Assembly (NCBI GenBank): GCA_900546615.1 | Contig: URDJ01000016.1 | Location: 1 to 55,172 of the forward strand | Length of the DNA: 55,172 nucleotides | Origin: an uncultured Eubacteriales bacterium | GTDB taxonomy: Bacteria > Bacillota > Clostridia > Oscillospirales > Oscillospiraceae | Direction: 5' to 3' | Part shown: positions 1-55,172 of the stretch, one piece after another | Numbering within the stretch: the stretch's first letter is position 1 | Layout: every line of letters starts with the position of its first letter | Translations under genes and position numbers: made by a program | The notes under the pieces: generated by a model | Told to the model about the DNA's origin: nothing | The model's database searches: none | Seen by the model: the letters and a program-made list of their open reading frames with translations, nothing else

Positions 1-60
1 CTTTGGGGCGCCACTCCCGTTTCTTTTGGCAAGGACAAAAGAAATGGGGTGGCATACTTA
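1..60 (+). repeat. Dispersed hairpin repeat, family H, copy 1 (cut by window edge)
   Basis: This stretch is almost identical to 35221-35280 and to the reverse complement of 34377-34434. The unit folds as a hairpin whose arms carry CCACTCCCGTTTCTTTTG and CAAAAGAAATGGGGTGG around a short GCAAGGA loop. It lies immediately upstream of spoIIIAF, so it sits inside or at the edge of the spoIIIA operon. It could act as an RNA stem, partial terminator or mobile repeat; the sequence does not say which. Confidence 0.8.
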
Positions 61-104
61 CCCACCGGCTGCAAAATCTTACATAGTCAAGGGAGGCGGA
101 TCTT

Positions 105-590
105 TTGCTTGAATCGATCTCAGGATGGATACGGGCGCTGGTGGGCGCGGCGGTGTTCTGCGCGCTGGCGCTGGCGCTGTGCCCGGAGGGACGGGTCAGG
201 CGGGTGCTGCGCTTTGCCTGCGGGCTGGTGATGGCGGCGGCGCTGCTCTCGCCGGTGCTGAGCGTGGATATGGAGAGCCTTCCGCAGGCGCTCGCGCGCT
301 ACTCGGAGGCCGCGGAGCGCTACGCCGGTTCGGCAGAGGAAACGGCGGACAGGCTCAACAGGACTATCATAGAAGGCGAGTGCGAGACATATATATTGGA
401 CAAAGCGGCGGCGCTGGGCCTCGAGGTACGCGAGGCGGCGGTGACGGCCCGGTGGAACGACGAGGGCTTCTGGTATCCGTGGGAATGCCGCCTGAGCACG
501 GGCGAAGGGGACATGAGCGGACTGTCAAGGCTCATAGAGGCGGAGCTGGGGATACCGGAGGCGCGGCAGCGCTGGGAGGCGGAGGAATAG
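105..590 (+). CDS. spoIIIAF: Stage III sporulation protein AF
   Basis: The 161-residue protein has two hydrophobic segments near the N terminus (about residues 9-25 and 30-49) followed by a soluble domain of about 110 residues. This is the SpoIIIAF layout of a membrane anchor plus a domain facing the intermembrane space. The start is TTG, chosen because GGGAGGCGG lies six bases upstream and the first residues (MLESISGWIRALV) match family N termini. SpoIIIAF belongs to the SpoIIIA-SpoIIQ feeding-tube complex that links mother cell and forespore during engulfment. spoIIIAG begins directly after its stop codon, so the two are co-transcribed and probably translationally coupled. The earlier genes spoIIIAA-AE are expected upstream of the window. 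Assignment rests on the fold, the order and the neighbours. Confidence 0.85.
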   Translation: MLESISGWIRALVGAAVFCALALALCPEGRVRRVLRFACGLVMAAALLSPVLSVDMESLPQALARYSEAAERYAGSAEETADRLNRTIIEGECETYILDKAAALGLEVREAAVTARWNDEGFWYPWECRLSTGEGDMSGLSRLIEAELGIPEARQRWEAEE

Positions 591-917
591 ATGGGCGGCA
601 TATGGGAGCAGATGGCGAAATATAAATACCTGCTGCTGCTCGTTGTGCTGGGGCTGGGGCTGCTGCTGTGGCCGACGGGCGGCGGGGCGGACAGCTCCGG
701 GGCGGGGCGGACGGAGCAGGAGGCGCGGCTGGAGGCGGTGCTCTGCGAGATAGAGGGCGCGGGCCGCGTGAGCGTGCTGTACTCTGACGAAGGCGTGGCG
801 GTGGTGTGCGAGGGCGCGTCGAGCGCGAGAGTGCGCCTTGACATCGTGGACGCGGTGTCGGCCTATACGGGCTTCGGCAGCGACAGGATAGAAGTGCTGG
901 GCATGGAGCGGCAATAA
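591..917 (+). CDS. spoIIIAG: Stage III sporulation protein AG, unusually short
   Basis: The 108-residue protein has one membrane segment (about residues 14-29) and one compact ring-building-motif domain. The predicted order is helix (RLEAVLCEI), strand (GRVSVLY), strand (GVAVVCEGA), helix (RLDIVDAVSAYTG) and strand (DRIEVLGM). The VVCEGA segment corresponds to the VVAEGA signature of SpoIIIAG. Bacillus SpoIIIAG is about 230 residues and carries a long insertion between the first two strands that builds the beta-triangle of its ring; here those strands follow each other within a few residues. The start immediately follows spoIIIAF and the AH gene follows after 23 bases. Identity is well supported by position and motif; the small size is the notable point. 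Confidence 0.85.
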   Translation: MGGIWEQMAKYKYLLLLVVLGLGLLLWPTGGGADSSGAGRTEQEARLEAVLCEIEGAGRVSVLYSDEGVAVVCEGASSARVRLDIVDAVSAYTGFGSDRIEVLGMERQ

Positions 918-940
918 GGGAAAAACAGGAGGCAAGGAAC

Positions 941-1594
941 GTGAAAAAGGTAAAACGGAACATCATCATTGCGGCGGTGCTGCTGTTTGTGTGTGCGGCG
1001 GTGTATCTGAACTGGTCGTACAACAACAGCTGGGGCGCGGCGGACCCGGCGATGGTAAAGGCTGAGGACGAGCAGATGAGCTCGCTCGGCGGGGAGACGG
1101 ACGCGGAGCCTGCCTCCGACTACTTTGCGCAGGCGAGGCTGACGCGGCAGACCTCGAGGGACGAGGCGCTGAGCCTGCTGCAGACGGCGGCGAGCGCGGA
1201 GAGCGCTTCGCAGGAGACGATCGACAGTGCGATGAACGCCATAGCGGCGATGGCGAACTGGTCGATGATGGAGACGCAGCTGGAGAACACGCTGCTGGCG
1301 AAGGATTTTGCGGACTGTGTGGTGTATATATCTGAGGAGGGCGTGACGGTATCGGTGCCGGCGCCGGCGGACGGACTGTCGGAGGCGGCGGTAGCGCGGA
1401 TAACGGAGGCGGTGACGAGCGCGGGCTACACGGCGGACCAGCTGAGAGTGATAGAGATACGCTCGGGCAGCCCGGCGCTTGAGGACGGGACAGACGTCTC
1501 AAGCGCGGCGCCGGAGGATGAGACAGACGTCTCAAGCGCATCGCCGGAAGACGGAGAGGCCCTGATGGAACTCACTCAGGCGCCTGAGGGCTGA
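941..1594 (+). CDS. spoIIIAH: Stage III sporulation protein AH
   Basis: The 217-residue protein has a short basic N terminus and one membrane segment (about residues 7-24) ending in LNWSYNNS, then an extracytoplasmic helix-rich region and a ring-building domain (about residues 95-180, including TVSVPAP and AVARITEAV). SpoIIIAH pairs with forespore SpoIIQ across the two membranes; in Clostridia the partner may be SpoIIQ or a LytM homologue, neither visible here. The start is GTG with CAGGAGG eight bases upstream. The C-terminal tail carries a near-perfect duplicated segment (DVSSA then PEDETDVSSA; the DNA GACGTCTCAAGCGC occurs twice). It is the last gene of the spoIIIA operon, followed by a strong hairpin at 1752-1810. 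Confidence 0.88.
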   Translation: MKKVKRNIIIAAVLLFVCAAVYLNWSYNNSWGAADPAMVKAEDEQMSSLGGETDAEPASDYFAQARLTRQTSRDEALSLLQTAASAESASQETIDSAMNAIAAMANWSMMETQLENTLLAKDFADCVVYISEEGVTVSVPAPADGLSEAAVARITEAVTSAGYTADQLRVIEIRSGSPALEDGTDVSSAAPEDETDVSSASPEDGEALMELTQAPEG

Positions 1595-1751
1595 AGAACG
1601 CCCTTTCCTCCACGCGGCGAAGATGCTGTAATGCTGCGGACGCGCCGCGCGGGGGAAGACCTCACGGCGCGCCCGGAAAACAGCAAAGCCCCCGGCCCGT
1701 ATCAGCCCGAAGCGTGAAGGGCTGACACTCTGAGCCGGCGCAGCATAACTC

Positions 1752-1810
1752 AAAGCGCGCAATAGAGCCGCTCATGAACTCCGACGGGAGCAGGCTTTAC
1801 TGCGCGCTTT
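1752..1810. terminator. Structured terminator between convergent spoIIIA and pucR-type gene
   Basis: The arms AAAGCGCGCA (1752-1761) and TGCGCGCTTT (1801-1810) pair perfectly. Shorter inner arms pair AGAGCC with GGCTTT and CTC with GAG. A short T run follows on the plus strand. It lies between genes that converge on it and can serve both. Apart from it I see nothing coding in 1595-1818. Confidence 0.6.
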
Positions 1811-1818
1811 TCAGTTGT

Positions 1819-3111
1819 TCAGGGCAGGAGCTGGCGCTGATTTCGCTTGTCCATGCCGAGTATATAAAAGTTGCACAGCAGATGCAGCACGGCGTTCGGG
1901 TCGGACAGCGAGAACCCGCCTATTTCTTCTATCCTGTTCAACCTGTAGTTCAGGGTGTTCCTGTGTATATGCAGCGCGCTGCAGGCCTCCTTTGAGTCAA
2001 AAAGCGCGAGCAGATAAGCCTGCAGCGTATGCAGATAGTCGGAATTGTTCTGCCTGTCCGTATCGGCTATCCTTTTGATGGCGGAATGCATGTAGCACCT
2101 GCCGGGCATGTTGTTTATTCCCGAGAACATCAGGTCGTCGAATTTTTTCCCGGTGTAGAGATGGAGCTGGTCGATACTGCCCTCAGACTGAAACAGGGCT
2201 GCGGCGCGCTTTGCCTGATACTTGTAAATGTCTATCTCCGAGAGCTCATGAAACGCCTCGCTGATGCCGTAGGGGATAGACAGCTGAGCCGCATACCGGC
2301 AAACGTCGCGGATCTGGGCAACGGAAGCCACAGAATGGTTTTTGAGTCCGCAGTACAAAACGAACAGCGCCCCATCATTGAGCAGGCAATAAACGCTGGT
2401 GGAGGTCGACAAACGGCTCTGGATGTTTGCAAGGGCAAATTTTTGCTTATCATCGCCGGATTGCTGCATGAATGAAAGGATGCAGTAATCCGGCATTAAA
2501 TATTTGTCGGCGTTTACCCTCTCTTTCCAAAGGGCCAGCTCCTGACTTCCGGCGATCTCCCCCTGAAACAGGAGAGATACAAATACTGAGCAAAGCGAGT
2601 ACTTGCTGTCGTCCTTTTCCGGGTCCTGAGCAGAGTCTATGATGCTTGTCGTCTTAGAAAATCTGAAAGCGATCTTTGAGGCCTTGATTATCAACGCCAG
2701 ATCGTCATAGTTAATATCTGCGCGCTCAGAGCCATCGACAGCCAAGCCTATGGTACCCAGTATCTCGTCTTTGTCCCGTATGACCGACGCGATGCGCGGA
2801 TAACCCTGAACGATGCCCCAGTTGACAAGTATGGGGCCGTTCGCGTCGAACAGAGCTTCGATCATGTTTTCTCTGTAATATGTGCTCAGTGTTCCCAGAT
2901 CGGTGGTCTGTGTCTCAAGGTGAGAGTCCCATATTTCATCGTTCAGCTTTTCGCGTGGATACTGGCCCACGACGTTGTAAGCCGCGTCCAGAATTATGGT
3001 CGGACAGTGAAAGTATTCGTATGAGATCTTTGTCAGCTCATCAAAGCAGCTGTCCGCACATAAAAGAGCATTAAGAAGTTTATCGTATAATTCGCGGTTG
3101 TTGTCGGCCAA
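1819..3111 (-). CDS. PucR/CdaR-type transcriptional regulator
   Basis: The 430-residue protein ends in the helix-turn-helix typical of PucR-family activators (HRNTLNYRLNRIEEI at about residues 383-397). A GAF-like or diacid-recognition-like sensory region precedes it (DAAYNVVGQYPR..., GTIGLAVDGSERAD at about 55-150), followed by a central linker domain. The start is a TTG at 3111, because GGGGAGG sits seven bases upstream; an open frame continues farther but has no ribosome site. It is divergent from the flavoenzyme operon at 3410 and shares a 298-bp control region, so it most likely regulates that operon. Members of this family often activate catabolic genes in response to the substrate. The ligand cannot be read from the sequence. 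Confidence 0.8.
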   Translation of the reverse strand: MADNNRELYDKLLNALLCADSCFDELTKISYEYFHCPTIILDAAYNVVGQYPREKLNDEIWDSHLETQTTDLGTLSTYYRENMIEALFDANGPILVNWGIVQGYPRIASVIRDKDEILGTIGLAVDGSERADINYDDLALIIKASKIAFRFSKTTSIIDSAQDPEKDDSKYSLCSVFVSLLFQGEIAGSQELALWKERVNADKYLMPDYCILSFMQQSGDDKQKFALANIQSRLSTSTSVYCLLNDGALFVLYCGLKNHSVASVAQIRDVCRYAAQLSIPYGISEAFHELSEIDIYKYQAKRAAALFQSEGSIDQLHLYTGKKFDDLMFSGINNMPGRCYMHSAIKRIADTDRQNNSDYLHTLQAYLLALFDSKEACSALHIHRNTLNYRLNRIEEIGGFSLSDPNAVLHLLCNFYILGMDKRNQRQLLP

Positions 3112-3147
3112 AGAGCATCCTCCCCAATTCTGACTGAGCGTTTTTTT

Positions 3148-3176
3148 ATTATATTTGATTTTGCGGCGATTTACAA
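3148..3176 (-). promoter_or_regulatory. Predicted sigma-A promoter of the PucR-type gene
   Basis: Reading the minus strand, TTGTAA is followed after 17 bases by TATAAT, about 37 bases before the TTG start. Both boxes are close to consensus. Confidence 0.6.
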
Positions 3177-3283
3177 TGCGGCGCACTTGGTTTTCCCGGT
3201 ATGGCAAAACTGAAACCTGACGGGAAGCGCGCATGTGCTTGCCGCAAAGTTTCATAAACGCGGCGACATTAACGCCTGTTCGG

Positions 3284-3299
3284 TTGTGCAACTGCACAA
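3284..3299. promoter_or_regulatory. Inverted repeat, candidate operator
   Basis: TTGTGCA and TGCACAA form a perfect 7-bp inverted repeat with a 2-bp spacer. It lies between the two divergent promoters, upstream of the minus 35 box of the flavoenzyme operon, where an activator site would be expected. Binding by the neighbouring PucR-type protein is inferred. Confidence 0.45.
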
Positions 3300-3330
3300 A
3301 TTGTTTGCGTTATATTTTTGGCAATTAACA

Positions 3331-3358
3331 TTGTTTAAGTCAGCGTATCATTTATAAT
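3331..3358 (+). promoter_or_regulatory. Predicted promoter of the flavoenzyme operon
   Basis: TTGTTT (3331-3336), 16-bp spacer, TATAAT (3353-3358), about 52 bases before the ATG. The minus 10 is perfect and the minus 35 is weak, which fits a promoter that needs an activator. Confidence 0.55.
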
Positions 3359-3390
3359 TGGTACTGGACACGTGTCAAATAGTATACCAA
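3358..3390. promoter_or_regulatory. Nested palindrome at the transcription start, candidate operator
   Basis: The perfect 10-bp palindrome GACACGTGTC (3367-3376) lies between outer arms TTGGTA (3358-3363) and TACCAA (3385-3390). It overlaps the expected transcription start, a typical repressor position. Which protein binds is unknown. Confidence 0.4.
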
Positions 3391-3409
3391 AAAAGTGCGA
3401 GGGGTGTGT

Positions 3410-5329
3410 ATGAGAGCATTTGAAGCAGTGAGGATCGGTCAGGTAGAGCTCAAGAATCGCCTTGGCATGTCCCCGATGGGGACCAATGGAGATCCTGCCA
3501 ACCGTTTCTCACCGGCCGCGATCAACTATTTCGCCGAGAGGGCGAAAGGCGGGCTGGGACTCATAATAACTGGCATGAGTTCCTGCACAGACAAATTTGA
3601 GCCGGTGCCCAAGACGCGGCTTGCAACTTCGCATGACGCTGAAGCGCTCAGCGAGCTTGTTGATAAGGTGCACTTTTCGGGCGCAAAAGTATTTGTTCAA
3701 ATAGGCGTCGGGCTGGGCAGGCTTTGCTCGCAGCCTGAGAGCGTGGCGTATTCGTGCAGCGAGAACGAGATGTTCTTTTTCCCGGGGCAGAAGTGCAAGG
3801 TGCTCAGCCGGGAGGACATTGCGTTTCTCGTAGACAGGATGGCGCATACTGCCCGGCTCTGCAAGGAAGTGGGCGCGGATGGAGTTGAGATCCACGGCTA
3901 CGGCGGATACCTTCTCGACCAGTTCTTTACGCCGAAGTGGAACAAGAGAACGGACGAGTATGGCGGCAGCCTTGAAAACAGGATGAGGTTTGCCGTGGAG
4001 ATAATCCATGCCATAAGGGAGGCCTGCGGCAAGGATTTCACCGTCGGCATCAAGTTCACCGTGACGCATGAGATAGACGATGACGAGCTTCGGAGCATAC
4101 CTGAAGGCGTCGAGATGGCGAAGATCTTTGAGAGGGAAGGCGTAGATTTCCTCCATGTAGATACCGGCTGCTATGAGGTGTGGAACAAGCAGATACCCAC
4201 CGTGTATGAGGGCTGGGGCTGCCAGCTGCACGCGGTGGAGGCGGTCAGGGCGGCGGTGAGCCTCCCGCTGCTTATCCACGGCAAGCTGAACCATCCGTCG
4301 CTCGCGGAGGAAGTGTTTGAGAAGGGCCTCGCCGATGTGATACTCATGGGGCACCAGAGCCTTGCCGACCCGGAATACGCAAAAAAGCTCAAGCAGGGCA
4401 GGGTTTTGGATATCCGCCCCTGTATCGGCTGCAACGAGTGCCTGTATTCCTCGTTTTCACACCGTGACAAGACCTGTGCCGTCAATGTGTGCTGCTACCA
4501 TGAGGAGGAGTACAAGCTCGAGAGCTCGCCCAAGGACGAGAGCGTCCTTGTCATTGGCGGAGGGCCGGGCGGCATGAACGCGGCGCTGTGCGCGGCGATG
4601 CGCGGCTATAAGGTCAGCCTGTGGGAGAAGACCGACACGCTCGGCGGGCTGCTGCTTGCTGCCGGGGCGCCCGACTTCAAGAAAGATGTGATGGCGTTTG
4701 CCAGATATCTTGAGCGGCAGATACTCAAAAACGGAGTGGACGTCAGGCTGATGAAGGAGGCCACCGCAGAGGAGGTCATATCGAAGAACTTTGACCATGT
4801 CATCCTGGCCTGCGGCGCGAAGCCCTTTGTTCCTCCGATACCGGGAGCGGAGCTGCCCAATGTCTGCGACGCGGTGTCGGCACTGAAGTTCGGCATACCG
4901 GAAGCGAGGAACGTGGTCGTCATAGGCGGCGGGGAAGTCGGCCTTGAAGCCGCCTGCTGGTTTGCAAAATCGGCGGAGAAGGTTACGGTCATAGAAATGC
5001 TGGACGACATCCTGAAGCTGGCCAAACACAGCCGGAATAATAATCAGGCGCTCAGGGCCCTCGTCAGGGACAGCGGGGTAGAGGTGATAACATCCGCAAA
5101 GGTCACCTCCATCGAAGCGGACAGGGTCAATTTTGAAACAGGCGGGACAAGCCGCAGCACCGCATCGGATGTCGTTATCGTGGCGGCGGGCTTCAAGGTG
5201 GACAATACTCTGGAGAAGCAGCTTGCCGGGAAGGTCAACGACCTGAAGGTCATAGGAGACGCCGTGTCCCCGAGAAAGGTCTACTACGCCGTGCACGAGG
5301 GATACCATGCGGTAAGGCTGATGGACTGA
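3410..5329 (+). CDS. Fe-S flavoenzyme of the enoate / 2,4-dienoyl-CoA reductase (BaiCD/BaiH, daidzein reductase) family
   Basis: The 639-residue protein has an N-terminal FMN-binding TIM barrel of the Old Yellow Enzyme type (about residues 1-335, with GGYLLDQF at 165-172 and a likely catalytic Tyr167). A 4Fe-4S cysteine set follows (Cys338, 341, 344 and 356, from CIGCNEC), then a FAD/NAD(P)H domain with GGGPGG at 383-388 and a second GGGEVG motif. Relatives reduce or desaturate a conjugated C=C next to a carbonyl, as in BaiCD, BaiH, daidzein reductase and FadH; the length fits this group. The ATG at 3410 is used because GAGGGG lies five bases upstream; a GTG five codons earlier is less well placed. 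It heads an operon with a transporter, SDR and SnoaL-like genes. The substrate is unknown. Confidence 0.85.
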   Translation: MRAFEAVRIGQVELKNRLGMSPMGTNGDPANRFSPAAINYFAERAKGGLGLIITGMSSCTDKFEPVPKTRLATSHDAEALSELVDKVHFSGAKVFVQIGVGLGRLCSQPESVAYSCSENEMFFFPGQKCKVLSREDIAFLVDRMAHTARLCKEVGADGVEIHGYGGYLLDQFFTPKWNKRTDEYGGSLENRMRFAVEIIHAIREACGKDFTVGIKFTVTHEIDDDELRSIPEGVEMAKIFEREGVDFLHVDTGCYEVWNKQIPTVYEGWGCQLHAVEAVRAAVSLPLLIHGKLNHPSLAEEVFEKGLADVILMGHQSLADPEYAKKLKQGRVLDIRPCIGCNECLYSSFSHRDKTCAVNVCCYHEEEYKLESSPKDESVLVIGGGPGGMNAALCAAMRGYKVSLWEKTDTLGGLLLAAGAPDFKKDVMAFARYLERQILKNGVDVRLMKEATAEEVISKNFDHVILACGAKPFVPPIPGAELPNVCDAVSALKFGIPEARNVVVIGGGEVGLEAACWFAKSAEKVTVIEMLDDILKLAKHSRNNNQALRALVRDSGVEVITSAKVTSIEADRVNFETGGTSRSTASDVVIVAAGFKVDNTLEKQLAGKVNDLKVIGDAVSPRKVYYAVHEGYHAVRLMD

Positions 5330-5386
5330 TATTACCAATATTTATCACAGCGTTTTAGCAGAATAGCATGTGATGGGGGTACTAAT

Positions 5387-6655
5387 ATGACAGAAACACG
5401 TAAGAAAATGCACTATTCGTGGGTGATCGTTATTGGCGCGGCCATGGTCATGTTTGCGACTCAGGCCGGCGTTGCGAACACGATAGGAATATACTTTTCG
5501 ACCCTGAATCAGGAGCGGGGCTTCTCGCTGGCGTCGCTGGGGCTGTACTATACTTTCCAGTCAGGCGTAATGACGGTCATGCAGCCCGTGGTACGGAAGC
5601 TGTACTACAAGTATGACGCCCGGCTGGTCGGGTTCGGCTCGATCTTCCTCATGTCCGTGGGCTATATGCTGTTTGCCGCGTGGCCTGCGGTGTGGGGCTG
5701 GTGGATATCCGGCGTCATCATAGGCGTTGGCGTGTCGTTCACCGCCTACCTGATGGCTCCGCTGCTGATGAATAACTGGTTCCATACAAAGTACAGCACG
5801 GCCGTTGGCGTCGCCTGCTGCGCTCAGGGCCTGGGCGGCTTCATATGGTCGCTCCTGCTGGGGCAGCTTCTGCCGACTGCGGGCTACAAGGCCTGCTATC
5901 TCATTATAGGCGCGGCGTCGCTTGTCATCGGCGGCGCGGGCACTCTCCTTTTCAGGCGTGACCCTGCGGAAAAGGGCCTGTTCCCGTACGGCATCAACAG
6001 CCAGGAGGAGCTCGAGCTTTCCAGGAAGGCCAACTCCCCGCTCAATCTCCCCGGCGTCGGCCTGAAGGACGCGCTCAAGAGCGGCGCGTTCTGGATGATG
6101 CTTGTCGCGCTGATACTTATCTGGTTCGGCTGCAATATGCAGACCCAGATGACGAACCTCGCGTACTCCATAGGCTTTTCCATCACCAACGCGACGACCG
6201 TTTCGGCCCTTGTTTTCCTGGGGAATATCCCTGGCAGGTTCCTCATCGGCTATCTGACCGACAAGTGGGGTGTGCGCACGGGCTTCTCCTACGGGATCAT
6301 CTGCGGCATAGTGGCCTTTGTGCTCGTGCTTGCATCCAGCGTAAGCCCGGCGTTCGTCTACATTGGTGCGTTCCTGTTCGGCAACTTCTTCTCCCTCATA
6401 ACGGTCGGCTCTGCCCTTATTATACCGAGGGTGTGCGGCCGCAAGGACCTGGGCCAGATACAGAGCTATGTTGCCAGTGTGAGCACAGTGATAGGCGCTA
6501 TCGCCAGCACGATCTTTGGATATATCTATGACATGAGCGGCTCGTATGCCACGCTGATAAAGCTCGGCATCGCGGCCTTTATGGTGGCGCTTGTTCTGGT
6601 GTGGATAATCTGGGGCGTGACCAGGAACAAGCCGTGGAACAAGATAACCAATTGA
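5387..6655 (+). CDS. MFS transporter, OFA-like
   Basis: The 422-residue protein is hydrophobic with about 12 predicted membrane helices in two halves. It resembles the major facilitator superfamily, for example LIGYLTDKWGVRTGF between helices, which matches the MFS loop motif. The N-terminal MHYSWVIVIGAAMVMF is typical of OFA/oxalate-formate-like carriers. In this operon it should carry the substrate or the reduced product of the flavoenzyme pathway across the cytoplasmic membrane, much as BaiG does in the bai operon; that link is by position only. ATG 5387 is preceded by GGGGG at suitable spacing. The gap to the upstream gene is 57 bp and to the downstream gene 16 bp. Confidence 0.82.
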   Translation: MTETRKKMHYSWVIVIGAAMVMFATQAGVANTIGIYFSTLNQERGFSLASLGLYYTFQSGVMTVMQPVVRKLYYKYDARLVGFGSIFLMSVGYMLFAAWPAVWGWWISGVIIGVGVSFTAYLMAPLLMNNWFHTKYSTAVGVACCAQGLGGFIWSLLLGQLLPTAGYKACYLIIGAASLVIGGAGTLLFRRDPAEKGLFPYGINSQEELELSRKANSPLNLPGVGLKDALKSGAFWMMLVALILIWFGCNMQTQMTNLAYSIGFSITNATTVSALVFLGNIPGRFLIGYLTDKWGVRTGFSYGIICGIVAFVLVLASSVSPAFVYIGAFLFGNFFSLITVGSALIIPRVCGRKDLGQIQSYVASVSTVIGAIASTIFGYIYDMSGSYATLIKLGIAAFMVALVLVWIIWGVTRNKPWNKITN

Positions 6656-6671
6656 AGGGAGCGCATGAGTT

Positions 6672-7367
6672 ATGAGCAACCGTGTTGCAATCGTGACGGG
6701 CGCTGACGCGCCGTTTGGTCTGGCGGTGGTCAGGGGCCTGTGCAAGGCGGGGTTTACCGTTTTCGCGCACACTGATAAGGCCGAGGGCGCAGGCGCCGTT
6801 ATGGATGCGGTGTCAAAGGATGGCTGCAAGGTCACGGCAAGGTCGTTCTCGCTGGCCTGCGCGCAGGATGTCCGGGGGCAGATCGAAGGCTTCATGAAGG
6901 ACAACGAGGGCTTTAACGAGTGCGTGCTTGTGAACGCATCCCATGTTCATACGAAGCGGAGCTTTCTCGACGTGCAGCCGCAGGAGTATATCGCGGCCGT
7001 GGAGAACAACGTCATAGGCGCGATGAACACGATACATTATGTGCTGCCCTTCATGCTCGCCGTGAAGAACGGGTGCATAGTGAACATTTCCGATGTCAGC
7101 GCGTTCGGGAGCGCTTCAAACGCGGTGTTCGGAGCGGCCATGGCGGGGGTCGCCGGGCTGGCGAGGCTCGTTTCTCTCGACTACGCTGAACAGGGGATCA
7201 GAGCAAACACCATCTCTCCGTGCGCATTTGCGGATGACCTGCAGGGAGCGCCGGTGAAGCAGCCGGCCTCTCCCGAGGATGTTGCGCAGGCCGTACTGTA
7301 TGTCATCGAGGGCAAGGGCGTTATCGCGCAGAACATCGCTTTTGCCGGCGGGATGCCTTACCAATAA
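6672..7367 (+). CDS. Degenerate short-chain dehydrogenase/reductase homologue (probable pseudoenzyme)
   Basis: The 231-residue protein follows the SDR fold end to end, but each core motif is altered. The dinucleotide motif TGxxxGxG reads TGADAPFG (residues 9-16), NNAG reads VNAS (87-90), and the catalytic YxxxK reads FGAAM (Phe153, Met157). The frame is intact and the protein has ordinary length, so this is not simple decay. The next gene encodes an SDR with all motifs intact, and the pair may form a hetero-oligomer in which this subunit is structural or binds substrate. ATG 6672 has AAGGGAG upstream. Function beyond SDR homology is not assigned. Confidence 0.75.
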   Translation: MSNRVAIVTGADAPFGLAVVRGLCKAGFTVFAHTDKAEGAGAVMDAVSKDGCKVTARSFSLACAQDVRGQIEGFMKDNEGFNECVLVNASHVHTKRSFLDVQPQEYIAAVENNVIGAMNTIHYVLPFMLAVKNGCIVNISDVSAFGSASNAVFGAAMAGVAGLARLVSLDYAEQGIRANTISPCAFADDLQGAPVKQPASPEDVAQAVLYVIEGKGVIAQNIAFAGGMPYQ

Positions 7368-7397
7368 GAAAATATCTGCGTTGAGGAGTGAATCGAA

Positions 7398-8180
7398 TTG
7401 GAGACCCTCTTTAAAAAGGAAAAACTACCCGGTTTCGCAATAGTTACGGGCTCGTCGCGGGGCCTGGGCGCAAATTTTGCGTACAGGCTTGCCAACGACG
7501 GCTACGATGTGCTGATAAACTACAGCTCCGATGCCTCTGAAGCGGACGCGCTGGAGGTGAAGGGGCAGATCGAGCGCGATACCGGCAGGAGAGCCCTGAT
7601 ATGCAAGGCGGACGTGTCCGTGCCGGAGGAATGCACGCGCATGGTAGAGACCGCCTGTGACACTTTCGGCTCTCAATCCGCTATCCTGATAAACAATGCC
7701 GGTATCCACAGGGGAGGCAATTTTGAGGATATACCTCCGGAGACCTACAGCAAAATCATCTATGTCGACCTTATAGGCTGCCTGAACATGTGCAGGGCGT
7801 CCATACCTCATATGCTCGAGGCTGGCGAGGGCGCGATAATCAACATCTCATCTTCGGCGGCGTATGCGCAGTCGTATAAAAACGAGGCGTATGGAACGGC
7901 AAAGGCGGCTCTTTTGGGGCTCACCAAATGCCTTGCGCTGGAGTTTGCCGGGAAAGGGATAAGGGCCAACGCCATCGCCCCGTGCCAGCACGCGACGAAG
8001 ATGGTGGAGGATTTCGCCAGAAACGACCCGGAGAATTTCAAGAAATCGTGCGCCGCGATACCTCTCGGAAGGATAGGGAGGCCGGACGAGCTTTCTGAGG
8101 CGATGTCATACCTTGTCCACGCCAGGTTCATGACCGGGCACTGCATAGCGCACAGCGGAGGCAAGGTGCTGCTCTGCTGA
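7398..8180 (+). CDS. Short-chain dehydrogenase/reductase, catalytically complete
   Basis: The 260-residue protein is a classical SDR with TGSSRGLG (17-24), NNAG (99-102), a serine in SSSAAY (about 151-156) and the catalytic YGTAK (Tyr165, Lys169). It probably oxidises or reduces a secondary alcohol/ketone with NAD(P)H. Family relatives include BaiA-type hydroxysteroid dehydrogenases, dihydrodaidzein reductase and 3-oxoacyl-ACP reductases, and these cannot be separated by eye. The start is TTG at 7398 with GAGGAG nine bases upstream. Its place after the flavoenzyme suggests successive C=C and C=O redox steps on one ring-type substrate, which is inference. Confidence 0.83.
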   Translation: METLFKKEKLPGFAIVTGSSRGLGANFAYRLANDGYDVLINYSSDASEADALEVKGQIERDTGRRALICKADVSVPEECTRMVETACDTFGSQSAILINNAGIHRGGNFEDIPPETYSKIIYVDLIGCLNMCRASIPHMLEAGEGAIINISSSAAYAQSYKNEAYGTAKAALLGLTKCLALEFAGKGIRANAIAPCQHATKMVEDFARNDPENFKKSCAAIPLGRIGRPDELSEAMSYLVHARFMTGHCIAHSGGKVLLC

Positions 8181-8229
8181 ACAATACGCGCTTTTAAGAA
8201 CGGAAACAAGAATAATGGAGGGTGTTATG

Positions 8230-8811
8230 ATGGAAGCAAATAACTATGAGCTGATAATAAAGAGCCTGGAAGACAGGATAACGGGTCTCGAGAAGGCGCA
8301 GAAGGAGGCTCAGGACAGGGAGGAGATCATCCAGAACCAGCTGAAGTACGCCTGGTGCATCGACACTCTGGATTTTGAGACGTTCAAGAGCTGCTTTGCA
8401 GACAACTTCATATTTGACTTTTCGCACAGGGACCCGACGATGGTCGGTCCGTGCACGCCGGACGAGATAGCAAAGAGGTTCAAAAATGTTGTGAGCGGCT
8501 ATGTGGCCACCCAGCATCTGATGTCCAATTTCAAGATAGACATAAACGGCGACAGGGCGATGTGCAGATGCTATCTCAAGGGGTTCCATTACCTGCCGAA
8601 TCTCAACGGGGATTCGTGGAGCGAGTGCATCTCGTATTACACGAACGAATATGCCCGCATCGATGGCCGGTGGAAGATAGTCAATATCAAGATAAATCAC
8701 ATGGCGTGGTACGGCAATTACGATGCGAACACGCAGGCCGGCCTGAACGTCAAGAACGGCACCTGCCCGAAAAGGCCGGATTACAGTTACAAGGATATCA
8801 TGGCGGAGTGA
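8230..8811 (+). CDS. SnoaL/NTF2-like protein, possible dehydratase (BaiE-like)
   Basis: The 193-residue protein has a charged helical N terminus (about residues 6-36) and then a SnoaL-like alpha+beta cone domain. The pattern Tyr40-x4-Asp45 (YAWCID) corresponds to the Tyr/Asp pair near the N terminus of BaiE, the bile-acid 7-alpha-dehydratase. A histidine follows in VATQHLMSNF, but other BaiE residues are not clearly kept. Such proteins catalyse dehydrations, isomerisations or cyclisations on polycyclic substrates. ATG 8230 is preferred since GGAGGG ends seven bases before it; ATGs at 8215 and 8227 are worse placed. It follows the SDR by 49 bp in the same operon. Enzymatic role is a family-level inference. 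Confidence 0.7.
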   Translation: MEANNYELIIKSLEDRITGLEKAQKEAQDREEIIQNQLKYAWCIDTLDFETFKSCFADNFIFDFSHRDPTMVGPCTPDEIAKRFKNVVSGYVATQHLMSNFKIDINGDRAMCRCYLKGFHYLPNLNGDSWSECISYYTNEYARIDGRWKIVNIKINHMAWYGNYDANTQAGLNVKNGTCPKRPDYSYKDIMAE

Positions 8812-8875
8812 ACGGCAGACGTGCCGGCTGCAACATAGATATATGCGGAACCGCTATCTATGAAAGGAGGATATT

Positions 8876-10057
8876 GTGCTTAAAGACAGCATAAAAGTCG
8901 GAATACCGGTAGGCGCGGTATTTGTCGGGATACAAGCCAGCGGCGCCCTCGCGACAGGCTCTTACGGTACGAACTACTTTGCGGCATATGGCGTGCAGGG
9001 CCTGCTGATCGGTCTGTTCCAGGCGCTGTTCCTGTTCGTGTTCTTCTATTGCGGTTTTACCCACACCATCAGCGTGAACAACAGGCTGCCGGAGAGCGAA
9101 AAGGTGTACGATTATTCCTCTCTGTCAAAGGCCCTGTATGGGAAGTTTTCACCGTATCTGTGCCCTGTTTTTGAATTGTGGCAGGTTCTGACGATCATGG
9201 TCACCGGAGCGGTCGTGATTGCTTCGGGAGTAACGATACTGCAGACGTTTTTTGAAATACCGACTCTTCTTGCTTCGCTGCTGTTTTCGGTGATAGTACT
9301 GGCGCTGTCGATATTTGGGGAAGGCGTGGTGCGCAAGGCGTCCACAACGCTGTCGGTCCTGTTCTTTGTGTGCGAGTTCCTGTTCCTGTACATTGTTCTG
9401 AAGCATCGCGGGGATGTGCTTGTACAGATGATACGGGACAATTGGGTACCGGAGAGCTCAAGGGGCATGGCGGTGGGAATATGGAGGATGTTCACATTGA
9501 CCTGCGCCAGCTCGGCCTGGGCGATCGGCATCGGTGCGGTGGCTCAGAAGATGACGAGCAGGAGGCACGCTGTGGCGGCGGCTCTGACGGCCGGCTGCGG
9601 TGCGGCGCTCATCATGGTGGGAACAGCGGTGATAGTGCTGCCGTTCTGCCCGGAGATATTGAGTGAGACGGCTCCGCTGGCAGCCATCGCGTCAAACTTC
9701 ATCGGGGAGCTCGCGCCGGCGCTGGGAACGATCTATTACACGCTTCTGATCCTGGCCCTGATATCAACGGGCGGGCCTGCACTGTTTGTGTTCGCCAGAA
9801 GGTTCGGCAAGCTGGTGCCGGCCAAAGGGGCCTTTAAGAACAGAAGGCTCGTGGACATCATTCTGGTAGTCGGCTGTCTCATGCTGTGCATAGCCCTGTC
9901 GATGTGCGGTCTTACGACGCTTGTACAAAAGGCGTTCCAGTACCTTGGATATATTGCGATGCCGATGTGCATAGTGCCGCTCGTCATAGTCTGGCCCATA
10001 TTGAGGAGACGGGGAATATATCCGGTGGTCTATAAAAAGAAGAAACAGCAGACATGA
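8876..10057 (+). CDS. YkvI-like (COG3949) multi-pass membrane transporter
   Basis: The 393-residue protein has about ten or eleven hydrophobic helices and no signal peptide. Its opening VGIPVGAVFVGIQASGALATG and the interspersed helices recall the YkvI family, which belongs to the APC transporter superfamily. The start is GTG with AAAGGAGG five bases upstream. It is the last gene of the flavoenzyme operon (65 bp after the SnoaL-like gene), giving that operon two transporters. One might import and the other export, or one may carry a counter-ion; neither can be told from sequence. Confidence is good for a transporter, moderate for the family. Confidence 0.65.
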   Translation: MLKDSIKVGIPVGAVFVGIQASGALATGSYGTNYFAAYGVQGLLIGLFQALFLFVFFYCGFTHTISVNNRLPESEKVYDYSSLSKALYGKFSPYLCPVFELWQVLTIMVTGAVVIASGVTILQTFFEIPTLLASLLFSVIVLALSIFGEGVVRKASTTLSVLFFVCEFLFLYIVLKHRGDVLVQMIRDNWVPESSRGMAVGIWRMFTLTCASSAWAIGIGAVAQKMTSRRHAVAAALTAGCGAALIMVGTAVIVLPFCPEILSETAPLAAIASNFIGELAPALGTIYYTLLILALISTGGPALFVFARRFGKLVPAKGAFKNRRLVDIILVVGCLMLCIALSMCGLTTLVQKAFQYLGYIAMPMCIVPLVIVWPILRRRGIYPVVYKKKKQQT

Positions 10058-10095
10058 CAGTTTGCCGCTGTAAAAATCAATAAGCGTATCAAAGT

Positions 10096-10139
10096 TCGAC
10101 ATGGTTTGCCGCCAAAAGGGAGGCGGTAAACCATGTCGA
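10096..10139. terminator. Long hairpin after the flavoenzyme operon
   Basis: A 17- to 18-bp stem (CGACATGGTTTGCCGCC with GGCGGTAAACCATGTCG, one G-T pair) closes over an 8-base loop. There is no clean T run after it, so termination efficiency is uncertain. It lies between convergent genes. Confidence 0.45.
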
Positions 10140-10160
10140 TATTTATACTGAAATGGTTTT

Positions 10161-10188
10161 TGAGGCCCGCGATAAACGGCGGGCCTCA
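10161..10188. terminator. Second hairpin between convergent operons
   Basis: TGAGGCCCGC and GCGGGCCTCA pair perfectly over an 8-base loop, just past the 3' end of the DeoR-type gene. No U tract follows on either strand, so this may be a processing or stability stem rather than a terminator. Confidence 0.4.
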
Positions 10189-10204
10189 GGAGAGGGAAAG
10201 CTGT

Positions 10205-10984
10205 TCAGTCTGCAATTACAATATTGACTCCGGCCCTGGAGATCTTAAGCAGTTCTTCCTCGTCGGCATTACCGTCAGTTATCAAAGTGTCGATCATTTC
10301 GATGCCTGCGCTGATGAAGCTGAACGAGCGGCCGATCTTGGACGAATCGGCTATCAGTATCTTTTCTCCGCTGCACCGGTCGAGCATCATTGAATTGATG
10401 GCTGTTTCCATATAATACGCAGACGTGATCCCGTAATCGAAGGATATGCCGTTAGCGCTTAAAATGCACTTGCTGGCCTTCATTTTTGACAATGCATATA
10501 AAGCAATATCGCCGACAAGAGATTGGGTCTGCGGGTACCTCTCTCCTCCGGTAATAATAAGATTTATACTCTCGCCGCCTTCAGTGGTAGCCATACAGGG
10601 GTTGTTCGTAACGATTTTAACATCGGGACTTGTAATGTATTTCGGCAAAAAAAGAACCGTTGTGCCGGAGTTCACGAAGACGACGTCTTCATTTTCGATG
10701 CGCTCTGCAGCCTTTTTTGCGATTCTTTCCTTTTCCTCCAAATACTTTGCCCGTTTGTCAACGAAATACGGCATTTCTTTGATAAAGGTCTGATTCAGCC
10801 TGGCAGCGCCGTGAGTGCGTTCGATGAGATTTTTTGCCGCCAGGGTCTCAAGATCTCTTCGCACGGTGACTTCGGAGATGTTGAATACGCTGCTGATCTC
10901 TTTAACTGTCATTTGTTCGTTTTCGCGGAGCAAACTGATTATTTTTCGGCGCCGTTCTTCTATGTTAGAATCAAAGTTTCTCAT
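10205..10984 (-). CDS. DeoR-family transcriptional repressor
   Basis: The 259-residue protein has an N-terminal winged helix of the DeoR type (RRRKIISLLRENEQMTVKEI then VTVRRDLETL, about residues 11-50) and a C-terminal sugar-phosphate-sensing domain (SGTTVLFLP, TNNPCMA, TGGERYP, ADSSKIG). DeoR proteins repress sugar catabolic operons and are released by a phosphorylated sugar; UlaR of the Escherichia coli ascorbate operon is in this family. It is divergent from the UlaG/UlaE operon and shares a region with repeated TGAGCAAT half-sites, so it very likely controls that operon and itself. ATG 10984 follows a weak AGGTG. Confidence 0.88.
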   Translation of the reverse strand: MRNFDSNIEERRRKIISLLRENEQMTVKEISSVFNISEVTVRRDLETLAAKNLIERTHGAARLNQTFIKEMPYFVDKRAKYLEEKERIAKKAAERIENEDVVFVNSGTTVLFLPKYITSPDVKIVTNNPCMATTEGGESINLIITGGERYPQTQSLVGDIALYALSKMKASKCILSANGISFDYGITSAYYMETAINSMMLDRCSGEKILIADSSKIGRSFSFISAGIEMIDTLITDGNADEEELLKISRAGVNIVIAD

Positions 10985-11033
10985 CGTTACACCTGCCTGA
11001 CAAGCCTGAAAATAATGCGTATGCTAGTAAACA

Positions 11034-11041
11034 TGAGCAAT
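11034..11041. promoter_or_regulatory. TGAGCAAT half-site, candidate DeoR-protein operator
   Basis: The same octamer forms both arms of the palindrome at 11133-11148. This copy lies just downstream of the minus 10 box predicted for the DeoR-type gene, a good place for autorepression. Confidence 0.4.
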
Positions 11042-11043
11042 TC

Positions 11044-11073
11044 ATGATATCACACTTTATTTGCGGATAGCAA
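11044..11073 (-). promoter_or_regulatory. Predicted promoter of the DeoR-type gene
   Basis: On the minus strand TTGCTA and TATCAT are separated by 18 bases. The match is moderate. Confidence 0.4.
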
Positions 11074-11132
11074 GCTGCAATTTAAATTAAAGCCACATTC
11101 GTTCATATAATCCAAATATGCATACGTAATTA

Positions 11133-11148
11133 TGAGCAATATTGCTCA
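11133..11148. promoter_or_regulatory. Perfect 16-bp palindrome, candidate DeoR-protein operator
   Basis: TGAGCAATATTGCTCA is a perfect palindrome ending 15 bases before the minus 35 box of the UlaG/UlaE operon. Its arm recurs at 11034. The rest of this 303-bp AT-rich divergent region holds no gene. Confidence 0.6.
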
Positions 11149-11163
11149 AATAATAATTATATC

Positions 11164-11192
11164 TTGACTTTACTCAGAATAAAATGTACTAT
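11164..11192 (+). promoter_or_regulatory. Predicted sigma-A promoter of the UlaG/UlaE operon
   Basis: TTGACT, 17-bp spacer, TACTAT. Transcription would begin near 11199 and leave a leader of about 90 bases before the first ATG. Confidence 0.65.
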
Positions 11193-11287
11193 ATTCGCAT
11201 AAAACGTTCATTTAACATTCGATTTAAAGACATAACAATCGTATATTAGAAAATAATGATCATATATTCAGAAAGGTGACGGAAGAA

Positions 11288-12526
11288 ATGCCAGATTACA
11301 AGAGCATGTCGGCCCATGAATTGACGGAGCTGATACAGGAAAAACTGGATTCCTGGCAAGCGTGGAGGGAGCGGCAGCTTTCGCTTGATGCCGGCTGGGG
11401 AATGGCAGGGGCGTCTGTCGGCAGAGTATACAGGCCGTGGCTGTATTCGATGAGCGCAGACTTCTATCCGAGGGCCAGGGTACACATATCAGGGGAAGAG
11501 ATGGATGAGTTTGAGGAGATCGCTGTGTCGTTGGCTCAGGAAATCTACCACGCGAAGTATGTGGACCTGCACACGATGTCCGGCGGAAACGCGAACAGCG
11601 TGCTGTTGTGCGCCCTTACCGGGAAGGGCGACACGATCATGGCCTTTGAGGACCCGCTGGGCCACCGCTCAATGCGTGAGGACGGCATAGGCGGATTCAT
11701 CGACAGAAATTATGTGCCCATGCCTATTGATGCGGACAACCTGTCGATAGACCTGGAAGGATTCAAAAAGGCGGCGCGCGAGGCAAGGCCAAAACTCATC
11801 ATGCTGGGTTCGGCCATGTATATCTTCCTTGAGCCGTTTAAGGAGATAGTTGAGGTCGCAAGGGAGATAGGGGCTATCGTCAGCTGCGACGTATCGCATA
11901 CGTTTGGGTATCTTCACTGTTCCATGTCGGTGAATCCGTTGGATGAGGGAGTAGATGTGATCCTTGGTGGTACTTACAAGACGATTTGCGGGCCGACGAA
12001 GGGCATGATCTGCACGAACAGCGAGCAGATAAGCGAAAGGCTGCGCGAGGTGGCGCCGAGGATGGTGTTCAATTACAACGCGTGCCTGATACCGGCTCTT
12101 GCGCAGGCTCTGATAGAGCTCAGGACTTACGGCAACGAGTATGGCAACCAGATGATAAAGAATGCCCGTGCGCTGGGTGCGGCGATGAAGAGCGATGGGT
12201 TCAACATGGTGGGTGCGGACAGGAATTATACGGATACGCACCTGCTGGCCGCCAAAATGGACGGCACCGACCGGAAGGGGATCGTCCAAAACCTCGGAGC
12301 CGCCAACATCCTGTGCAGCACGGTACCGTGTGACGAATCGCATTTCTATCTCCGTCCCGCCACCATGATAGTCACCCGCCGCGGTTTTGTGGAGAAGGAC
12401 ATGGCAGCCATATCAAAGATGCTGGCCGAAGTGATATTCAATGGCAACATCGAGGGCGTGAAAAAGCAGGTGGCCGAAATGATGAGCGCCCCTGAGAGAC
12501 ACGTGGTGCATTTTTCTCAGATGTGA
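11288..12526 (+). CDS. SHMT-like fold-type I PLP-dependent enzyme
   Basis: The 412-residue protein has the serine hydroxymethyltransferase layout. It shows a cofactor phosphate region SGGNAN (98-103, compare SGSxAN in GlyA), an Asp201/His204 pair in CDVSHTFG, and the Schiff-base lysine Lys231 in GGTYKTICGPTKG (compare the TTHKTLRGP motif). It is first in a sugar-type catabolic operon and not next to folate genes, so it may act as an aldolase, lyase or transaminase on a hydroxylated amino compound rather than as housekeeping GlyA. ATG 11288 is used with AAAGGTGA upstream; an in-frame GTG at 11276 overlaps that site. Substrate is unknown. Confidence 0.75.
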   Translation: MPDYKSMSAHELTELIQEKLDSWQAWRERQLSLDAGWGMAGASVGRVYRPWLYSMSADFYPRARVHISGEEMDEFEEIAVSLAQEIYHAKYVDLHTMSGGNANSVLLCALTGKGDTIMAFEDPLGHRSMREDGIGGFIDRNYVPMPIDADNLSIDLEGFKKAAREARPKLIMLGSAMYIFLEPFKEIVEVAREIGAIVSCDVSHTFGYLHCSMSVNPLDEGVDVILGGTYKTICGPTKGMICTNSEQISERLREVAPRMVFNYNACLIPALAQALIELRTYGNEYGNQMIKNARALGAAMKSDGFNMVGADRNYTDTHLLAAKMDGTDRKGIVQNLGAANILCSTVPCDESHFYLRPATMIVTRRGFVEKDMAAISKMLAEVIFNGNIEGVKKQVAEMMSAPERHVVHFSQM

Positions 12527-12612
12527 GCAAGCATGCCGTACATGGCGAAGCTCGGGGCTGATGCGTGGACGGCGTGTTGAGTAAGAACAAAAACAAAACA
12601 AGGAGGAAGAAA

Positions 12613-14247
12613 ATGAAAAGACTGATAGCTCTGCTGCTGGCTGTGTGCATGGTGCTTGCGATGAGTGGCTGCGGCAACGAACCCGCGGTGGATGACACGC
12701 CCGACAATACAGCCGAAGCGACGGATGGGGCGCAGGCCGGCAACGAAAGCGGAATAAAGCGGGGCGGGGTGCTGGTGATGCGCCGCGCCGGAGTCACCCC
12801 CATCAACCCCCTGCAGACCATAGCGCCCCAGGGAGACGGCGTGGTCTACGCCATGTTTTTCGAGTGCCTCACGTGGTTTGACGAGAACGACTACACTGCT
12901 CAGCCCTGGCTTGCCGAGAGCTGGGAATACTCGGACGACAGCCTGCAGCTGGATATGAAGCTGATTGAGGACGCTAACTTCTGTGACGGCACGCCGCTCA
13001 ATGCTGAAGCGGTCAAGAAGACCTTCGATTTCTATCTTGACGAGGAGACGGGGCACATCCAGCGCGCTTACATCCAGAATGTGAGCAGCGTGGAAGTTGT
13101 TGACGAGTACACCGTGAGGTTCAATTTTTCCGAACCAGACTCCGGTTTCCTCACTGCGCTCTCTCAGCCGATAGGGTATATCATGGCTCCGGCGGCCATC
13201 GACAAGTATAAGGAGACCCAGGACCCCGAAGTGTTTGCCCGCGAAGGCGGCAGCGGCCCGTTTGTGCTGGAGTCCATGCTGGACGGCGAGAGCTATACGG
13301 CCGTGAAGAACACAAATTATTATCGCATGGGCGAAGACGGCCAGCCGCTGCCGTATCTTGACGGCGCGGTAGTGATGGTGATAGGCGATACAGCTGTTGC
13401 CAGCGCGAACCTTCAGAGCGGCGACATCGATCTTATCGACCGCGTGCAGAGCGTGTCCGACATCGAGACTCTCAGCGCGGACCCCAATATCACGATGCTC
13501 GACATGGCCTTCGCCATGGACCACCTGCTGTATATGAACACCACGAAGGCGCCGTTTGACGATATCAGGGTCCGCGAGGCGATGTGCTATGCGGTCGACA
13601 GGCAGGATCTTATCGATACCCTGGCCGGCGGCGACGGCTATATAACCCCGACGATCATTCTCCCGAACCAGACCTGGTACAGCGACGATATCATACCGAC
13701 CTATACCTATGACCCGGAGAAGTCCAGGGAGCTGCTCAGCGAGGCCGGCTACCCGGATGGGGTCACGGTGGAGCTGTATTACGGTACCTACAGCAATATG
13801 CAGCAGATCAGCGAATTGATCCAGTCTCAGGCGGAGGCTGCGGGCTTCAATATTGAGCTGGTCGGCGTTGACGGCGCCACCAACAAGCAGATCTGGGCCA
13901 GCTACAATGAAGATGCGCCTGCCGGCATGCGTCTCAATGACATCGGTCAGCCGAAGGCGTCTCCGTACATCCAGCTCGAATACATTTTCGGACCCGACGC
14001 TCTGCAGAACTGTTCCAAGTGGTTCGACCCCAGGGTGGGAGAGCTGCTCGACCAGATAAGGGCTGAGACGGATCAGGAAAAGAGGGACGAGTTGTGCTTC
14101 GAGTTCCAGGAGCTTCAGGCCGAGTTCATTCCCATCTGCATGCTCCACACGGTGCCCGGTGTCGCGGCCATGCGCAGCTGGGTCGAAGGCGTGCAGTTCA
14201 ACGGCGAAGGCCTGCCGTATGTGACGGAAGCCTGGCTGAACAAATAA
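12613..14247 (+). CDS. ABC transporter substrate-binding lipoprotein, family 5 (OppA/DppA type)
   Basis: The 544-residue protein has a signal peptide ending in a lipobox-like AMSGC with the lipidated Cys at residue 20, an acidic linker, and a family 5 extracellular solute-binding domain. Family 5 proteins bind peptides, nickel, plant oligosaccharides or opine-type compounds, so the name does not fix the ligand. ATG 12613 has AGGAGG six bases upstream. Two permeases and two ATPases follow, which makes a complete importer. A strong hairpin right after the stop probably keeps the binding protein more abundant than the membrane parts. Confidence 0.88.
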   Translation: MKRLIALLLAVCMVLAMSGCGNEPAVDDTPDNTAEATDGAQAGNESGIKRGGVLVMRRAGVTPINPLQTIAPQGDGVVYAMFFECLTWFDENDYTAQPWLAESWEYSDDSLQLDMKLIEDANFCDGTPLNAEAVKKTFDFYLDEETGHIQRAYIQNVSSVEVVDEYTVRFNFSEPDSGFLTALSQPIGYIMAPAAIDKYKETQDPEVFAREGGSGPFVLESMLDGESYTAVKNTNYYRMGEDGQPLPYLDGAVVMVIGDTAVASANLQSGDIDLIDRVQSVSDIETLSADPNITMLDMAFAMDHLLYMNTTKAPFDDIRVREAMCYAVDRQDLIDTLAGGDGYITPTIILPNQTWYSDDIIPTYTYDPEKSRELLSEAGYPDGVTVELYYGTYSNMQQISELIQSQAEAAGFNIELVGVDGATNKQIWASYNEDAPAGMRLNDIGQPKASPYIQLEYIFGPDALQNCSKWFDPRVGELLDQIRAETDQEKRDELCFEFQELQAEFIPICMLHTVPGVAAMRSWVEGVQFNGEGLPYVTEAWLNK

Positions 14248-14273
14248 CTGCATAGTCCGAATATCGACAGCGT

Positions 14274-14318
14274 GGGGGCTGTTTCGAGACGGCTTCGGAG
14301 CGTTTTGAAACAGCCCCC
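14274..14318 (+). terminator. Intra-operon hairpin (attenuator) after the binding-protein gene
   Basis: GGGGGCTGTTTC (14274-14285) pairs perfectly with GAAACAGCCCCC (14307-14318) and is followed by a T-rich GTGTTTGTT. It sits inside an operon with no obvious new promoter after it, as often seen where binding protein must exceed permease. Confidence 0.6.
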
Positions 14319-14360
14319 GTGTTTGTTCCATACGTTCTCACCGCTGGAAAGGTTGAAGAG

Positions 14361-15314
14361 ATGATAAGTGCAATAATCAGAAAAGTGATCCTGACTGTGC
14401 CTTTGCTCCTGCTGGTCAGTATCGTGATGTTTTCTGTAATATTTCTGCTTCCGGGCACGGCGATAGACACGATACTTTCCGAAGGAGGAAGTGTTGAACA
14501 GCGGGAAGAGCTGGAGGCGAAGTATGGCTATGACTTGCCGATCTATGTTCAGTACGCCAATTGGATAAGCGGTTTTGTACAGGGGGATATGGGCAAGTCC
14601 ATCCTGACCGGACAGCCGGTCGAACGCAGGATCAGCGAGCGGCTTCCTGTGACTTTGGAGCTTATAGCGTTTTCGATGTCGCTTGCAATTCTGGTTGGAA
14701 TACCGATGGGTGTAATAAGTGCGGTAAAGAGGAATACCGTGACAGACTATGTTCTCAGCACTTTTACGATAGTGGGCGTGGCGATCCCGTCGTTTTGGCT
14801 GGGCATACTGCTGATTCTTTTGCTGTCGGTCAATCTTGACATATTGCCAGCTTCGGGATTTGTCCGCTTTTCGCAAAATCCTTCGCAGAACCTTTTGACC
14901 ATGATTATGCCGTCCGTATGTCTTGCGGTATCGCTTGCTGCCCCGATAACCCGTCAGACGAGGAGCGCCATGCTCGATACATTGAACCAGGACTATATCC
15001 TGACAGCGCAGGCCAAGGGCCTGCGCAAGGGGAAAATAGTGTTCAAACATGCGCTGCGGAATGCGCTGGTGCCTGTAATAACTGCGATCACATCTCAGAT
15101 CGGCAAAATGATAGGCGGCGTATTTGTAATCGAGACGCTGTTCCTGCTGCCCGGGATGGGCAAATCGATGGTCGATGCCATTTTCCAGCGCGACTATCCT
15201 ATTGTAATGGCCATCGCAATGGTAGTGGTCACTTCCGTCATGCTGATAAACCTTGCGACGGATATTATCAATATCATTGTCGACCCGCGCATCCGCAGCG
15301 GCGCAAGAAAGTGA
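14361..15314 (+). CDS. ABC transporter permease, OppB/DppB type
   Basis: The 317-residue membrane protein begins with a single helix (MISAIIRKVILTVPLLLLVS), a periplasm-type loop containing TVEQREELEAKYG-like residues, and then a binding-protein-dependent transport domain with about five more helices. The cytoplasmic coupling segment LDTLNQDYILTAQAKGL is typical of OppB/DppB. The ATG at 14361 is preferred over an upstream GTG because the family starts here and AAAGG is eight bases upstream. The next permease begins seven bases after its stop. Confidence 0.88.
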   Translation: MISAIIRKVILTVPLLLLVSIVMFSVIFLLPGTAIDTILSEGGSVEQREELEAKYGYDLPIYVQYANWISGFVQGDMGKSILTGQPVERRISERLPVTLELIAFSMSLAILVGIPMGVISAVKRNTVTDYVLSTFTIVGVAIPSFWLGILLILLLSVNLDILPASGFVRFSQNPSQNLLTMIMPSVCLAVSLAAPITRQTRSAMLDTLNQDYILTAQAKGLRKGKIVFKHALRNALVPVITAITSQIGKMIGGVFVIETLFLLPGMGKSMVDAIFQRDYPIVMAIAMVVVTSVMLINLATDIINIIVDPRIRSGARK

Positions 15315-15321
15315 GGCATAT

Positions 15322-16203
15322 ATGAAGCGCTCACAAAACAATAAAACTGCAAACAGAGGCGGCAGGCTCAGGAAGATATGGACGAAGCTCATAAGGCGCA
15401 AGACATCTCTTTTCAGCATAGTATTCCTGATCATGGTGCTGCTGGTCTCCGTTTTCGGCGGGGCATTTACCCAGGACCCGTTTCAAACTGACACGGACAA
15501 CAAACTTTCACCGCCAAGTATGGAGCACTTGCTCGGGACAGACGAGCTTGGCAGAGACGTGCTCGCGAGGATGGTTCACGGAGGGGGGATATCGCTGTCG
15601 ATAAGTTTGGCCTCGGTATCAATAGCTTTGGTCCTCGGCTCCATACTTGGCCTGACTTCGGGGTATATCGGCGGGAAAACGGATGCGGTGCTGTCGATGG
15701 TCATTGAAGCGATCTGTGCGTTTCCGCAAGTACTGATCGGGCTTCTGCTCGCTGCCATGCTTGGAGGCGGCGGCGCGATAAATGTGATGATGGCGATTGG
15801 TCTTAGTGAAACGCCGTACTTCGCCCGGCTGGTCAGAAGCATGACGCTGTCGATCCGCGAGAGGGAGTATGTGGACAGCGCAGTCACTGCGGGGCTGAAT
15901 CATCTGGAGATAGTGTGGAGGTATGTCCTGCCCAATCTGGTGTCTGTCATCATCGTACAGACGTCCATGTGCATGGCGACCGCAATCATTTCAGAGTCGT
16001 CGCTAAGCTTTTTGGGGATAGGCATACGCGCGCCTTCTGCGAGCTGGGGTTCGCTTTTGGATGTCGGATATGACTATCTGAAGAAGGCCCCATGGATGAG
16101 CATATTCCCGGGCGTTGCGATATTCCTCACCGTGCTTTCCCTGAACTTCTTTGGCGACGGTTTGCGCGATGCACTGGATGTACGGATACGCACGGACGCA
16201 TGA
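15322..16203 (+). CDS. ABC transporter permease, OppC/DppC type
   Basis: The 293-residue protein has a basic cytoplasmic N terminus, a first helix at about residues 30-50, and the DppC/OppC signature HLLGTDELGRDVLARMVHG. A transport domain with a coupling loop (REREYVDSAVTAGL) follows. It forms the heterodimeric channel with the preceding permease. ATG 15322 lies just after GTGAGG. Spacing to the ATPase gene downstream is 18 bp, so the whole importer is one transcriptional unit. Confidence 0.88.
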   Translation: MKRSQNNKTANRGGRLRKIWTKLIRRKTSLFSIVFLIMVLLVSVFGGAFTQDPFQTDTDNKLSPPSMEHLLGTDELGRDVLARMVHGGGISLSISLASVSIALVLGSILGLTSGYIGGKTDAVLSMVIEAICAFPQVLIGLLLAAMLGGGGAINVMMAIGLSETPYFARLVRSMTLSIREREYVDSAVTAGLNHLEIVWRYVLPNLVSVIIVQTSMCMATAIISESSLSFLGIGIRAPSASWGSLLDVGYDYLKKAPWMSIFPGVAIFLTVLSLNFFGDGLRDALDVRIRTDA

Positions 16204-16221
16204 TTTGAAGGGGAAACGGAT

Positions 16222-17211
16222 ATGCAGGATAAGTTGGTAGAAATTAAAAACTTGCGCGTTTCCTTCTACCAGAACGGCGTACTGACGCCGGTGGTCAGGG
16301 ATGTGTCTTTGGACATAATGAATGGAGAAACGCTGGGGCTTGTTGGCGAGTCCGGCTGCGGCAAGAGCATCACATCGAAGTCTGTCATGAGGCTGATACC
16401 GGACCCGCCTGGGAAGATAGAAGGCGGGAGCATCGTGGTTGACGGGCGCGAAGTGCTGGAGATGTCCGAGCGGGAGCTGCAGGATATCCGCGGCAAGCTG
16501 GTCAGCATGATTTTCCAGGAGCCCATGACGGCGCTGAACCCGCTGTACACGTGCGGGAACCAGATATCCGAAGCGATACTGAAGCACAACAGGATATCAA
16601 AGAAGGAAGCCGGACAGAGAGCGATAAAGCTTCTGGAGATGGTCGGGGTGCCGTCACCTGAACGGAGGATAGCCTCGTATCCGCATGAGCTGTCGGGGGG
16701 CATGAGGCAGAGAGTCATGATAGCCATGGCCCTAAGCTGCAAGCCGAAGCTGCTTATCGCGGATGAACCGACGACCGCTCTGGACCCGACCATACAGGCG
16801 CAGATCCTGAGCCTCATAAAGAAGCTGCAGACAAAGCTGGAGATGTCCGTGCTGCTCATAACGCATGATCTTGGAGTCGTTGCGGAGACCTGTGACAGGG
16901 TCGTGGTCATGTATGCCGGGCAGGTGGTCGAGGTCGCGGAAGTACACGAGCTGTTTGCGAGGCCGAAGCACCCATATACCATGGGCCTGCTGAAGGCGAT
17001 ACCGCAGCTGGACAAAAAGGTGGACAGGCTGTACAGCATACCGGGGTCGGTGCCGCGCTTTGACGACATGCCTGCCGGCTGTACGTTTGGGCCCAGATGC
17101 CCGTATTTCAGCGAGGAATGCGGAAATATTGCGCCTGAGCTGAGGGAGGTCTGTGCCGGACACAGCGTCCGCTGCATACGCTCCGGCGAGTTCGGGACCG
17201 GCGATCGTTGA
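16222..17211 (+). CDS. ABC transporter ATP-binding protein, OppD/DppD type
   Basis: The 329-residue ATPase shows Walker A GESGCGKS, Q-loop IFQEPMTAL, signature LSGGMRQR, Walker B LLIADEPT and a switch histidine in LITHDLG. It ends with the oligopeptide-family C-terminal cysteine region (GCTFGPRCPYFSEEC), which in relatives can bind an Fe-S cluster. ATG 16222 has AAGGGGA seven bases upstream. It pairs with the next ATPase to power the family 5 importer encoded here. Confidence 0.9.
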   Translation: MQDKLVEIKNLRVSFYQNGVLTPVVRDVSLDIMNGETLGLVGESGCGKSITSKSVMRLIPDPPGKIEGGSIVVDGREVLEMSERELQDIRGKLVSMIFQEPMTALNPLYTCGNQISEAILKHNRISKKEAGQRAIKLLEMVGVPSPERRIASYPHELSGGMRQRVMIAMALSCKPKLLIADEPTTALDPTIQAQILSLIKKLQTKLEMSVLLITHDLGVVAETCDRVVVMYAGQVVEVAEVHELFARPKHPYTMGLLKAIPQLDKKVDRLYSIPGSVPRFDDMPAGCTFGPRCPYFSEECGNIAPELREVCAGHSVRCIRSGEFGTGDR

Positions 17212-17223
17212 GATGGAGGGCAC

Positions 17224-18219
17224 ATGGAAAAGCTGTTGGAAGTTAAGAACCTGAAAAAGTATTATCCGGTGCGAAAGGGCCTGCTGAAGCGGACTGTGGC
17301 GCATGTAAAAGCGGTGGACGGGGTCAGCTTTGACATATACAAGGGCGAAACATTGGGGCTGGTCGGAGAGAGCGGCTGCGGGAAGACTACCGTTGGAAAG
17401 CTGATCCTGCGGCTGCAAAAGGTAGACGGAGGCCAGATACTGTTCGAGGGCCGGGACCTGCTTGGCATAGCCCGAAGCGAACTCAGGGAGAGAAGATGCG
17501 ATATACAGATCATTTTTCAGGACCCTTACGGCTCCCTGAACCCCAAAATGACGGTGTATGACATATTGTCCGAGGGGATACGAAAGTATAAGCTTTTGCC
17601 CAATGACCGGAAAGATGCAAGGGTGTCCGAGCTGCTGGAGCTGGTCGGGCTTCATCGTTACGACGCACAGAAATACCCCCATGAGTTTTCGGGGGGGCAG
17701 CGTCAGCGGATAGCCGTGGCCAGGGCCTTGTCGTTCAATCCGAAGCTTATCGTGTGTGATGAGCCGGTATCTGCTCTGGACGTGTCAGTGCAGGCGCAGG
17801 TCCTGAATCTGCTGACTGAGCTTCAAAAAAGCATCGGGGTATCGTATTTGTTTATTGCACACGGGATGGCCACGGTCAAGCACGTTTCGCAGAGGGTGGG
17901 CGTCATGTATCTGGGCAAGCTCGTCGAAGTGGCTCAGACCGACAAGCTGTTCGATTCGCCGATGCACCCATACACTCAGGCACTGTTGTCGTCCATACCT
18001 ATAGCAAATCCGGAGCATGTCAAAAACAGAATAATCCTTGAAGGGGAGGTGCCTAACCCAATAAATCCTCCGTCCGGCTGCCGGTTTCATCCAAGATGCA
18101 GGTATGCCGTTGAGAAGTGCCGCTGCGAGGAGCCGTCGCTGGAGGAGCGCCTGCCGGGCCATTGGGTTTCGTGCCACTTCGCAGGCCAGGAACGTTCGGA
18201 GGGCAGCAATGGGGATTGA
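17224..18219 (+). CDS. ABC transporter ATP-binding protein, OppF/DppF type
   Basis: The 331-residue protein has Walker A GESGCGKT, Q-loop IFQDPYGSLNP, signature FSGGQRQR, Walker B LIVCDEPVSALD and the C-terminal cysteine region (GCRFHPRCRYAVEKC). The order D-F after permeases B-C is the standard Opp/Dpp arrangement. The DUF1805 gene starts inside the last codons of this one (ATG 18209 against stop 18217-18219), so the transporter and the catabolic genes are translationally coupled. That coupling is the main argument that they form one pathway. Confidence 0.9.
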   Translation: MEKLLEVKNLKKYYPVRKGLLKRTVAHVKAVDGVSFDIYKGETLGLVGESGCGKTTVGKLILRLQKVDGGQILFEGRDLLGIARSELRERRCDIQIIFQDPYGSLNPKMTVYDILSEGIRKYKLLPNDRKDARVSELLELVGLHRYDAQKYPHEFSGGQRQRIAVARALSFNPKLIVCDEPVSALDVSVQAQVLNLLTELQKSIGVSYLFIAHGMATVKHVSQRVGVMYLGKLVEVAQTDKLFDSPMHPYTQALLSSIPIANPEHVKNRIILEGEVPNPINPPSGCRFHPRCRYAVEKCRCEEPSLEERLPGHWVSCHFAGQERSEGSNGD

Positions 18220-18553
18220 ACTCGAAAAAGTCTATGCCTCCCGCGACCTGAAGGTCACACGAGTCAAACTGAACGGCTCTATATCGACGGGGACTGAGAT
18301 GCGTGTGCCTCAGACAGACAAGTGGGTCGTAACGGTCAAATGTGAAAACGGGATGCTGGGGTGCCGCATATATGACATAGAGTGCGCAGACATGCTTGGG
18401 CTGCCGTTCGCCGTGTTTTCGGCGCCTGACCTGGAGGACATGCTCAGCTCAAAGCCCGTAAAGCTGTCGCGGGAGGCGCTGGAGCTCGGCGCGGGGCATG
18501 ACATGGATGGAGCGGCGATCATAGGGCTGTTCTCGGCTCAGGGGCCGAAGTGA
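18209..18553 (+). CDS. DUF1805 (YunC-like) small protein
   Basis: The 114-residue protein matches the DUF1805/YunC pattern, a small alpha/beta protein with a VVTVKCENGMLGCRIYDI segment followed by FAVFSAPDLEDMLSS and a closing GHDMDGAAII. No function is established for the family to my knowledge. The ATG overlaps the end of the upstream ATPase gene by 11 bases, with CGGAGGG five bases before it. Its placement inside an UlaG/UlaE operon is a clue that this member acts in sugar-acid or lactone metabolism, perhaps as an accessory or small isomerase; that is speculation. Confidence 0.65.
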   Translation: MGIELEKVYASRDLKVTRVKLNGSISTGTEMRVPQTDKWVVTVKCENGMLGCRIYDIECADMLGLPFAVFSAPDLEDMLSSKPVKLSREALELGAGHDMDGAAIIGLFSAQGPK

Positions 18554-18601
18554 CAGCCCTGCCGGAAATGAAAGTGCGCACCTGAAGAAAGGATATATAA
18601 G

Positions 18602-19705
18602 ATGAGCAAGATTGAAGGAATTACCAGAGAATCGTGGATAATGAGCACATTCCCGGAATGGGGCACCTGGCTGAATGAGGATATCGAGTCCGAGGTCGTT
18701 TCCAAGGGCACTGTGGCGATGTGGTGGCTCGGCTGCACCGGCATATGGCTCAAGAGCGACATGGGCACCAATATCACAATAGACCTGTGGTGCGGCAACG
18801 GCAAACGAACGCACGGAGATGACAAGATGAAGATTGGCCACCAAATGGCCAATATGTGCGGGGCAAGGCGCATGCAGCCCAATCTGAGGGCGATACCGTT
18901 TGTGTTCGACCCCTTTGCTTTCAAGAGCGTGGACGCTGTTCTGGCGACGCATTACCATCAGGACCACATGAGTGCGGAGTGGGCGGCGCACGTTATAAAG
19001 AGCGATATGACAACGACAGACGAAAAAGGCCGGGAGATGCCCGTGCCTTTTATCGGGCCGAAAAAGAGCGTTGAGACCTGGGTCAAATGGGGCGTGCCTG
19101 AGGAGCGCTGCATAACGGTGAAGCCCGGGGATGTGGTCAAAGTCAGGGATATTGAAATAATAGCCCTGGACTCTTTTGACAGGACCTGCCTTGTTACGAC
19201 AGATTCGACCGGCCCGGACCGGGAGGAGCTGACCGGGGTCTGCCCGGACAACATGGATGAAAAGGCGGTCAACTACCTGATAAAGACCTCCGGGGGGAAC
19301 ATATATCATTCCGGGGACTCTCATTATTCCATTTATTACGCGAAACATGGCAAGGACTACGACATAGACGTGGCATTCGGCTCGTATGGAGAAAACCCCG
19401 TGGGCATGGCGGACAAGATGACCAGCTGCGACATATTGAGGATGGCCGAGGCTCTTAAGTGCAAGGTCGTCATACCGATACATCACGATGTCTGGACGAA
19501 TTTCAAAGCGGATACCGGCGAGATAAAAGTGCTGTATGAGATGAAAAAAGACAGGCTGGGCTATGCGTTCCACCCGTATTTCTGGGAGGTGGGCGGAAAG
19601 TACACATATCCCACCGACAGGGACAAGCTTGCCTACAACTACAGGAGAGGCTTTGAGGATTGCTTTGAGGCCCCGCAGAACATACCTTTCAGATCCATGC
19701 TGTGA
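18602..19705 (+). CDS. ulaG: UlaG-like L-ascorbate-6-phosphate lactonase (metallo-beta-lactamase fold)
   Basis: The 367-residue protein is closely similar to Escherichia coli UlaG over its full length, as judged from recalled sequence: [61 protein letters not shown]. The metal-binding HxHxDH motif is present as HYHQDH. UlaG opens the lactone ring of ascorbate-6-phosphate to 3-keto-L-gulonate-6-phosphate. The protein carries a small insertion around [12 protein letters not shown] 18602 has AAAGGA upstream. The ascorbate PTS, UlaD and UlaF are missing locally, so the true substrate may be a different phosphorylated lactone. Confidence 0.87.
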
Positions 19706-19716
19706 CGGAGTTTGCC

Positions 19717-20760
19717 ATGAAGATCAGTAAAAGGGTGATATCAGACCTCCAACTGTGCTATTGCGTTGCTCCCGTGACATACAGGGGAGAGGAACACTTT
19801 GTTGTGGCATCCGAAAAAGAATATCCATGTCTGCTGTTTGACCGTCACGGCAAGTTTGCAGAAAAGATATGGGATGCTCCCGGGGGCACGATGTCAATCG
19901 TTCAGGTGCCGGAGACGGACGGGGCTTTTCTGGCGACACACGAGTTTTACTCACCCAATAACTCCAACAGCGCCAAAATCGTTCTTTGCCGCCCGACGAG
20001 CGATGGCTGGAAGGTGACGACTCTCGCGCAGCTGCCCTGTGTTCACAGGTTCGATATCCTGCAAAGAGGAGATACGCGGTATCTTCTGGCCTGCACGATA
20101 AAAGAGAGGCATGAGTATAAGGAAGACTGGAGGTTCCCCGGAGCGGTGTATGCCTGCAAGCTCCCGGACGACCTCTTGGAGAAGGATGAAACATACCGGC
20201 TCCCGCTGCAAATGATAAAGAGCGGCATGAACAAGAACCACGGGTATTCCAGGAGCGTGTACAACTCAACCATGTGCGGCATCGTATCGTCGGACGAGGG
20301 GGTGTTTCGATTCATACCCCCGGAGAATGACGGCGGCCCGTGGCAGATCCGGCAGCTCCTTTCGGAGCCTGCGAGCGATGCGCTGCTTATCGATTTTGAC
20401 GGTGACGGAGAAGACGAGATCATCGTTCTGAGCCCGTTCCATGGGGATACGGTGAGCATCTACAAAAGGGCCGGCGAGAAGTACGGGAAGATATTTGAAT
20501 ATGAGAATAAGCTTGAGTTCGTGCATGCTGTCTGCGCAGGCAGGCTGAACGGAAGAAACATCGCGTTTGTCGGGCACAGGCGCGGCGGACGCGACCTGCT
20601 CGCCGTCAGCTGTGTCGACGGAGAATACAAAGTAGAACTGGTCGATCATGACGTCGGCTCAGCGAACGTGCTGTTCAGCGAGGTGGACGGCAGCGCAGTG
20701 CTTCTGTCTGCGAACCGCGAGATCAATGAGGTCGCATATTATACCATAACCGCCGATTGA
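19717..20760 (+). CDS. Predicted beta-propeller (VCBS/FG-GAP-like) protein of unknown function
   Basis: The 347-residue protein has no signal peptide or membrane segment and consists of repeated short beta stretches. One block reads LLIDFDGDGEDEIIVLSP, an FG-GAP/VCBS-like calcium-binding motif, which suggests a seven-blade propeller. It lies between ulaG and the PfkB kinase with gaps of 11 and 14 bp, so it belongs to the same mRNA. Proteins of this shape may act as lactonases, isomerases or scaffolds; I cannot assign one. ATG 19717 is chosen because GGAG precedes it; a GTG at 19702 overlaps the ulaG stop and has no ribosome site. Confidence 0.6.
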   Translation: MKISKRVISDLQLCYCVAPVTYRGEEHFVVASEKEYPCLLFDRHGKFAEKIWDAPGGTMSIVQVPETDGAFLATHEFYSPNNSNSAKIVLCRPTSDGWKVTTLAQLPCVHRFDILQRGDTRYLLACTIKERHEYKEDWRFPGAVYACKLPDDLLEKDETYRLPLQMIKSGMNKNHGYSRSVYNSTMCGIVSSDEGVFRFIPPENDGGPWQIRQLLSEPASDALLIDFDGDGEDEIIVLSPFHGDTVSIYKRAGEKYGKIFEYENKLEFVHAVCAGRLNGRNIAFVGHRRGGRDLLAVSCVDGEYKVELVDHDVGSANVLFSEVDGSAVLLSANREINEVAYYTITAD

Positions 20761-20774
20761 GGAAAGAAAGCGAG

Positions 20775-21851
20775 ATGAGTTCCTTGCCCAAATATGACTT
20801 TATGAGTTTTGGTGAGCCGAACATCAGGCTCACTCCCCCGGAACATGACCGTCTGGGACAATCCGATGAGCTCCGCCTCGGAATAGCGGCCGCGGAACTG
20901 AACTGCTGCGTCAACATTTCGAACCTCAGCGTCGAAAAACTCATCCCCAAAATGAAGACTGCGTACATCACCAAGCTCGTTGACAACTGGACGGGGAGAT
21001 ATATCGTCAACCGTGCGCAGATGTATGGGGTCGACATGTCCAATATAGTTGTAGAGGAATTTGATAAGATCGGCAACACCAGAAACGGTCTTGCGTTCGT
21101 TGAAGTGGGGATAGGGCCGAGGCCCAGCTACCAGATATACGACAGGGGACATTCTGCCCTGAGCAAGATAAAGCCGGGGGAAATCGACTGGAAAGCGGTG
21201 CTGGATACCCGATGGTTTCATACCACGGGTATCGTGACTGCGCTTGGAGAGCATACCGGCACGGAGGTCCTCTCAGCGCTGAGGGCGGCCAGGGAGAACG
21301 GCGCCGTGACGAGTTATGACCTGAACTATCGCAGTACATTGTGGAACCGTGAAAAGGCGAGGAGCGTCGCAGAGACCCTAATGCCGTATATTGACGTCAT
21401 ACTGGGGAACGAAGAAGACTTTGAGATAATGCTTGGCATAAAGGCGGAGAATACCGACAGCTCATACTCGGCAATAGACCCGGAGAACTATCGCAGGGTA
21501 GCGGAAATGGTCATGGAGAAATATCCTCATATAAGAGCGGTCGGCACATCCCTGAGGGAGGTAAAAACGGCGTGCCTGAACAACTGGCAGGCGTGTCTGA
21601 TGACAAAGAAGGGCTTCTTCATTTCCCCGAAATATGAGAATATCGAGATAAACGACAGGGTCGGCGGCGGGGACAGCTTTGCGTCGGGGCTTATCTGGTG
21701 CATGCTTTCGGGCTGTGAAGATCAGGCGGCCGTGAATTTTGCCGCGGCATATTCGGCCCTGTGTCATACGATACGCAATGACTGGAACCTTATATCGCGC
21801 GAGGAGGCTGAATCGCTGGCGGCGGGAGGCAATGCCCGGGTCAGGAGATAG
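20775..21851 (+). CDS. PfkB-family sugar kinase (KdgK-like)
   Basis: The 358-residue protein opens with MSFGEPNIRLTPPE, like 2-keto-3-deoxygluconate kinases, and has the PfkB C-terminal signature as DRVGGGDSFASG with the catalytic aspartate in GGGD. The DLNYRSTLW segment (compare DxNYRxxLW) is characteristic of the KdgK branch. It likely phosphorylates an aldonate or ketose-type substrate brought in unphosphorylated by the ABC importer, which would replace the phosphorylation normally done by the ascorbate PTS. ATG 20775 gives the family N terminus; TTG 20757 is an alternative. Confidence 0.82.
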   Translation: MSSLPKYDFMSFGEPNIRLTPPEHDRLGQSDELRLGIAAAELNCCVNISNLSVEKLIPKMKTAYITKLVDNWTGRYIVNRAQMYGVDMSNIVVEEFDKIGNTRNGLAFVEVGIGPRPSYQIYDRGHSALSKIKPGEIDWKAVLDTRWFHTTGIVTALGEHTGTEVLSALRAARENGAVTSYDLNYRSTLWNREKARSVAETLMPYIDVILGNEEDFEIMLGIKAENTDSSYSAIDPENYRRVAEMVMEKYPHIRAVGTSLREVKTACLNNWQACLMTKKGFFISPKYENIEINDRVGGGDSFASGLIWCMLSGCEDQAAVNFAAAYSALCHTIRNDWNLISREEAESLAAGGNARVRR

Positions 21852-21871
21852 AAGTATCGGGGAGAAAAGCA

Positions 21872-22738
21872 TTGCTTGGAAAACACTTGCTGGGGATATA
21901 CGAAAAAGCCTTTGACCCCTCGGATACCTGGAGCGTCAGGCTTCAGAAAGCCGTGGAACTGGGCTTTGACTATGTTGAGATAAGCATAGATGAGACGGAT
22001 GAGCGTCTGGAGCGCCTGTACTGGCAGCAGGACAGGATCGAGCAGCTGAGGCGGTGCTGTGTGCGCGAAGGCATTCCGATACTTTCGATGTGCCTGAGCG
22101 CCCACAGAAGGTATCCCTTCGGCAGCGCAAACGCCGATGTCCGGCGGAAAGCCCGGGAGATCATGGAAAGAGCGGTGGAGTTTGCCGTCGCAATGGGCAT
22201 ACGCACCATACAATTGGCGGGTTACGACGTGTACTACGAGGACTCCACCCCGGACAGCCGGAAGGCTTTTGCGGAGGGGCTCAAATGGGCGGTTTCGCTG
22301 GCGGAGAGATATCAGGTCATGCTTGCGATGGAGATAATGGACACGCCCTTTATGAACTCCATTACAAAACATATGGCATATGAAAAAATGCTCAACTCTC
22401 CGTGGTACAGCGTGTACCCGGACCTGGGGAATTTGTCTGCCTGGCCTGAGAACGATGCGGAGGCAGAGCTTAGTGCCGGCGCCGGGAGTATTGTGGCTGT
22501 CCACCTCAAGGATACGCTCAGGGTATCCGAAGGCTTCGGCGGCAAGTTCAGGGGGGTCCCGTTTGGAAGCGGATGCGTCGATTTTGTCAAGCTGTTTTCC
22601 AGACTTGAGTCTCAGGGATACAACGGGCCGTATCTCATGGAAATGTGGCATGAAGAAGGGAAAAGTGATATAGTCGAGACGGGCAGAGCCAAGGCCTGGC
22701 TGGAGGCCGGATTTGCACTGGCCGTAGGCAGGTCATGA
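21872..22738 (+). CDS. ulaE: UlaE/SgbU-like L-xylulose/L-ribulose-5-phosphate 3-epimerase
   Basis: The 288-residue protein matches UlaE throughout: LGIYEKA, GFDYVEISIDETDERL, SMCLSAHRR, IRTIQLAGYDVYY, MLAMEIMD, YPDLGNLSAW, IVAVHLKDT, PYLMEMW. The four metal ligands expected in this TIM barrel (Glu, Asp, His, Glu) lie in those last motifs. UlaE interconverts L-xylulose-5-phosphate and L-ribulose-5-phosphate (the former named L-xylulose/hexulose in older annotation). The start is TTG with GGGGAG seven bases upstream. The 4-epimerase UlaF that would feed the product into the pentose phosphate pathway is not in this operon. Confidence 0.87.
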   Translation: MLGKHLLGIYEKAFDPSDTWSVRLQKAVELGFDYVEISIDETDERLERLYWQQDRIEQLRRCCVREGIPILSMCLSAHRRYPFGSANADVRRKAREIMERAVEFAVAMGIRTIQLAGYDVYYEDSTPDSRKAFAEGLKWAVSLAERYQVMLAMEIMDTPFMNSITKHMAYEKMLNSPWYSVYPDLGNLSAWPENDAEAELSAGAGSIVAVHLKDTLRVSEGFGGKFRGVPFGSGCVDFVKLFSRLESQGYNGPYLMEMWHEEGKSDIVETGRAKAWLEAGFALAVGRS

Positions 22739-22778
22739 CCGGCTTGCTGAGCAATTCAAATGACAGGGGGCAAAAGAG

Positions 22779-23564
22779 ATGAAATACTATGTGGTCGACG
22801 CGTTTACGTCTGAACTATTCAAGGGCAACCCTGCGGGGGTATGCGTTGTGGACAGCTTCCCTCCCGACGACCTGATGCAGAAGATCGCGGCGGAGAATCG
22901 CCTGTCCGAGACTGCGTTCGTTTGCAGGAGGGAGGACGGGGACTATAATTTGCGCTGGTTCACGCCCGGGGCGGAGGTAAACCTTTGCGGGCATGCCACC
23001 CTCGGTACGAGCTATGTACTGGCACGTTTTGTGGAGCCGGACGCGAAGGAGTTCAGATTCCACAGCCTGAGCGGGCTTCTTGTGGCAAAACGCCTGGGAG
23101 ACGATCAGTTCGAGCTGGATTTTCCATCCTGGAAGCCGGAGAAAGTCGAGGTCACCGAGGCGATGCAGAAAGCGCTCGGTTTTGCGCCGGAAGGTGCCTG
23201 GCTGTCGAGGGATCTGATATTCATGGTAGAGTCCGGCGACGTTGTGCAGAACTTCAAGCCCGACTATGAGCTGATAAAAGCCGTACCGGAAGGAATGGGC
23301 ATCTTTCTCACGGCCAGAGGCAAGGACAGCGATTTTGTGTGCAGGACCTTTTTCCCGAAAATAGCTGTAGACGAGGACCCTGTGTGCGGTTCCGCTCACA
23401 GCGAGCTGATACCGCTCTGGTCCGAGATCCTCGGAAAGAAGGAACTCGTGAGCCATCAGCTGTCGCCAAGGACCGGAGAGCTGTTTTGCGTCGATGAGGG
23501 CGAACGGGTGAAAATAAGCGGCAAGGCAGCCCTCTATCTGACCGGCGAGATTTTCGTCAAATAA
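22779..23564 (+). CDS. PhzF-family isomerase
   Basis: The 261-residue protein has the PhzF double-barrel fold signatures: VDAFTSELFKGNPAGV at the start, the catalytic glutamate in LSETAFV (Glu44), GHATLG, and DPVCGSAHS near the C terminus. PhzF enzymes isomerise by proton shuttling, as in trans-2,3-dihydro-3-hydroxyanthranilate, and several act as epimerases or racemases on amino-acid-like compounds. It closes the UlaG/UlaE operon, which would fit a substrate carrying an amino or enol group together with the SHMT-like enzyme. ATG 22779 has AGGGGG eight bases upstream. Confidence 0.82.
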   Translation: MKYYVVDAFTSELFKGNPAGVCVVDSFPPDDLMQKIAAENRLSETAFVCRREDGDYNLRWFTPGAEVNLCGHATLGTSYVLARFVEPDAKEFRFHSLSGLLVAKRLGDDQFELDFPSWKPEKVEVTEAMQKALGFAPEGAWLSRDLIFMVESGDVVQNFKPDYELIKAVPEGMGIFLTARGKDSDFVCRTFFPKIAVDEDPVCGSAHSELIPLWSEILGKKELVSHQLSPRTGELFCVDEGERVKISGKAALYLTGEIFVK

Positions 23565-23586
23565 ACCGGTACCATCATATTCAGCG

Positions 23587-23646
23587 AAATAAAGACATTT
23601 TTCGCAGCATCTCAGTTGGTGCGTATCGCGAAAAATGTCTTTATTT
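23587..23646. terminator. Strong terminator at the island edge
   Basis: AATAAAGACATTTTTCGC pairs with its exact reverse complement over a 22-base loop, ending in CTTTATTTT. It terminates the UlaG/UlaE operon and marks the change from low-GC island to high-GC core. Confidence 0.8.
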
Positions 23647-23659
23647 TCAGGACGGAACG

Positions 23660-23668
23660 TGGTATACT
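23660..23668 (+). promoter_or_regulatory. Extended minus 10 promoter of the Asp23-nusB operon
   Basis: TGGTATACT is an extended minus 10 element 32 bases before the ATG. No good minus 35 is visible; the terminator arm occupies its position. Confidence 0.45.
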
Positions 23669-23699
23669 GTATTGCCATTAGTGTAAGGAGGTATGCGCC

Positions 23700-24062
23700 A
23701 TGGGCGAAAACTATATCACCTGCAAGGATGAAAAGGGCAGCATCAACATCTCCGAGGATGTCCTCGTCTCGATGGTCAGGGCCGCCGTCAATGAGATAGA
23801 CGGCGTCGCCTCGCTCGTCAACAACGCCGGCGCCGAACTCGCCGAGCTGCTCGGCATCAAGTCCCCCTCCAAGGGCGTCAAGGTCCAGATAAACGACGGC
23901 GTCATTACAGTCGACGTCATCATCATGGTCCGCTACGGCTCCAACGTCGTGAGCGTCGCAAAGCAGGTGCAGGACACCGTCACAGGCGCGGTCGAGTCCA
24001 TGACCGGTATGGGCGCCCCCGTCGTGAACGTCCACGTCTCCGGCGTGGCCTTCGACAAATGA
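23700..24062 (+). CDS. Asp23/Gls24-family (YqhY-like) protein
   Basis: The 120-residue protein has the Asp23 fold pattern ISEDVLVSMVRAAVNEIDGV, then GVKVQINDGVITVDVIIMVRYG and VAKQVQDTV. YqhY-type members sit just upstream of nusB in Firmicutes and are linked to fatty-acid synthesis control or envelope stress in some species; the precise role here is open. TAAGGAGG lies eight bases before ATG 23700. It overlaps nusB by four bases and begins the core operon that runs to ispA. Confidence 0.85.
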   Translation: MGENYITCKDEKGSINISEDVLVSMVRAAVNEIDGVASLVNNAGAELAELLGIKSPSKGVKVQINDGVITVDVIIMVRYGSNVVSVAKQVQDTVTGAVESMTGMGAPVVNVHVSGVAFDK

Positions 24063-24526
24063 TGACCAGAACAAAGGCCAGAGAACTGGCTGTCAGACTT
24101 ATCTACGCCCAGTACGCCAGCGCGGACAGCGCGGATACCGTGCTCGGCAACTTCTTCGAGCCGGAGCATTACGAGTCCCTTGCCGGGGAGGACGAGCTGT
24201 TCTCCGCCCCGCCCGAGGGCGCGAGCCTGGACTATATCACAAGGCTCGTCGGCATCTGCCGCGAGCGCAGGCCGGAGCTGGACGCTTACATCGAAAAATA
24301 CGCAAAAGGCTGGAAGCCGGGGCGGATCACGCGCACCGCCGCGGCCATACTCCGCTGCGCCATCGCGGAGGCGCTCTACATAGAGGACGCGCCCCTGGGC
24401 GCCGCCATAAACGAGGCTGTCGAACTTGCCAAGCGCTACGAGGAGCCGGAGACCGTCGCCTTCATAAACGGCGTGCTGGGCGGTTTCGCGCGCGGCGAGG
24501 GCCTCGCGCCGGAGAGCGCCGAATGA
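24059..24526 (+). CDS. nusB: Transcription antitermination factor NusB
   Basis: The 155-residue all-helical protein opens with MTRTKARELAVRLIYAQ (compare RRxAREAAVQALYQ) and ends with the family motifs ILRCAIAEALYIEDAPLGAAINEAVELAKRY-like, VAFINGVLGGF. NusB with NusE (S10) binds boxA in rRNA leaders and supports antitermination. The ATG overlaps the preceding stop and the xseA ATG overlaps its own stop by four bases, so translation is chained. The N-terminal half is longer than minimal NusB by an acidic loop (about residues 25-55). Confidence 0.9.
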   Translation: MMTRTKARELAVRLIYAQYASADSADTVLGNFFEPEHYESLAGEDELFSAPPEGASLDYITRLVGICRERRPELDAYIEKYAKGWKPGRITRTAAAILRCAIAEALYIEDAPLGAAINEAVELAKRYEEPETVAFINGVLGGFARGEGLAPESAE

Positions 24527-25761
24527 CCGGCCGCGAGCCGCTGAGCGTATCGGAGCTGAACGCGAGGATCAAGGGACTCATCGAGTCCGACCCCGTGCTC
24601 GGCTCCGTCTGCGTGAGGGGAGAGCTGTCGAATTACAAGGTCTATCCCTCCGGGCACCACTACTTCACGCTCAAGGACGCGGAGTCGAGCCTGCGCTGCG
24701 TCATGTTCCGCTCGGCGGCCTCGAAGCTGCGCTTCCGGCCCGAGAGCGGCATGGGCGTGACGGCCTGGGGCCGCGTGGCCGTGTATCCGCGCGACGGGGC
24801 CTATCAGCTCTACTGTGAGGGCCTGATGCCCGAGGGCGCGGGCGATCTGCAGCTGGCCTACGAGCAGCTCAAGGACAAGCTCCAAAAGGAGGGCCTGTTC
24901 GACCCCGCGCACAAAAAGCCCATCCCGCGCTACCCGGAGCGGATAGCGGTCATCACCTCGTCGGCGGGCGCGGCGGTGCACGACATCATCCGGGTGCTGC
25001 GCAAGCGCTGGCCGGTGGCGAAGGTCATACTGCTGCCGGTGCGGGTGCAGGGCGTCGAGGCCCCGCCGGAGATAGTCGGGGCGATAAGGTACGCGAACCG
25101 GTACAGGGTCGCGGACGTGATAATAACGGGCCGGGGCGGAGGCTCCATCGAGGACCTCTGGGCCTTCAACGACGAGCGGGTCGCCCGGGCGATATACGAA
25201 AGCGACTTGCCGGTGATCTCGGCGGTGGGGCACGAGCCGGACGTGACGATAGCGGATTTTGTGGCCGACCTGCGGGCGGCGACGCCGTCGAACGCGGCGG
25301 AGCTGGCCGCGCCGGACGCCTCCGAGCTGCGCGAGGCCATAATGTCGGCGAGCGCAAGGCTGGACCGGGCGGTGGAGCGCGTCATATCCGACCGGCGGGG
25401 GCGGCTGGAGGAGTACAGGTCCCGGCGGGTGATGCAAAGCCCGACGGGCTTCATCGACCAGCGGCGGCTGGAGCTGGACTCGATACGGCTGCGGCTGGAC
25501 TCGGCGGCGTCGGCGCGGCTGAACCGCGAAAAGCAGAGGTTTTCGTCCCTCGCGGCGAAGCTGGACGCGCTCAGCCCCTTAAAGGTGCTGGGGCGCGGCT
25601 ACGCGATAGCGCTGGACGCCGGGGGCCGGGCGGTGAAGGACGCCGGGCAGCTGACAGCCGGGGACAGGCTGAGCCTGAGACTGTCGAAGGGCGAGGCGCT
25701 CTGCCTTGTCGAGAGCGTGAACGGAGGAAAAGACGATGGCGGGAAAGAAAAAGACCTTTGA
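24523..25761 (+). CDS. xseA: Exodeoxyribonuclease VII large subunit
   Basis: The 412-residue protein has the N-terminal OB-fold (VCVRGELSNYKVYPSGHHYF, about 25-45), the catalytic core with VITSSAGAAVHDI and the GRGGGSIEDLWAFN motif, and HEPDVTIADFVADLRAATPSNAAE-type sequence in the core, followed by a coiled-coil region. The enzyme degrades single-stranded DNA with several XseB subunits. It overlaps nusB by four bases and xseB by 26 bases. In Bacillus folD lies between nusB and xseA; it is absent here. Confidence 0.93.
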   Translation: MTGREPLSVSELNARIKGLIESDPVLGSVCVRGELSNYKVYPSGHHYFTLKDAESSLRCVMFRSAASKLRFRPESGMGVTAWGRVAVYPRDGAYQLYCEGLMPEGAGDLQLAYEQLKDKLQKEGLFDPAHKKPIPRYPERIAVITSSAGAAVHDIIRVLRKRWPVAKVILLPVRVQGVEAPPEIVGAIRYANRYRVADVIITGRGGGSIEDLWAFNDERVARAIYESDLPVISAVGHEPDVTIADFVADLRAATPSNAAELAAPDASELREAIMSASARLDRAVERVISDRRGRLEEYRSRRVMQSPTGFIDQRRLELDSIRLRLDSAASARLNREKQRFSSLAAKLDALSPLKVLGRGYAIALDAGGRAVKDAGQLTAGDRLSLRLSKGEALCLVESVNGGKDDGGKEKDL

Positions 25762-25972
25762 GGAATCGCTCGCGCGGCTGGGCGAGGTCGTGCGCACGCT
25801 CGAGCGCGGGGACGCGCCGCTGGCGGACTCGCTCAAGCTGTTTGAGGAGGGCGCGGCGCTGATAACGGCCTGCACGAAGGAGCTGGACGAGGCCGAGCAG
25901 AAGGTGGTCAAGCTCCGCAAAGGCCCGGACGGCGAGCCGGAGGAGCTGCCCTTCGAGGAGGCGGGCGAATGA
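25736..25972 (+). CDS. xseB: Exodeoxyribonuclease VII small subunit
   Basis: The 78-residue protein has the XseB pattern FEESLARLGEVVRTLERGD, then PLADSLKLFEEGAALI and a long C-terminal helix. It binds the coiled coil of XseA. ATG 25736 lies inside the end of xseA with GGAGGAAAAG upstream, and ispA starts four bases before its stop ends. Confidence 0.92.
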   Translation: MAGKKKTFEESLARLGEVVRTLERGDAPLADSLKLFEEGAALITACTKELDEAEQKVVKLRKGPDGEPEELPFEEAGE

Positions 25973-26841
25973 GCTTCGACGAGAGGTACGCGGAGTACCT
26001 CGGCATGATAGAGCCGGCGCTGAAGGAATACTTCGGCGGGAAAAAGGGCCTGCCCTTCGACGGGCTGCTGGAGTCGATGGACTACAGCCTGACGGCGGGC
26101 GGCAAGCGGCTGCGGCCCGCGCTGGTGCTGGAGTTCTGCCGCGTCTGCGGCGGGGATATCGGGGCGGCGCTGCCCGTGGCCTGCGCGGTGGAGATGCTGC
26201 ACACCTACAGTCTCATCCACGACGACCTGCCCTGCATGGACAACGACGACCTGCGGCGCGGGAAACCGACTAACCACAGGGTCTACGGCGAGTGTACGGC
26301 AGTGCTGGCGGGCGACGCGCTGCAGGCCGAGGCGTTTGGGACGATATTGCGCTCGGAGCTGCCGGCGGAGCGGCGCGCCCGGTGCGCGGAGCACCTGGCG
26401 AACGCGGCGGGCGTGGACGGCATCTGCGGCGGGCAGTTCATGGACATGCTCACGGAGCACCCGGAGGACGAAGCCTGGCTGAGCGACCTGCAGGGCCGCA
26501 AGACGGGCAGCCTGCTCTCCGCGGCCTGCGCCATGGGCGCGGCGGCAGCCGGGGCGGGTGAGGATAAGACCGAGCTCGCCATCCGCTACGGCGCGGCGCT
26601 GGGCGCGGCCTTCCAGATACGCGACGATATGCTCGACGTGCTGAGCACCGAGGCGGAGCTGGGCAAACCCATAGGCTCGGACGCCGAGGAGGGGAAGCTC
26701 ACCTTCATGTCGCTCTACGGCGAGGAGAAGTGCGCCGAGATGGTGGAACGGCTGACGCAGCTCGCGGTGGAGCTGGCGAAGGAGCTTGGCTCGGACTTTC
26801 TTGCGCAGCTGGCGCTCCGCCTGTCGGACAGAAGGAACTGA
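25969..26841 (+). CDS. ispA: Polyprenyl synthetase (farnesyl/geranylgeranyl diphosphate synthase)
   Basis: The 290-residue prenyltransferase shows the first aspartate-rich motif (HDDLPCMDND, Asp85-Asp93), the GGKRLRP start motif at 44-50 and the second motif RDDMLD. Residues before the first motif (MLHTYSLIH) are the short-chain farnesyl type. It condenses IPP with DMAPP/GPP and is grouped with dxs downstream, so the cell makes isoprenoids by the MEP route. The gene overlaps xseB by four bases. Confidence 0.92.
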   Translation: MSFDERYAEYLGMIEPALKEYFGGKKGLPFDGLLESMDYSLTAGGKRLRPALVLEFCRVCGGDIGAALPVACAVEMLHTYSLIHDDLPCMDNDDLRRGKPTNHRVYGECTAVLAGDALQAEAFGTILRSELPAERRARCAEHLANAAGVDGICGGQFMDMLTEHPEDEAWLSDLQGRKTGSLLSAACAMGAAAAGAGEDKTELAIRYGAALGAAFQIRDDMLDVLSTEAELGKPIGSDAEEGKLTFMSLYGEEKCAEMVERLTQLAVELAKELGSDFLAQLALRLSDRRN

Positions 26842-26874
26842 CAGAAATTATGCAAAATGCATGAATATACAGGT

Positions 26875-26914
26875 AACCCGCCCGGTTTGTGTTGAAAAAC
26901 CGGGCGGGTTTTGT
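26875..26914 (+). terminator. Rho-independent terminator after ispA
   Basis: AACCCGCCCGGTTT and AAACCGGGCGGGTT form a 14-bp perfect stem over an 8-base loop followed by TTGTT. It separates the Asp23-ispA operon from dxs. Confidence 0.85.
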
Positions 26915-26975
26915 TAATATGGTATAAGGAGTAGTGTCGCCGGCAATATTTGCCGTGACTAAAGAGGTATTGACT

Positions 26976-28799
26976 TTGCTTGAGAAGATAAATGATGTTG
27001 CGGACCTGCGGGCGCTGGGGCCGGAGGAGCTTCCGGGGCTTTGCGGGGAGATACGCAGGTTTTTGATAGAGAACGTCTCGAAGACGGGCGGGCACCTTGC
27101 GTCCAACCTCGGCACGGTGGAGCTGTGCGTTGCGCTGGACAGGGTGTACGACCCGTACAGGGACAGGATAGTGTTCGACGTGGGGCACCAGTGCTATACG
27201 CACAAGCTGCTGACGGGCCGGCGCGAGGGCTTTGCGCGGCTGCGGCAGTACGGGGGCATCTCGGGCTTCCCGAAACCCTCGGAGAGCGCGGCGGACGCCT
27301 TCATAGCCGGGCACGCCTCGAACAGCGTGTCCGTGGCGCTGGGCATGGCGCGGGCGCGCACGAGGCTGGGCGAGGACTATGATGTCGCCGCGGTCATAGG
27401 CGACGGGGCGCTGACCGGCGGGCTGGCCTACGAGGGCCTGTCGAACGCCGGGCAGTCGGGCGAGCCGCTGGTCGTGATACTCAACGACAACGCGATGTCG
27501 ATAGGCTCGAACGTGGGCGGCATGGCGCGGCTGCTCAGCCGGATGCGTGTGCAGCCGGGGTACTTCAGGTTCAAGCGCTGGTACAGGGATACCGTGGGGA
27601 AGATAAAACCGGTGTACGAGCTGTCGCATTGGGTAAAGGAGAGCATCAAGGGCGCGATCCTGCCCGGGAACATGTTCGACGACCTCGGGTTTTACTATCT
27701 CGGGCCTGTGGACGGGCACGACGTGGAGGCTCTGGAGAGCGCCATAGCCTGGGCGCGGGACATGCGGGTGCCGGTGCTGCTGCACGTGATAACGCGCAAG
27801 GGGCGCGGCTACCCGAGGGCGGAGCTGGACCCGGAGAGATATCACGGAGTCGCGCCCTTCGACCCGGAAAAGGGCGTCGTGAAGGGCGGGAAGGAGAGCT
27901 TTTCCACCGTCGTGGGCCGCTCGCTCTGCCGCGCGGCGGAGCGGGACCGGAGGGTCTCGGCGCTGACGGCGGCGATGGCCGACGGCACGGGGCTTTCGGA
28001 CTTTGCGAAGCGGTACCCGGAGCGGTTTTATGATACGGGCATAGCCGAGGGGCACACGGTGTCGATGGCGGCGGGCATGGCGAAAGAGGGGCTTTTGCCG
28101 GTGGCCTGCGTGTACTCGAGCTTTTTGCAGAGGGCCTTCGACATGCTCATCCACGACGTGAGCCTGCTGGGCCTGCACGTCGTGCTCGGCGTGGACAGGG
28201 CCGGGCTGGTCGGCGAGGACGGGGAGACTCACCACGGCGTGTTCGACATAGCCTGCCTCGGCGCGGTGCCGGGGATGACGGTCTGGTGCCCGGCGTCCTT
28301 CCGCGAGGCGGAGGACATGCTGGATCACGCCATGTTCACGGAGACGGGGCCTGTCGCGGTGAGATACCCGCGCGGCGGCGAGGGAGAGTATAAGGACGGC
28401 GGCGCGCAGGTATGTAAGACCGTGCGGCAGGGCGCGGACGTGACGCTGGCCGTGTACGGCACGATGGTGAACGAGGCCCTCGCGGCGGCGGGGCTGCTGG
28501 AGCGCGAGGGCATTTCCGCGGAAATAATAAAGCTGGGCCGGGTGCTTCCGCTGGACGCGGGGCCGGTCATGGAGTCTGCGCGAAGGACGGGCAGGCTCGT
28601 TGTGGCGGAGGAGGTGTGCGCCTCCGGCTGCATCGGGGCGAGGATAATGGCCGCTGCCGGCGGGAACGCGGGCTTTGAGGCGAGGCTGCTCAATCTGGGC
28701 GAGGGCATCGTCGGCCAGGGCGGCGCGGCGAAGCTGCGCTCTCTTGGCGGCATAGACGCCGCGGCGATAGCGAAGGCGGCAAAGGAGCTGATGGGATGA
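26976..28799 (+). CDS. dxs: 1-deoxy-D-xylulose-5-phosphate synthase
   Basis: The 607-residue thiamine-diphosphate enzyme shows HLASNLGTVELCVAL, GHQCYTHKLLTGR, the TPP motif GDGALTGG ... SNAG, the catalytic glutamate in GIAEGHTVSMAAGMA, and DRAGLVGEDGETHHGVFD. It makes DXP from pyruvate and glyceraldehyde-3-phosphate, the first MEP step, also used for thiamine and pyridoxal. The start is TTG at 26976 (MLEKINDVADLR) with AGAGG eight bases upstream; a GTG at 26934 would add 14 residues unlike the family. Its stop overlaps the tlyA start. Confidence 0.93.
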   Translation: MLEKINDVADLRALGPEELPGLCGEIRRFLIENVSKTGGHLASNLGTVELCVALDRVYDPYRDRIVFDVGHQCYTHKLLTGRREGFARLRQYGGISGFPKPSESAADAFIAGHASNSVSVALGMARARTRLGEDYDVAAVIGDGALTGGLAYEGLSNAGQSGEPLVVILNDNAMSIGSNVGGMARLLSRMRVQPGYFRFKRWYRDTVGKIKPVYELSHWVKESIKGAILPGNMFDDLGFYYLGPVDGHDVEALESAIAWARDMRVPVLLHVITRKGRGYPRAELDPERYHGVAPFDPEKGVVKGGKESFSTVVGRSLCRAAERDRRVSALTAAMADGTGLSDFAKRYPERFYDTGIAEGHTVSMAAGMAKEGLLPVACVYSSFLQRAFDMLIHDVSLLGLHVVLGVDRAGLVGEDGETHHGVFDIACLGAVPGMTVWCPASFREAEDMLDHAMFTETGPVAVRYPRGGEGEYKDGGAQVCKTVRQGADVTLAVYGTMVNEALAAAGLLEREGISAEIIKLGRVLPLDAGPVMESARRTGRLVVAEEVCASGCIGARIMAAAGGNAGFEARLLNLGEGIVGQGGAAKLRSLGGIDAAAIAKAAKELMG

Positions 28800-29596
28800 G
28801 CGGCGAGAGGCTTGACCAGAGACTGGTGGAGCTGGGGCACTTCGAGAGCCGCGAGAAGGCGCGGGCCACGATCATGAGCGGCCTCGTGTACGTGAACGGG
28901 CAGAAGGCGGATAAGCCGGGCATGGCCGTGAAGGAAGGCGCGAAGATCGAGGTGCGGGGCGCTGCCTGCCCCTACGTGTCGCGGGGCGGCTTCAAGCTGG
29001 AGAAGGCGCTGCGCGTGTTCCCGGTGAGCGCGGAGGGCAAGGTATGCATCGACTGCGGGGCCTCGACGGGCGGGTTCACGGATGTCCTGCTGAAAAACGG
29101 CGCGAAGAAGGTGTACGCCGTCGACGTGGGCTACGGGCAGCTGGCCTGGAGCCTGCGGAGCGACGCGCGGGTCGTGACGATGGAGCGCACGAACGCGCGG
29201 AGCCTCACACCGGAGATGTTCGCGGATGTGATGGACATGGCGGTGATGGACCTGTCGTTTATTTCGGTGCGTCTGGTGCTGCCCGCGGTGCGGGAGCTGC
29301 TCGCGGAGGCGGGCGAGGTGCTGTGCCTCATTAAGCCGCAGTTCGAAGCGGGCCGCGAGGACGTGGGCAAGAAGGGCGTCGTGCGCGACGCCGCGGTGCA
29401 CGAGCGTGTGCTGCGGGAGTTTCTCACGGCCGCGCCGGGGCTGGGCTATACGGTGATGGGCCTGGACTACTCGCCGGTGCGCGGGCCTGAGGGGAACATA
29501 GAATATCTGGCGTATCTCAAGAAGGGGGCGCATGAGGCGCCTATCATGGACGCGGCGGCGGTGGTCGCGGCGTCGCACAGAGAGCTGGCGAAGTGA
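28796..29596 (+). CDS. tlyA: TlyA-family rRNA 2'-O-methyltransferase
   Basis: The 266-residue protein has an N-terminal S4 RNA-binding domain (RLDQRLVELGHFESREKA, VNGQKADKPGM) and a C-terminal Rossmann methyltransferase with SAM motif DCGASTGGFTD, then MDLSFIS and LIKPQFE. TlyA (YqxC in Bacillus) 2'-O-methylates cytidines of 16S/23S rRNA. The dxs-tlyA-nadK-argR-recN order is conserved in Firmicutes. It overlaps dxs by four bases and its stop shares a base with the nadK ATG. Confidence 0.9.
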   Translation: MSGERLDQRLVELGHFESREKARATIMSGLVYVNGQKADKPGMAVKEGAKIEVRGAACPYVSRGGFKLEKALRVFPVSAEGKVCIDCGASTGGFTDVLLKNGAKKVYAVDVGYGQLAWSLRSDARVVTMERTNARSLTPEMFADVMDMAVMDLSFISVRLVLPAVRELLAEAGEVLCLIKPQFEAGREDVGKKGVVRDAAVHERVLREFLTAAPGLGYTVMGLDYSPVRGPEGNIEYLAYLKKGAHEAPIMDAAAVVAASHRELAK

Positions 29597-30438
29597 TGGG
29601 AAAGATAGTGCTGTCGCCGAACCCGTACCGTGACAGGGGCCTTGTGCTGACGAACAGGGCGAAGGAGCTGCTGGAGCGGGACGGCCGGGAGACGGTGACA
29701 GCCCCGGTGTTTGTGGACGTGCCGGGGGATTCGAACATGGTGCCGCTGCACAGGGCGGCGGAGGGCGCGGAGCTTATAATCTCGTTCGGCGGGGACGGGA
29801 CGTTCCTGCACGTGGCGCGGCAGACGCTGGGGCTGCCGGTGCCGCTGCTGGGCGTGAACGTGGGCACGAAGGGCTTCATGGCGGGGCTCGAGCCGGAGGA
29901 TATCGAGCTGGTGCGGCGCGCTGCGGCGGGCGGCTACCGGCGGAGCCTGCGCATGATGCTGGACGTGGAGCTTATACGCGCGGACGGGGAGACGCTGCGG
30001 GACTGCGCGCTCAACGACGCCGTGGTCAAGAGCGACGTGAACTGCATAAACCTGAGCGTGCTGGCGGACGGCACGGAGATAACGAGCTTTGCGGGCGACG
30101 GCGTGATAGTAGCGACTCCGACGGGCTCGACGGCGTATTCGATGTCGGCGGGCGGGCCGATAGTGGAGCCTGAGGCGGCGAACATCATAGTGACGCCCAT
30201 CTGCGCGCATATCATGGCGGCGAAGAGCTTTGTGCTCGCTCCGGGCAGGACGGTGATGGTGCTGCCCGAGAGGCTGCATGGCAAGAGGGTAGTGTTGTCG
30301 GTGGATGGTTCCGAGGGCGTGGGCATCTCGCCCGGGGACGAGGTAAGGATCAGCAGGTCGGAGAACGTGGTCGTGATGGCGGACATGGAGGTCAGGAGCT
30401 TTTACGACACGGCGAGGGGCAAGCTGACGAGGCCGTGA
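29596..30438 (+). CDS. nadK: NAD kinase
   Basis: The 280-residue protein has the diagnostic SFGGDGTFLHVAR motif, GVNVGTKGFMAG (compare GxNxGxLGFL), and TPTGSTAYSMSAGGPIV. The usual LNE motif appears as LNDAVVKSD. It phosphorylates NAD to NADP. ATG 29596 overlaps the tlyA stop; an in-frame GTG lies one codon earlier. A 61-bp gap with a GGAGGAG site separates it from argR. Confidence 0.92.
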   Translation: MGKIVLSPNPYRDRGLVLTNRAKELLERDGRETVTAPVFVDVPGDSNMVPLHRAAEGAELIISFGGDGTFLHVARQTLGLPVPLLGVNVGTKGFMAGLEPEDIELVRRAAAGGYRRSLRMMLDVELIRADGETLRDCALNDAVVKSDVNCINLSVLADGTEITSFAGDGVIVATPTGSTAYSMSAGGPIVEPEAANIIVTPICAHIMAAKSFVLAPGRTVMVLPERLHGKRVVLSVDGSEGVGISPGDEVRISRSENVVVMADMEVRSFYDTARGKLTRP

Positions 30439-30499
30439 GATGAGAGAGGGGTACAATTCCAATTCAGGCGGGGACGCCGGGGGATAGGAGGAGTTTCTA

Positions 30500-30949
30500 A
30501 TGAAAACGGCAAGGCAGGAAATCATACTGGAGATAATCGCTTCACAGGACATAGAGACACAGAACCAGCTCATGCAGGCGCTCATGGAGCACGGGGTCAA
30601 GAGCACGCAGGCGACCTTGTCCAGGGACATCAAGGACCTGCGGCTGGTGAAGGAGCTTGCCTCCAACGGGCGCTACCGCTATGCGCAGCCGGCGCACGAC
30701 GAGGCGGCGGGGCATAACGAGCGGCTCAGGAAGATATTCAGGGAAGGCGTGGTGTCCTGCGACACGGCCATGAACATCATAGTGCTGAAGACTCTGCCGG
30801 GGCTTGCGTCGGCGGCGAGCTCGGCCATGGACGGCATGGAGATGAGCACTCTGGTGGGGACCGTAGCGGGCGACGACACGGTGTTCATAGCGATGAAGGA
30901 CGTGAGGAGCGCGGAGCAGTTCTGCGAGGAGATAAAGAAGCTGTTCTGA
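30500..30949 (+). CDS. argR: Arginine repressor ArgR/AhrC
   Basis: The 149-residue protein has an N-terminal winged helix (ATLSRDIKDLRLVK) and the C-terminal hexamerisation/arginine-binding domain with GTVAGDDTVFIAMKD. ArgR represses arginine biosynthesis and activates catabolism when arginine is abundant; in Clostridia it is usually encoded next to recN as here. ATG 30500 is preceded by a GGAGGAG site. Confidence 0.93.
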   Translation: MKTARQEIILEIIASQDIETQNQLMQALMEHGVKSTQATLSRDIKDLRLVKELASNGRYRYAQPAHDEAAGHNERLRKIFREGVVSCDTAMNIIVLKTLPGLASAASSAMDGMEMSTLVGTVAGDDTVFIAMKDVRSAEQFCEEIKKLF

Positions 30950-30970
30950 GCGGGAGAGAGGCAAGGCCGT

Positions 30971-32650
30971 ATGCTGAGTGAGCTGCATATCGAGAATATA
31001 GCGGTGATAGAGCGCGCGGACATAGAGCCGGGGCCGGGGCTGAACGTGCTGACGGGCGAGACCGGCGCGGGCAAGAGCATAGTGATCGATTCGCTGGAGG
31101 CTGTGCTGGGCGCGCGGGCGAGCCGTGAGCTGGTCCGCACCGGGGCGCAGAGGGCGTCGGTGACGGCGGTGTTCACGCCCGAGGGGGCGGAAGACTGGCT
31201 GAGCGAGAACGACATGGAGCCTGAGGACGGGCTGGTGATAAGGCGGCGGGTGGGACAGGACGGCAAGAGCTCGGCGCAGGTGAACGGCACGCCGGTGTCG
31301 GCCTCGGAGCTGAGGGCGCTGGGGTCGAGGCTGCTGGATATCCACGGGCAGAACGACGGCAGGCAGCTCATGGACGAGACGAGGCACCGGGAATACCTGG
31401 ACAGCTTTGCGGCTCTTTCGGAGAAGCTGGCGGAGTACCGCGGGCTGTACGAGAGCTGGCGGGAGGCATCTGCGGCGCTCAGGCGGCTGGAGATGACGGA
31501 GGCGGAGCGCGAGCGGCGCGAGCGCGACCTGCGCCTGACGGCGGAGGAACTGACGGCGGCGGAGATACGCCCGGGCGAGGAGGAGAGCCTGACCGGGCGG
31601 CGCGAGCTGCTGAGAAATTCGGAGAAGCTGACGGAGGCGCTCGACTTAGCTTACGGGGCGCTGTACGGCGAGGAGGGGAGCGCGGCGGAGAGCGCCGGGA
31701 CAGCCGCCTCGTGGACGGAGCGCGCGGCGGCGCTGGCGCCGGAGCTGGACGAGGCCCTGGCGGAGATAGAGCAGGCCCGGAGCAATATAGAGGACGCGGC
31801 GGAACGGCTGCGGGACCTGCGCGAGCGGCTGGACTTCTCGCCGGGGGAATACGACGCGCTGGAGACGAGGCTGAGCCAGCTGAGAAGGCTGGAGAAGAAA
31901 TACGGCACGGACGAGGCCGGCCTCGCGGAGCTGCTGGAGAGCGCGAAGCGCGGGCTGGAGGAGCTGGATAACTCGGACGAAAAGCGCATGGCGCTGGAAG
32001 CGGAGCTTGCAAAAAGGAAAAAAGCGGCGTATAATTCCGCAAAGGAGCTGTCCGCGCTCAGGAAGAAGGCCGGCGAGGAGCTGAGGCGGAGGATCGAGCA
32101 GGGGCTGCGCGAGCTTTCGATGCCGTCGGTGAGGTTCGAGACGGAGATAGCGCCGCTGGGCGGCGAACCGGGCTTCGACGAGACGGGCATGGACGAGGTG
32201 CGGTTTCTGATGTCGGCGAACGCGGGCGAGGCGCCGGGGCGGATATCGAAGATAGCGTCCGGCGGCGAGCTGGCGAGGATAATGCTGGTGATGAAGGACG
32301 TGCTGTCGGAGCGGGACAGCGTGGGCACGATGGTGTTCGACGAGATCGACGAGGGCGTGTCGGGCATAGCGGCTCAGAGGGTGGCGGAAAAGCTGGCGCG
32401 TCTGTCGAGGCGCAAGCAGGTCATCTGCGTGACGCACCTGCCGCAGATCGCGGCGATGGCGGACACGCATTTTCGGATAGAGAAGACGGAGCGGGACGGC
32501 AGGACGTATACGAAGGTGACGCCGCTGGAGCGCGAGGGAAGGATAAGGGAGCTTGCGCGGCTGCACGGCGGTGAGAATGTTACGGAGATAACGCTGGCGA
32601 GCGCGGCGGAGCAGCTGGACGCGGCGAGCGAGTATAAAGGGGGAATATGA
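30971..32650 (+). CDS. recN: DNA repair protein RecN
   Basis: The 559-residue SMC-like ATPase has Walker A GETGAGKS near the N terminus, a long Arg/Glu-rich coiled-coil centre, and the C-terminal ATPase half with SGGELARIMLVMK, Walker B VFDEIDEGVSG and CVTHLPQIAAMAD. RecN tethers broken DNA ends in double-strand break repair. The spoIVB-spo0A pair that follows recN in Bacillus and many Clostridia is not present; a small cysteine-rich gene begins one base after its stop. Confidence 0.93.
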   Translation: MLSELHIENIAVIERADIEPGPGLNVLTGETGAGKSIVIDSLEAVLGARASRELVRTGAQRASVTAVFTPEGAEDWLSENDMEPEDGLVIRRRVGQDGKSSAQVNGTPVSASELRALGSRLLDIHGQNDGRQLMDETRHREYLDSFAALSEKLAEYRGLYESWREASAALRRLEMTEAERERRERDLRLTAEELTAAEIRPGEEESLTGRRELLRNSEKLTEALDLAYGALYGEEGSAAESAGTAASWTERAAALAPELDEALAEIEQARSNIEDAAERLRDLRERLDFSPGEYDALETRLSQLRRLEKKYGTDEAGLAELLESAKRGLEELDNSDEKRMALEAELAKRKKAAYNSAKELSALRKKAGEELRRRIEQGLRELSMPSVRFETEIAPLGGEPGFDETGMDEVRFLMSANAGEAPGRISKIASGGELARIMLVMKDVLSERDSVGTMVFDEIDEGVSGIAAQRVAEKLARLSRRKQVICVTHLPQIAAMADTHFRIEKTERDGRTYTKVTPLEREGRIRELARLHGGENVTEITLASAAEQLDAASEYKGGI

Positions 32651-32651
32651 A

Positions 32652-33041
32652 ATGACCTACGGCGAGAAGGCAAGAGAGCTGAAGGACACCCTCAACTGCG
32701 GACAGAGCGTGGTAGTGGCGCTGGACGAGCTGACGGGGCTGGACGAGAAGACGGCGAAGGCGCTGGGCACTGGTCTGGGCGGCGGACTGCGCTGTGGTGA
32801 GGCCTGCGGGGCGTATTGCGGCGCGGTGCTGGCGATCGGGATGACGATCGGTGCCAACGGCATGGGCAAGCCCGGCGGTCCGGTGGCGACGGCGACGAAG
32901 GAGCTGGCGGCGGAGTTCAAGGAGAAGTTCGGCGCGATACGCTGCGAGGACCTGCTGGCGCTGAATAACGACGACCACGACGTGTGCTACGAGTTCTGCG
33001 CCTGGTGCGCGGACAAGGCGGCGGAGAAGATAGCTAAATAA
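32652..33041 (+). CDS. C_GCAxxG_C_C family redox-type small protein
   Basis: The 129-residue protein has eight or so cysteines, with the core GGGLRCGEACGAYCGAVLAIG followed by IRCEDL and CYEFCAWCAD. This matches the family named for its C_GCAxxG_C_C motif, thought to be redox-active or metal-binding and common in anaerobes, though without a firm function. It starts one base after the recN stop and is likely co-transcribed with it; tyrS follows after 42 bp. Confidence 0.8.
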   Translation: MTYGEKARELKDTLNCGQSVVVALDELTGLDEKTAKALGTGLGGGLRCGEACGAYCGAVLAIGMTIGANGMGKPGGPVATATKELAAEFKEKFGAIRCEDLLALNNDDHDVCYEFCAWCADKAAEKIAK

Positions 33042-33083
33042 ACCGGCAAAGCGGAAAAAACTAAAGATGAAGGGGAAAGATCG

Positions 33084-34304
33084 ATGCAGATCTACGAGGA
33101 ACTCAGGGCGCGCGGGCTTATCGCGCAGGTAACGGACGAGGACGAAATCAGGGAGCTGATAAACGCGGGGAAGGCGACGTTCTATATCGGCTTTGACGCG
33201 ACGGCGGACTCGCTGCATATCGGGCACTTCATGGCGCTGAATCTGATGCGCAGATTGCAGCTTGCGGGCAACCGGCCGATAGCGCTGCTGGGCGGCGGCA
33301 CGACGATGGTGGGCGACCCGTCGGGCCGGACGGACATGCGGCAGATGCTGACGCAGGAGAAGATACAGGAGAACGCGGCGAAGTTCAAGGTGCAGATGGC
33401 GAAGTTCATCGACTTCTCCGAGGGGAAGGCGCTGATGCTGGATAACGCGGACTGGCTGCTGGGGCTCAACTATATTGAGCTGCTGCGGGACGTGGGCGCG
33501 CACTTCTCCGTGAATAACATGCTGAGGGCCGAGTGCTATAAGCAGAGGATGGAGAAGGGCCTGAGCTTCCTTGAGTTCAACTATATGATCATGCAGTCGT
33601 ATGACTTTTACCACATGTTCAAGGAGTACAACTGCGTGATGCAGTGCGGCGGAGACGACCAGTGGTCGAACATCCTGGGCGGCACGGAGCTTATCAGGAG
33701 GAAGCTGGGGAAGAACGCCTACGGCATGACGATCACGCTGCTGCTGACGAGCGAGGGCAAGAAGATGGGCAAGACGCAGTCGGGCGCGGTGTGGCTGGAC
33801 CCGAATAAGACGAGCCCGTTTGAGTTCTATCAGTATTGGCGGAATATAGACGACGCGGACGTGATAAACTGCCTGCGGAAGATGACCTTCCTGCCCTTGG
33901 AGCAGATCGACGAGATGGCGAAATGGAAGGACGCTCAGCTCAACGAGGCGAAGGAGATTCTGGCGACCGAGCTGACGGCGCTGGTGCACGGCGAGGAGGA
34001 AGCGCAGAAGGCGAAGGCTGGCGCGCGGGCGATCTTCGGCGGCGGCGACAGCGAGCATATGCCGGAGACGGAGATCACGGCAGAGGACCTGACGGACGGC
34101 GCGGCGGATATACTGACGCTGCTGGTAAAGACGGGGCTGTGCGGGAGCCGGAGCGACGCGAGGAGGAACGTGCAGCAGGGCGGCGTAACGGCGAACGATG
34201 AGAAGGTGGAGGACATCGCAAAGAGCTTCACCGAAGCCGAACTGAAAGCCGGCGTAGTGCTCAGACGCGGCAAGAAGAACTATAATAAGGCGATAATGAA
34301 ATAA
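33084..34304 (+). CDS. tyrS: Tyrosyl-tRNA synthetase
   Basis: The 406-residue class I synthetase has the HIGH motif in [11 protein letters not shown], the KMSKS motif as KKMGKTQ, and a C-terminal S4 domain ([15 protein letters not shown]). The tyrosine pocket motif [12 protein letters not shown] is present. KMSKS with Gly at the fourth position and the single C-terminal S4 domain fit the TyrS type I form. No T-box leader fits in the 42-bp gap upstream, so it is probably made from the argR-recN transcript or a weak local promoter. Confidence 0.93.
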
Positions 34305-34315
34305 AAGAGCAGTTC

Positions 34316-34353
34316 CCCCCGGGACAGTCCCAAAACAGGACGCCCCGGGGGGT
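34316..34353 (+). terminator. Terminator-like hairpin after tyrS
   Basis: CCCCCCGGG (34316-34324) pairs with CCCGGGGGG (34345-34353), closing a 20-base loop, with a weak T-rich tail. It lies 12 bases past the tyrS stop. Confidence 0.65.
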
Positions 34354-34376
34354 TCAGTTTACTCTGCGTTCATTTG

Positions 34377-34444
34377 CAGTATTCCACCCCATTTCTTTTG
34401 CCCTTGCCAAAAGAAACGGGGTGGAGCCCCAAAGAAAAGCGGCT
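34377..34444 (-). repeat. Dispersed hairpin repeat, family H, copy 2 (inverted)
   Basis: This is the reverse complement of the unit at 35210-35280 and of 1-60, including the flanking AAGCCGCTTTTCTTTGG. Its arms CCACCCC...TTTCTTTTG and CAAAAGAAA...GGGGTGG pair with one mismatch. With copy 3 it brackets a roughly 770-bp gene-free stretch in inverted orientation. Confidence 0.85.
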
Positions 34445-34722
34445 TATATTTTACCGGTTGCGTCCCCGGTATGTCGGTGGGTCCCGCCCGCCTCTCCCAC
34501 GTGCGTTCCTGCCGCTGACGAACGTTTGAGGCCGTGGGGTTTGTGCGAATTGTTTTACGGCGTTGTTGACCGACGTGAACGAGGGGAATAAGGATGAGGC
34601 CGCCCCGGAGGGGCGGCGTTTATTTGAAATATCGACTGACGTCGTCGATGCGAATGCGTCGTCATCTCCTCCGCAGTCTTCGGGGAAGCGGTGAACGCCT
34701 GCGGCGTTTGGATTTCAATGGC
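34445..34722. other. Gene-free stretch with one GC-rich hairpin
   Basis: No convincing coding frame is present. A hairpin with perfect 8-bp arms GCCGCCCC and GGGGCGGC and a 3-base loop lies at 34599-34617, followed by GTTTATTTG, which would work as a terminator on the plus strand although no gene precedes it. Confidence 0.5.
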
Positions 34723-34861
34723 GGCGCACCGGAGTCGGTGCGCCCTACGGGTGGCGGTGTGCGAAACCATCACGCCGGGCGGGGAAGGAACCCCGCCCCT
34801 ACGGCTACGCTGGGGGTACGACAACAGACCAGCCGTAGGGGTCGGCGTCCTCGACGACCCG
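34723..34861 (+). repeat. Composite palindromic repeat (families C, B and A), copy 1
   Basis: It begins with palindrome C (GGCGCACCGGAGTCGGTGCG), continues with GTGTGCGAAACCATCACGCC, palindrome B (GGCGGGGAAGGAACCCCGCC) and ends with A (GTAGGGGTCGGCGTCCTCG, then ACGACCC). From 34755 it matches the reverse complement of 54989-55095 with few differences. Confidence 0.85.
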
Positions 34862-34917
34862 CCGTCACGATACGGATGCGGCCACGGTCACGCGCCACGC
34901 CAAACCACGCACAAAAT

Positions 34918-34946
34918 CGTAGGGGCGGGGTTCCACCCCCGCCCGG
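34918..34946 (+). repeat. Palindromic repeat, family B
   Basis: GGGGCGGGGTTCCACCCCCG, flanked by CGTA and CCCGG, matches B units at 34774-34804 (inverted) and 55046-55073. Confidence 0.8.
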
Positions 34947-35010
34947 ACGCTGCGGATTTAAACAACGTCACGACGCGGCGAGCGATGGGGCCGCCCGTTA
35001 ATTCCGCACG

Positions 35011-35063
35011 CCAAAGGCGCACGGCCGGGTCGTCGAGGACGCCGACCCCTACGGGTTTGCGCA
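35011..35063 (-). repeat. Palindromic repeat, family A, long copy
   Basis: About 50 bases here are identical to the reverse complement of the last 50 bases of the window (55122-55172), including the flanking GGCGCACGGCC and GGGTTTGCGC. Such identity 20 kb apart points to recent copying. Confidence 0.85.
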
Positions 35064-35093
35064 AACCATACACGTGTGCGGAACCGTGACGGC

Positions 35094-35175
35094 GGCGCAC
35101 CGGGGTCGGTGCGCCCTACGGGTTGCGGTGTGCGATACCATCACGCCGGCGGCGGACGTCACGCCGGGTGGGGCG
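35094..35175 (+). repeat. Composite palindromic repeat (family C plus tail), copy 2
   Basis: GGCGCACCGGGGTCGGTGCG followed by the CCATCACGCCGG tail repeats the start of the unit at 34723. The tail then diverges. Confidence 0.8.
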
Positions 35176-35209
35176 CAGAAGGTACGATGGGTCCTCACGT
35201 CCAAATAAA

Positions 35210-35280
35210 AAGCCGCTTTTCTTTGGAGCGCCACTCCCGTTTCTTTTGGCAAGGGCAAAAGAAATGGGGTGGCATTATGA
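35210..35280 (+). repeat. Dispersed hairpin repeat, family H, copy 3
   Basis: It is almost identical to 1-60 and inverted with respect to 34377-34444. The prfB promoter begins three bases after it. Confidence 0.85.
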
Positions 35281-35282
35281 CC

Positions 35283-35311
35283 TTTACAAGAGAGAGAGTA
35301 TTGGATATAAT
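35283..35311 (+). promoter_or_regulatory. Sigma-A promoter of prfB
   Basis: TTTACA, 17-bp spacer, TATAAT, 35 bases before the ATG. It is one of the best promoter matches in the window. Confidence 0.7.
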
Positions 35312-35345
35312 AGTAGGGCTAATTTTTTAGAAAGCGGTTGAAGAT

Positions 35346-36452
35346 ATGCTTGAATTTGAAGAATATAAGGTAAAGCTCAACGGCATCAAGCCCACGCTGG
35401 ACGACCTGGGCACGGCGCTGAAGCTCGAGGACGCGAGGGCCGAGATATCGCAGCTGGAGGCCGAGAGCGCGAAGGAGGGCTTCTGGAACGACCTCGAGCG
35501 CAGCCAGAAGGTGCAGAAACGGCTCAAACAGCTCCAGCAGAAGTGTGAAAAGTACGAAAAGCTCCGCTCCGGCTGGGACGACCTCATGACCATCTGCGAG
35601 ATGGCGCTGGAGGAAAACGACGACTCCATGCTCGGCGAGCTCGAGACCGACTACGCGAAGCTCGAGTCAGAGCTGGAGGCGATGCGGCTGTCCACGCTGC
35701 TCTCGGGCGAGTACGACGCGAACAACGTCATACTGTCCATCCACCCCGGCGCGGGCGGCACCGAGGCGCAGGACTGGGCGCAGATGCTCTACCGCATGTA
35801 CACCCGCTGGGCCGAGCGCCACGGCTATACCTACACGCTCATGGACTGGCAGGACGGCGAGGAAGCCGGCATCAAGTCCGCGACCATCAAGATAGAGGGC
35901 GAGAACGCCTACGGGTATCTCAAGAGCGAGCACGGCGTGCACCGCCTCGTGCGCATCTCGCCCTTCGACGCCTCGGGCCGGCGGCAGACCAGCTTCGCGG
36001 CGGTCGAGGTCATGCCGGAGATAACGGACACCGGGGATATCGAGCTGCGCGACGAGGATATCAAGATGGACGTGTTCCGCTCCTCGGGCGCGGGCGGGCA
36101 GAAGGTCAACAAGACCTCGTCCGCCGTGCGGCTGACGCACCTGCCGACGGGCATCGTCGTCTCCAGCCAGGTGGAGCGCAGCCATTTCCAGAACCTCGAG
36201 AACTGCCGCGAGATGCTGCGCGCGAAGCTGGCGGAGATCAAGGAGCGCGAGCACCTCGAGAAAATCTCGGACATCAAGGGCGTGCAGATGAAGATAGACT
36301 TCGGCAGCGCCATCAGGAGCTACGTTTTCATGCCCTACACGCTGGCGAAGGACGCGCGCACGGGCTTTGAGAACGGCAATATCAACGCGGTGATGGACGG
36401 GGATATCGACGGGTTCATCAACGCCTACCTTGCTATGAAAGCGGGCGAGTGA
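35346..36452 (+). CDS. prfB: Peptide chain release factor 2
   Basis: The 368-residue protein has an N-terminal helical domain, the codon-recognition domain and the GGQ loop (SGAGGQKVNKTSSAV) that enters the peptidyl-transferase centre. In many bacteria prfB carries an in-frame UGA near codon 26 read by programmed frameshifting. Here the reading frame is continuous through that region (LDDLGTALKLEDARAE), so autoregulation by frameshift is absent. ATG 35346 has only a weak GAAG upstream. The CapA-like gene follows without a gap. Confidence 0.92.
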   Translation: MLEFEEYKVKLNGIKPTLDDLGTALKLEDARAEISQLEAESAKEGFWNDLERSQKVQKRLKQLQQKCEKYEKLRSGWDDLMTICEMALEENDDSMLGELETDYAKLESELEAMRLSTLLSGEYDANNVILSIHPGAGGTEAQDWAQMLYRMYTRWAERHGYTYTLMDWQDGEEAGIKSATIKIEGENAYGYLKSEHGVHRLVRISPFDASGRRQTSFAAVEVMPEITDTGDIELRDEDIKMDVFRSSGAGGQKVNKTSSAVRLTHLPTGIVVSSQVERSHFQNLENCREMLRAKLAEIKEREHLEKISDIKGVQMKIDFGSAIRSYVFMPYTLAKDARTGFENGNINAVMDGDIDGFINAYLAMKAGE

Positions 36453-36486
36453 GATAAAAAGAGCACTGAGATCGCTGCTGGCCGTC

Positions 36487-37578
36487 GTGCTGTGCGCGTT
36501 TTTCGCGGTGATGGGCGGCAGCCTGCACTTTGCCGGGGCCGAGGCCGTGCAGGAGACGGACGGCCCCGAGCGGCCCCCCTCCATGTCGGCGGAGACGACG
36601 CCGGACCCGGAGGCCACGCCCAGCCCCACGCCGGAGCCGGAGGTCTTCAACATAAGCTTCATCGGAGACATCACGCCGGACGCGCCGACGTATTACAAAA
36701 ATACCGCCGGCGCGTACCAGAACGTCGTCTCGGCGGACGAGCCGGGCTACGTGTTTGAGAAAACTATTCAGTTTTTCGAGGACGACGACTTCACCATGGC
36801 GAACTTCGAGTGTACGCTGACGGACTACGACGTGGCGGACGCGAAGAACTTCAACTTCCGCGCGCCCCCGGCCTATGTGGACATCCTTACGGCGGGCAGC
36901 GTGGAGTTCGTCACGCTGGGCAATAACCATGTTCTGGATTACGGCGAGCAGGGCTACGCGGATACCAAGGCCACGCTGGACTCCGCGGGCATAGGCTACG
37001 CGGGCCGGGACGAGTACAGTATCTACGAGACCGAGTCGGGCCTGAAGATAGGCGTGTACGCCGTGTCGTTTGGCACGGTCTCCCAGATAGAGGCCGGCAT
37101 CGCGGCGCTCAAAGAGCAGGGCGCGGAGTTTATCATCGCGGCGCTGCACTGGGGCGACGAGGGCAGCTACGACGTGAACGGCACGCAGCTCACCCAGGGC
37201 CACGCGGCCATCGACGCGGGCGCGGACGTGGTCTACGGCTCGCATCCCCATACATTGCAGCCCATCGAGTTCTATAACGGACACTACATATTTTACAGTA
37301 TGGGCAACTGGTCCTTCGGCGGGAACCTCGACCCGAGGGACAAGGACACGGTCATCGTGAAGCTCGAGGTGACGAGGGGCTCTGACGGCGAGGTGTCGGT
37401 CACCGACATGCGGCTCATCCCCTGTGCGTCCTCGGGCGTAGTGGAAGGGAATAACTACCAGCCGGTTCCCTATGAGGAGGACAGCGAGGAATATGCGCGT
37501 ACTATCTCGAAGCTCGAGGGCAGCTTCACCGGGGCAAACCTCACCATCCCGTACGAGTACGGCTTCAACGAGTATTGA
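36487..37578 (+). CDS. CapA/PgsA-family metallophosphatase-like exported protein
   Basis: The 363-residue protein (from the first canonical start, GTG) has a signal sequence, a Thr/Pro-rich linker (TPDPEATPSPTPEPE) and a CapA-type phosphoesterase domain with FIGDITPD, NFECTL, GNNHVLDYG and GSHPHTLQP. CapA-family proteins are involved in poly-gamma-glutamate or other surface polymer synthesis. The DNA just upstream encodes, in frame, IKRALRSLLAVV, which would complete a normal signal peptide, with ATA at 36454 in the expected start position. The true start may therefore be near-cognate. It is coupled to the LTA-synthase-like gene downstream. Confidence 0.75.
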   Translation: MLCAFFAVMGGSLHFAGAEAVQETDGPERPPSMSAETTPDPEATPSPTPEPEVFNISFIGDITPDAPTYYKNTAGAYQNVVSADEPGYVFEKTIQFFEDDDFTMANFECTLTDYDVADAKNFNFRAPPAYVDILTAGSVEFVTLGNNHVLDYGEQGYADTKATLDSAGIGYAGRDEYSIYETESGLKIGVYAVSFGTVSQIEAGIAALKEQGAEFIIAALHWGDEGSYDVNGTQLTQGHAAIDAGADVVYGSHPHTLQPIEFYNGHYIFYSMGNWSFGGNLDPRDKDTVIVKLEVTRGSDGEVSVTDMRLIPCASSGVVEGNNYQPVPYEEDSEEYARTISKLEGSFTGANLTIPYEYGFNEY

Positions 37579-39541
37579 GTTACTGTATCTGCCAGTCAGT
37601 ATACTCTGGCTCGAGTTGGTCTTCAAGGCCTTTCACTCGGGCTTCACAGCGCCGGGACTGCTGTTCACGGCGCTGTTCTCGCTGGCGGCGGGCTTTGCGC
37701 TGTGCTTTCTCAGCTCGCTCGGCGGGGCGAGGCTATTCAAAATATCCACCGGTATCTGGTTAATTATACTCGCGCTGTTTTACGGCACGCACGCGGTGTA
37801 CCACGAGATTTTCAGCGAATACCTGAGCGTGGGGATGCTGGGCGTGGCGGGCAGCGCGCTCACCGGCTACTGGCGCGAGACGCTCAGGGGAATAGCACGC
37901 TGCCTGCCGGAGATACTGCTGATACTGGCGCCCTTCGTGCTCTGGGCGGCTTATTTCGGGCGCAGATGCGCCGGGCTGCGGGGCAGGAGGAAGCTGCTGC
38001 CATTCATATTATTCATCGTTATGCAGCTTTGCGGCTCTGTGGGCGTGCGGCTTGCGAAGGGCGGGGCGCTGCCGCTTTCCGAGCAGTACGGGGACGCCTT
38101 TGTCATGGACACGGGCGTGCGGAGCTTCGGCCTGCTGACGGCGCAGCGCATCGACGCGGCGCAGGCGATCGAGGACGCTTATCGCATGAGGCGCGCACAG
38201 GCCATGGCCACCCCGACGCCCGAGCCGACCCCCACGCCGGTTCCGACGCCGACGCCCGAGCCGACGCCCACGCCGGAGGTCTTCACGCCCGAGCCGCAGG
38301 TGCTGGACATCGACTTCGACGCGCTCATTGCAAACGAGTGGAACCGGGATATCATAAAGGTGCATGAATTCGTATCCAATTCCGAGCCGAGCTGGACGAA
38401 TGAATATACAGGCATGTTCAAGGGCAAGAACCTCGTGTGGATATGCGCGGAGAGCTTTTCGACCTGGGCGCTGGACGAGACGCACACGCCGACGCTGTAT
38501 AAGCTTGCACATTCCGGCTTTGTTTTTGAGAATTTTTACTGCCCCATCACGGCGGCCTCGACCACCGGCGGGGAGTTCATCACTCTCACCGGCCTCATGC
38601 AGAACAGCTCCAAGCAGTACATGCTGGCCTCGGCCTCGAGCTGCATGCCCTACGGCATGGGGAACGTCTTAAACCCCCTGGGCTACACCTCCATCGCCTA
38701 CCACGGCGGGCAGTACACCTACTACAGCCGCAATGAGACCCTGCCGAACCTCGGCTACGAATTCAAGGCAAATACGCGCGGAATCGACCTCGACGAGCCG
38801 TGGCTGTTACCCACGTCGGATCTGGACCTGGTAAGAAATACCGTGGACGACTATATCGGCAGGGAGCCGTTCAACATCTATATCATGTCCATCAGCGGGC
38901 ACATGGACTACGTCTTCGGCGGCGGGCACGACATATGCAGCCGGTATAAGGACGAGGTGCAGGACCTGACGGGCTACACCCGGCCGGCCCAGGCCTACAT
39001 CGCCAGCCAGATGGACTTCGACCTCGCCGTTGAATATTTAATCAATTCGCTGGACGAGGCGGGCATACTGGACGACACGGTCATCGTCATCTCGGCCGAC
39101 CACTACCCCTACGGGCTGGACGAGGAGGACATTGAATCGATATGCGGCGAGGACCTCGACCCGGCCTTTGACCTCGAGCACTCGACGCTCATACTCTGGT
39201 GCTCGGAGATGGACGAGCCCGTGTACGTGGACAAGTACTGCGAGAGCAGCGACATCCTGCCGACGCTGCTGAATCTGTTCGGCGTGGAATTTGACTCGCG
39301 GCTGATGATGGGCCGTGACATCCTCTGGGACGGCGGTCAGGATTTTGTGGCCTTCAGGAACTACAGCTTCATCTCGGACTACGGGCGCTACAACGCCTCG
39401 ACGGGTGAGTTCACGCCGGCGGAGGGGGCCTCCGAGCCGCCTGAGGGATATGTGGAGGCCATGGTGGACGAGATACGGCAGATGTATACTTATTCAAAGA
39501 CTATTGTATACAACAACTACTACGGCAAAGTGTTCGGATAA
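37493..39541 (+). CDS. LTA-synthase-like membrane sulfatase
   Basis: The 682-residue protein has about five membrane helices (roughly 28-46, 52-74, 85-100, 138-156, 168-184), a Thr/Pro repeat linker (about 240-262) and an extracellular sulfatase-type domain with [22 protein letters not shown] (likely nucleophile threonine), [12 protein letters not shown] and ISADHYPYG. It may transfer glycerol-phosphate or another alcohol-phosphate to a surface polymer. The chosen ATG overlaps the CapA-like gene by 86 bases and has a GAGGA nearby; alternatively an ATT at 37573 overlapping that gene's stop starts a more typical N terminus ([16 protein letters not shown]). The start is uncertain; the family is well supported. 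Confidence 0.78.
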
Positions 39542-39557
39542 GGAGACAGGGCGGACA

Positions 39558-40112
39558 ATGGATGCGGAGAAGATAAGACGCGGCGTGCGGCTGCTGCTCG
39601 AGGGGATAGGCGAGGACCCGGACAGGGAGGGCCTTGCCGGGACGCCCGACCGGATAGCGCGGATGTACGAGGAGCTTGCGGCGGGCTATACGCAGGACGC
39701 CTCCGAGCACCTCGCGGTGCGTTTCGGCGCGGAGCACGGCGGCATCGTGCTGGAGAAGGACATCTTTTTCTACTCGATGTGCGAGCACCACCTGCTGCCC
39801 TTTTACGGGAAGGCGGCGGTGGCCTACGTGCCGGACGGCGAGGTCGTGGGCCTGAGCAAGATAGCGCGGACTGTGGAGGTCTACGCGCGGCGGCTGCAAT
39901 TGCAGGAGCGCATGACGGAGCAGATAGCGGATGCGTTCATGGAGGGCCTTGCGCCGCGCGGGGTCATGGTGCTCGTCGAGGCGGAGCACATGTGCATGAC
40001 GATGCGCGGGATAAAGAAGCCCGGCTCGAAGACGGTGACGACGGCGGCGCGGGGCGTGTTCGAGACGGAGCCGGCCCTGCGTGAGAGCTTCTGGCGGATG
40101 CTGGGCAGGTGA
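39558..40112 (+). CDS. folE: GTP cyclohydrolase I
   Basis: The 184-residue protein has the zinc-binding motifs [10 protein letters not shown] and [11 protein letters not shown] and the family [12 protein letters not shown] and [26 protein letters not shown]. It converts GTP to dihydroneopterin triphosphate, the first step of folate synthesis. The ATG lies 12 bases after AGGAG. It begins an operon folE-folP-folBK. Confidence 0.93.
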
Positions 40113-40116
40113 GCGC

Positions 40117-40941
40117 ATGCGGATAGGCGGCAGGGATTTCGACACGGCAAACGGGGTCTATATCATGGGCATCCTGAACGTGACGCCGGACTCGTTCTCG
40201 GACGGCGGGCGCTGGATACGGCCCGAGGCGGCGCTCAAACAGGCCGAGCGCATGGCGAGGGAGGGCGCGGCGATCATCGACATAGGCGGCGAATCCACCC
40301 GGCCCGGCCACACGCCCGTGGACGCGGCGGAGGAGGCCCGGAGGGTGCTGCCGGTCATCGAGGCGGTGAAGCGCGAGACGGGCCTGCCCGTGTCCGTGGA
40401 CACGTATAAGGCGGAGACGGCGAGGCTGGCGCTCGAGGCCGGGGCCGACCTCATAAACGACGTCTGGGGTCTCAGATACGACTCGGGCGAGATGGCGCGG
40501 GTCATAGCCGGGGGCGGCGCGGCCTGCTGCCTCATGCACAACCGGCGCGAGGCGGCGTACGCCGACTTCATGCCGGAGCTGCTGGCCGACCTGCGCGGCA
40601 CGCTGGATATAGCGGACGCGGCGGGCATACGCCGGGAGGATATCATCCTTGACCCCGGCGTGGGCTTCGGGAAGACCTGCGGGCAGAACCTGACGGCGCT
40701 GCACCGGATATCGGAGCTGAAGGCGCTGGGCTGCCCCATACTGCTCGGGGCCTCGCGGAAATCGGTCGTTGGGCTGACGCTGGGCCTGCCGGTAGAGGAC
40801 AGGCTTGCGGGCACGCTGGCGACGACGGCTGCGGGCGTGCTGGGCGGCGCGGCCTTTATCAGGGCGCACGACGTGAGAGAAAACCTGCTGGCGGCCGAGA
40901 TGGCGCTGGCGATACGCAGGGAGGCCGGTCGCGGTGGCTGA
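40117..40941 (+). CDS. folP: Dihydropteroate synthase
   Basis: The 274-residue TIM barrel shows MGILNVTPDSFSDGG, IIDIGGESTRPG, LINDVWGLRYD, LDPGVGFGKT and GASRKSVVG. It joins pABA to 6-hydroxymethyl-dihydropterin and is the sulfonamide target. ATG 40117 has AGGTGAG four bases upstream; the folE stop is four bases before it. It overlaps folBK by eight bases. Confidence 0.94.
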   Translation: MRIGGRDFDTANGVYIMGILNVTPDSFSDGGRWIRPEAALKQAERMAREGAAIIDIGGESTRPGHTPVDAAEEARRVLPVIEAVKRETGLPVSVDTYKAETARLALEAGADLINDVWGLRYDSGEMARVIAGGGAACCLMHNRREAAYADFMPELLADLRGTLDIADAAGIRREDIILDPGVGFGKTCGQNLTALHRISELKALGCPILLGASRKSVVGLTLGLPVEDRLAGTLATTAAGVLGGAAFIRAHDVRENLLAAEMALAIRREAGRGG

Positions 40942-41767
40942 CGAGATAAGGATAAGGGGCCTTGAGGTCTGGGCAAACCACGGGGTGTACGAGGAGGAGG
41001 CCCGGCTGGGCCAGCGCTTTGTGGTGGACATGACCCTGCGGCTGGACACGCGCCGCGCGGGCCTCACGGACGAGCTGGAGCGCTCGGTGGACTACGGCGA
41101 GGTCTGCCATTTCGTGACGGGGCGGCTCTGCGGCGAGCGGTACAGGCTCATCGAGGCGGCGGCGGAGCGCTGCGCCATGGCGGTGCTGGAGCGCTGGGAG
41201 GCCGTGGAGGGGCTGACCCTTGAGCTGCACAAGCCCTCCGCGCCCATCGGCCTGCCCTTCTCCGACGTGTCGGTGCGCATAGAGCGCTCGCGGCACCGGG
41301 CCTATGTTGCGCTCGGCTCGAACCTCGGCGACCGGCGGGCGTATCTCGACTTCGCCGTGGAAAAGCTCCGCGCGCTCGAACACAGCCGGGTGCTGAAGGT
41401 CTCGGACTACCTCGAGACAAAGCCCTACGGCAGGGTGGAGCAGGGCGATTTCCTCAACGCCTGCCTCGAGCTCGAGACGCTGCTGTACCCGACGGAGCTG
41501 CTGCACGCCATGCAGGAGATAGAGCGTGAGGCCCACAGGGAGCGGCTGCAGCACTGGGGCCCGAGGACGCTCGACCTCGACCTGGTGTTCTACGACGACG
41601 CGGTCATCGACAGCGCGGAGCTTACCGTGCCGCACCCGGATATGCAGAACCGGGACTTCGTGCTCGTGCCGATGGCGCAGCTCGCGCCTCAGCTGAGGCA
41701 CCCGCTGCTGGGCCGGACGATAAAACAGCTCCTCGATGAGCTTCGTAAGGGCGCCGCTTCTACATGA
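40934..41767 (+). CDS. folBK: Bifunctional dihydroneopterin aldolase / HPPK
   Basis: The 277-residue protein fuses a FolB domain (about 1-118, IRIRGLEVWANHGVYEEEARLGQRF, VDYGEV) to a FolK domain (about 124-277, YVALGSNLGDR, QGDFLNACLELET, WGPRTLDLDLVFYDD, PHPDMQNRDFVLVPM). It makes 6-hydroxymethyl-dihydropterin pyrophosphate for FolP. The start is GTG overlapping folP. The 3' end overlaps the convergent DUF6291 gene by eight bases and contains the operon terminator. Confidence 0.93.
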   Translation: MADEIRIRGLEVWANHGVYEEEARLGQRFVVDMTLRLDTRRAGLTDELERSVDYGEVCHFVTGRLCGERYRLIEAAAERCAMAVLERWEAVEGLTLELHKPSAPIGLPFSDVSVRIERSRHRAYVALGSNLGDRRAYLDFAVEKLRALEHSRVLKVSDYLETKPYGRVEQGDFLNACLELETLLYPTELLHAMQEIEREAHRERLQHWGPRTLDLDLVFYDDAVIDSAELTVPHPDMQNRDFVLVPMAQLAPQLRHPLLGRTIKQLLDELRKGAAST

Positions 41768-41789
41768 GGCGGCGCTCGCCCTGTTTTTT
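41748..41789 (+). terminator. Terminator of the folate operon embedded in overlapping gene ends
   Basis: AGGGCGCCGC pairs with GCGGCGC plus CCCT (a small bulge) over a 10-base loop, followed by GTTTTTTG. It spans the last codons of folBK and of the convergent DUF6291 gene, so the terminator is coding on both strands. Confidence 0.65.
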
Positions 41790-42380
41790 GCGTCTGGCCC
41801 GCTCCTCATCAAGCAGCAGGAGCATGTCCCGACGCCGCTGCTCAAATTCCTCCTCATAGCTCTCAGACTGCGGTTTTGCACAGTTTGTCGACAGCTTATC
41901 CACATTTTCAGGGTTTTCGACAGGGTTTTCAACAGTTTCTTCCTCGCGCGCGCTTCCTGTTGCTGTTGCTGCTGGAGATGGAGTTGTTTTTGCTGTTGAG
42001 TTGTCGTTGGAGTTGTCGTTGGAGTTGTAGTTGGAGTTGTAGTTGGAGTTGTCGTTGGAGTTGTCGTTGGAGTTGTAGTTGTAGTTGGCATCGTTGGCAT
42101 AAGAGGGGATGCGTTCGCATGAGTCGGAGCCCCAGCGTTTGAGCGCACTTTTTCTGGCCTGTTCGCATTTGTCGGCGTAGCGCTGCCTGTCGGCGTCGAT
42201 CTTTTGTTTCAGGACGGACCAGAGGATCTCGAGAGAGTGGTCTGTGAATTCAGGCTCAAGTCCATCTTCGGCGTAGTCGAGGATCGCGTCCAGCATAAGG
42301 CCCTTTTCAGAGGCGGAGAGCAGGGACAGCGTGGGCCTGATGTCGAAAAATATCATGACTCCGGGCATCTTTTTTGACAT
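41760..42380 (-). CDS. DUF6291 (phage-type) protein with Asn-rich tandem repeat
   Basis: The 206-residue protein has an N-terminal domain of about 75 residues typical of DUF6291, found in phage and integrative-element replication modules (FFDIRPTLSLLSASEKG, LEILWSVLKQKIDADRQRY). A low-complexity tract (NYNS/NDNS tetrapeptides, about residues 97-127) comes next, then a charged C-terminal helix (ESYEEEFEQRRRDMLLLLDEE). It stands alone, with no phage genes nearby, in a folate/sugar region, so it may be a remnant or a host-adopted regulator. ATG 42380 is preceded by GGGGGT. Confidence 0.6.
   Translation of the reverse strand: MSKKMPGVMIFFDIRPTLSLLSASEKGLMLDAILDYAEDGLEPEFTDHSLEILWSVLKQKIDADRQRYADKCEQARKSALKRWGSDSCERIPSYANDANYNYNSNDNSNDNSNYNSNYNSNDNSNDNSTAKTTPSPAATATGSAREEETVENPVENPENVDKLSTNCAKPQSESYEEEFEQRRRDMLLLLDEERARRKKQGERRLM
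42001..42072 (-). repeat. Six 12-bp tandem units inside the DUF6291 gene
   Basis: Six exact TTGTNGTTGGAG units (N is C, C, A, A, C, C) run head to tail, with a partial seventh. Each encodes Asn-(Asp/Tyr)-Asn-Ser on the minus strand. Because the unit is a multiple of three, copy changes alter length without frameshift. Confidence 0.9.
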
Positions 42381-42410
42381 GTCGTTACCCCCAGTTTCAG
42401 GTTGGGATAC

Positions 42411-42438
42411 AATATAGCGAGTTTCGCGCTTTTCGCAA
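42411..42438 (-). promoter_or_regulatory. Predicted promoter of the DUF6291 gene
   Basis: On the minus strand, TTGCGA is followed after 16 bases by TATATT, about 30 bases before the start. Confidence 0.4.
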
Positions 42439-42474
42439 GTGCTGGATAAAATTTTTTAAGACAAAAGGAAACTG

Positions 42475-42503
42475 TTGAAAAATGTACGGTCAGGCAATAT
42501 AAT
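42475..42503 (+). promoter_or_regulatory. Sigma-A promoter of galT
   Basis: TTGAAA, 17-bp spacer, TATAAT, 39 bases before the ATG. Confidence 0.7.
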
Positions 42504-42542
42504 GTAATTGCGCTTGGAAAGAGATCTGTAGGAGGGGTGTGC

Positions 42543-44036
42543 ATGACTACGGGACGCGCTGTTGACCTGCTCGTTGAATATTGCCTCAGAAAGGGACTTG
42601 TCCGGCCGGAGGAAAAGACCTGGGCGCTCAATACCGTCCTCGACATACTGAGGCTCGACAGCTGCGAGCACGAACCCGAGGAGGCCGGGGAGATCGACCT
42701 GCCCGCTGTCCTGGATACGATAATGGACGACGCGCACGAGAGAGGCCTGCTGCCTGAGGATTCCGTCGTTTACCGCGACCTGTTTGATACCCGGCTCATG
42801 GGCGCGCTCACGCCCAGACCCGCGCAGGTCATCGAAAAGTTCCGCGAGCTCTACAGCATCAGCCCCGAGCGCGCTACGAACTGGTACTACGAGTTCAGCC
42901 AGGATACGAACTATATCCGGCGCGACCGTATCGCCAGGGACGTGCAGTGGAAGACCGCGACCGAGTACGGCGAGCTGGACATCACAATAAACCTCTCGAA
43001 GCCTGAAAAGGACCCGAGAGCGATCGCTGCGGCGCGCAGCCTGCCCGCTTCAAACTATCCGCGCTGCCAGCTTTGCGCCGAAAACGAGGGCTATGCCGGC
43101 AGGGTCAACCACCCTGCAAGACAGAACCACAGGATCATACCCATCACGATAAATGATTCGCCGTGGTTCATGCAGTATTCGCCGTATGTGTACTATAACG
43201 AGCACTGCATCGTGCTAAACAGCGTGCACACGCCGATGAAGATCGACGAGCCTTGCTTCCGCAAGCTGCTGGATTTTGTGCGGCAGTTCCCGCACTACTT
43301 TGTAGGTTCGAATGCGGATCTGCCGATCGTGGGCGGGTCGATACTGGCGCACGACCATTTCCAGGGCGGGCGGTACACCTTCGCGATGGAGAAGGCGCCG
43401 GTGGAGCTGCCTGTGAGGATAAGGGGCTTTGAGGACGTCGAGGCGGGCATCGTGAAATGGCCGATGTCGGTGCTGAGGATACGTTCCGCGGAGCCGGAGC
43501 GGCTGATAAGGCTGGCGACGCACGTGCTGGATGCGTGGCGGGGCTGGACGGACGAGGCGGCGTTCATCTATGCGGAGACGGACGGCGAGCCGCACAACAC
43601 GATAACGCCGATAGCACGGCGCAGGGGCGGCGACTACGAGCTGGACCTTGTGCTGAGGAACAACATCACGACCGAGGAGCACCCGCTGGGCGTGTACCAC
43701 CCGCACGCGGAGCTTCACCACATCAAGAAGGAGAATATAGGGCTCATTGAAGTCATGGGGCTTGCGGTGCTGCCTGCGAGGCTTAAGACGGAGCTTGCGG
43801 AGGTCTGCACGAAACTGCTGGCCGGGGAGGATCTGCGCTCGGACGAGCTGACGGCCTCCCACGCCGACTGGGTCGAGAGCTGGGCCGGAGACTGCGAGCT
43901 GACGGGAGCGAACATACAGCAGATCGTGCGGAGGCAGACCGGCCTGGTGTTCGCAAAGGTGCTCGAGCACGCGGGCGTGTATAAGCGCACGGAGGAAGGC
44001 CGCGCGGCATTCATGAGGTTCATTGACGCTCTTTAA
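42543..44036 (+). CDS. galT: UDP-glucose-hexose-1-phosphate uridylyltransferase, type 2
   Basis: The 497-residue protein is of the Firmicutes type 2 GalT family (longer than the 350-residue proteobacterial form), with the HAHDHFQGG-like active-site motif present as LAHDHFQGG and CQLCAENEGY in the N-terminal half. It exchanges UMP between UDP-glucose and galactose-1-phosphate in the Leloir pathway. galK and galE are not adjacent. ATG 42543 follows a GGAGGGG site; a GTG two codons earlier is less likely. Confidence 0.88.
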   Translation: MTTGRAVDLLVEYCLRKGLVRPEEKTWALNTVLDILRLDSCEHEPEEAGEIDLPAVLDTIMDDAHERGLLPEDSVVYRDLFDTRLMGALTPRPAQVIEKFRELYSISPERATNWYYEFSQDTNYIRRDRIARDVQWKTATEYGELDITINLSKPEKDPRAIAAARSLPASNYPRCQLCAENEGYAGRVNHPARQNHRIIPITINDSPWFMQYSPYVYYNEHCIVLNSVHTPMKIDEPCFRKLLDFVRQFPHYFVGSNADLPIVGGSILAHDHFQGGRYTFAMEKAPVELPVRIRGFEDVEAGIVKWPMSVLRIRSAEPERLIRLATHVLDAWRGWTDEAAFIYAETDGEPHNTITPIARRRGGDYELDLVLRNNITTEEHPLGVYHPHAELHHIKKENIGLIEVMGLAVLPARLKTELAEVCTKLLAGEDLRSDELTASHADWVESWAGDCELTGANIQQIVRRQTGLVFAKVLEHAGVYKRTEEGRAAFMRFIDAL

Positions 44037-44052
44037 AAACTGGAGGGGAGGT

Positions 44053-44085
44053 CCCGCCGCTTCGCAAGAGGCGGCGGGGCTTTTG
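44053..44085 (+). terminator. Terminator after galT
   Basis: CCCGCCGC and GCGGCGGG pair over a short loop, followed by GCTTTTGTTT. Confidence 0.8.
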
Positions 44086-44098
44086 TTTAATGAGGCGG

Positions 44099-44127
44099 TT
44101 GACAGGGAGCGCGAGGTGTTGTATGAT
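44099..44127 (+). promoter_or_regulatory. Sigma-A promoter of the phosphofructokinase gene
   Basis: TTGACA, 17-bp spacer, TATGAT; near consensus, 36 bases before the ATG. Confidence 0.75.
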
Positions 44128-44163
44128 ATGTTCGGCATGTAAGGTACGTTTGGAGGTAGGAAA

Positions 44164-45249
44164 ATGAAGCGAAATACAAGAGTAGGGCTCGTCACATCCG
44201 GCGGGGACTGCCAGGGGCTGAACGCCGCGATAAGGGGCGTCGGCAAGGCGCTGTTCCAGTACGTCAACAATGTCGAGATATACGGCATGTACGACGGGTA
44301 CAAGGGCCTGATCGAAGGCGACTACAAGTTCATGGACTCGAGGGATTTCTCGGGGATACTGACCGAGGGCGGCACGATACTGGGCACTTCGCGTCAGAGG
44401 TACATACCCGGAAAGGCCATCGTGGACGAGGAAGGGAACGACCTCATGCCCGCGATGCTGAACACATACAACAGGCTGAATCTGGACTGCCTTGTGGTCA
44501 TGGGCGGCAACGGCACGCAGAAGAGCGCGAAGCTGCTGATGGACGCGGGGATGAACATCGTGACGCTGCCGAAGACGATAGATAACGACATCTGGGGCAC
44601 GGACACGACCTTCGGGTTCCAGAGCGCGGTGGACATAGCGTCGAACGTGATAGATTACATACACTCCACGGCGAGCTCGCACAGCCGCGTGTTCGTGGTC
44701 GAGCTGATGGGGCGCGACGCGGGCTGGCTGACGCTGAACGCGGGCATAGCGTCGGGGGCGGACATAGTGCTGATACCGGAGATACCGTATGATATCGAGA
44801 AGGTCGCGGAGGCGCTGGAGTACAGGCGCAGGAGCGGGCGGAATTTCTCGATCGTGGCGGTGGCCGAGGGCGCGGTGTCGTGCACGGACGCGGTGCTGTC
44901 GGAGGAGGAGCGCCGGAGGGTGAAGGAGTCGTCGAAGCACTCGACGATCTCGTACCGGATAGCGGCGGAGCTGGAGACGATGACGGGGCAGGAGATCCGT
45001 GTGACGGTGCCCGGGCACTATCAGAGGGGCGGCCCTCCCTGCCCGTACGACAGGGTGCTGGCGACGCAGTTCGGCACTGCGGCGGCGAGGCTCATCATGG
45101 AGAAGAAATACGGCACCATGGTGGGCATCCAGGAGGGCCGGATAGTGGACGTGCCGCTCGCGGACGCGGCGAGCCGGACGAAGTTCCTGCCGACCGACCA
45201 CCCGCTCATCCAGACCGCGAGGGACATCGGCATATTCTTCGGCGACTGA
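44164..45249 (+). CDS. pfkA: 6-phosphofructokinase (ATP- or PPi-dependent)
   Basis: The 361-residue protein has VGLVTSGGDCQGLNAAIR, GGNGTQ (114-119) and PKTIDNDIWGTDTTFGF (136-152). In the Escherichia coli enzyme the GGDGS glycine is linked to ATP use, and the GT of PGTIDND becomes KT in pyrophosphate enzymes. This protein combines the glycine of ATP types with the PKT of PPi types, and replaces Asp with Asn in GGNG. It probably phosphorylates fructose-6-phosphate in glycolysis, but the donor is uncertain. GGAGG lies upstream of ATG 44164. Confidence 0.85.
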   Translation: MKRNTRVGLVTSGGDCQGLNAAIRGVGKALFQYVNNVEIYGMYDGYKGLIEGDYKFMDSRDFSGILTEGGTILGTSRQRYIPGKAIVDEEGNDLMPAMLNTYNRLNLDCLVVMGGNGTQKSAKLLMDAGMNIVTLPKTIDNDIWGTDTTFGFQSAVDIASNVIDYIHSTASSHSRVFVVELMGRDAGWLTLNAGIASGADIVLIPEIPYDIEKVAEALEYRRRSGRNFSIVAVAEGAVSCTDAVLSEEERRRVKESSKHSTISYRIAAELETMTGQEIRVTVPGHYQRGGPPCPYDRVLATQFGTAAARLIMEKKYGTMVGIQEGRIVDVPLADAASRTKFLPTDHPLIQTARDIGIFFGD

Positions 45250-45266
45250 ATCAGGCAGATATTGTG

Positions 45267-45303
45267 AGAGGCTGTACCGCAGAAGCGGCGCAGCCTCTTT
45301 TTT
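45267..45303 (+). terminator. Terminator after the phosphofructokinase gene
   Basis: AGAGGCTG pairs with CAGCCTCT, with an inner CCGC/GCGG stem and GAA loop, followed by six T residues. Confidence 0.88.
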
Positions 45304-45355
45304 CTTGATGCCATCTTTATACCACGTGTGATATAGTGATAAAGAGGTGAGGGAA

Positions 45356-46402
45356 ATGGAGCGCAGACGGTGGTTCCTGCGGAATTTTGCGGTGACGGCG
45401 GCGGCGCTGGGAGCGACGGTGCTGGTGTGCATCGGCATGAACGGGATGGCCAGGAGTTCCGCGGCCAGTTCGCTCATCTTTGTGCTGTGCGTCCATATCG
45501 TGGCACGGCTGACGGACGGCTACGGCTGGGGCATCGCGGCGAGCGTTGCAGCGGTGCTGCTGGTGAACTTCGTGTTCACGTACCCGTTCATGGAGTTCAA
45601 CTTCACGATAGCGGGCTACCCGCTGACCTTTGTGACCATGCTGACCGTGTCGATAAGCACGAGCGCGCTGACTACGAACGTAAAGCGGCAGGAACGGCTG
45701 AGGATGGAGGGCGAGCGTGCCAGGATGCGCGCGGACCTGCTGCGCTCGGTGTCGCACGACCTGCGCACGCCGCTGACCTCGATAGCGGGCGCGGCGTCTG
45801 TGATGCTGGACAGCCCGGAGCTGCCGGAGGATAAGCGGCGGGAGCTGCTTGCCGAGGTGAAGGACGACTCGGAATGGCTCATCAGGATGGTGGAAAACCT
45901 GCTGTCGATAACGCGCGTGGGCGGCGAGGGGGCGCAGATACAGAAGTCGCCGGAGGCCGTGGAGGAGGTCGTGGCCGACGCGGTGGGGAAGTTCAGAAAG
46001 CTGCGGCCCGAGGTGCGCGTGGAGACGCAGATACCGGAGGAAGTGCTGTTCGTGCCGATGGACGCGGTGCTCATCTGCCAGGTGCTGACGAATCTGCTGG
46101 AGAACGCGGCGGCGCACGGCAAGACCACGACGAGGATAACGGTGAAGGTGACGAGCGCGGCGGGCCGTGCGAAGTTCGCGGTGGAGGACGACGGCGCGGG
46201 GATAGACGAGGCGGCGCTGCCGTATCTGTTCGAGGACAAGCCGCGAGGGTCGGCGCCGGTGGACTCGGCGGGGCGGCACAATATGGGCATAGGGCTGACG
46301 GTGTGCCGGACGATCGTGAAGGCGCACGGCGGGGACATGACGGCGGCAAACCGGCCGGGCGGCGGCGCGGTGTTCCGGTTCGACCTGCCGCTGACGGAAT
46401 AA
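45356..46402 (+). CDS. KdpD-like sensor histidine kinase (C-terminal half only)
   Basis: The 348-residue protein has three or four membrane helices near the N terminus in a DUF4118 arrangement (about 10-105), then a HisKA domain with phospho-acceptor SVSHDLRTPLTSI, and HATPase motifs NLLENAAAHG, DDGAGI and MGIGLTVC. It matches the C-terminal half of KdpD; the N-terminal KdpD/Usp sensor domains are missing. ATG 45356 is preceded by AGAGGTGA. The response-regulator gene follows after 24 bp. No kdpFABC genes are near, so another target is likely. Confidence 0.85.
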   Translation: MERRRWFLRNFAVTAAALGATVLVCIGMNGMARSSAASSLIFVLCVHIVARLTDGYGWGIAASVAAVLLVNFVFTYPFMEFNFTIAGYPLTFVTMLTVSISTSALTTNVKRQERLRMEGERARMRADLLRSVSHDLRTPLTSIAGAASVMLDSPELPEDKRRELLAEVKDDSEWLIRMVENLLSITRVGGEGAQIQKSPEAVEEVVADAVGKFRKLRPEVRVETQIPEEVLFVPMDAVLICQVLTNLLENAAAHGKTTTRITVKVTSAAGRAKFAVEDDGAGIDEAALPYLFEDKPRGSAPVDSAGRHNMGIGLTVCRTIVKAHGGDMTAANRPGGGAVFRFDLPLTE

Positions 46403-46426
46403 AAGGGGAGAAAGGGGGCCGGGCAA

Positions 46427-47134
46427 ATGCCGGCAAAGGACAAGATACTGATAGTCGAGGACGAGAAGGGCATATTGAGTTTCATGACGACGGTGCTCAG
46501 TTCGAACGGCTACGACGTCATCACGGCGAACAGCGGTGCGAAGGCGATAACGCTGGTGACCTCGCATTGCCCGGACCTTGTGATATTGGATTTGGGCCTG
46601 CCGGACATGGATGGGGTAGAGGTGCTGCGGTTTATCAGGGAGTGGACGCACCTGCCGATCATCGTGGTGTCGGCGCGGACTCACGAGAGGGACAAGGTGG
46701 AGGCGCTGGACCTGGGGGCGGACGATTACGTTACAAAGCCCTTCGGCACCTCTGAGCTGCTGGCGCGCATCAGGACGGCGCTGCGCCACACGAGGACGGC
46801 GGCGACCTCGAGCAGCCTGGCGACGAGCGGGAAGTTCAAGGCCGGAGGACTGGAGATCGACTACGACCGGCGGCGGGTGTTTGTAGACGGTGAGAGCGTG
46901 CATCTGACGCAGAACGAGTACAAGATCGTGTCGATGCTGGGGCTGTACTCGGGCCGGGTGCTGACCTACGACTACATGCTGCGGGAGCTGTGGGGAATGA
47001 GCACGAAGGAGAACCGGCAGATCCTGAGGGTGAACATGGCGAATATCCGGCGCAAGCTGGAGAAGAACCCGGCGGAGCCGCAGTACATTTTCACAGAGAT
47101 CGGCGTAGGCTACTGGATGCGCGAAGCGGACTGA
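46427..47134 (+). CDS. KdpE-like OmpR-family response regulator
   Basis: The 235-residue protein has a receiver domain (ILIVEDEKG, phospho-acceptor DLVILDLGLPD, DYVTKPFG) and a C-terminal winged helix of the OmpR type (LTQNEYKIVSMLGLYSGRVLTYDYMLRELWG, RVNMANIRRKLE). It is the cognate partner of the upstream kinase. ATG 46427 has GGGGG upstream. The gene is followed by the hairpin at 47201-47235, which also ends the opposite-strand operon. Confidence 0.88.
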   Translation: MPAKDKILIVEDEKGILSFMTTVLSSNGYDVITANSGAKAITLVTSHCPDLVILDLGLPDMDGVEVLRFIREWTHLPIIVVSARTHERDKVEALDLGADDYVTKPFGTSELLARIRTALRHTRTAATSSSLATSGKFKAGGLEIDYDRRRVFVDGESVHLTQNEYKIVSMLGLYSGRVLTYDYMLRELWGMSTKENRQILRVNMANIRRKLEKNPAEPQYIFTEIGVGYWMREAD

Positions 47135-47200
47135 GAAAGGCGGGGGCGTTGACGCAAACGCATGTCTTCAATTATCGTCCTGCCGACGCCCTGAATTACA

Positions 47201-47235
47201 AAAGCCCTGTTCGGTTCTGAGCCGAACAGGGCTTT
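47201..47235. terminator. Bidirectional terminator between convergent operons
   Basis: AAAGCCCTGTTCGG and CCGAACAGGGCTTT pair perfectly over a 7-base loop. Short T-rich tails on both sides serve both directions. Confidence 0.82.
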
Positions 47236-47271
47236 CCTGTGTCTGCTTTTGCTTGAGATGAGCGGGCTATT

Positions 47272-48456
47272 TTATTCTTCGCTTTTCTGGTCTTCTTCCT
47301 TGACCCACTTTTCCTCTATCCGCTTTTGACGCTTCCTCAGCGCTATCTGCTGCTTCGCGCGCACGCGGTCCGAAATGCGCTCCCAGGTATCGGGGACCAG
47401 CTCGTAGCGCAGCCGCAGCCAGCCGCGCCTCGCCAGCTTCACAACCAGCACCGCCGCCATCACGAACGGCAGCAGAGCCGTAAGTATGATGCCCGTCAGC
47501 ACCAGCGCAAGGCTGTCCTCGTTCAGCCGCGCCGCGTTCTCCCAGTACGGATACACCACGCCGCTCGTCTGCATCGACCTTGTCCCGAAGTTCCGCAGCA
47601 GCCCCAGCTCGTTTTTAACGCTGAACCGCCCCGTGTTCTGCACAGTCACCGCGTCCTTGAAGCCCTCGGTCAGCAGCCCCAGCGTGAAGCCCGAGATCGG
47701 CTCCGCGCACACCAGCTCGTAACAACTGATGCCCCCTGAGCCGTCCCCGCCGGTCAGCTGCTGCAGCGCGTCGAAGTGCAGGAAGATCTCACCGTTCGTC
47801 TCATGCGCCCTGGCGCTCGCGCGGTCGTCCTCCATCGCGACCACGCCCGCTATCACGTAGGGCTTGCCGCTTATCGTCACCGTCAGCCCCGCGAGGTCGT
47901 AGCCGCCGAACAGCTGCCAGGCCAGCTTCTCGTCTAGTATCACCCGGTCGTGCATCAGCTCGTCCTCGGTGATATACCCGCCCGAGCGCAGCTCCAGCGG
48001 GTGGAAGCTGAACCACTCGCCGCCCACGCCCGTGGCCGGCACCGTCGCCGTGCCCTTGCTGCCTGTCACCGTCAGCTCCCCAGTGCCGCTGTACGCATCG
48101 AACCACAGCGCCGGCGCGCCCTCAGGAGCCTCCAGCGACACGTCCAGCAGCTTGCCGTCCATGCCCGAGCGGAAGGTCCTGATATCCTGTATGCCTTTCT
48201 CCGCCCCCGCGGGGAAAAAGCTCGTCGCCTGCGCGAACCGCTGCTCGTTTTCGCCCCGGTACCGCTCCGCCGCCTGCTGGCTCAGGAGCGTGCCCGCCGT
48301 GGCGCTGTACACGAAGCACAGCGCCACGCACGCCAGCGTCAGCAGCGCGCACACCGCAAGCAATATGAGCTTCCCACGGCTCGGCCTCTTGAACCGCGGC
48401 GGCGCCGGCAGCCTCAGCTTCAGCCGCCGCCCGGCCTTAGTTCCACTTAGTTTCAT
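47272..48456 (-). CDS. Membrane protein with MacB-core-like extracytoplasmic domain
   Basis: The 394-residue protein has a basic cytoplasmic N terminus, one helix at about residues 30-52, a large outside domain and a second helix near 315-340, with a charged C-terminal tail. Part of the outside domain (FHPLELRSGGYI, DRVILDEKLAWQLFGG, GLTVTISGKPYVIAGVV) resembles the MacB periplasmic core of ABC-type efflux permeases. No FtsX-type four-helix permease is present, so it is unlikely to be a complete permease. It follows the HlyD-like gene with a 9-bp gap. ATG 48456 is close to GAGGG. Family assignment is tentative. Confidence 0.5.
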   Translation of the reverse strand: MKLSGTKAGRRLKLRLPAPPRFKRPSRGKLILLAVCALLTLACVALCFVYSATAGTLLSQQAAERYRGENEQRFAQATSFFPAGAEKGIQDIRTFRSGMDGKLLDVSLEAPEGAPALWFDAYSGTGELTVTGSKGTATVPATGVGGEWFSFHPLELRSGGYITEDELMHDRVILDEKLAWQLFGGYDLAGLTVTISGKPYVIAGVVAMEDDRASARAHETNGEIFLHFDALQQLTGGDGSGGISCYELVCAEPISGFTLGLLTEGFKDAVTVQNTGRFSVKNELGLLRNFGTRSMQTSGVVYPYWENAARLNEDSLALVLTGIILTALLPFVMAAVLVVKLARRGWLRLRYELVPDTWERISDRVRAKQQIALRKRQKRIEEKWVKEEDQKSEE

Positions 48457-48465
48457 ACGCCCTCG

Positions 48466-50313
48466 TCAATCCGGCAGACGCACCAGCATACCGTCCTCGA
48501 CCGGCTTCGTCGAGGTCGTCAGCACCATGTCGTAGGCCGATATCCCGCCCGACACCGCCGTGTTCACGTCGTCCTTCGCAAGCTCGGTCACGTCCACCCT
48601 CGTCGCCACAAAGCGGTTGCCCAGCGGGCTGCTCTTGGCTACGACCACCAGCACAAAGCTGCCGTTCGAGTCCGACCTTATCGCGCTGTTCGGCACGATC
48701 GTCTCGTAATTCTGGCTCCGCTGGCCGATGGATATCGAGGCCTGCGTGCCGCTCTCTATGTCGCTGCCCGTGACGTCGAACACAAGCAGCTTGCCGCCGG
48801 ACTGCGGGTTCTCCGTATCCGCCCGCACGCCCACGAGCCTCGCCTGCATGTCCGAGCCGCCCCAGTAGCCCGTGCTGATCTCCGCCGAGTCGCCGATGAC
48901 CACCTTCTGAGCCTGCTCGTTCGTCACGCTCATGCTCACCGTATAGCCCCTGTCCGGCACCTCAACCGTTATCGCAGCCGTGTTCGGGTCGGTATTGCTG
49001 CCCGCAGAGACGTTTATCTCCTTTACCACGCCGTTCACCTCGGACACCACCTGCCCGCCGGTCACGACGCCGTTTTCGTCCTTCTCGCCCGCGCTCAGGG
49101 CCGCTATCTTGTCCTTTAGCGTCTGTATCTGCTTCGCCATGCGGCTCAGCTCCAGATTGTCCAGCTGCGAGGTCTTCAGCAGCGCCGACAGCGCGTTCTC
49201 CGCGCTCACGACCTCGTCCTTCGCCGCGTCGTAGGTGGTCTTCTTCTCGACCAGCTTGTCGTACTCCTCCTTGAGGTCGTCCATGTATTTCTTGGCTTCC
49301 TTGACGCGCCGGTTCAGCTCCGCATTCTGCGGCTTCGCCTGCTCGAGCGCCTTGTCATAGGCCGCCTGCGCCTTGTCATAGGCTATCTGAGCCTCGTTCA
49401 CGGACTTGTAGCCCGAGGCTATCGCGGCGAGGTCCGTGCTCGGCAGGTTGCCAAAGCAGTTCCAGTCCTTATACACGTCCTTCGCGCCCTCTATGCCGAG
49501 GTTCCTCTGCTCGACGTACAGGGAGGTTATCGAGGCCCCTTCGCCGAAATAGTACTCCGCCGAGACCGCGGTCTTCTCGCCGAAGGCCGAGGCGATGGCG
49601 TCGCTGTAGGTCGTGAGGTCGCCGCCGTGCTTGAGGCCCGCGAGCCGCTGTATGAACTCGTACTCGTTGGCGTATCTCGCCTTGGCGGTGTCGAGCGCGA
49701 GCTTCGCCTCCTTGAGCGACGTCTCGAGGCTGTCGAGCGAGTCCGCGCCCGTGCCCTCGACATAGCCGCCGGCCTCCTCGAGCGCGTCGGCCAGGTACTG
49801 GTACTCCTCCTCCGCCGCGTCATAGCGCAGCTTCGCCGCCTCGACCTCCTCCGCGCTTATGACGTTCGAGTCGCGCTTGTTGATGGCCTCCTGCAGCTTC
49901 TCCTGCGCCCGCTGCACCTCCGTGCCGCCGCCCGACATGTTGATGAGCTTCTGCTGGTAGGAGTACACCGCGTCGTCCAGCTGGGTCTGGAGAGTCTCCA
50001 GCTCCTCGCCCTCGCCCGCCGCGAGCAGGATGAGCACGTCGCCCACCTTGACCTCCTGGCCCCGGGTCACCAGCACCGACTGCACCTTCCGAGAGGTGTC
50101 CGTCTTGACTTCATAGGTCTCCTTAGCCGTTATCGTGCCCGTGCCGCGTATCTGCGTCGTGATAGCGCCCGACTGCACGTACTGCACAGCCGCCTCCGGC
50201 AGCGACATGTTCATGATCGTGTTGGAGAAAAAAGTCAGAACGAGCATGACCGCCAAAAATATGATGGCGACGTTCTTGACCCAGCCCCTGTTTTTGACTT
50301 TCTGCTCAGTCAT
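48466..50313 (-). CDS. HlyD/YknX-type efflux adaptor, very long coiled coil
   Basis: The 615-residue protein has one N-terminal helix (about 13-33), a beta-rich start with GAITTQIRGTGTITA and a lipoyl-like half (VTRGQEVKVGDVLILL), then roughly 300 residues of coiled coil (QRAQEKLQEAINKR, LRYDAAEEEYQYL, RVKEAKKYMDD). It closes with the second lipoyl half (VVSEVNGVVKEINVSAGS) and a beta-barrel domain (SISIGQRSQNYETIVPNSAI). Adaptors of this kind bridge inner-membrane exporters. Here it follows sugar-type ABC permeases instead. ATG 50313 has GGAGGA eight bases upstream. Confidence 0.8.
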   Translation of the reverse strand: MTEQKVKNRGWVKNVAIIFLAVMLVLTFFSNTIMNMSLPEAAVQYVQSGAITTQIRGTGTITAKETYEVKTDTSRKVQSVLVTRGQEVKVGDVLILLAAGEGEELETLQTQLDDAVYSYQQKLINMSGGGTEVQRAQEKLQEAINKRDSNVISAEEVEAAKLRYDAAEEEYQYLADALEEAGGYVEGTGADSLDSLETSLKEAKLALDTAKARYANEYEFIQRLAGLKHGGDLTTYSDAIASAFGEKTAVSAEYYFGEGASITSLYVEQRNLGIEGAKDVYKDWNCFGNLPSTDLAAIASGYKSVNEAQIAYDKAQAAYDKALEQAKPQNAELNRRVKEAKKYMDDLKEEYDKLVEKKTTYDAAKDEVVSAENALSALLKTSQLDNLELSRMAKQIQTLKDKIAALSAGEKDENGVVTGGQVVSEVNGVVKEINVSAGSNTDPNTAAITVEVPDRGYTVSMSVTNEQAQKVVIGDSAEISTGYWGGSDMQARLVGVRADTENPQSGGKLLVFDVTGSDIESGTQASISIGQRSQNYETIVPNSAIRSDSNGSFVLVVVAKSSPLGNRFVATRVDVTELAKDDVNTAVSGGISAYDMVLTTSTKPVEDGMLVRLPD

Positions 50314-50352
50314 CTTGCGTTTTCCTCCGTCTTCTTATGTAGCTTCATCGGC

Positions 50353-51240
50353 TCAGCCCTTGACCGAGCCCTGGGTGGCGATGCCTTCGACCAGATATTC
50401 CTCGCCGTGGAGGAACAGCAGCAGCGTCGGCATCATGTATATCGTTGCTATGGCAAAGGCCAGACCGACCTCGCCGGTGTTTATCGTGGACAGGTACACC
50501 GAAAGCGGCTGCTTCTCGGCGTCCTGCAGCAGAACGATGGGCTGCTCGACCATGTTCCAGTAGTCGATGAACACCAGTATGGCTATCGAGTACAGCGCCG
50601 CGCGGCACTGCGGCATGCACACCTTGGAGAAGACCTGCCACTCCCCCGCGCCGTCTATCTTCGCCGCCTCTATGAGCGAGTACGGTATCCTCCGCATGAA
50701 CTTCGTGAGCAGAAACACCGAAAACGGCGCGAACACGCCCGGCAGTATGATAGCCCAGCGCGTGTGGAGTATGTGCAGCCACTCCGACACCAGATAGTTC
50801 GGCACCAGCGTCACCTGATACGGCATCAGCATGAGGATGACGTAGAAGAAGAATATCGCCGCCCTCACCTTGCCGCGCCAGCGCGTGAAGCCGTAGGCCG
50901 CTATTGAGGCTATCGCCACCTGGAACACCACGATGGGCACCACCAGGATGACCGAGTTCCAGAACTTCAGCAGGTAGTCCGGGCTTTTCAGGAGCACCGT
51001 TATGTACTGCTCGAGCGAGACCTTGTCCGGTATGAACTTGAGGTTCACCTTCTCCGACACGTAGGTCTTGCCGCCGGAGCCGGAGGCATTCTGGAAAATG
51101 ACGCCGTAGTTGGCCGTTATCTCCGTCTGCGTCATAAATGAGTTCGTGATCGTCAGCAGCGTCGGCAGCAGGAAGATGACTGCCAGCACCGCGCAGATGA
51201 TGAAGATGACCGTCCTCGAAAAATATTTCTTCTTCCTCAT
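50353..51240 (-). CDS. ABC transporter permease, MalG type
   Basis: The 295-residue protein has about six membrane helices and the cytoplasmic coupling motif EAAKIDGAGEWQVFSKVCMP (compare EAAxxDGA...P of MalG-type permeases). The extended loop after helix 1 (TVSEKVNLKFIP-type residues) is extracytoplasmic. Its ATG overlaps the stop of the MalF-type gene by four bases, so the two are translationally coupled and make one channel. An ATPase is not encoded locally; in Firmicutes a shared MsmX/MsmK-like ATPase often serves several such importers. Confidence 0.87.
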   Translation of the reverse strand: MRKKKYFSRTVIFIICAVLAVIFLLPTLLTITNSFMTQTEITANYGVIFQNASGSGGKTYVSEKVNLKFIPDKVSLEQYITVLLKSPDYLLKFWNSVILVVPIVVFQVAIASIAAYGFTRWRGKVRAAIFFFYVILMLMPYQVTLVPNYLVSEWLHILHTRWAIILPGVFAPFSVFLLTKFMRRIPYSLIEAAKIDGAGEWQVFSKVCMPQCRAALYSIAILVFIDYWNMVEQPIVLLQDAEKQPLSVYLSTINTGEVGLAFAIATIYMMPTLLLFLHGEEYLVEGIATQGSVKG

Positions 51241-52148
51241 CCCTCCACGTCCTTTCCGAACCAGTCCTCTATCTTGAACAGGACGGCGATGATGACGACC
51301 ATGGCAATGGCCATTACGACGGCCGCGGAGGACATCTTCTGGTAGTCCAGGGAGATGAAGGTGTTGTTCATAAAGTGCTGAAGCATGTAGAGGCTGCTGT
51401 ATGGATAGCCGCCGGTCATCAGATAGACCTCGCGGAAGACCTTGAACGAGCTTATGAGCGAGAGTATCGTCACAAAGAGCACCGTCGGCGAGAGATATCG
51501 GAGCTTGATGGCGAAGAACTTGTAGGTCTCAGACGCGCCCTCGACATCGGCAACCTCGAGCAGCTCCTTGGGGATATTCGCGATGGCGGACATGAACAGG
51601 ATCATGTTGTAGCCGAGGCTCTTCCAGAGAAAGAGAGTGAGGATGACGATCTGGCCGTACTCGGACTTTATCCAGTCGATCTTGTCTATGCCGAACAGGG
51701 CGGTGATGTCGTTGATGACGCCGTTGTTGCTGAACAGGACCTGCCAGATGAGCACGACGGAGGCAACGGGCACCATCATCGGGCTGAGGAAGAAGGTGCG
51801 GAACTGGCTCTTGAGCGGTATACGCGCCTCGAGCAGCATCGCGAGGCCCAGCGCCAGCACCACCGCCATCGGCACGGCCAGAGCCGAGAAGACCGCCGTG
51901 TTTTTCGCAGCGTCGCGGAAGGCGGAGTTCTGGAACAGGGCGATGAAGTTGTCCAGAAAGACGAATTCAGGGTTTATGGAGTTGCGTATCACCGAGTAAT
52001 AGACGACCACGCAGAAGGGAAGTACGAAGAAGATGAGCACCCCGATGAGGCTGGGTCCCAAAAAGCAGAGGCTGAGCGCCAGATCCTTCAGTTTAGTCTG
52101 TCCGTGCTCTCCTGGGAGCCGCTTTGGTCGTATTGCCGGGGCTTTCAT
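51237..52148 (-). CDS. ABC transporter permease, MalF type
   Basis: The 303-residue protein has six predicted helices, starting with FLGPSLIGVLIFFVLPF, and a coupling loop LLEVADVEGASETYKFFAIKL (the EAA-type motif). It is the partner of the MalG-type permease. ATG 52148 has GGAGGG nine bases upstream. A promoter 52196-52224 lies just before it, so the permeases, adaptor and MacB-like gene form a unit of their own, with the binding protein gene upstream. Confidence 0.87.
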   Translation of the reverse strand: MKAPAIRPKRLPGEHGQTKLKDLALSLCFLGPSLIGVLIFFVLPFCVVVYYSVIRNSINPEFVFLDNFIALFQNSAFRDAAKNTAVFSALAVPMAVVLALGLAMLLEARIPLKSQFRTFFLSPMMVPVASVVLIWQVLFSNNGVINDITALFGIDKIDWIKSEYGQIVILTLFLWKSLGYNMILFMSAIANIPKELLEVADVEGASETYKFFAIKLRYLSPTVLFVTILSLISSFKVFREVYLMTGGYPYSSLYMLQHFMNNTFISLDYQKMSSAAVVMAIAMVVIIAVLFKIEDWFGKDVEG

Positions 52149-52195
52149 CAGCGCTTATCCCTCCGTCTTCGCGTCGAGTCCTGTCACAGTTCTGT

Positions 52196-52224
52196 ATTAT
52201 ATCACTTAGAACAGCATTACTCAA
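52196..52224 (-). promoter_or_regulatory. Sigma-A promoter of the permease-adaptor operon
   Basis: On the minus strand TTGAGT is followed after 17 bases by TATAAT, about 48 bases before the permease start. The remaining AT-rich stretch to 52333 shows no gene. Confidence 0.65.
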
Positions 52225-52333
52225 CCATAAATATCACAATTTGTGCTGGTTTTTTCGACAAAACACCCCATATGTTGTATCCGTTTTGTCTCTTTTGTCT
52301 TTTTTGTGTCATAAAGCAGCTGGGGCTGTGCGT

Positions 52334-52359
52334 CCGGGCGGGGGCGCAGCCCCGCCCGG
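52334..52359 (-). terminator. Hairpin after the binding-protein gene
   Basis: CCGGGCGGGG and CCCCGCCCGG form a perfect 10-bp stem over a 6-base loop, nine bases beyond the stop. No T run follows on the minus strand, so it may stabilise the upstream message rather than terminate strongly. Confidence 0.5.
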
Positions 52360-52368
52360 GCGGTTTCC

Positions 52369-54855
52369 TCACCGCTGCTCGTTTACGTAGATGGACGCGC
52401 GGTTCTGGATCATTGCGGCAACGTCCTCGGCGCTCTTTTCGCCGGAGAAGTAGTAGGACGCCTCCTCGTTCACGATCTCGGTCAGCTGGTCGCTGCCGCT
52501 CGAGTAGCTCGAGGCGTAGACCATGGTGTTATTGATGATATCGAGCAGCATGTCGCGGTCTTCCTCGGTGAAGGTATAGCTCTCCTCGCCCGTCGTGCCG
52601 TCGTCGTAGACGATCACGCGGTTGCTCTCGTAATCGAGCGCGTCGGCGAAGGCCTTGTCGAAGGACTTCTTGCTGACGGAGAAGCCGTAGCTGCCGTAGC
52701 TCTCCAGATAATCGTCGGTGAAGAAGGTGCGGATGAAGCTCCAGGCGGCGTCCTTATCCTTGCAGGTCTCGGAGATCGCGAAGCCGGGCGCGTAGCTGGA
52801 GAACACCGCGCCGCTGCCGGGCACGTCGGGGAAGCCGATGAGCGTCATGTTCCCCTCGAAATTCCGCTTGTAGTAGGTCATGTCGTTGGGGTACCCTATG
52901 CTCATGCTCAGCAGCAGCTGGCGGCCTTCCTTGATGCGGGTCTTGTCGTTGTCGTCCTGCGTCCACTCAAAGTTCTCCCAGTCGAACTCGGCGGGGAAAA
53001 GGTCGGTGAACTTGAGCAGGTTTATGAACTCCTCGGAGTCGAAGTTGCACTCCCCGGTGGTCCAGTCCACGAAGCTCGAGAGGTTCAGGCGGCAGAAGGC
53101 GTTGAAGATATCGGCCTTGGTGGTGCCGACGCTGAGCACCTCGCAGCCCTCAGGCATGATGTCGAGCGCGGCCATGAGGTCGGCGTAGCTCCAGCCCGGC
53201 TCGGTGCCCACGACGGAGCTGTGCCCGGCGAGGGTCTGGAGAGTGAAACTGTTCGTTATCCAGTAGAGCTTGCCGTCCTGGCTGATGGCGTTGAGGAAGG
53301 GCTGCACGAGGGCGTCCCTGCCGCCCAGCTCGGTGTCGGCGTCGATGAGCTGCCAGAGGTCGGTGAAATAGCCCTTGCTGCCGAAGGTGTCCATGGGCAT
53401 GCCGTTCGTGAGCAGAATGTCAGGCACCGCGCCCGCGCCTATCTCGGTGACGAGCTGCGTAAGGCCCGCGGTGTAGTTCTCGTCGGTGTTGTACTCGGAG
53501 TAGTCGCGCACCTCGATGCGGCAGGTCTCGCTCATGCGGTTGAACTTGAGCAGCTCGCTCCTGACAGAGTAGTCGAGGCCGGTGCACGCGAGGGTGAGGG
53601 TGGTCTTCTGCGGGATCTGGTCGTAGGGCGTGCGCACGAGGTTTATGAAGTAGTTCGTGGTCGTCCCGTCGTTGCCGTACTCGGAGGAAAGGCATATGAT
53701 GTCGCCGTTCTCCTGCGGGAAGACGCCGGCGAGGTTGTTGCCGTCCACGTCGCAGTTGAGCCAGGTGAGCAGCTTGGTGTCCGTGCCGGTCTCAGCGTCG
53801 AAGCCGAAGAAGCTCTCGCCCCTGTTGTAGCAGAAGTCGTAGTCGGCCGTGCCGGGGTAGAGCTGGTAGACGGAGCTGCCCAGCTCGATGCCCTCGTCGG
53901 CGAGCTTGCCGGAGGCGCTGTCAATGGTGCGCAGCTCGGTCTTGGAATAGTCGTCGGTGTAGACAAGCACGCCGATGCTGCCGTCCGCGAGGGAGACCAT
54001 GCGCATGATGCCGTCGATGCCGCTCATGTCGCTCATGGCGGCGCGGTAGAGCTCATTGCCGGACGGGTCGATTCCGACGAGCTGGTCGGCGGCGAGCATG
54101 CAGATGTTTCCGGCGCTGTCGACGGCGATGTCGTTGACGTAGAAGTAGTCGGCGCCCTCGGGCGCGAACTGCTTGAGGTCAAGGTTCAGCACCTCTGCGC
54201 CGCTCTGGTCGAAGATGCGGAGTATGTAGGATTCGTAGTACTCATAGCTGTACCCCGGGTCCACAGCGGGCACATCGACGGCTATCTCCGCCACCGCGAG
54301 GTCGGTGCCGGAGGCGGCGCCGGCGTCGGTGGTGCCGTCGGTATCGGTGGTATCGCCGGAGCCGCTCTCAATGGAGTAGTAGATATTCTCGATGAAGATG
54401 AGCTTGCCGTCGGGCGAGACCTTGAAGTTGTTAATCCAGCTTCCGCCCTGCGCGCCCTCGGGTATGACGGTGGGCGAGAAACCGGGCACGCGCCGGACAT
54501 CGCCGCCGGTGAGGTCCATGGAGAACACGGCGGTGACGTAGTTGGGGTAGGTGTACTCCTCCATGACGGGCTCGCCGCTCTCATCGAGGACGGGGTTGCC
54601 GTTTTCGTCGTAGGCGGGATAGCTCTCGGTTATCTCGCCGTCCTGGACGTTGGAGATGAAGTAGATGCGGTCGCCGGATATCGCGGCGTTGCTGACGCCC
54701 TCGAACTCGCCGTCGAGCTCGGTGTATTTGGCGACGTAGCCGTATTCGGGCGCGGGGGTGTTGCTCGCGGGGCCGCCTTCGCCTCCGCAGGCGGAGAGCA
54801 GGCCCAGCAGCATGACGCAGGCCAGCAAAAGGCAGCAGGTCTTTTTCAGTTTCAT
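52369..54855 (-). CDS. Family 1 solute-binding lipoprotein with an extra propeller-like N-terminal half
   Basis: The 828-residue protein has a signal peptide with lipobox LLSAC (Cys23). Residues about 35-420 form repeated short beta stretches with NAAISGDRIYFISN, INNFKVSPDGKLIFIE, NDIAVDSAGNICMLA and similar segments, the look of a beta-propeller. The C-terminal half (about 430-828) resembles family 1 sugar-binding proteins, from LTLACTGLDYSVRSELLKFNRM and AGAVPDILLTNGMP to the SAEDVAAMIQNR end. Ordinary binding proteins are about 400-450 residues, so this is twice that. ATG 54855 follows GGAGGATAAAACG. It should capture a ligand outside for the permeases downstream. Confidence 0.8.
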   Translation of the reverse strand: MKLKKTCCLLLACVMLLGLLSACGGEGGPASNTPAPEYGYVAKYTELDGEFEGVSNAAISGDRIYFISNVQDGEITESYPAYDENGNPVLDESGEPVMEEYTYPNYVTAVFSMDLTGGDVRRVPGFSPTVIPEGAQGGSWINNFKVSPDGKLIFIENIYYSIESGSGDTTDTDGTTDAGAASGTDLAVAEIAVDVPAVDPGYSYEYYESYILRIFDQSGAEVLNLDLKQFAPEGADYFYVNDIAVDSAGNICMLAADQLVGIDPSGNELYRAAMSDMSGIDGIMRMVSLADGSIGVLVYTDDYSKTELRTIDSASGKLADEGIELGSSVYQLYPGTADYDFCYNRGESFFGFDAETGTDTKLLTWLNCDVDGNNLAGVFPQENGDIICLSSEYGNDGTTTNYFINLVRTPYDQIPQKTTLTLACTGLDYSVRSELLKFNRMSETCRIEVRDYSEYNTDENYTAGLTQLVTEIGAGAVPDILLTNGMPMDTFGSKGYFTDLWQLIDADTELGGRDALVQPFLNAISQDGKLYWITNSFTLQTLAGHSSVVGTEPGWSYADLMAALDIMPEGCEVLSVGTTKADIFNAFCRLNLSSFVDWTTGECNFDSEEFINLLKFTDLFPAEFDWENFEWTQDDNDKTRIKEGRQLLLSMSIGYPNDMTYYKRNFEGNMTLIGFPDVPGSGAVFSSYAPGFAISETCKDKDAAWSFIRTFFTDDYLESYGSYGFSVSKKSFDKAFADALDYESNRVIVYDDGTTGEESYTFTEEDRDMLLDIINNTMVYASSYSSGSDQLTEIVNEEASYYFSGEKSAEDVAAMIQNRASIYVNEQR

Positions 54856-54988
54856 CGTTTTATCCTCCAATAATTTGTTGACAGTATAGAATAAAGCGCG
54901 CGCAGGAGAAATATGCAGGCAAGCCCGGTGCGCCGCGTCCCCGCGACCGGGTGCGTTGGTTTTGACGCGGCGGAAACCATGAGGTAAT
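54856..54988. other. Upstream region of the binding-protein gene
   Basis: No gene is seen. A TATACT box for the minus strand (54883-54888) lies about 28 bases before the start, with no clear minus 35. The region passes into dispersed repeats at 54989. Confidence 0.35.
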
Positions 54989-55095
54989 GGGTCGTCGAGG
55001 ACGCCGACCCCTACGGGTGGGCTGGTGTCGTACCCCCGGCGTAGCCGTATGGGCGGGGTTCCATCCCCGCCCGGCGTGATGGTTTCGCACTCCCT
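54989..55095 (-). repeat. Composite palindromic repeat (families A and B), copy 3, inverted
   Basis: It is the reverse complement of about 34755-34861 with only a handful of substitutions: an A unit (GGGTCGTCGAGGACGCCGAC), a TGTCGTACCCCC link, a B unit (GGGCGGGGTTCCATCCCCGC) and the GCGTGATGGTTTCGCAC tail. Confidence 0.85.
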
Positions 55096-55121
55096 GCCGT
55101 TTCCGCACCCGCGTACATTTC

Positions 55122-55172
55122 GCGCAAACCCGTAGGGGTCGGCGTCCTCGACGACCCGGCCGTGCGCCTTTG
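55122..55172 (+). repeat. Palindromic repeat, family A, long copy (window edge)
   Basis: About 50 bases are identical to the reverse complement of 35011-35063. The copy runs to the end of the window and may continue. Confidence 0.85.

Follow-up and report, generated by a model that had tools for sequence, protein, structure and literature searches.

We find that in the Clostridia sampled in this study a beta-propeller protein, termed PROP, stands in the place where UlaD is missing from L-ascorbate breakdown. Based on its co-occurrence with the other ula genes, PROP can be read as a non-orthologous replacement of UlaD. In the open-licence literature we found no description of PROP in UlaD's place. 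The window, that is the whole stretch of 55,172 nucleotides analysed here, contains twelve co-directional genes between 11276 and 23564 with small gaps and overlaps; a DeoR gene (10205-10984) lies divergent to them, as judged from open reading frame analysis:

10205..10984, minus strand: DeoR-family regulator, divergent (DeoRC 127.9 bits)
11276..12526, plus strand: SHMT-like fold-type I PLP enzyme, SHMTL (SHMT model 117 bits)
12565..14247, start probably at 12613, plus strand: family 5 solute-binding lipoprotein (SBP_bac_5 256 bits)
14319..15314, plus strand: ABC permease 1, DppB-like (BPD_transp_1 138 bits)
15253..16203, plus strand: ABC permease 2, DppC-like (position and similarity; 57-58% identity to the counterpart in loci L001 and L003)
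16222..17211, plus strand: ABC ATPase 1, DppD-like (63-64% identity to L001 and L003)
17224..18219, plus strand: ABC ATPase 2, DppF-like (69-72% identity to L001 and L003)
18209..18553, plus strand: DUF1805-like small protein (PF08827 17.9 bits, gathering score 29.5)
18602..19705, plus strand: UlaG, L-ascorbate 6-phosphate lactonase (NF008688 612.7 bits, cut-off 306)
19702..20760, plus strand: PROP, beta-propeller protein of 352 residues, proposed UlaD replacement
20757..21851, plus strand: PfkB-family kinase, proposed ascorbate (core) 6-kinase (PfkB 74 bits)
21872..22738, plus strand: UlaE-type L-ribulose/L-xylulose 5-phosphate 3-epimerase (TIGR00542 369.5 bits, cut-off 272)
22779..23564, plus strand: PhzF-family isomerase (PhzC-PhzF 180 bits; TIGR00654 126 bits, cut-off 76; 45% identity to the PhzF of L003)

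Gene calls are open reading frames. Of the 13 proteins, ten were compared with Pfam and nine or ten with NCBIfam, while permease 2 and both ATPases were assigned by similarity to related loci. The gene set named in a preliminary description of this DNA is real, since all genes are present in the same direction with the divergent DeoR gene, and UlaG and UlaE score above curated cut-offs. The DUF1805 gene named there is likewise present, but its family label stays below the gathering score; its reading frame is nested in a longer one listed from 18104, the only form given to NCBIfam, and tblastn found no relative of the protein across the ten related loci compared. The regulator falls below the UlaR equivalog cut-off (NCBIfam, 112 vs 244), is assigned at the level of the DeoR family only, and is 58-59% identical to the DeoR protein adjoining the SHMT-like gene in genomes G001 and G003. 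Downstream of the operon, the genes from 23700 onward are housekeeping-looking (NusB/XseA/isoprenoid type, recognised from sequence).

With the E. coli ula regulon (UlaG, UlaABC, UlaD, UlaE, UlaF and UlaR) the window has in common a true UlaG and UlaE, a DeoR-type regulator, and lactone opening followed by 3-epimerisation. Unlike the E. coli system, it has an Opp-type importer, PfkB and PROP instead of the PTS, UlaD and UlaF, and it adds the PLP enzyme, PhzF and the DUF1805-like protein. No tblastn match to E. coli UlaA, UlaB, UlaC, UlaD or UlaF (E up to 5) was found anywhere in the 55 kb. Non-PTS uptake and a kinase feeding the same pentose branch, as proposed for the window, are known from the E. 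coli yia/sgb operon with LyxK, which differs in using a TRAP importer, a reductase, an FGGY kinase and a UlaD paralogue and in having no UlaG.

The relation between PROP and UlaD was followed in two taxon samples, one of 398 genomes from the phylum of G011 (the centre of the sample, itself counted among the UlaG genomes) and one of 397 genomes from the family of G005 (again the centre). UlaG scored over the cut-off in eight genomes of the phylum sample; six of these carry PROP without UlaD over the cut-off, and the remaining two (G422 and G431) carry UlaD without PROP. In the family sample UlaG was found in 37 of 397 genomes, at least ten of which had also been reached through PROP loci; all 37 carry PROP and none carries UlaD over the cut-off. 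The preliminary description had listed the propeller as an added extra. This view does not hold, since PROP is present in every sampled UlaG genome without UlaD (6/6 in the phylum sample, 37/37 in the family sample). Fisher tests of the mutual exclusion of PROP and UlaD, in which kinship is ignored, gave p values of 0.036 for the phylum sample and 0.001 for both samples pooled, and with only two genomes having UlaD over the cut-off the exclusion rests on small numbers. In both UlaD genomes, ulaG, A, C, D, E and F lie together. Surveying more than 100 genomes, a study of 2011 reported that the ulaABCDEF unit occurs in all cases (PMC3219644), which is not true of the genomes in our samples.

No Pfam or NCBIfam model matched the PROP protein of the window at E up to 0.001. 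At the same threshold 1103 homologues were found, and most of the listed ones carry no Pfam domain. Loci were collected as the best 80 of 492 matches in a scan of species-level genomes, and tblastn detected UlaG in 68 and UlaA in 44 of these 80. With E. coli UlaD as query, none of the 80 loci gave a match at E up to 1e-3, and the one match in the E. coli reference was UlaD itself. Clustering of predicted genes over 82 records, the window and E. coli being counted, placed UlaE in 71 of them and UlaF in 44; these genes came from reading frames picked by amino-acid composition, by which some genes were missed (for example PROP in L002), and recounts were made by tblastn. UlaG is absent from 12 of the 80 PROP loci, and eight of the 12 genomes encode it elsewhere, outside the fetched locus, while a search of the other four genomes found no UlaG anywhere. 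Searching 30 whole genomes behind PROP loci with E. coli UlaD returned two matches. Both were rejected as UlaD, as they score better as hexulose-phosphate synthases, with 251 and 181 bits for HxlA (cut-off 200) vs 133 and 102 bits for the UlaD subfamily (cut-off 250).

The fold nearest to PROP is the propeller of aldos-2-ulose dehydratase (AUDH; 4a7k, 4a7y, 4a7z), whose substrates are 2-keto sugars. PROP has an AUDH-type propeller fold at 14% identity, but the AUDH chains are about 880 residues long, the AUDH reaction is a dehydration and not a decarboxylation, and AUDH was not among the PROP profile-search matches at E up to 10. Four histidines (His115, His180, His247 and His275) are invariant, and a conserved His/Arg/Asp set gives the protein an enzymatic look. 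This fold and these residues argue against a helper function of PROP, for instance as mutarotase, isomerase or lactone-binding protein, with the UlaD step carried out by HxlA/OMPDC-type or other unrecognised decarboxylases, or bypassed. We consider such a helper function possible but rather unlikely. Propellers often bind or isomerise sugars, and HxlA-like genes do occur in some UlaG genomes: a UlaD-model match at E up to 1e-20 was obtained in eight of the 37 UlaG/PROP genomes. One of them, G639, has PROP together with a UlaD-like gene just under the cut-off (247.7 vs 250 bits) that adjoins a phosphotriesterase-like gene, as read from sequence. Yet the other 29 of the 37 genomes have no such match, and PROP occupies an otherwise complete ula operon without UlaD, as in G298, a genome from the same order as the UlaD-carrying G431, where the gene order is ulaC-B-A-G-PROP-E-F. 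A further point in favour of a helper is that PROP is not confined to UlaG genomes. It was found in 46 of the 397 family-sample genomes, the 37 with UlaG and nine without, several of the latter PROPs being divergent and one partial, and divergent PROPs are located away from ula genes (L115-L118, L120). Thus, the family has other roles.

The replacement of the PTS by a kinase is well supported. Where UlaG is present, in 68 PROP loci, UlaA and a sugar kinase (FGGY or PfkB) are largely mutually exclusive: 39 have UlaA only, 24 a kinase only, three both and two neither. This count takes in the whole locus, up to 21 kb, rather than the operon in the strict sense, and includes one PfkB of 32% identity (L077, with FGGY). 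The two exceptions are L007, whose binding protein is nearest to a pyridoxal-phosphate binder, in a tie with an iron binder, and L062, which is truncated by a contig edge. In an alignment, the window UlaG keeps 145 of the 148 columns that are invariant across 43 PTS-type UlaG proteins (E. coli included). A different substrate is hence unlikely, and the window enzyme probably acts on L-ascorbate 6-phosphate like its PTS-type relatives. The window PfkB is 79-81% identical to those of L001, L003, L004 and L008 and 67% identical to that of L002, and PfkB proteins in this range of 67-81% are found beside three different import modules. All five close relatives adjoin UlaG, but their loci were selected via PROP. 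In L004 and L008 a beta-glucoside-type PTS (81% alike between them) is combined with GH1, a PfkB of about 80% identity, UlaE and UlaF. If entry routes as unlike as these have one kinase in common, it should act on the product they share, and because GH1 frees the aglycone and UlaG comes next, this product is most simply ascorbate. PfkB is therefore most plausibly a kinase of the core compound common to these routes, probably free ascorbate. The earlier proposal that an unphosphorylated compound is imported and then phosphorylated by a kinase instead of the PTS is borne out by the UlaA/kinase exclusion, the UlaG columns and the different import modules.

What enters the cell appears to be linked to amino-acid chemistry. 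The SHMT-like assignment of the preliminary description is borne out by the Pfam match, but the protein stays under the NCBIfam SHMT cut-off (204.5 vs 335). SHMTL has 21 close homologues (one chimeric), after which identity falls to 32%, and it forms a small separate clade. In common with serine hydroxymethyltransferase, to whose family it matches, it keeps the PLP lysine Lys235, Asp205, His208 and the carboxylate-binding Arg360. However, GlyA residues S35, Y55, Y65, S175, H228 and N347 are replaced in eight of eight aligned clade sequences, in which E57, Y64, Y65, S35 and N347, presumably the folate/serine residues, have become D, V/M, H, G and V. As the clade keeps the PLP and carboxylate contacts and loses the folate/serine residues, the compound taken up probably contains an alpha-amino acid moiety. 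The nearest solved relatives of the binding protein are tied between YliB/GsiB and a Bacillus protein, and it scores below the GsiB equivalog cut-off (152 vs 594). Among PROP loci, a Cys/Met-type PLP enzyme occurs in three of 80 and an ornithine cyclodeaminase/mu-crystallin (OCD) enzyme in two of 80; both types are absent from the window. Thus, the previously suggested amino group gains indirect support from these enzymes and from the SHMTL residues, but the conjugate itself is no more than plausible.

The full set of DeoR, SHMT-like gene, same importer type, UlaG, PROP, PfkB and UlaE co-occurs on one contig in two other genomes (L085+L001 and L113+L003), as a check for recurrence had demanded, and the window gene set is not due to chance. 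The set of G001 comprises DeoR, SHMT-like, OCD family, ABC, Cys/Met PLP enzyme, UlaG, PROP, PfkB, UlaE and UlaF, and that of G003 SHMT-like and OCD genes divergent to the ABC genes, two DeoR genes (one listed ahead of the SHMT-like gene and one after the ABC genes), Cys/Met PLP enzyme, UlaG, PROP, PfkB, UlaE and PhzF. L056 combines the same ABC type and a Cys/Met enzyme with an FGGY kinase, without the SHMT-like gene. Going by equal lengths of the longest contigs, SHMT-like gene and binding protein may also occur together on four further contigs (13764, 5940, 17154 and 8760). The amino-acid enzymes vary between related operons, which fits no single route.

An amino-acid substrate, as suggested by SHMTL and the Cys/Met and OCD enzymes, would also be in line with the absence of any ascorbate role, UlaG and UlaE being recruited for another lactone or sugar-acid phosphate, such as an opine- or Amadori-derived acid phosphorylated by a KDG-type kinase. 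The binding protein matches the opine-binding AgaA and MoaA, and the nearest structure match of PfkB is the KDG kinase 2afb (228 bits). With KDG kinases (2afb and the kinase half of NF041633) PfkB has the fold family in common, but it falls below every listed NCBIfam kinase cut-off (177 vs 440 for the KDG kinase equivalog, 339 vs 700 for the fusion model). A non-ascorbate substrate seems unlikely in view of the conserved UlaG columns, the 80% identical kinases that L004 and L008 combine with a beta-glucoside PTS, GH1, UlaE and UlaF, and the presence of UlaA in 42 of the 68 UlaG-bearing PROP loci. Least probable to us is that the kinase acts after lactone opening and UlaG opens unphosphorylated ascorbate. 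LyxK of the yia operon, which probably phosphorylates 3-keto-L-gulonate in E. coli, offers a precedent, but the columns conserved in UlaG do not differ from those of PTS-fed operons, whose substrate arrives phosphorylated.

On balance we lean towards a PTS-free and UlaD-free variant of the L-ascorbate (ula) pathway, in which every step is a proposal. The Opp-type importer would take up an unphosphorylated ascorbate-bearing compound, probably with an amino-acid part, and the SHMT-like enzyme might free or trim the ascorbate core, with PhzF and the DUF1805-like protein assisting it or acting after it; in relatives the Cys/Met-type PLP enzyme and the OCD-type dehydrogenase might also take part. 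PfkB would then do the job of the PTS and convert the free core to L-ascorbate 6-phosphate, for which the comparison of loci argues strongly. Going by family knowledge and its conserved columns, UlaG would open the lactone to 3-keto-L-gulonate 6-phosphate. In place of UlaD, PROP may decarboxylate this intermediate to L-xylulose 5-phosphate, with a metal probably held by its invariant histidines, as co-occurrence and fold suggest. UlaE is expected to form L-ribulose 5-phosphate, and UlaF or an AraD-type enzyme from outside the window would complete the route. Quite speculative is the more specific idea that the operon consumes an amino-acid conjugate of ascorbate, with SHMTL freeing ascorbate, which would depart from a PLP intermediate in the form of a stabilised carbanion, and a new PfkB-type ascorbate 6-kinase acting on it. 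A candidate would be ascorbalamic acid, a plant compound whose formula equals ascorbate plus dehydroalanine.

If this holds true, standard annotation overlooks one of the steps by which many gut Clostridia break down vitamin C. The PROP family, with its many homologues, would gain a function, and a kinase forming ascorbate 6-phosphate independently of any PTS would be named.

The beta-propeller protein PROP, proposed to substitute for the decarboxylase UlaD, is found together with uptake systems of several kinds, among them a PTS of the beta-glucoside type:

L004, about 11091-17226: operon with PROP, UlaG, the sugar kinase PfkB, UlaE, UlaF, beta-glucoside-type PTS and a GH1 enzyme
L008, 1614-7750: operon with the same set of genes, including the PTS and GH1 enzyme

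Ascorbate glucosides, for example the 2-O-glucosyl-ascorbate for which goji is a source, are possible substrates of both operons. The PROP loci L005, L028, L055 and L060 contain CUT-type ABC importers, FGGY kinase and GH3 enzymes, and this combination also suggests ascorbate glycosides as substrates. A Spirochaetaceae locus has neither kinase nor PTS:

L007, 3421-7307: importer adjoining UlaG, PROP and UlaE

The importer's binding protein comes closest to a pyridoxal-phosphate binder, and an iron binder matches it equally well.

Upstream of the window's operon lies what is a separate cluster:

Window 5387-10057: genes for an MFS transporter, two short-chain dehydrogenases, a SnoaL-like protein and an unassigned membrane protein

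Metagenome protein P0021 joins an SHMT-like first half to a PfkB second half; it probably reflects either a chimeric assembly or a deletion that fused both genes.

Genome G639 encodes PROP and, on a different contig (locus L098), a UlaD-like protein (247.7 bits) whose gene adjoins a phosphotriesterase-like gene; this pair perhaps belongs to another lactone pathway. Divergent relatives (L115-L118 and L120; 27-32% to the window's PROP), from genomes of the G005 family sample (397 genomes drawn by taxonomy), have surroundings in which ula genes are absent, save a weak UlaG-like gene (35%) at L118, pointing to a propeller family with a second role.
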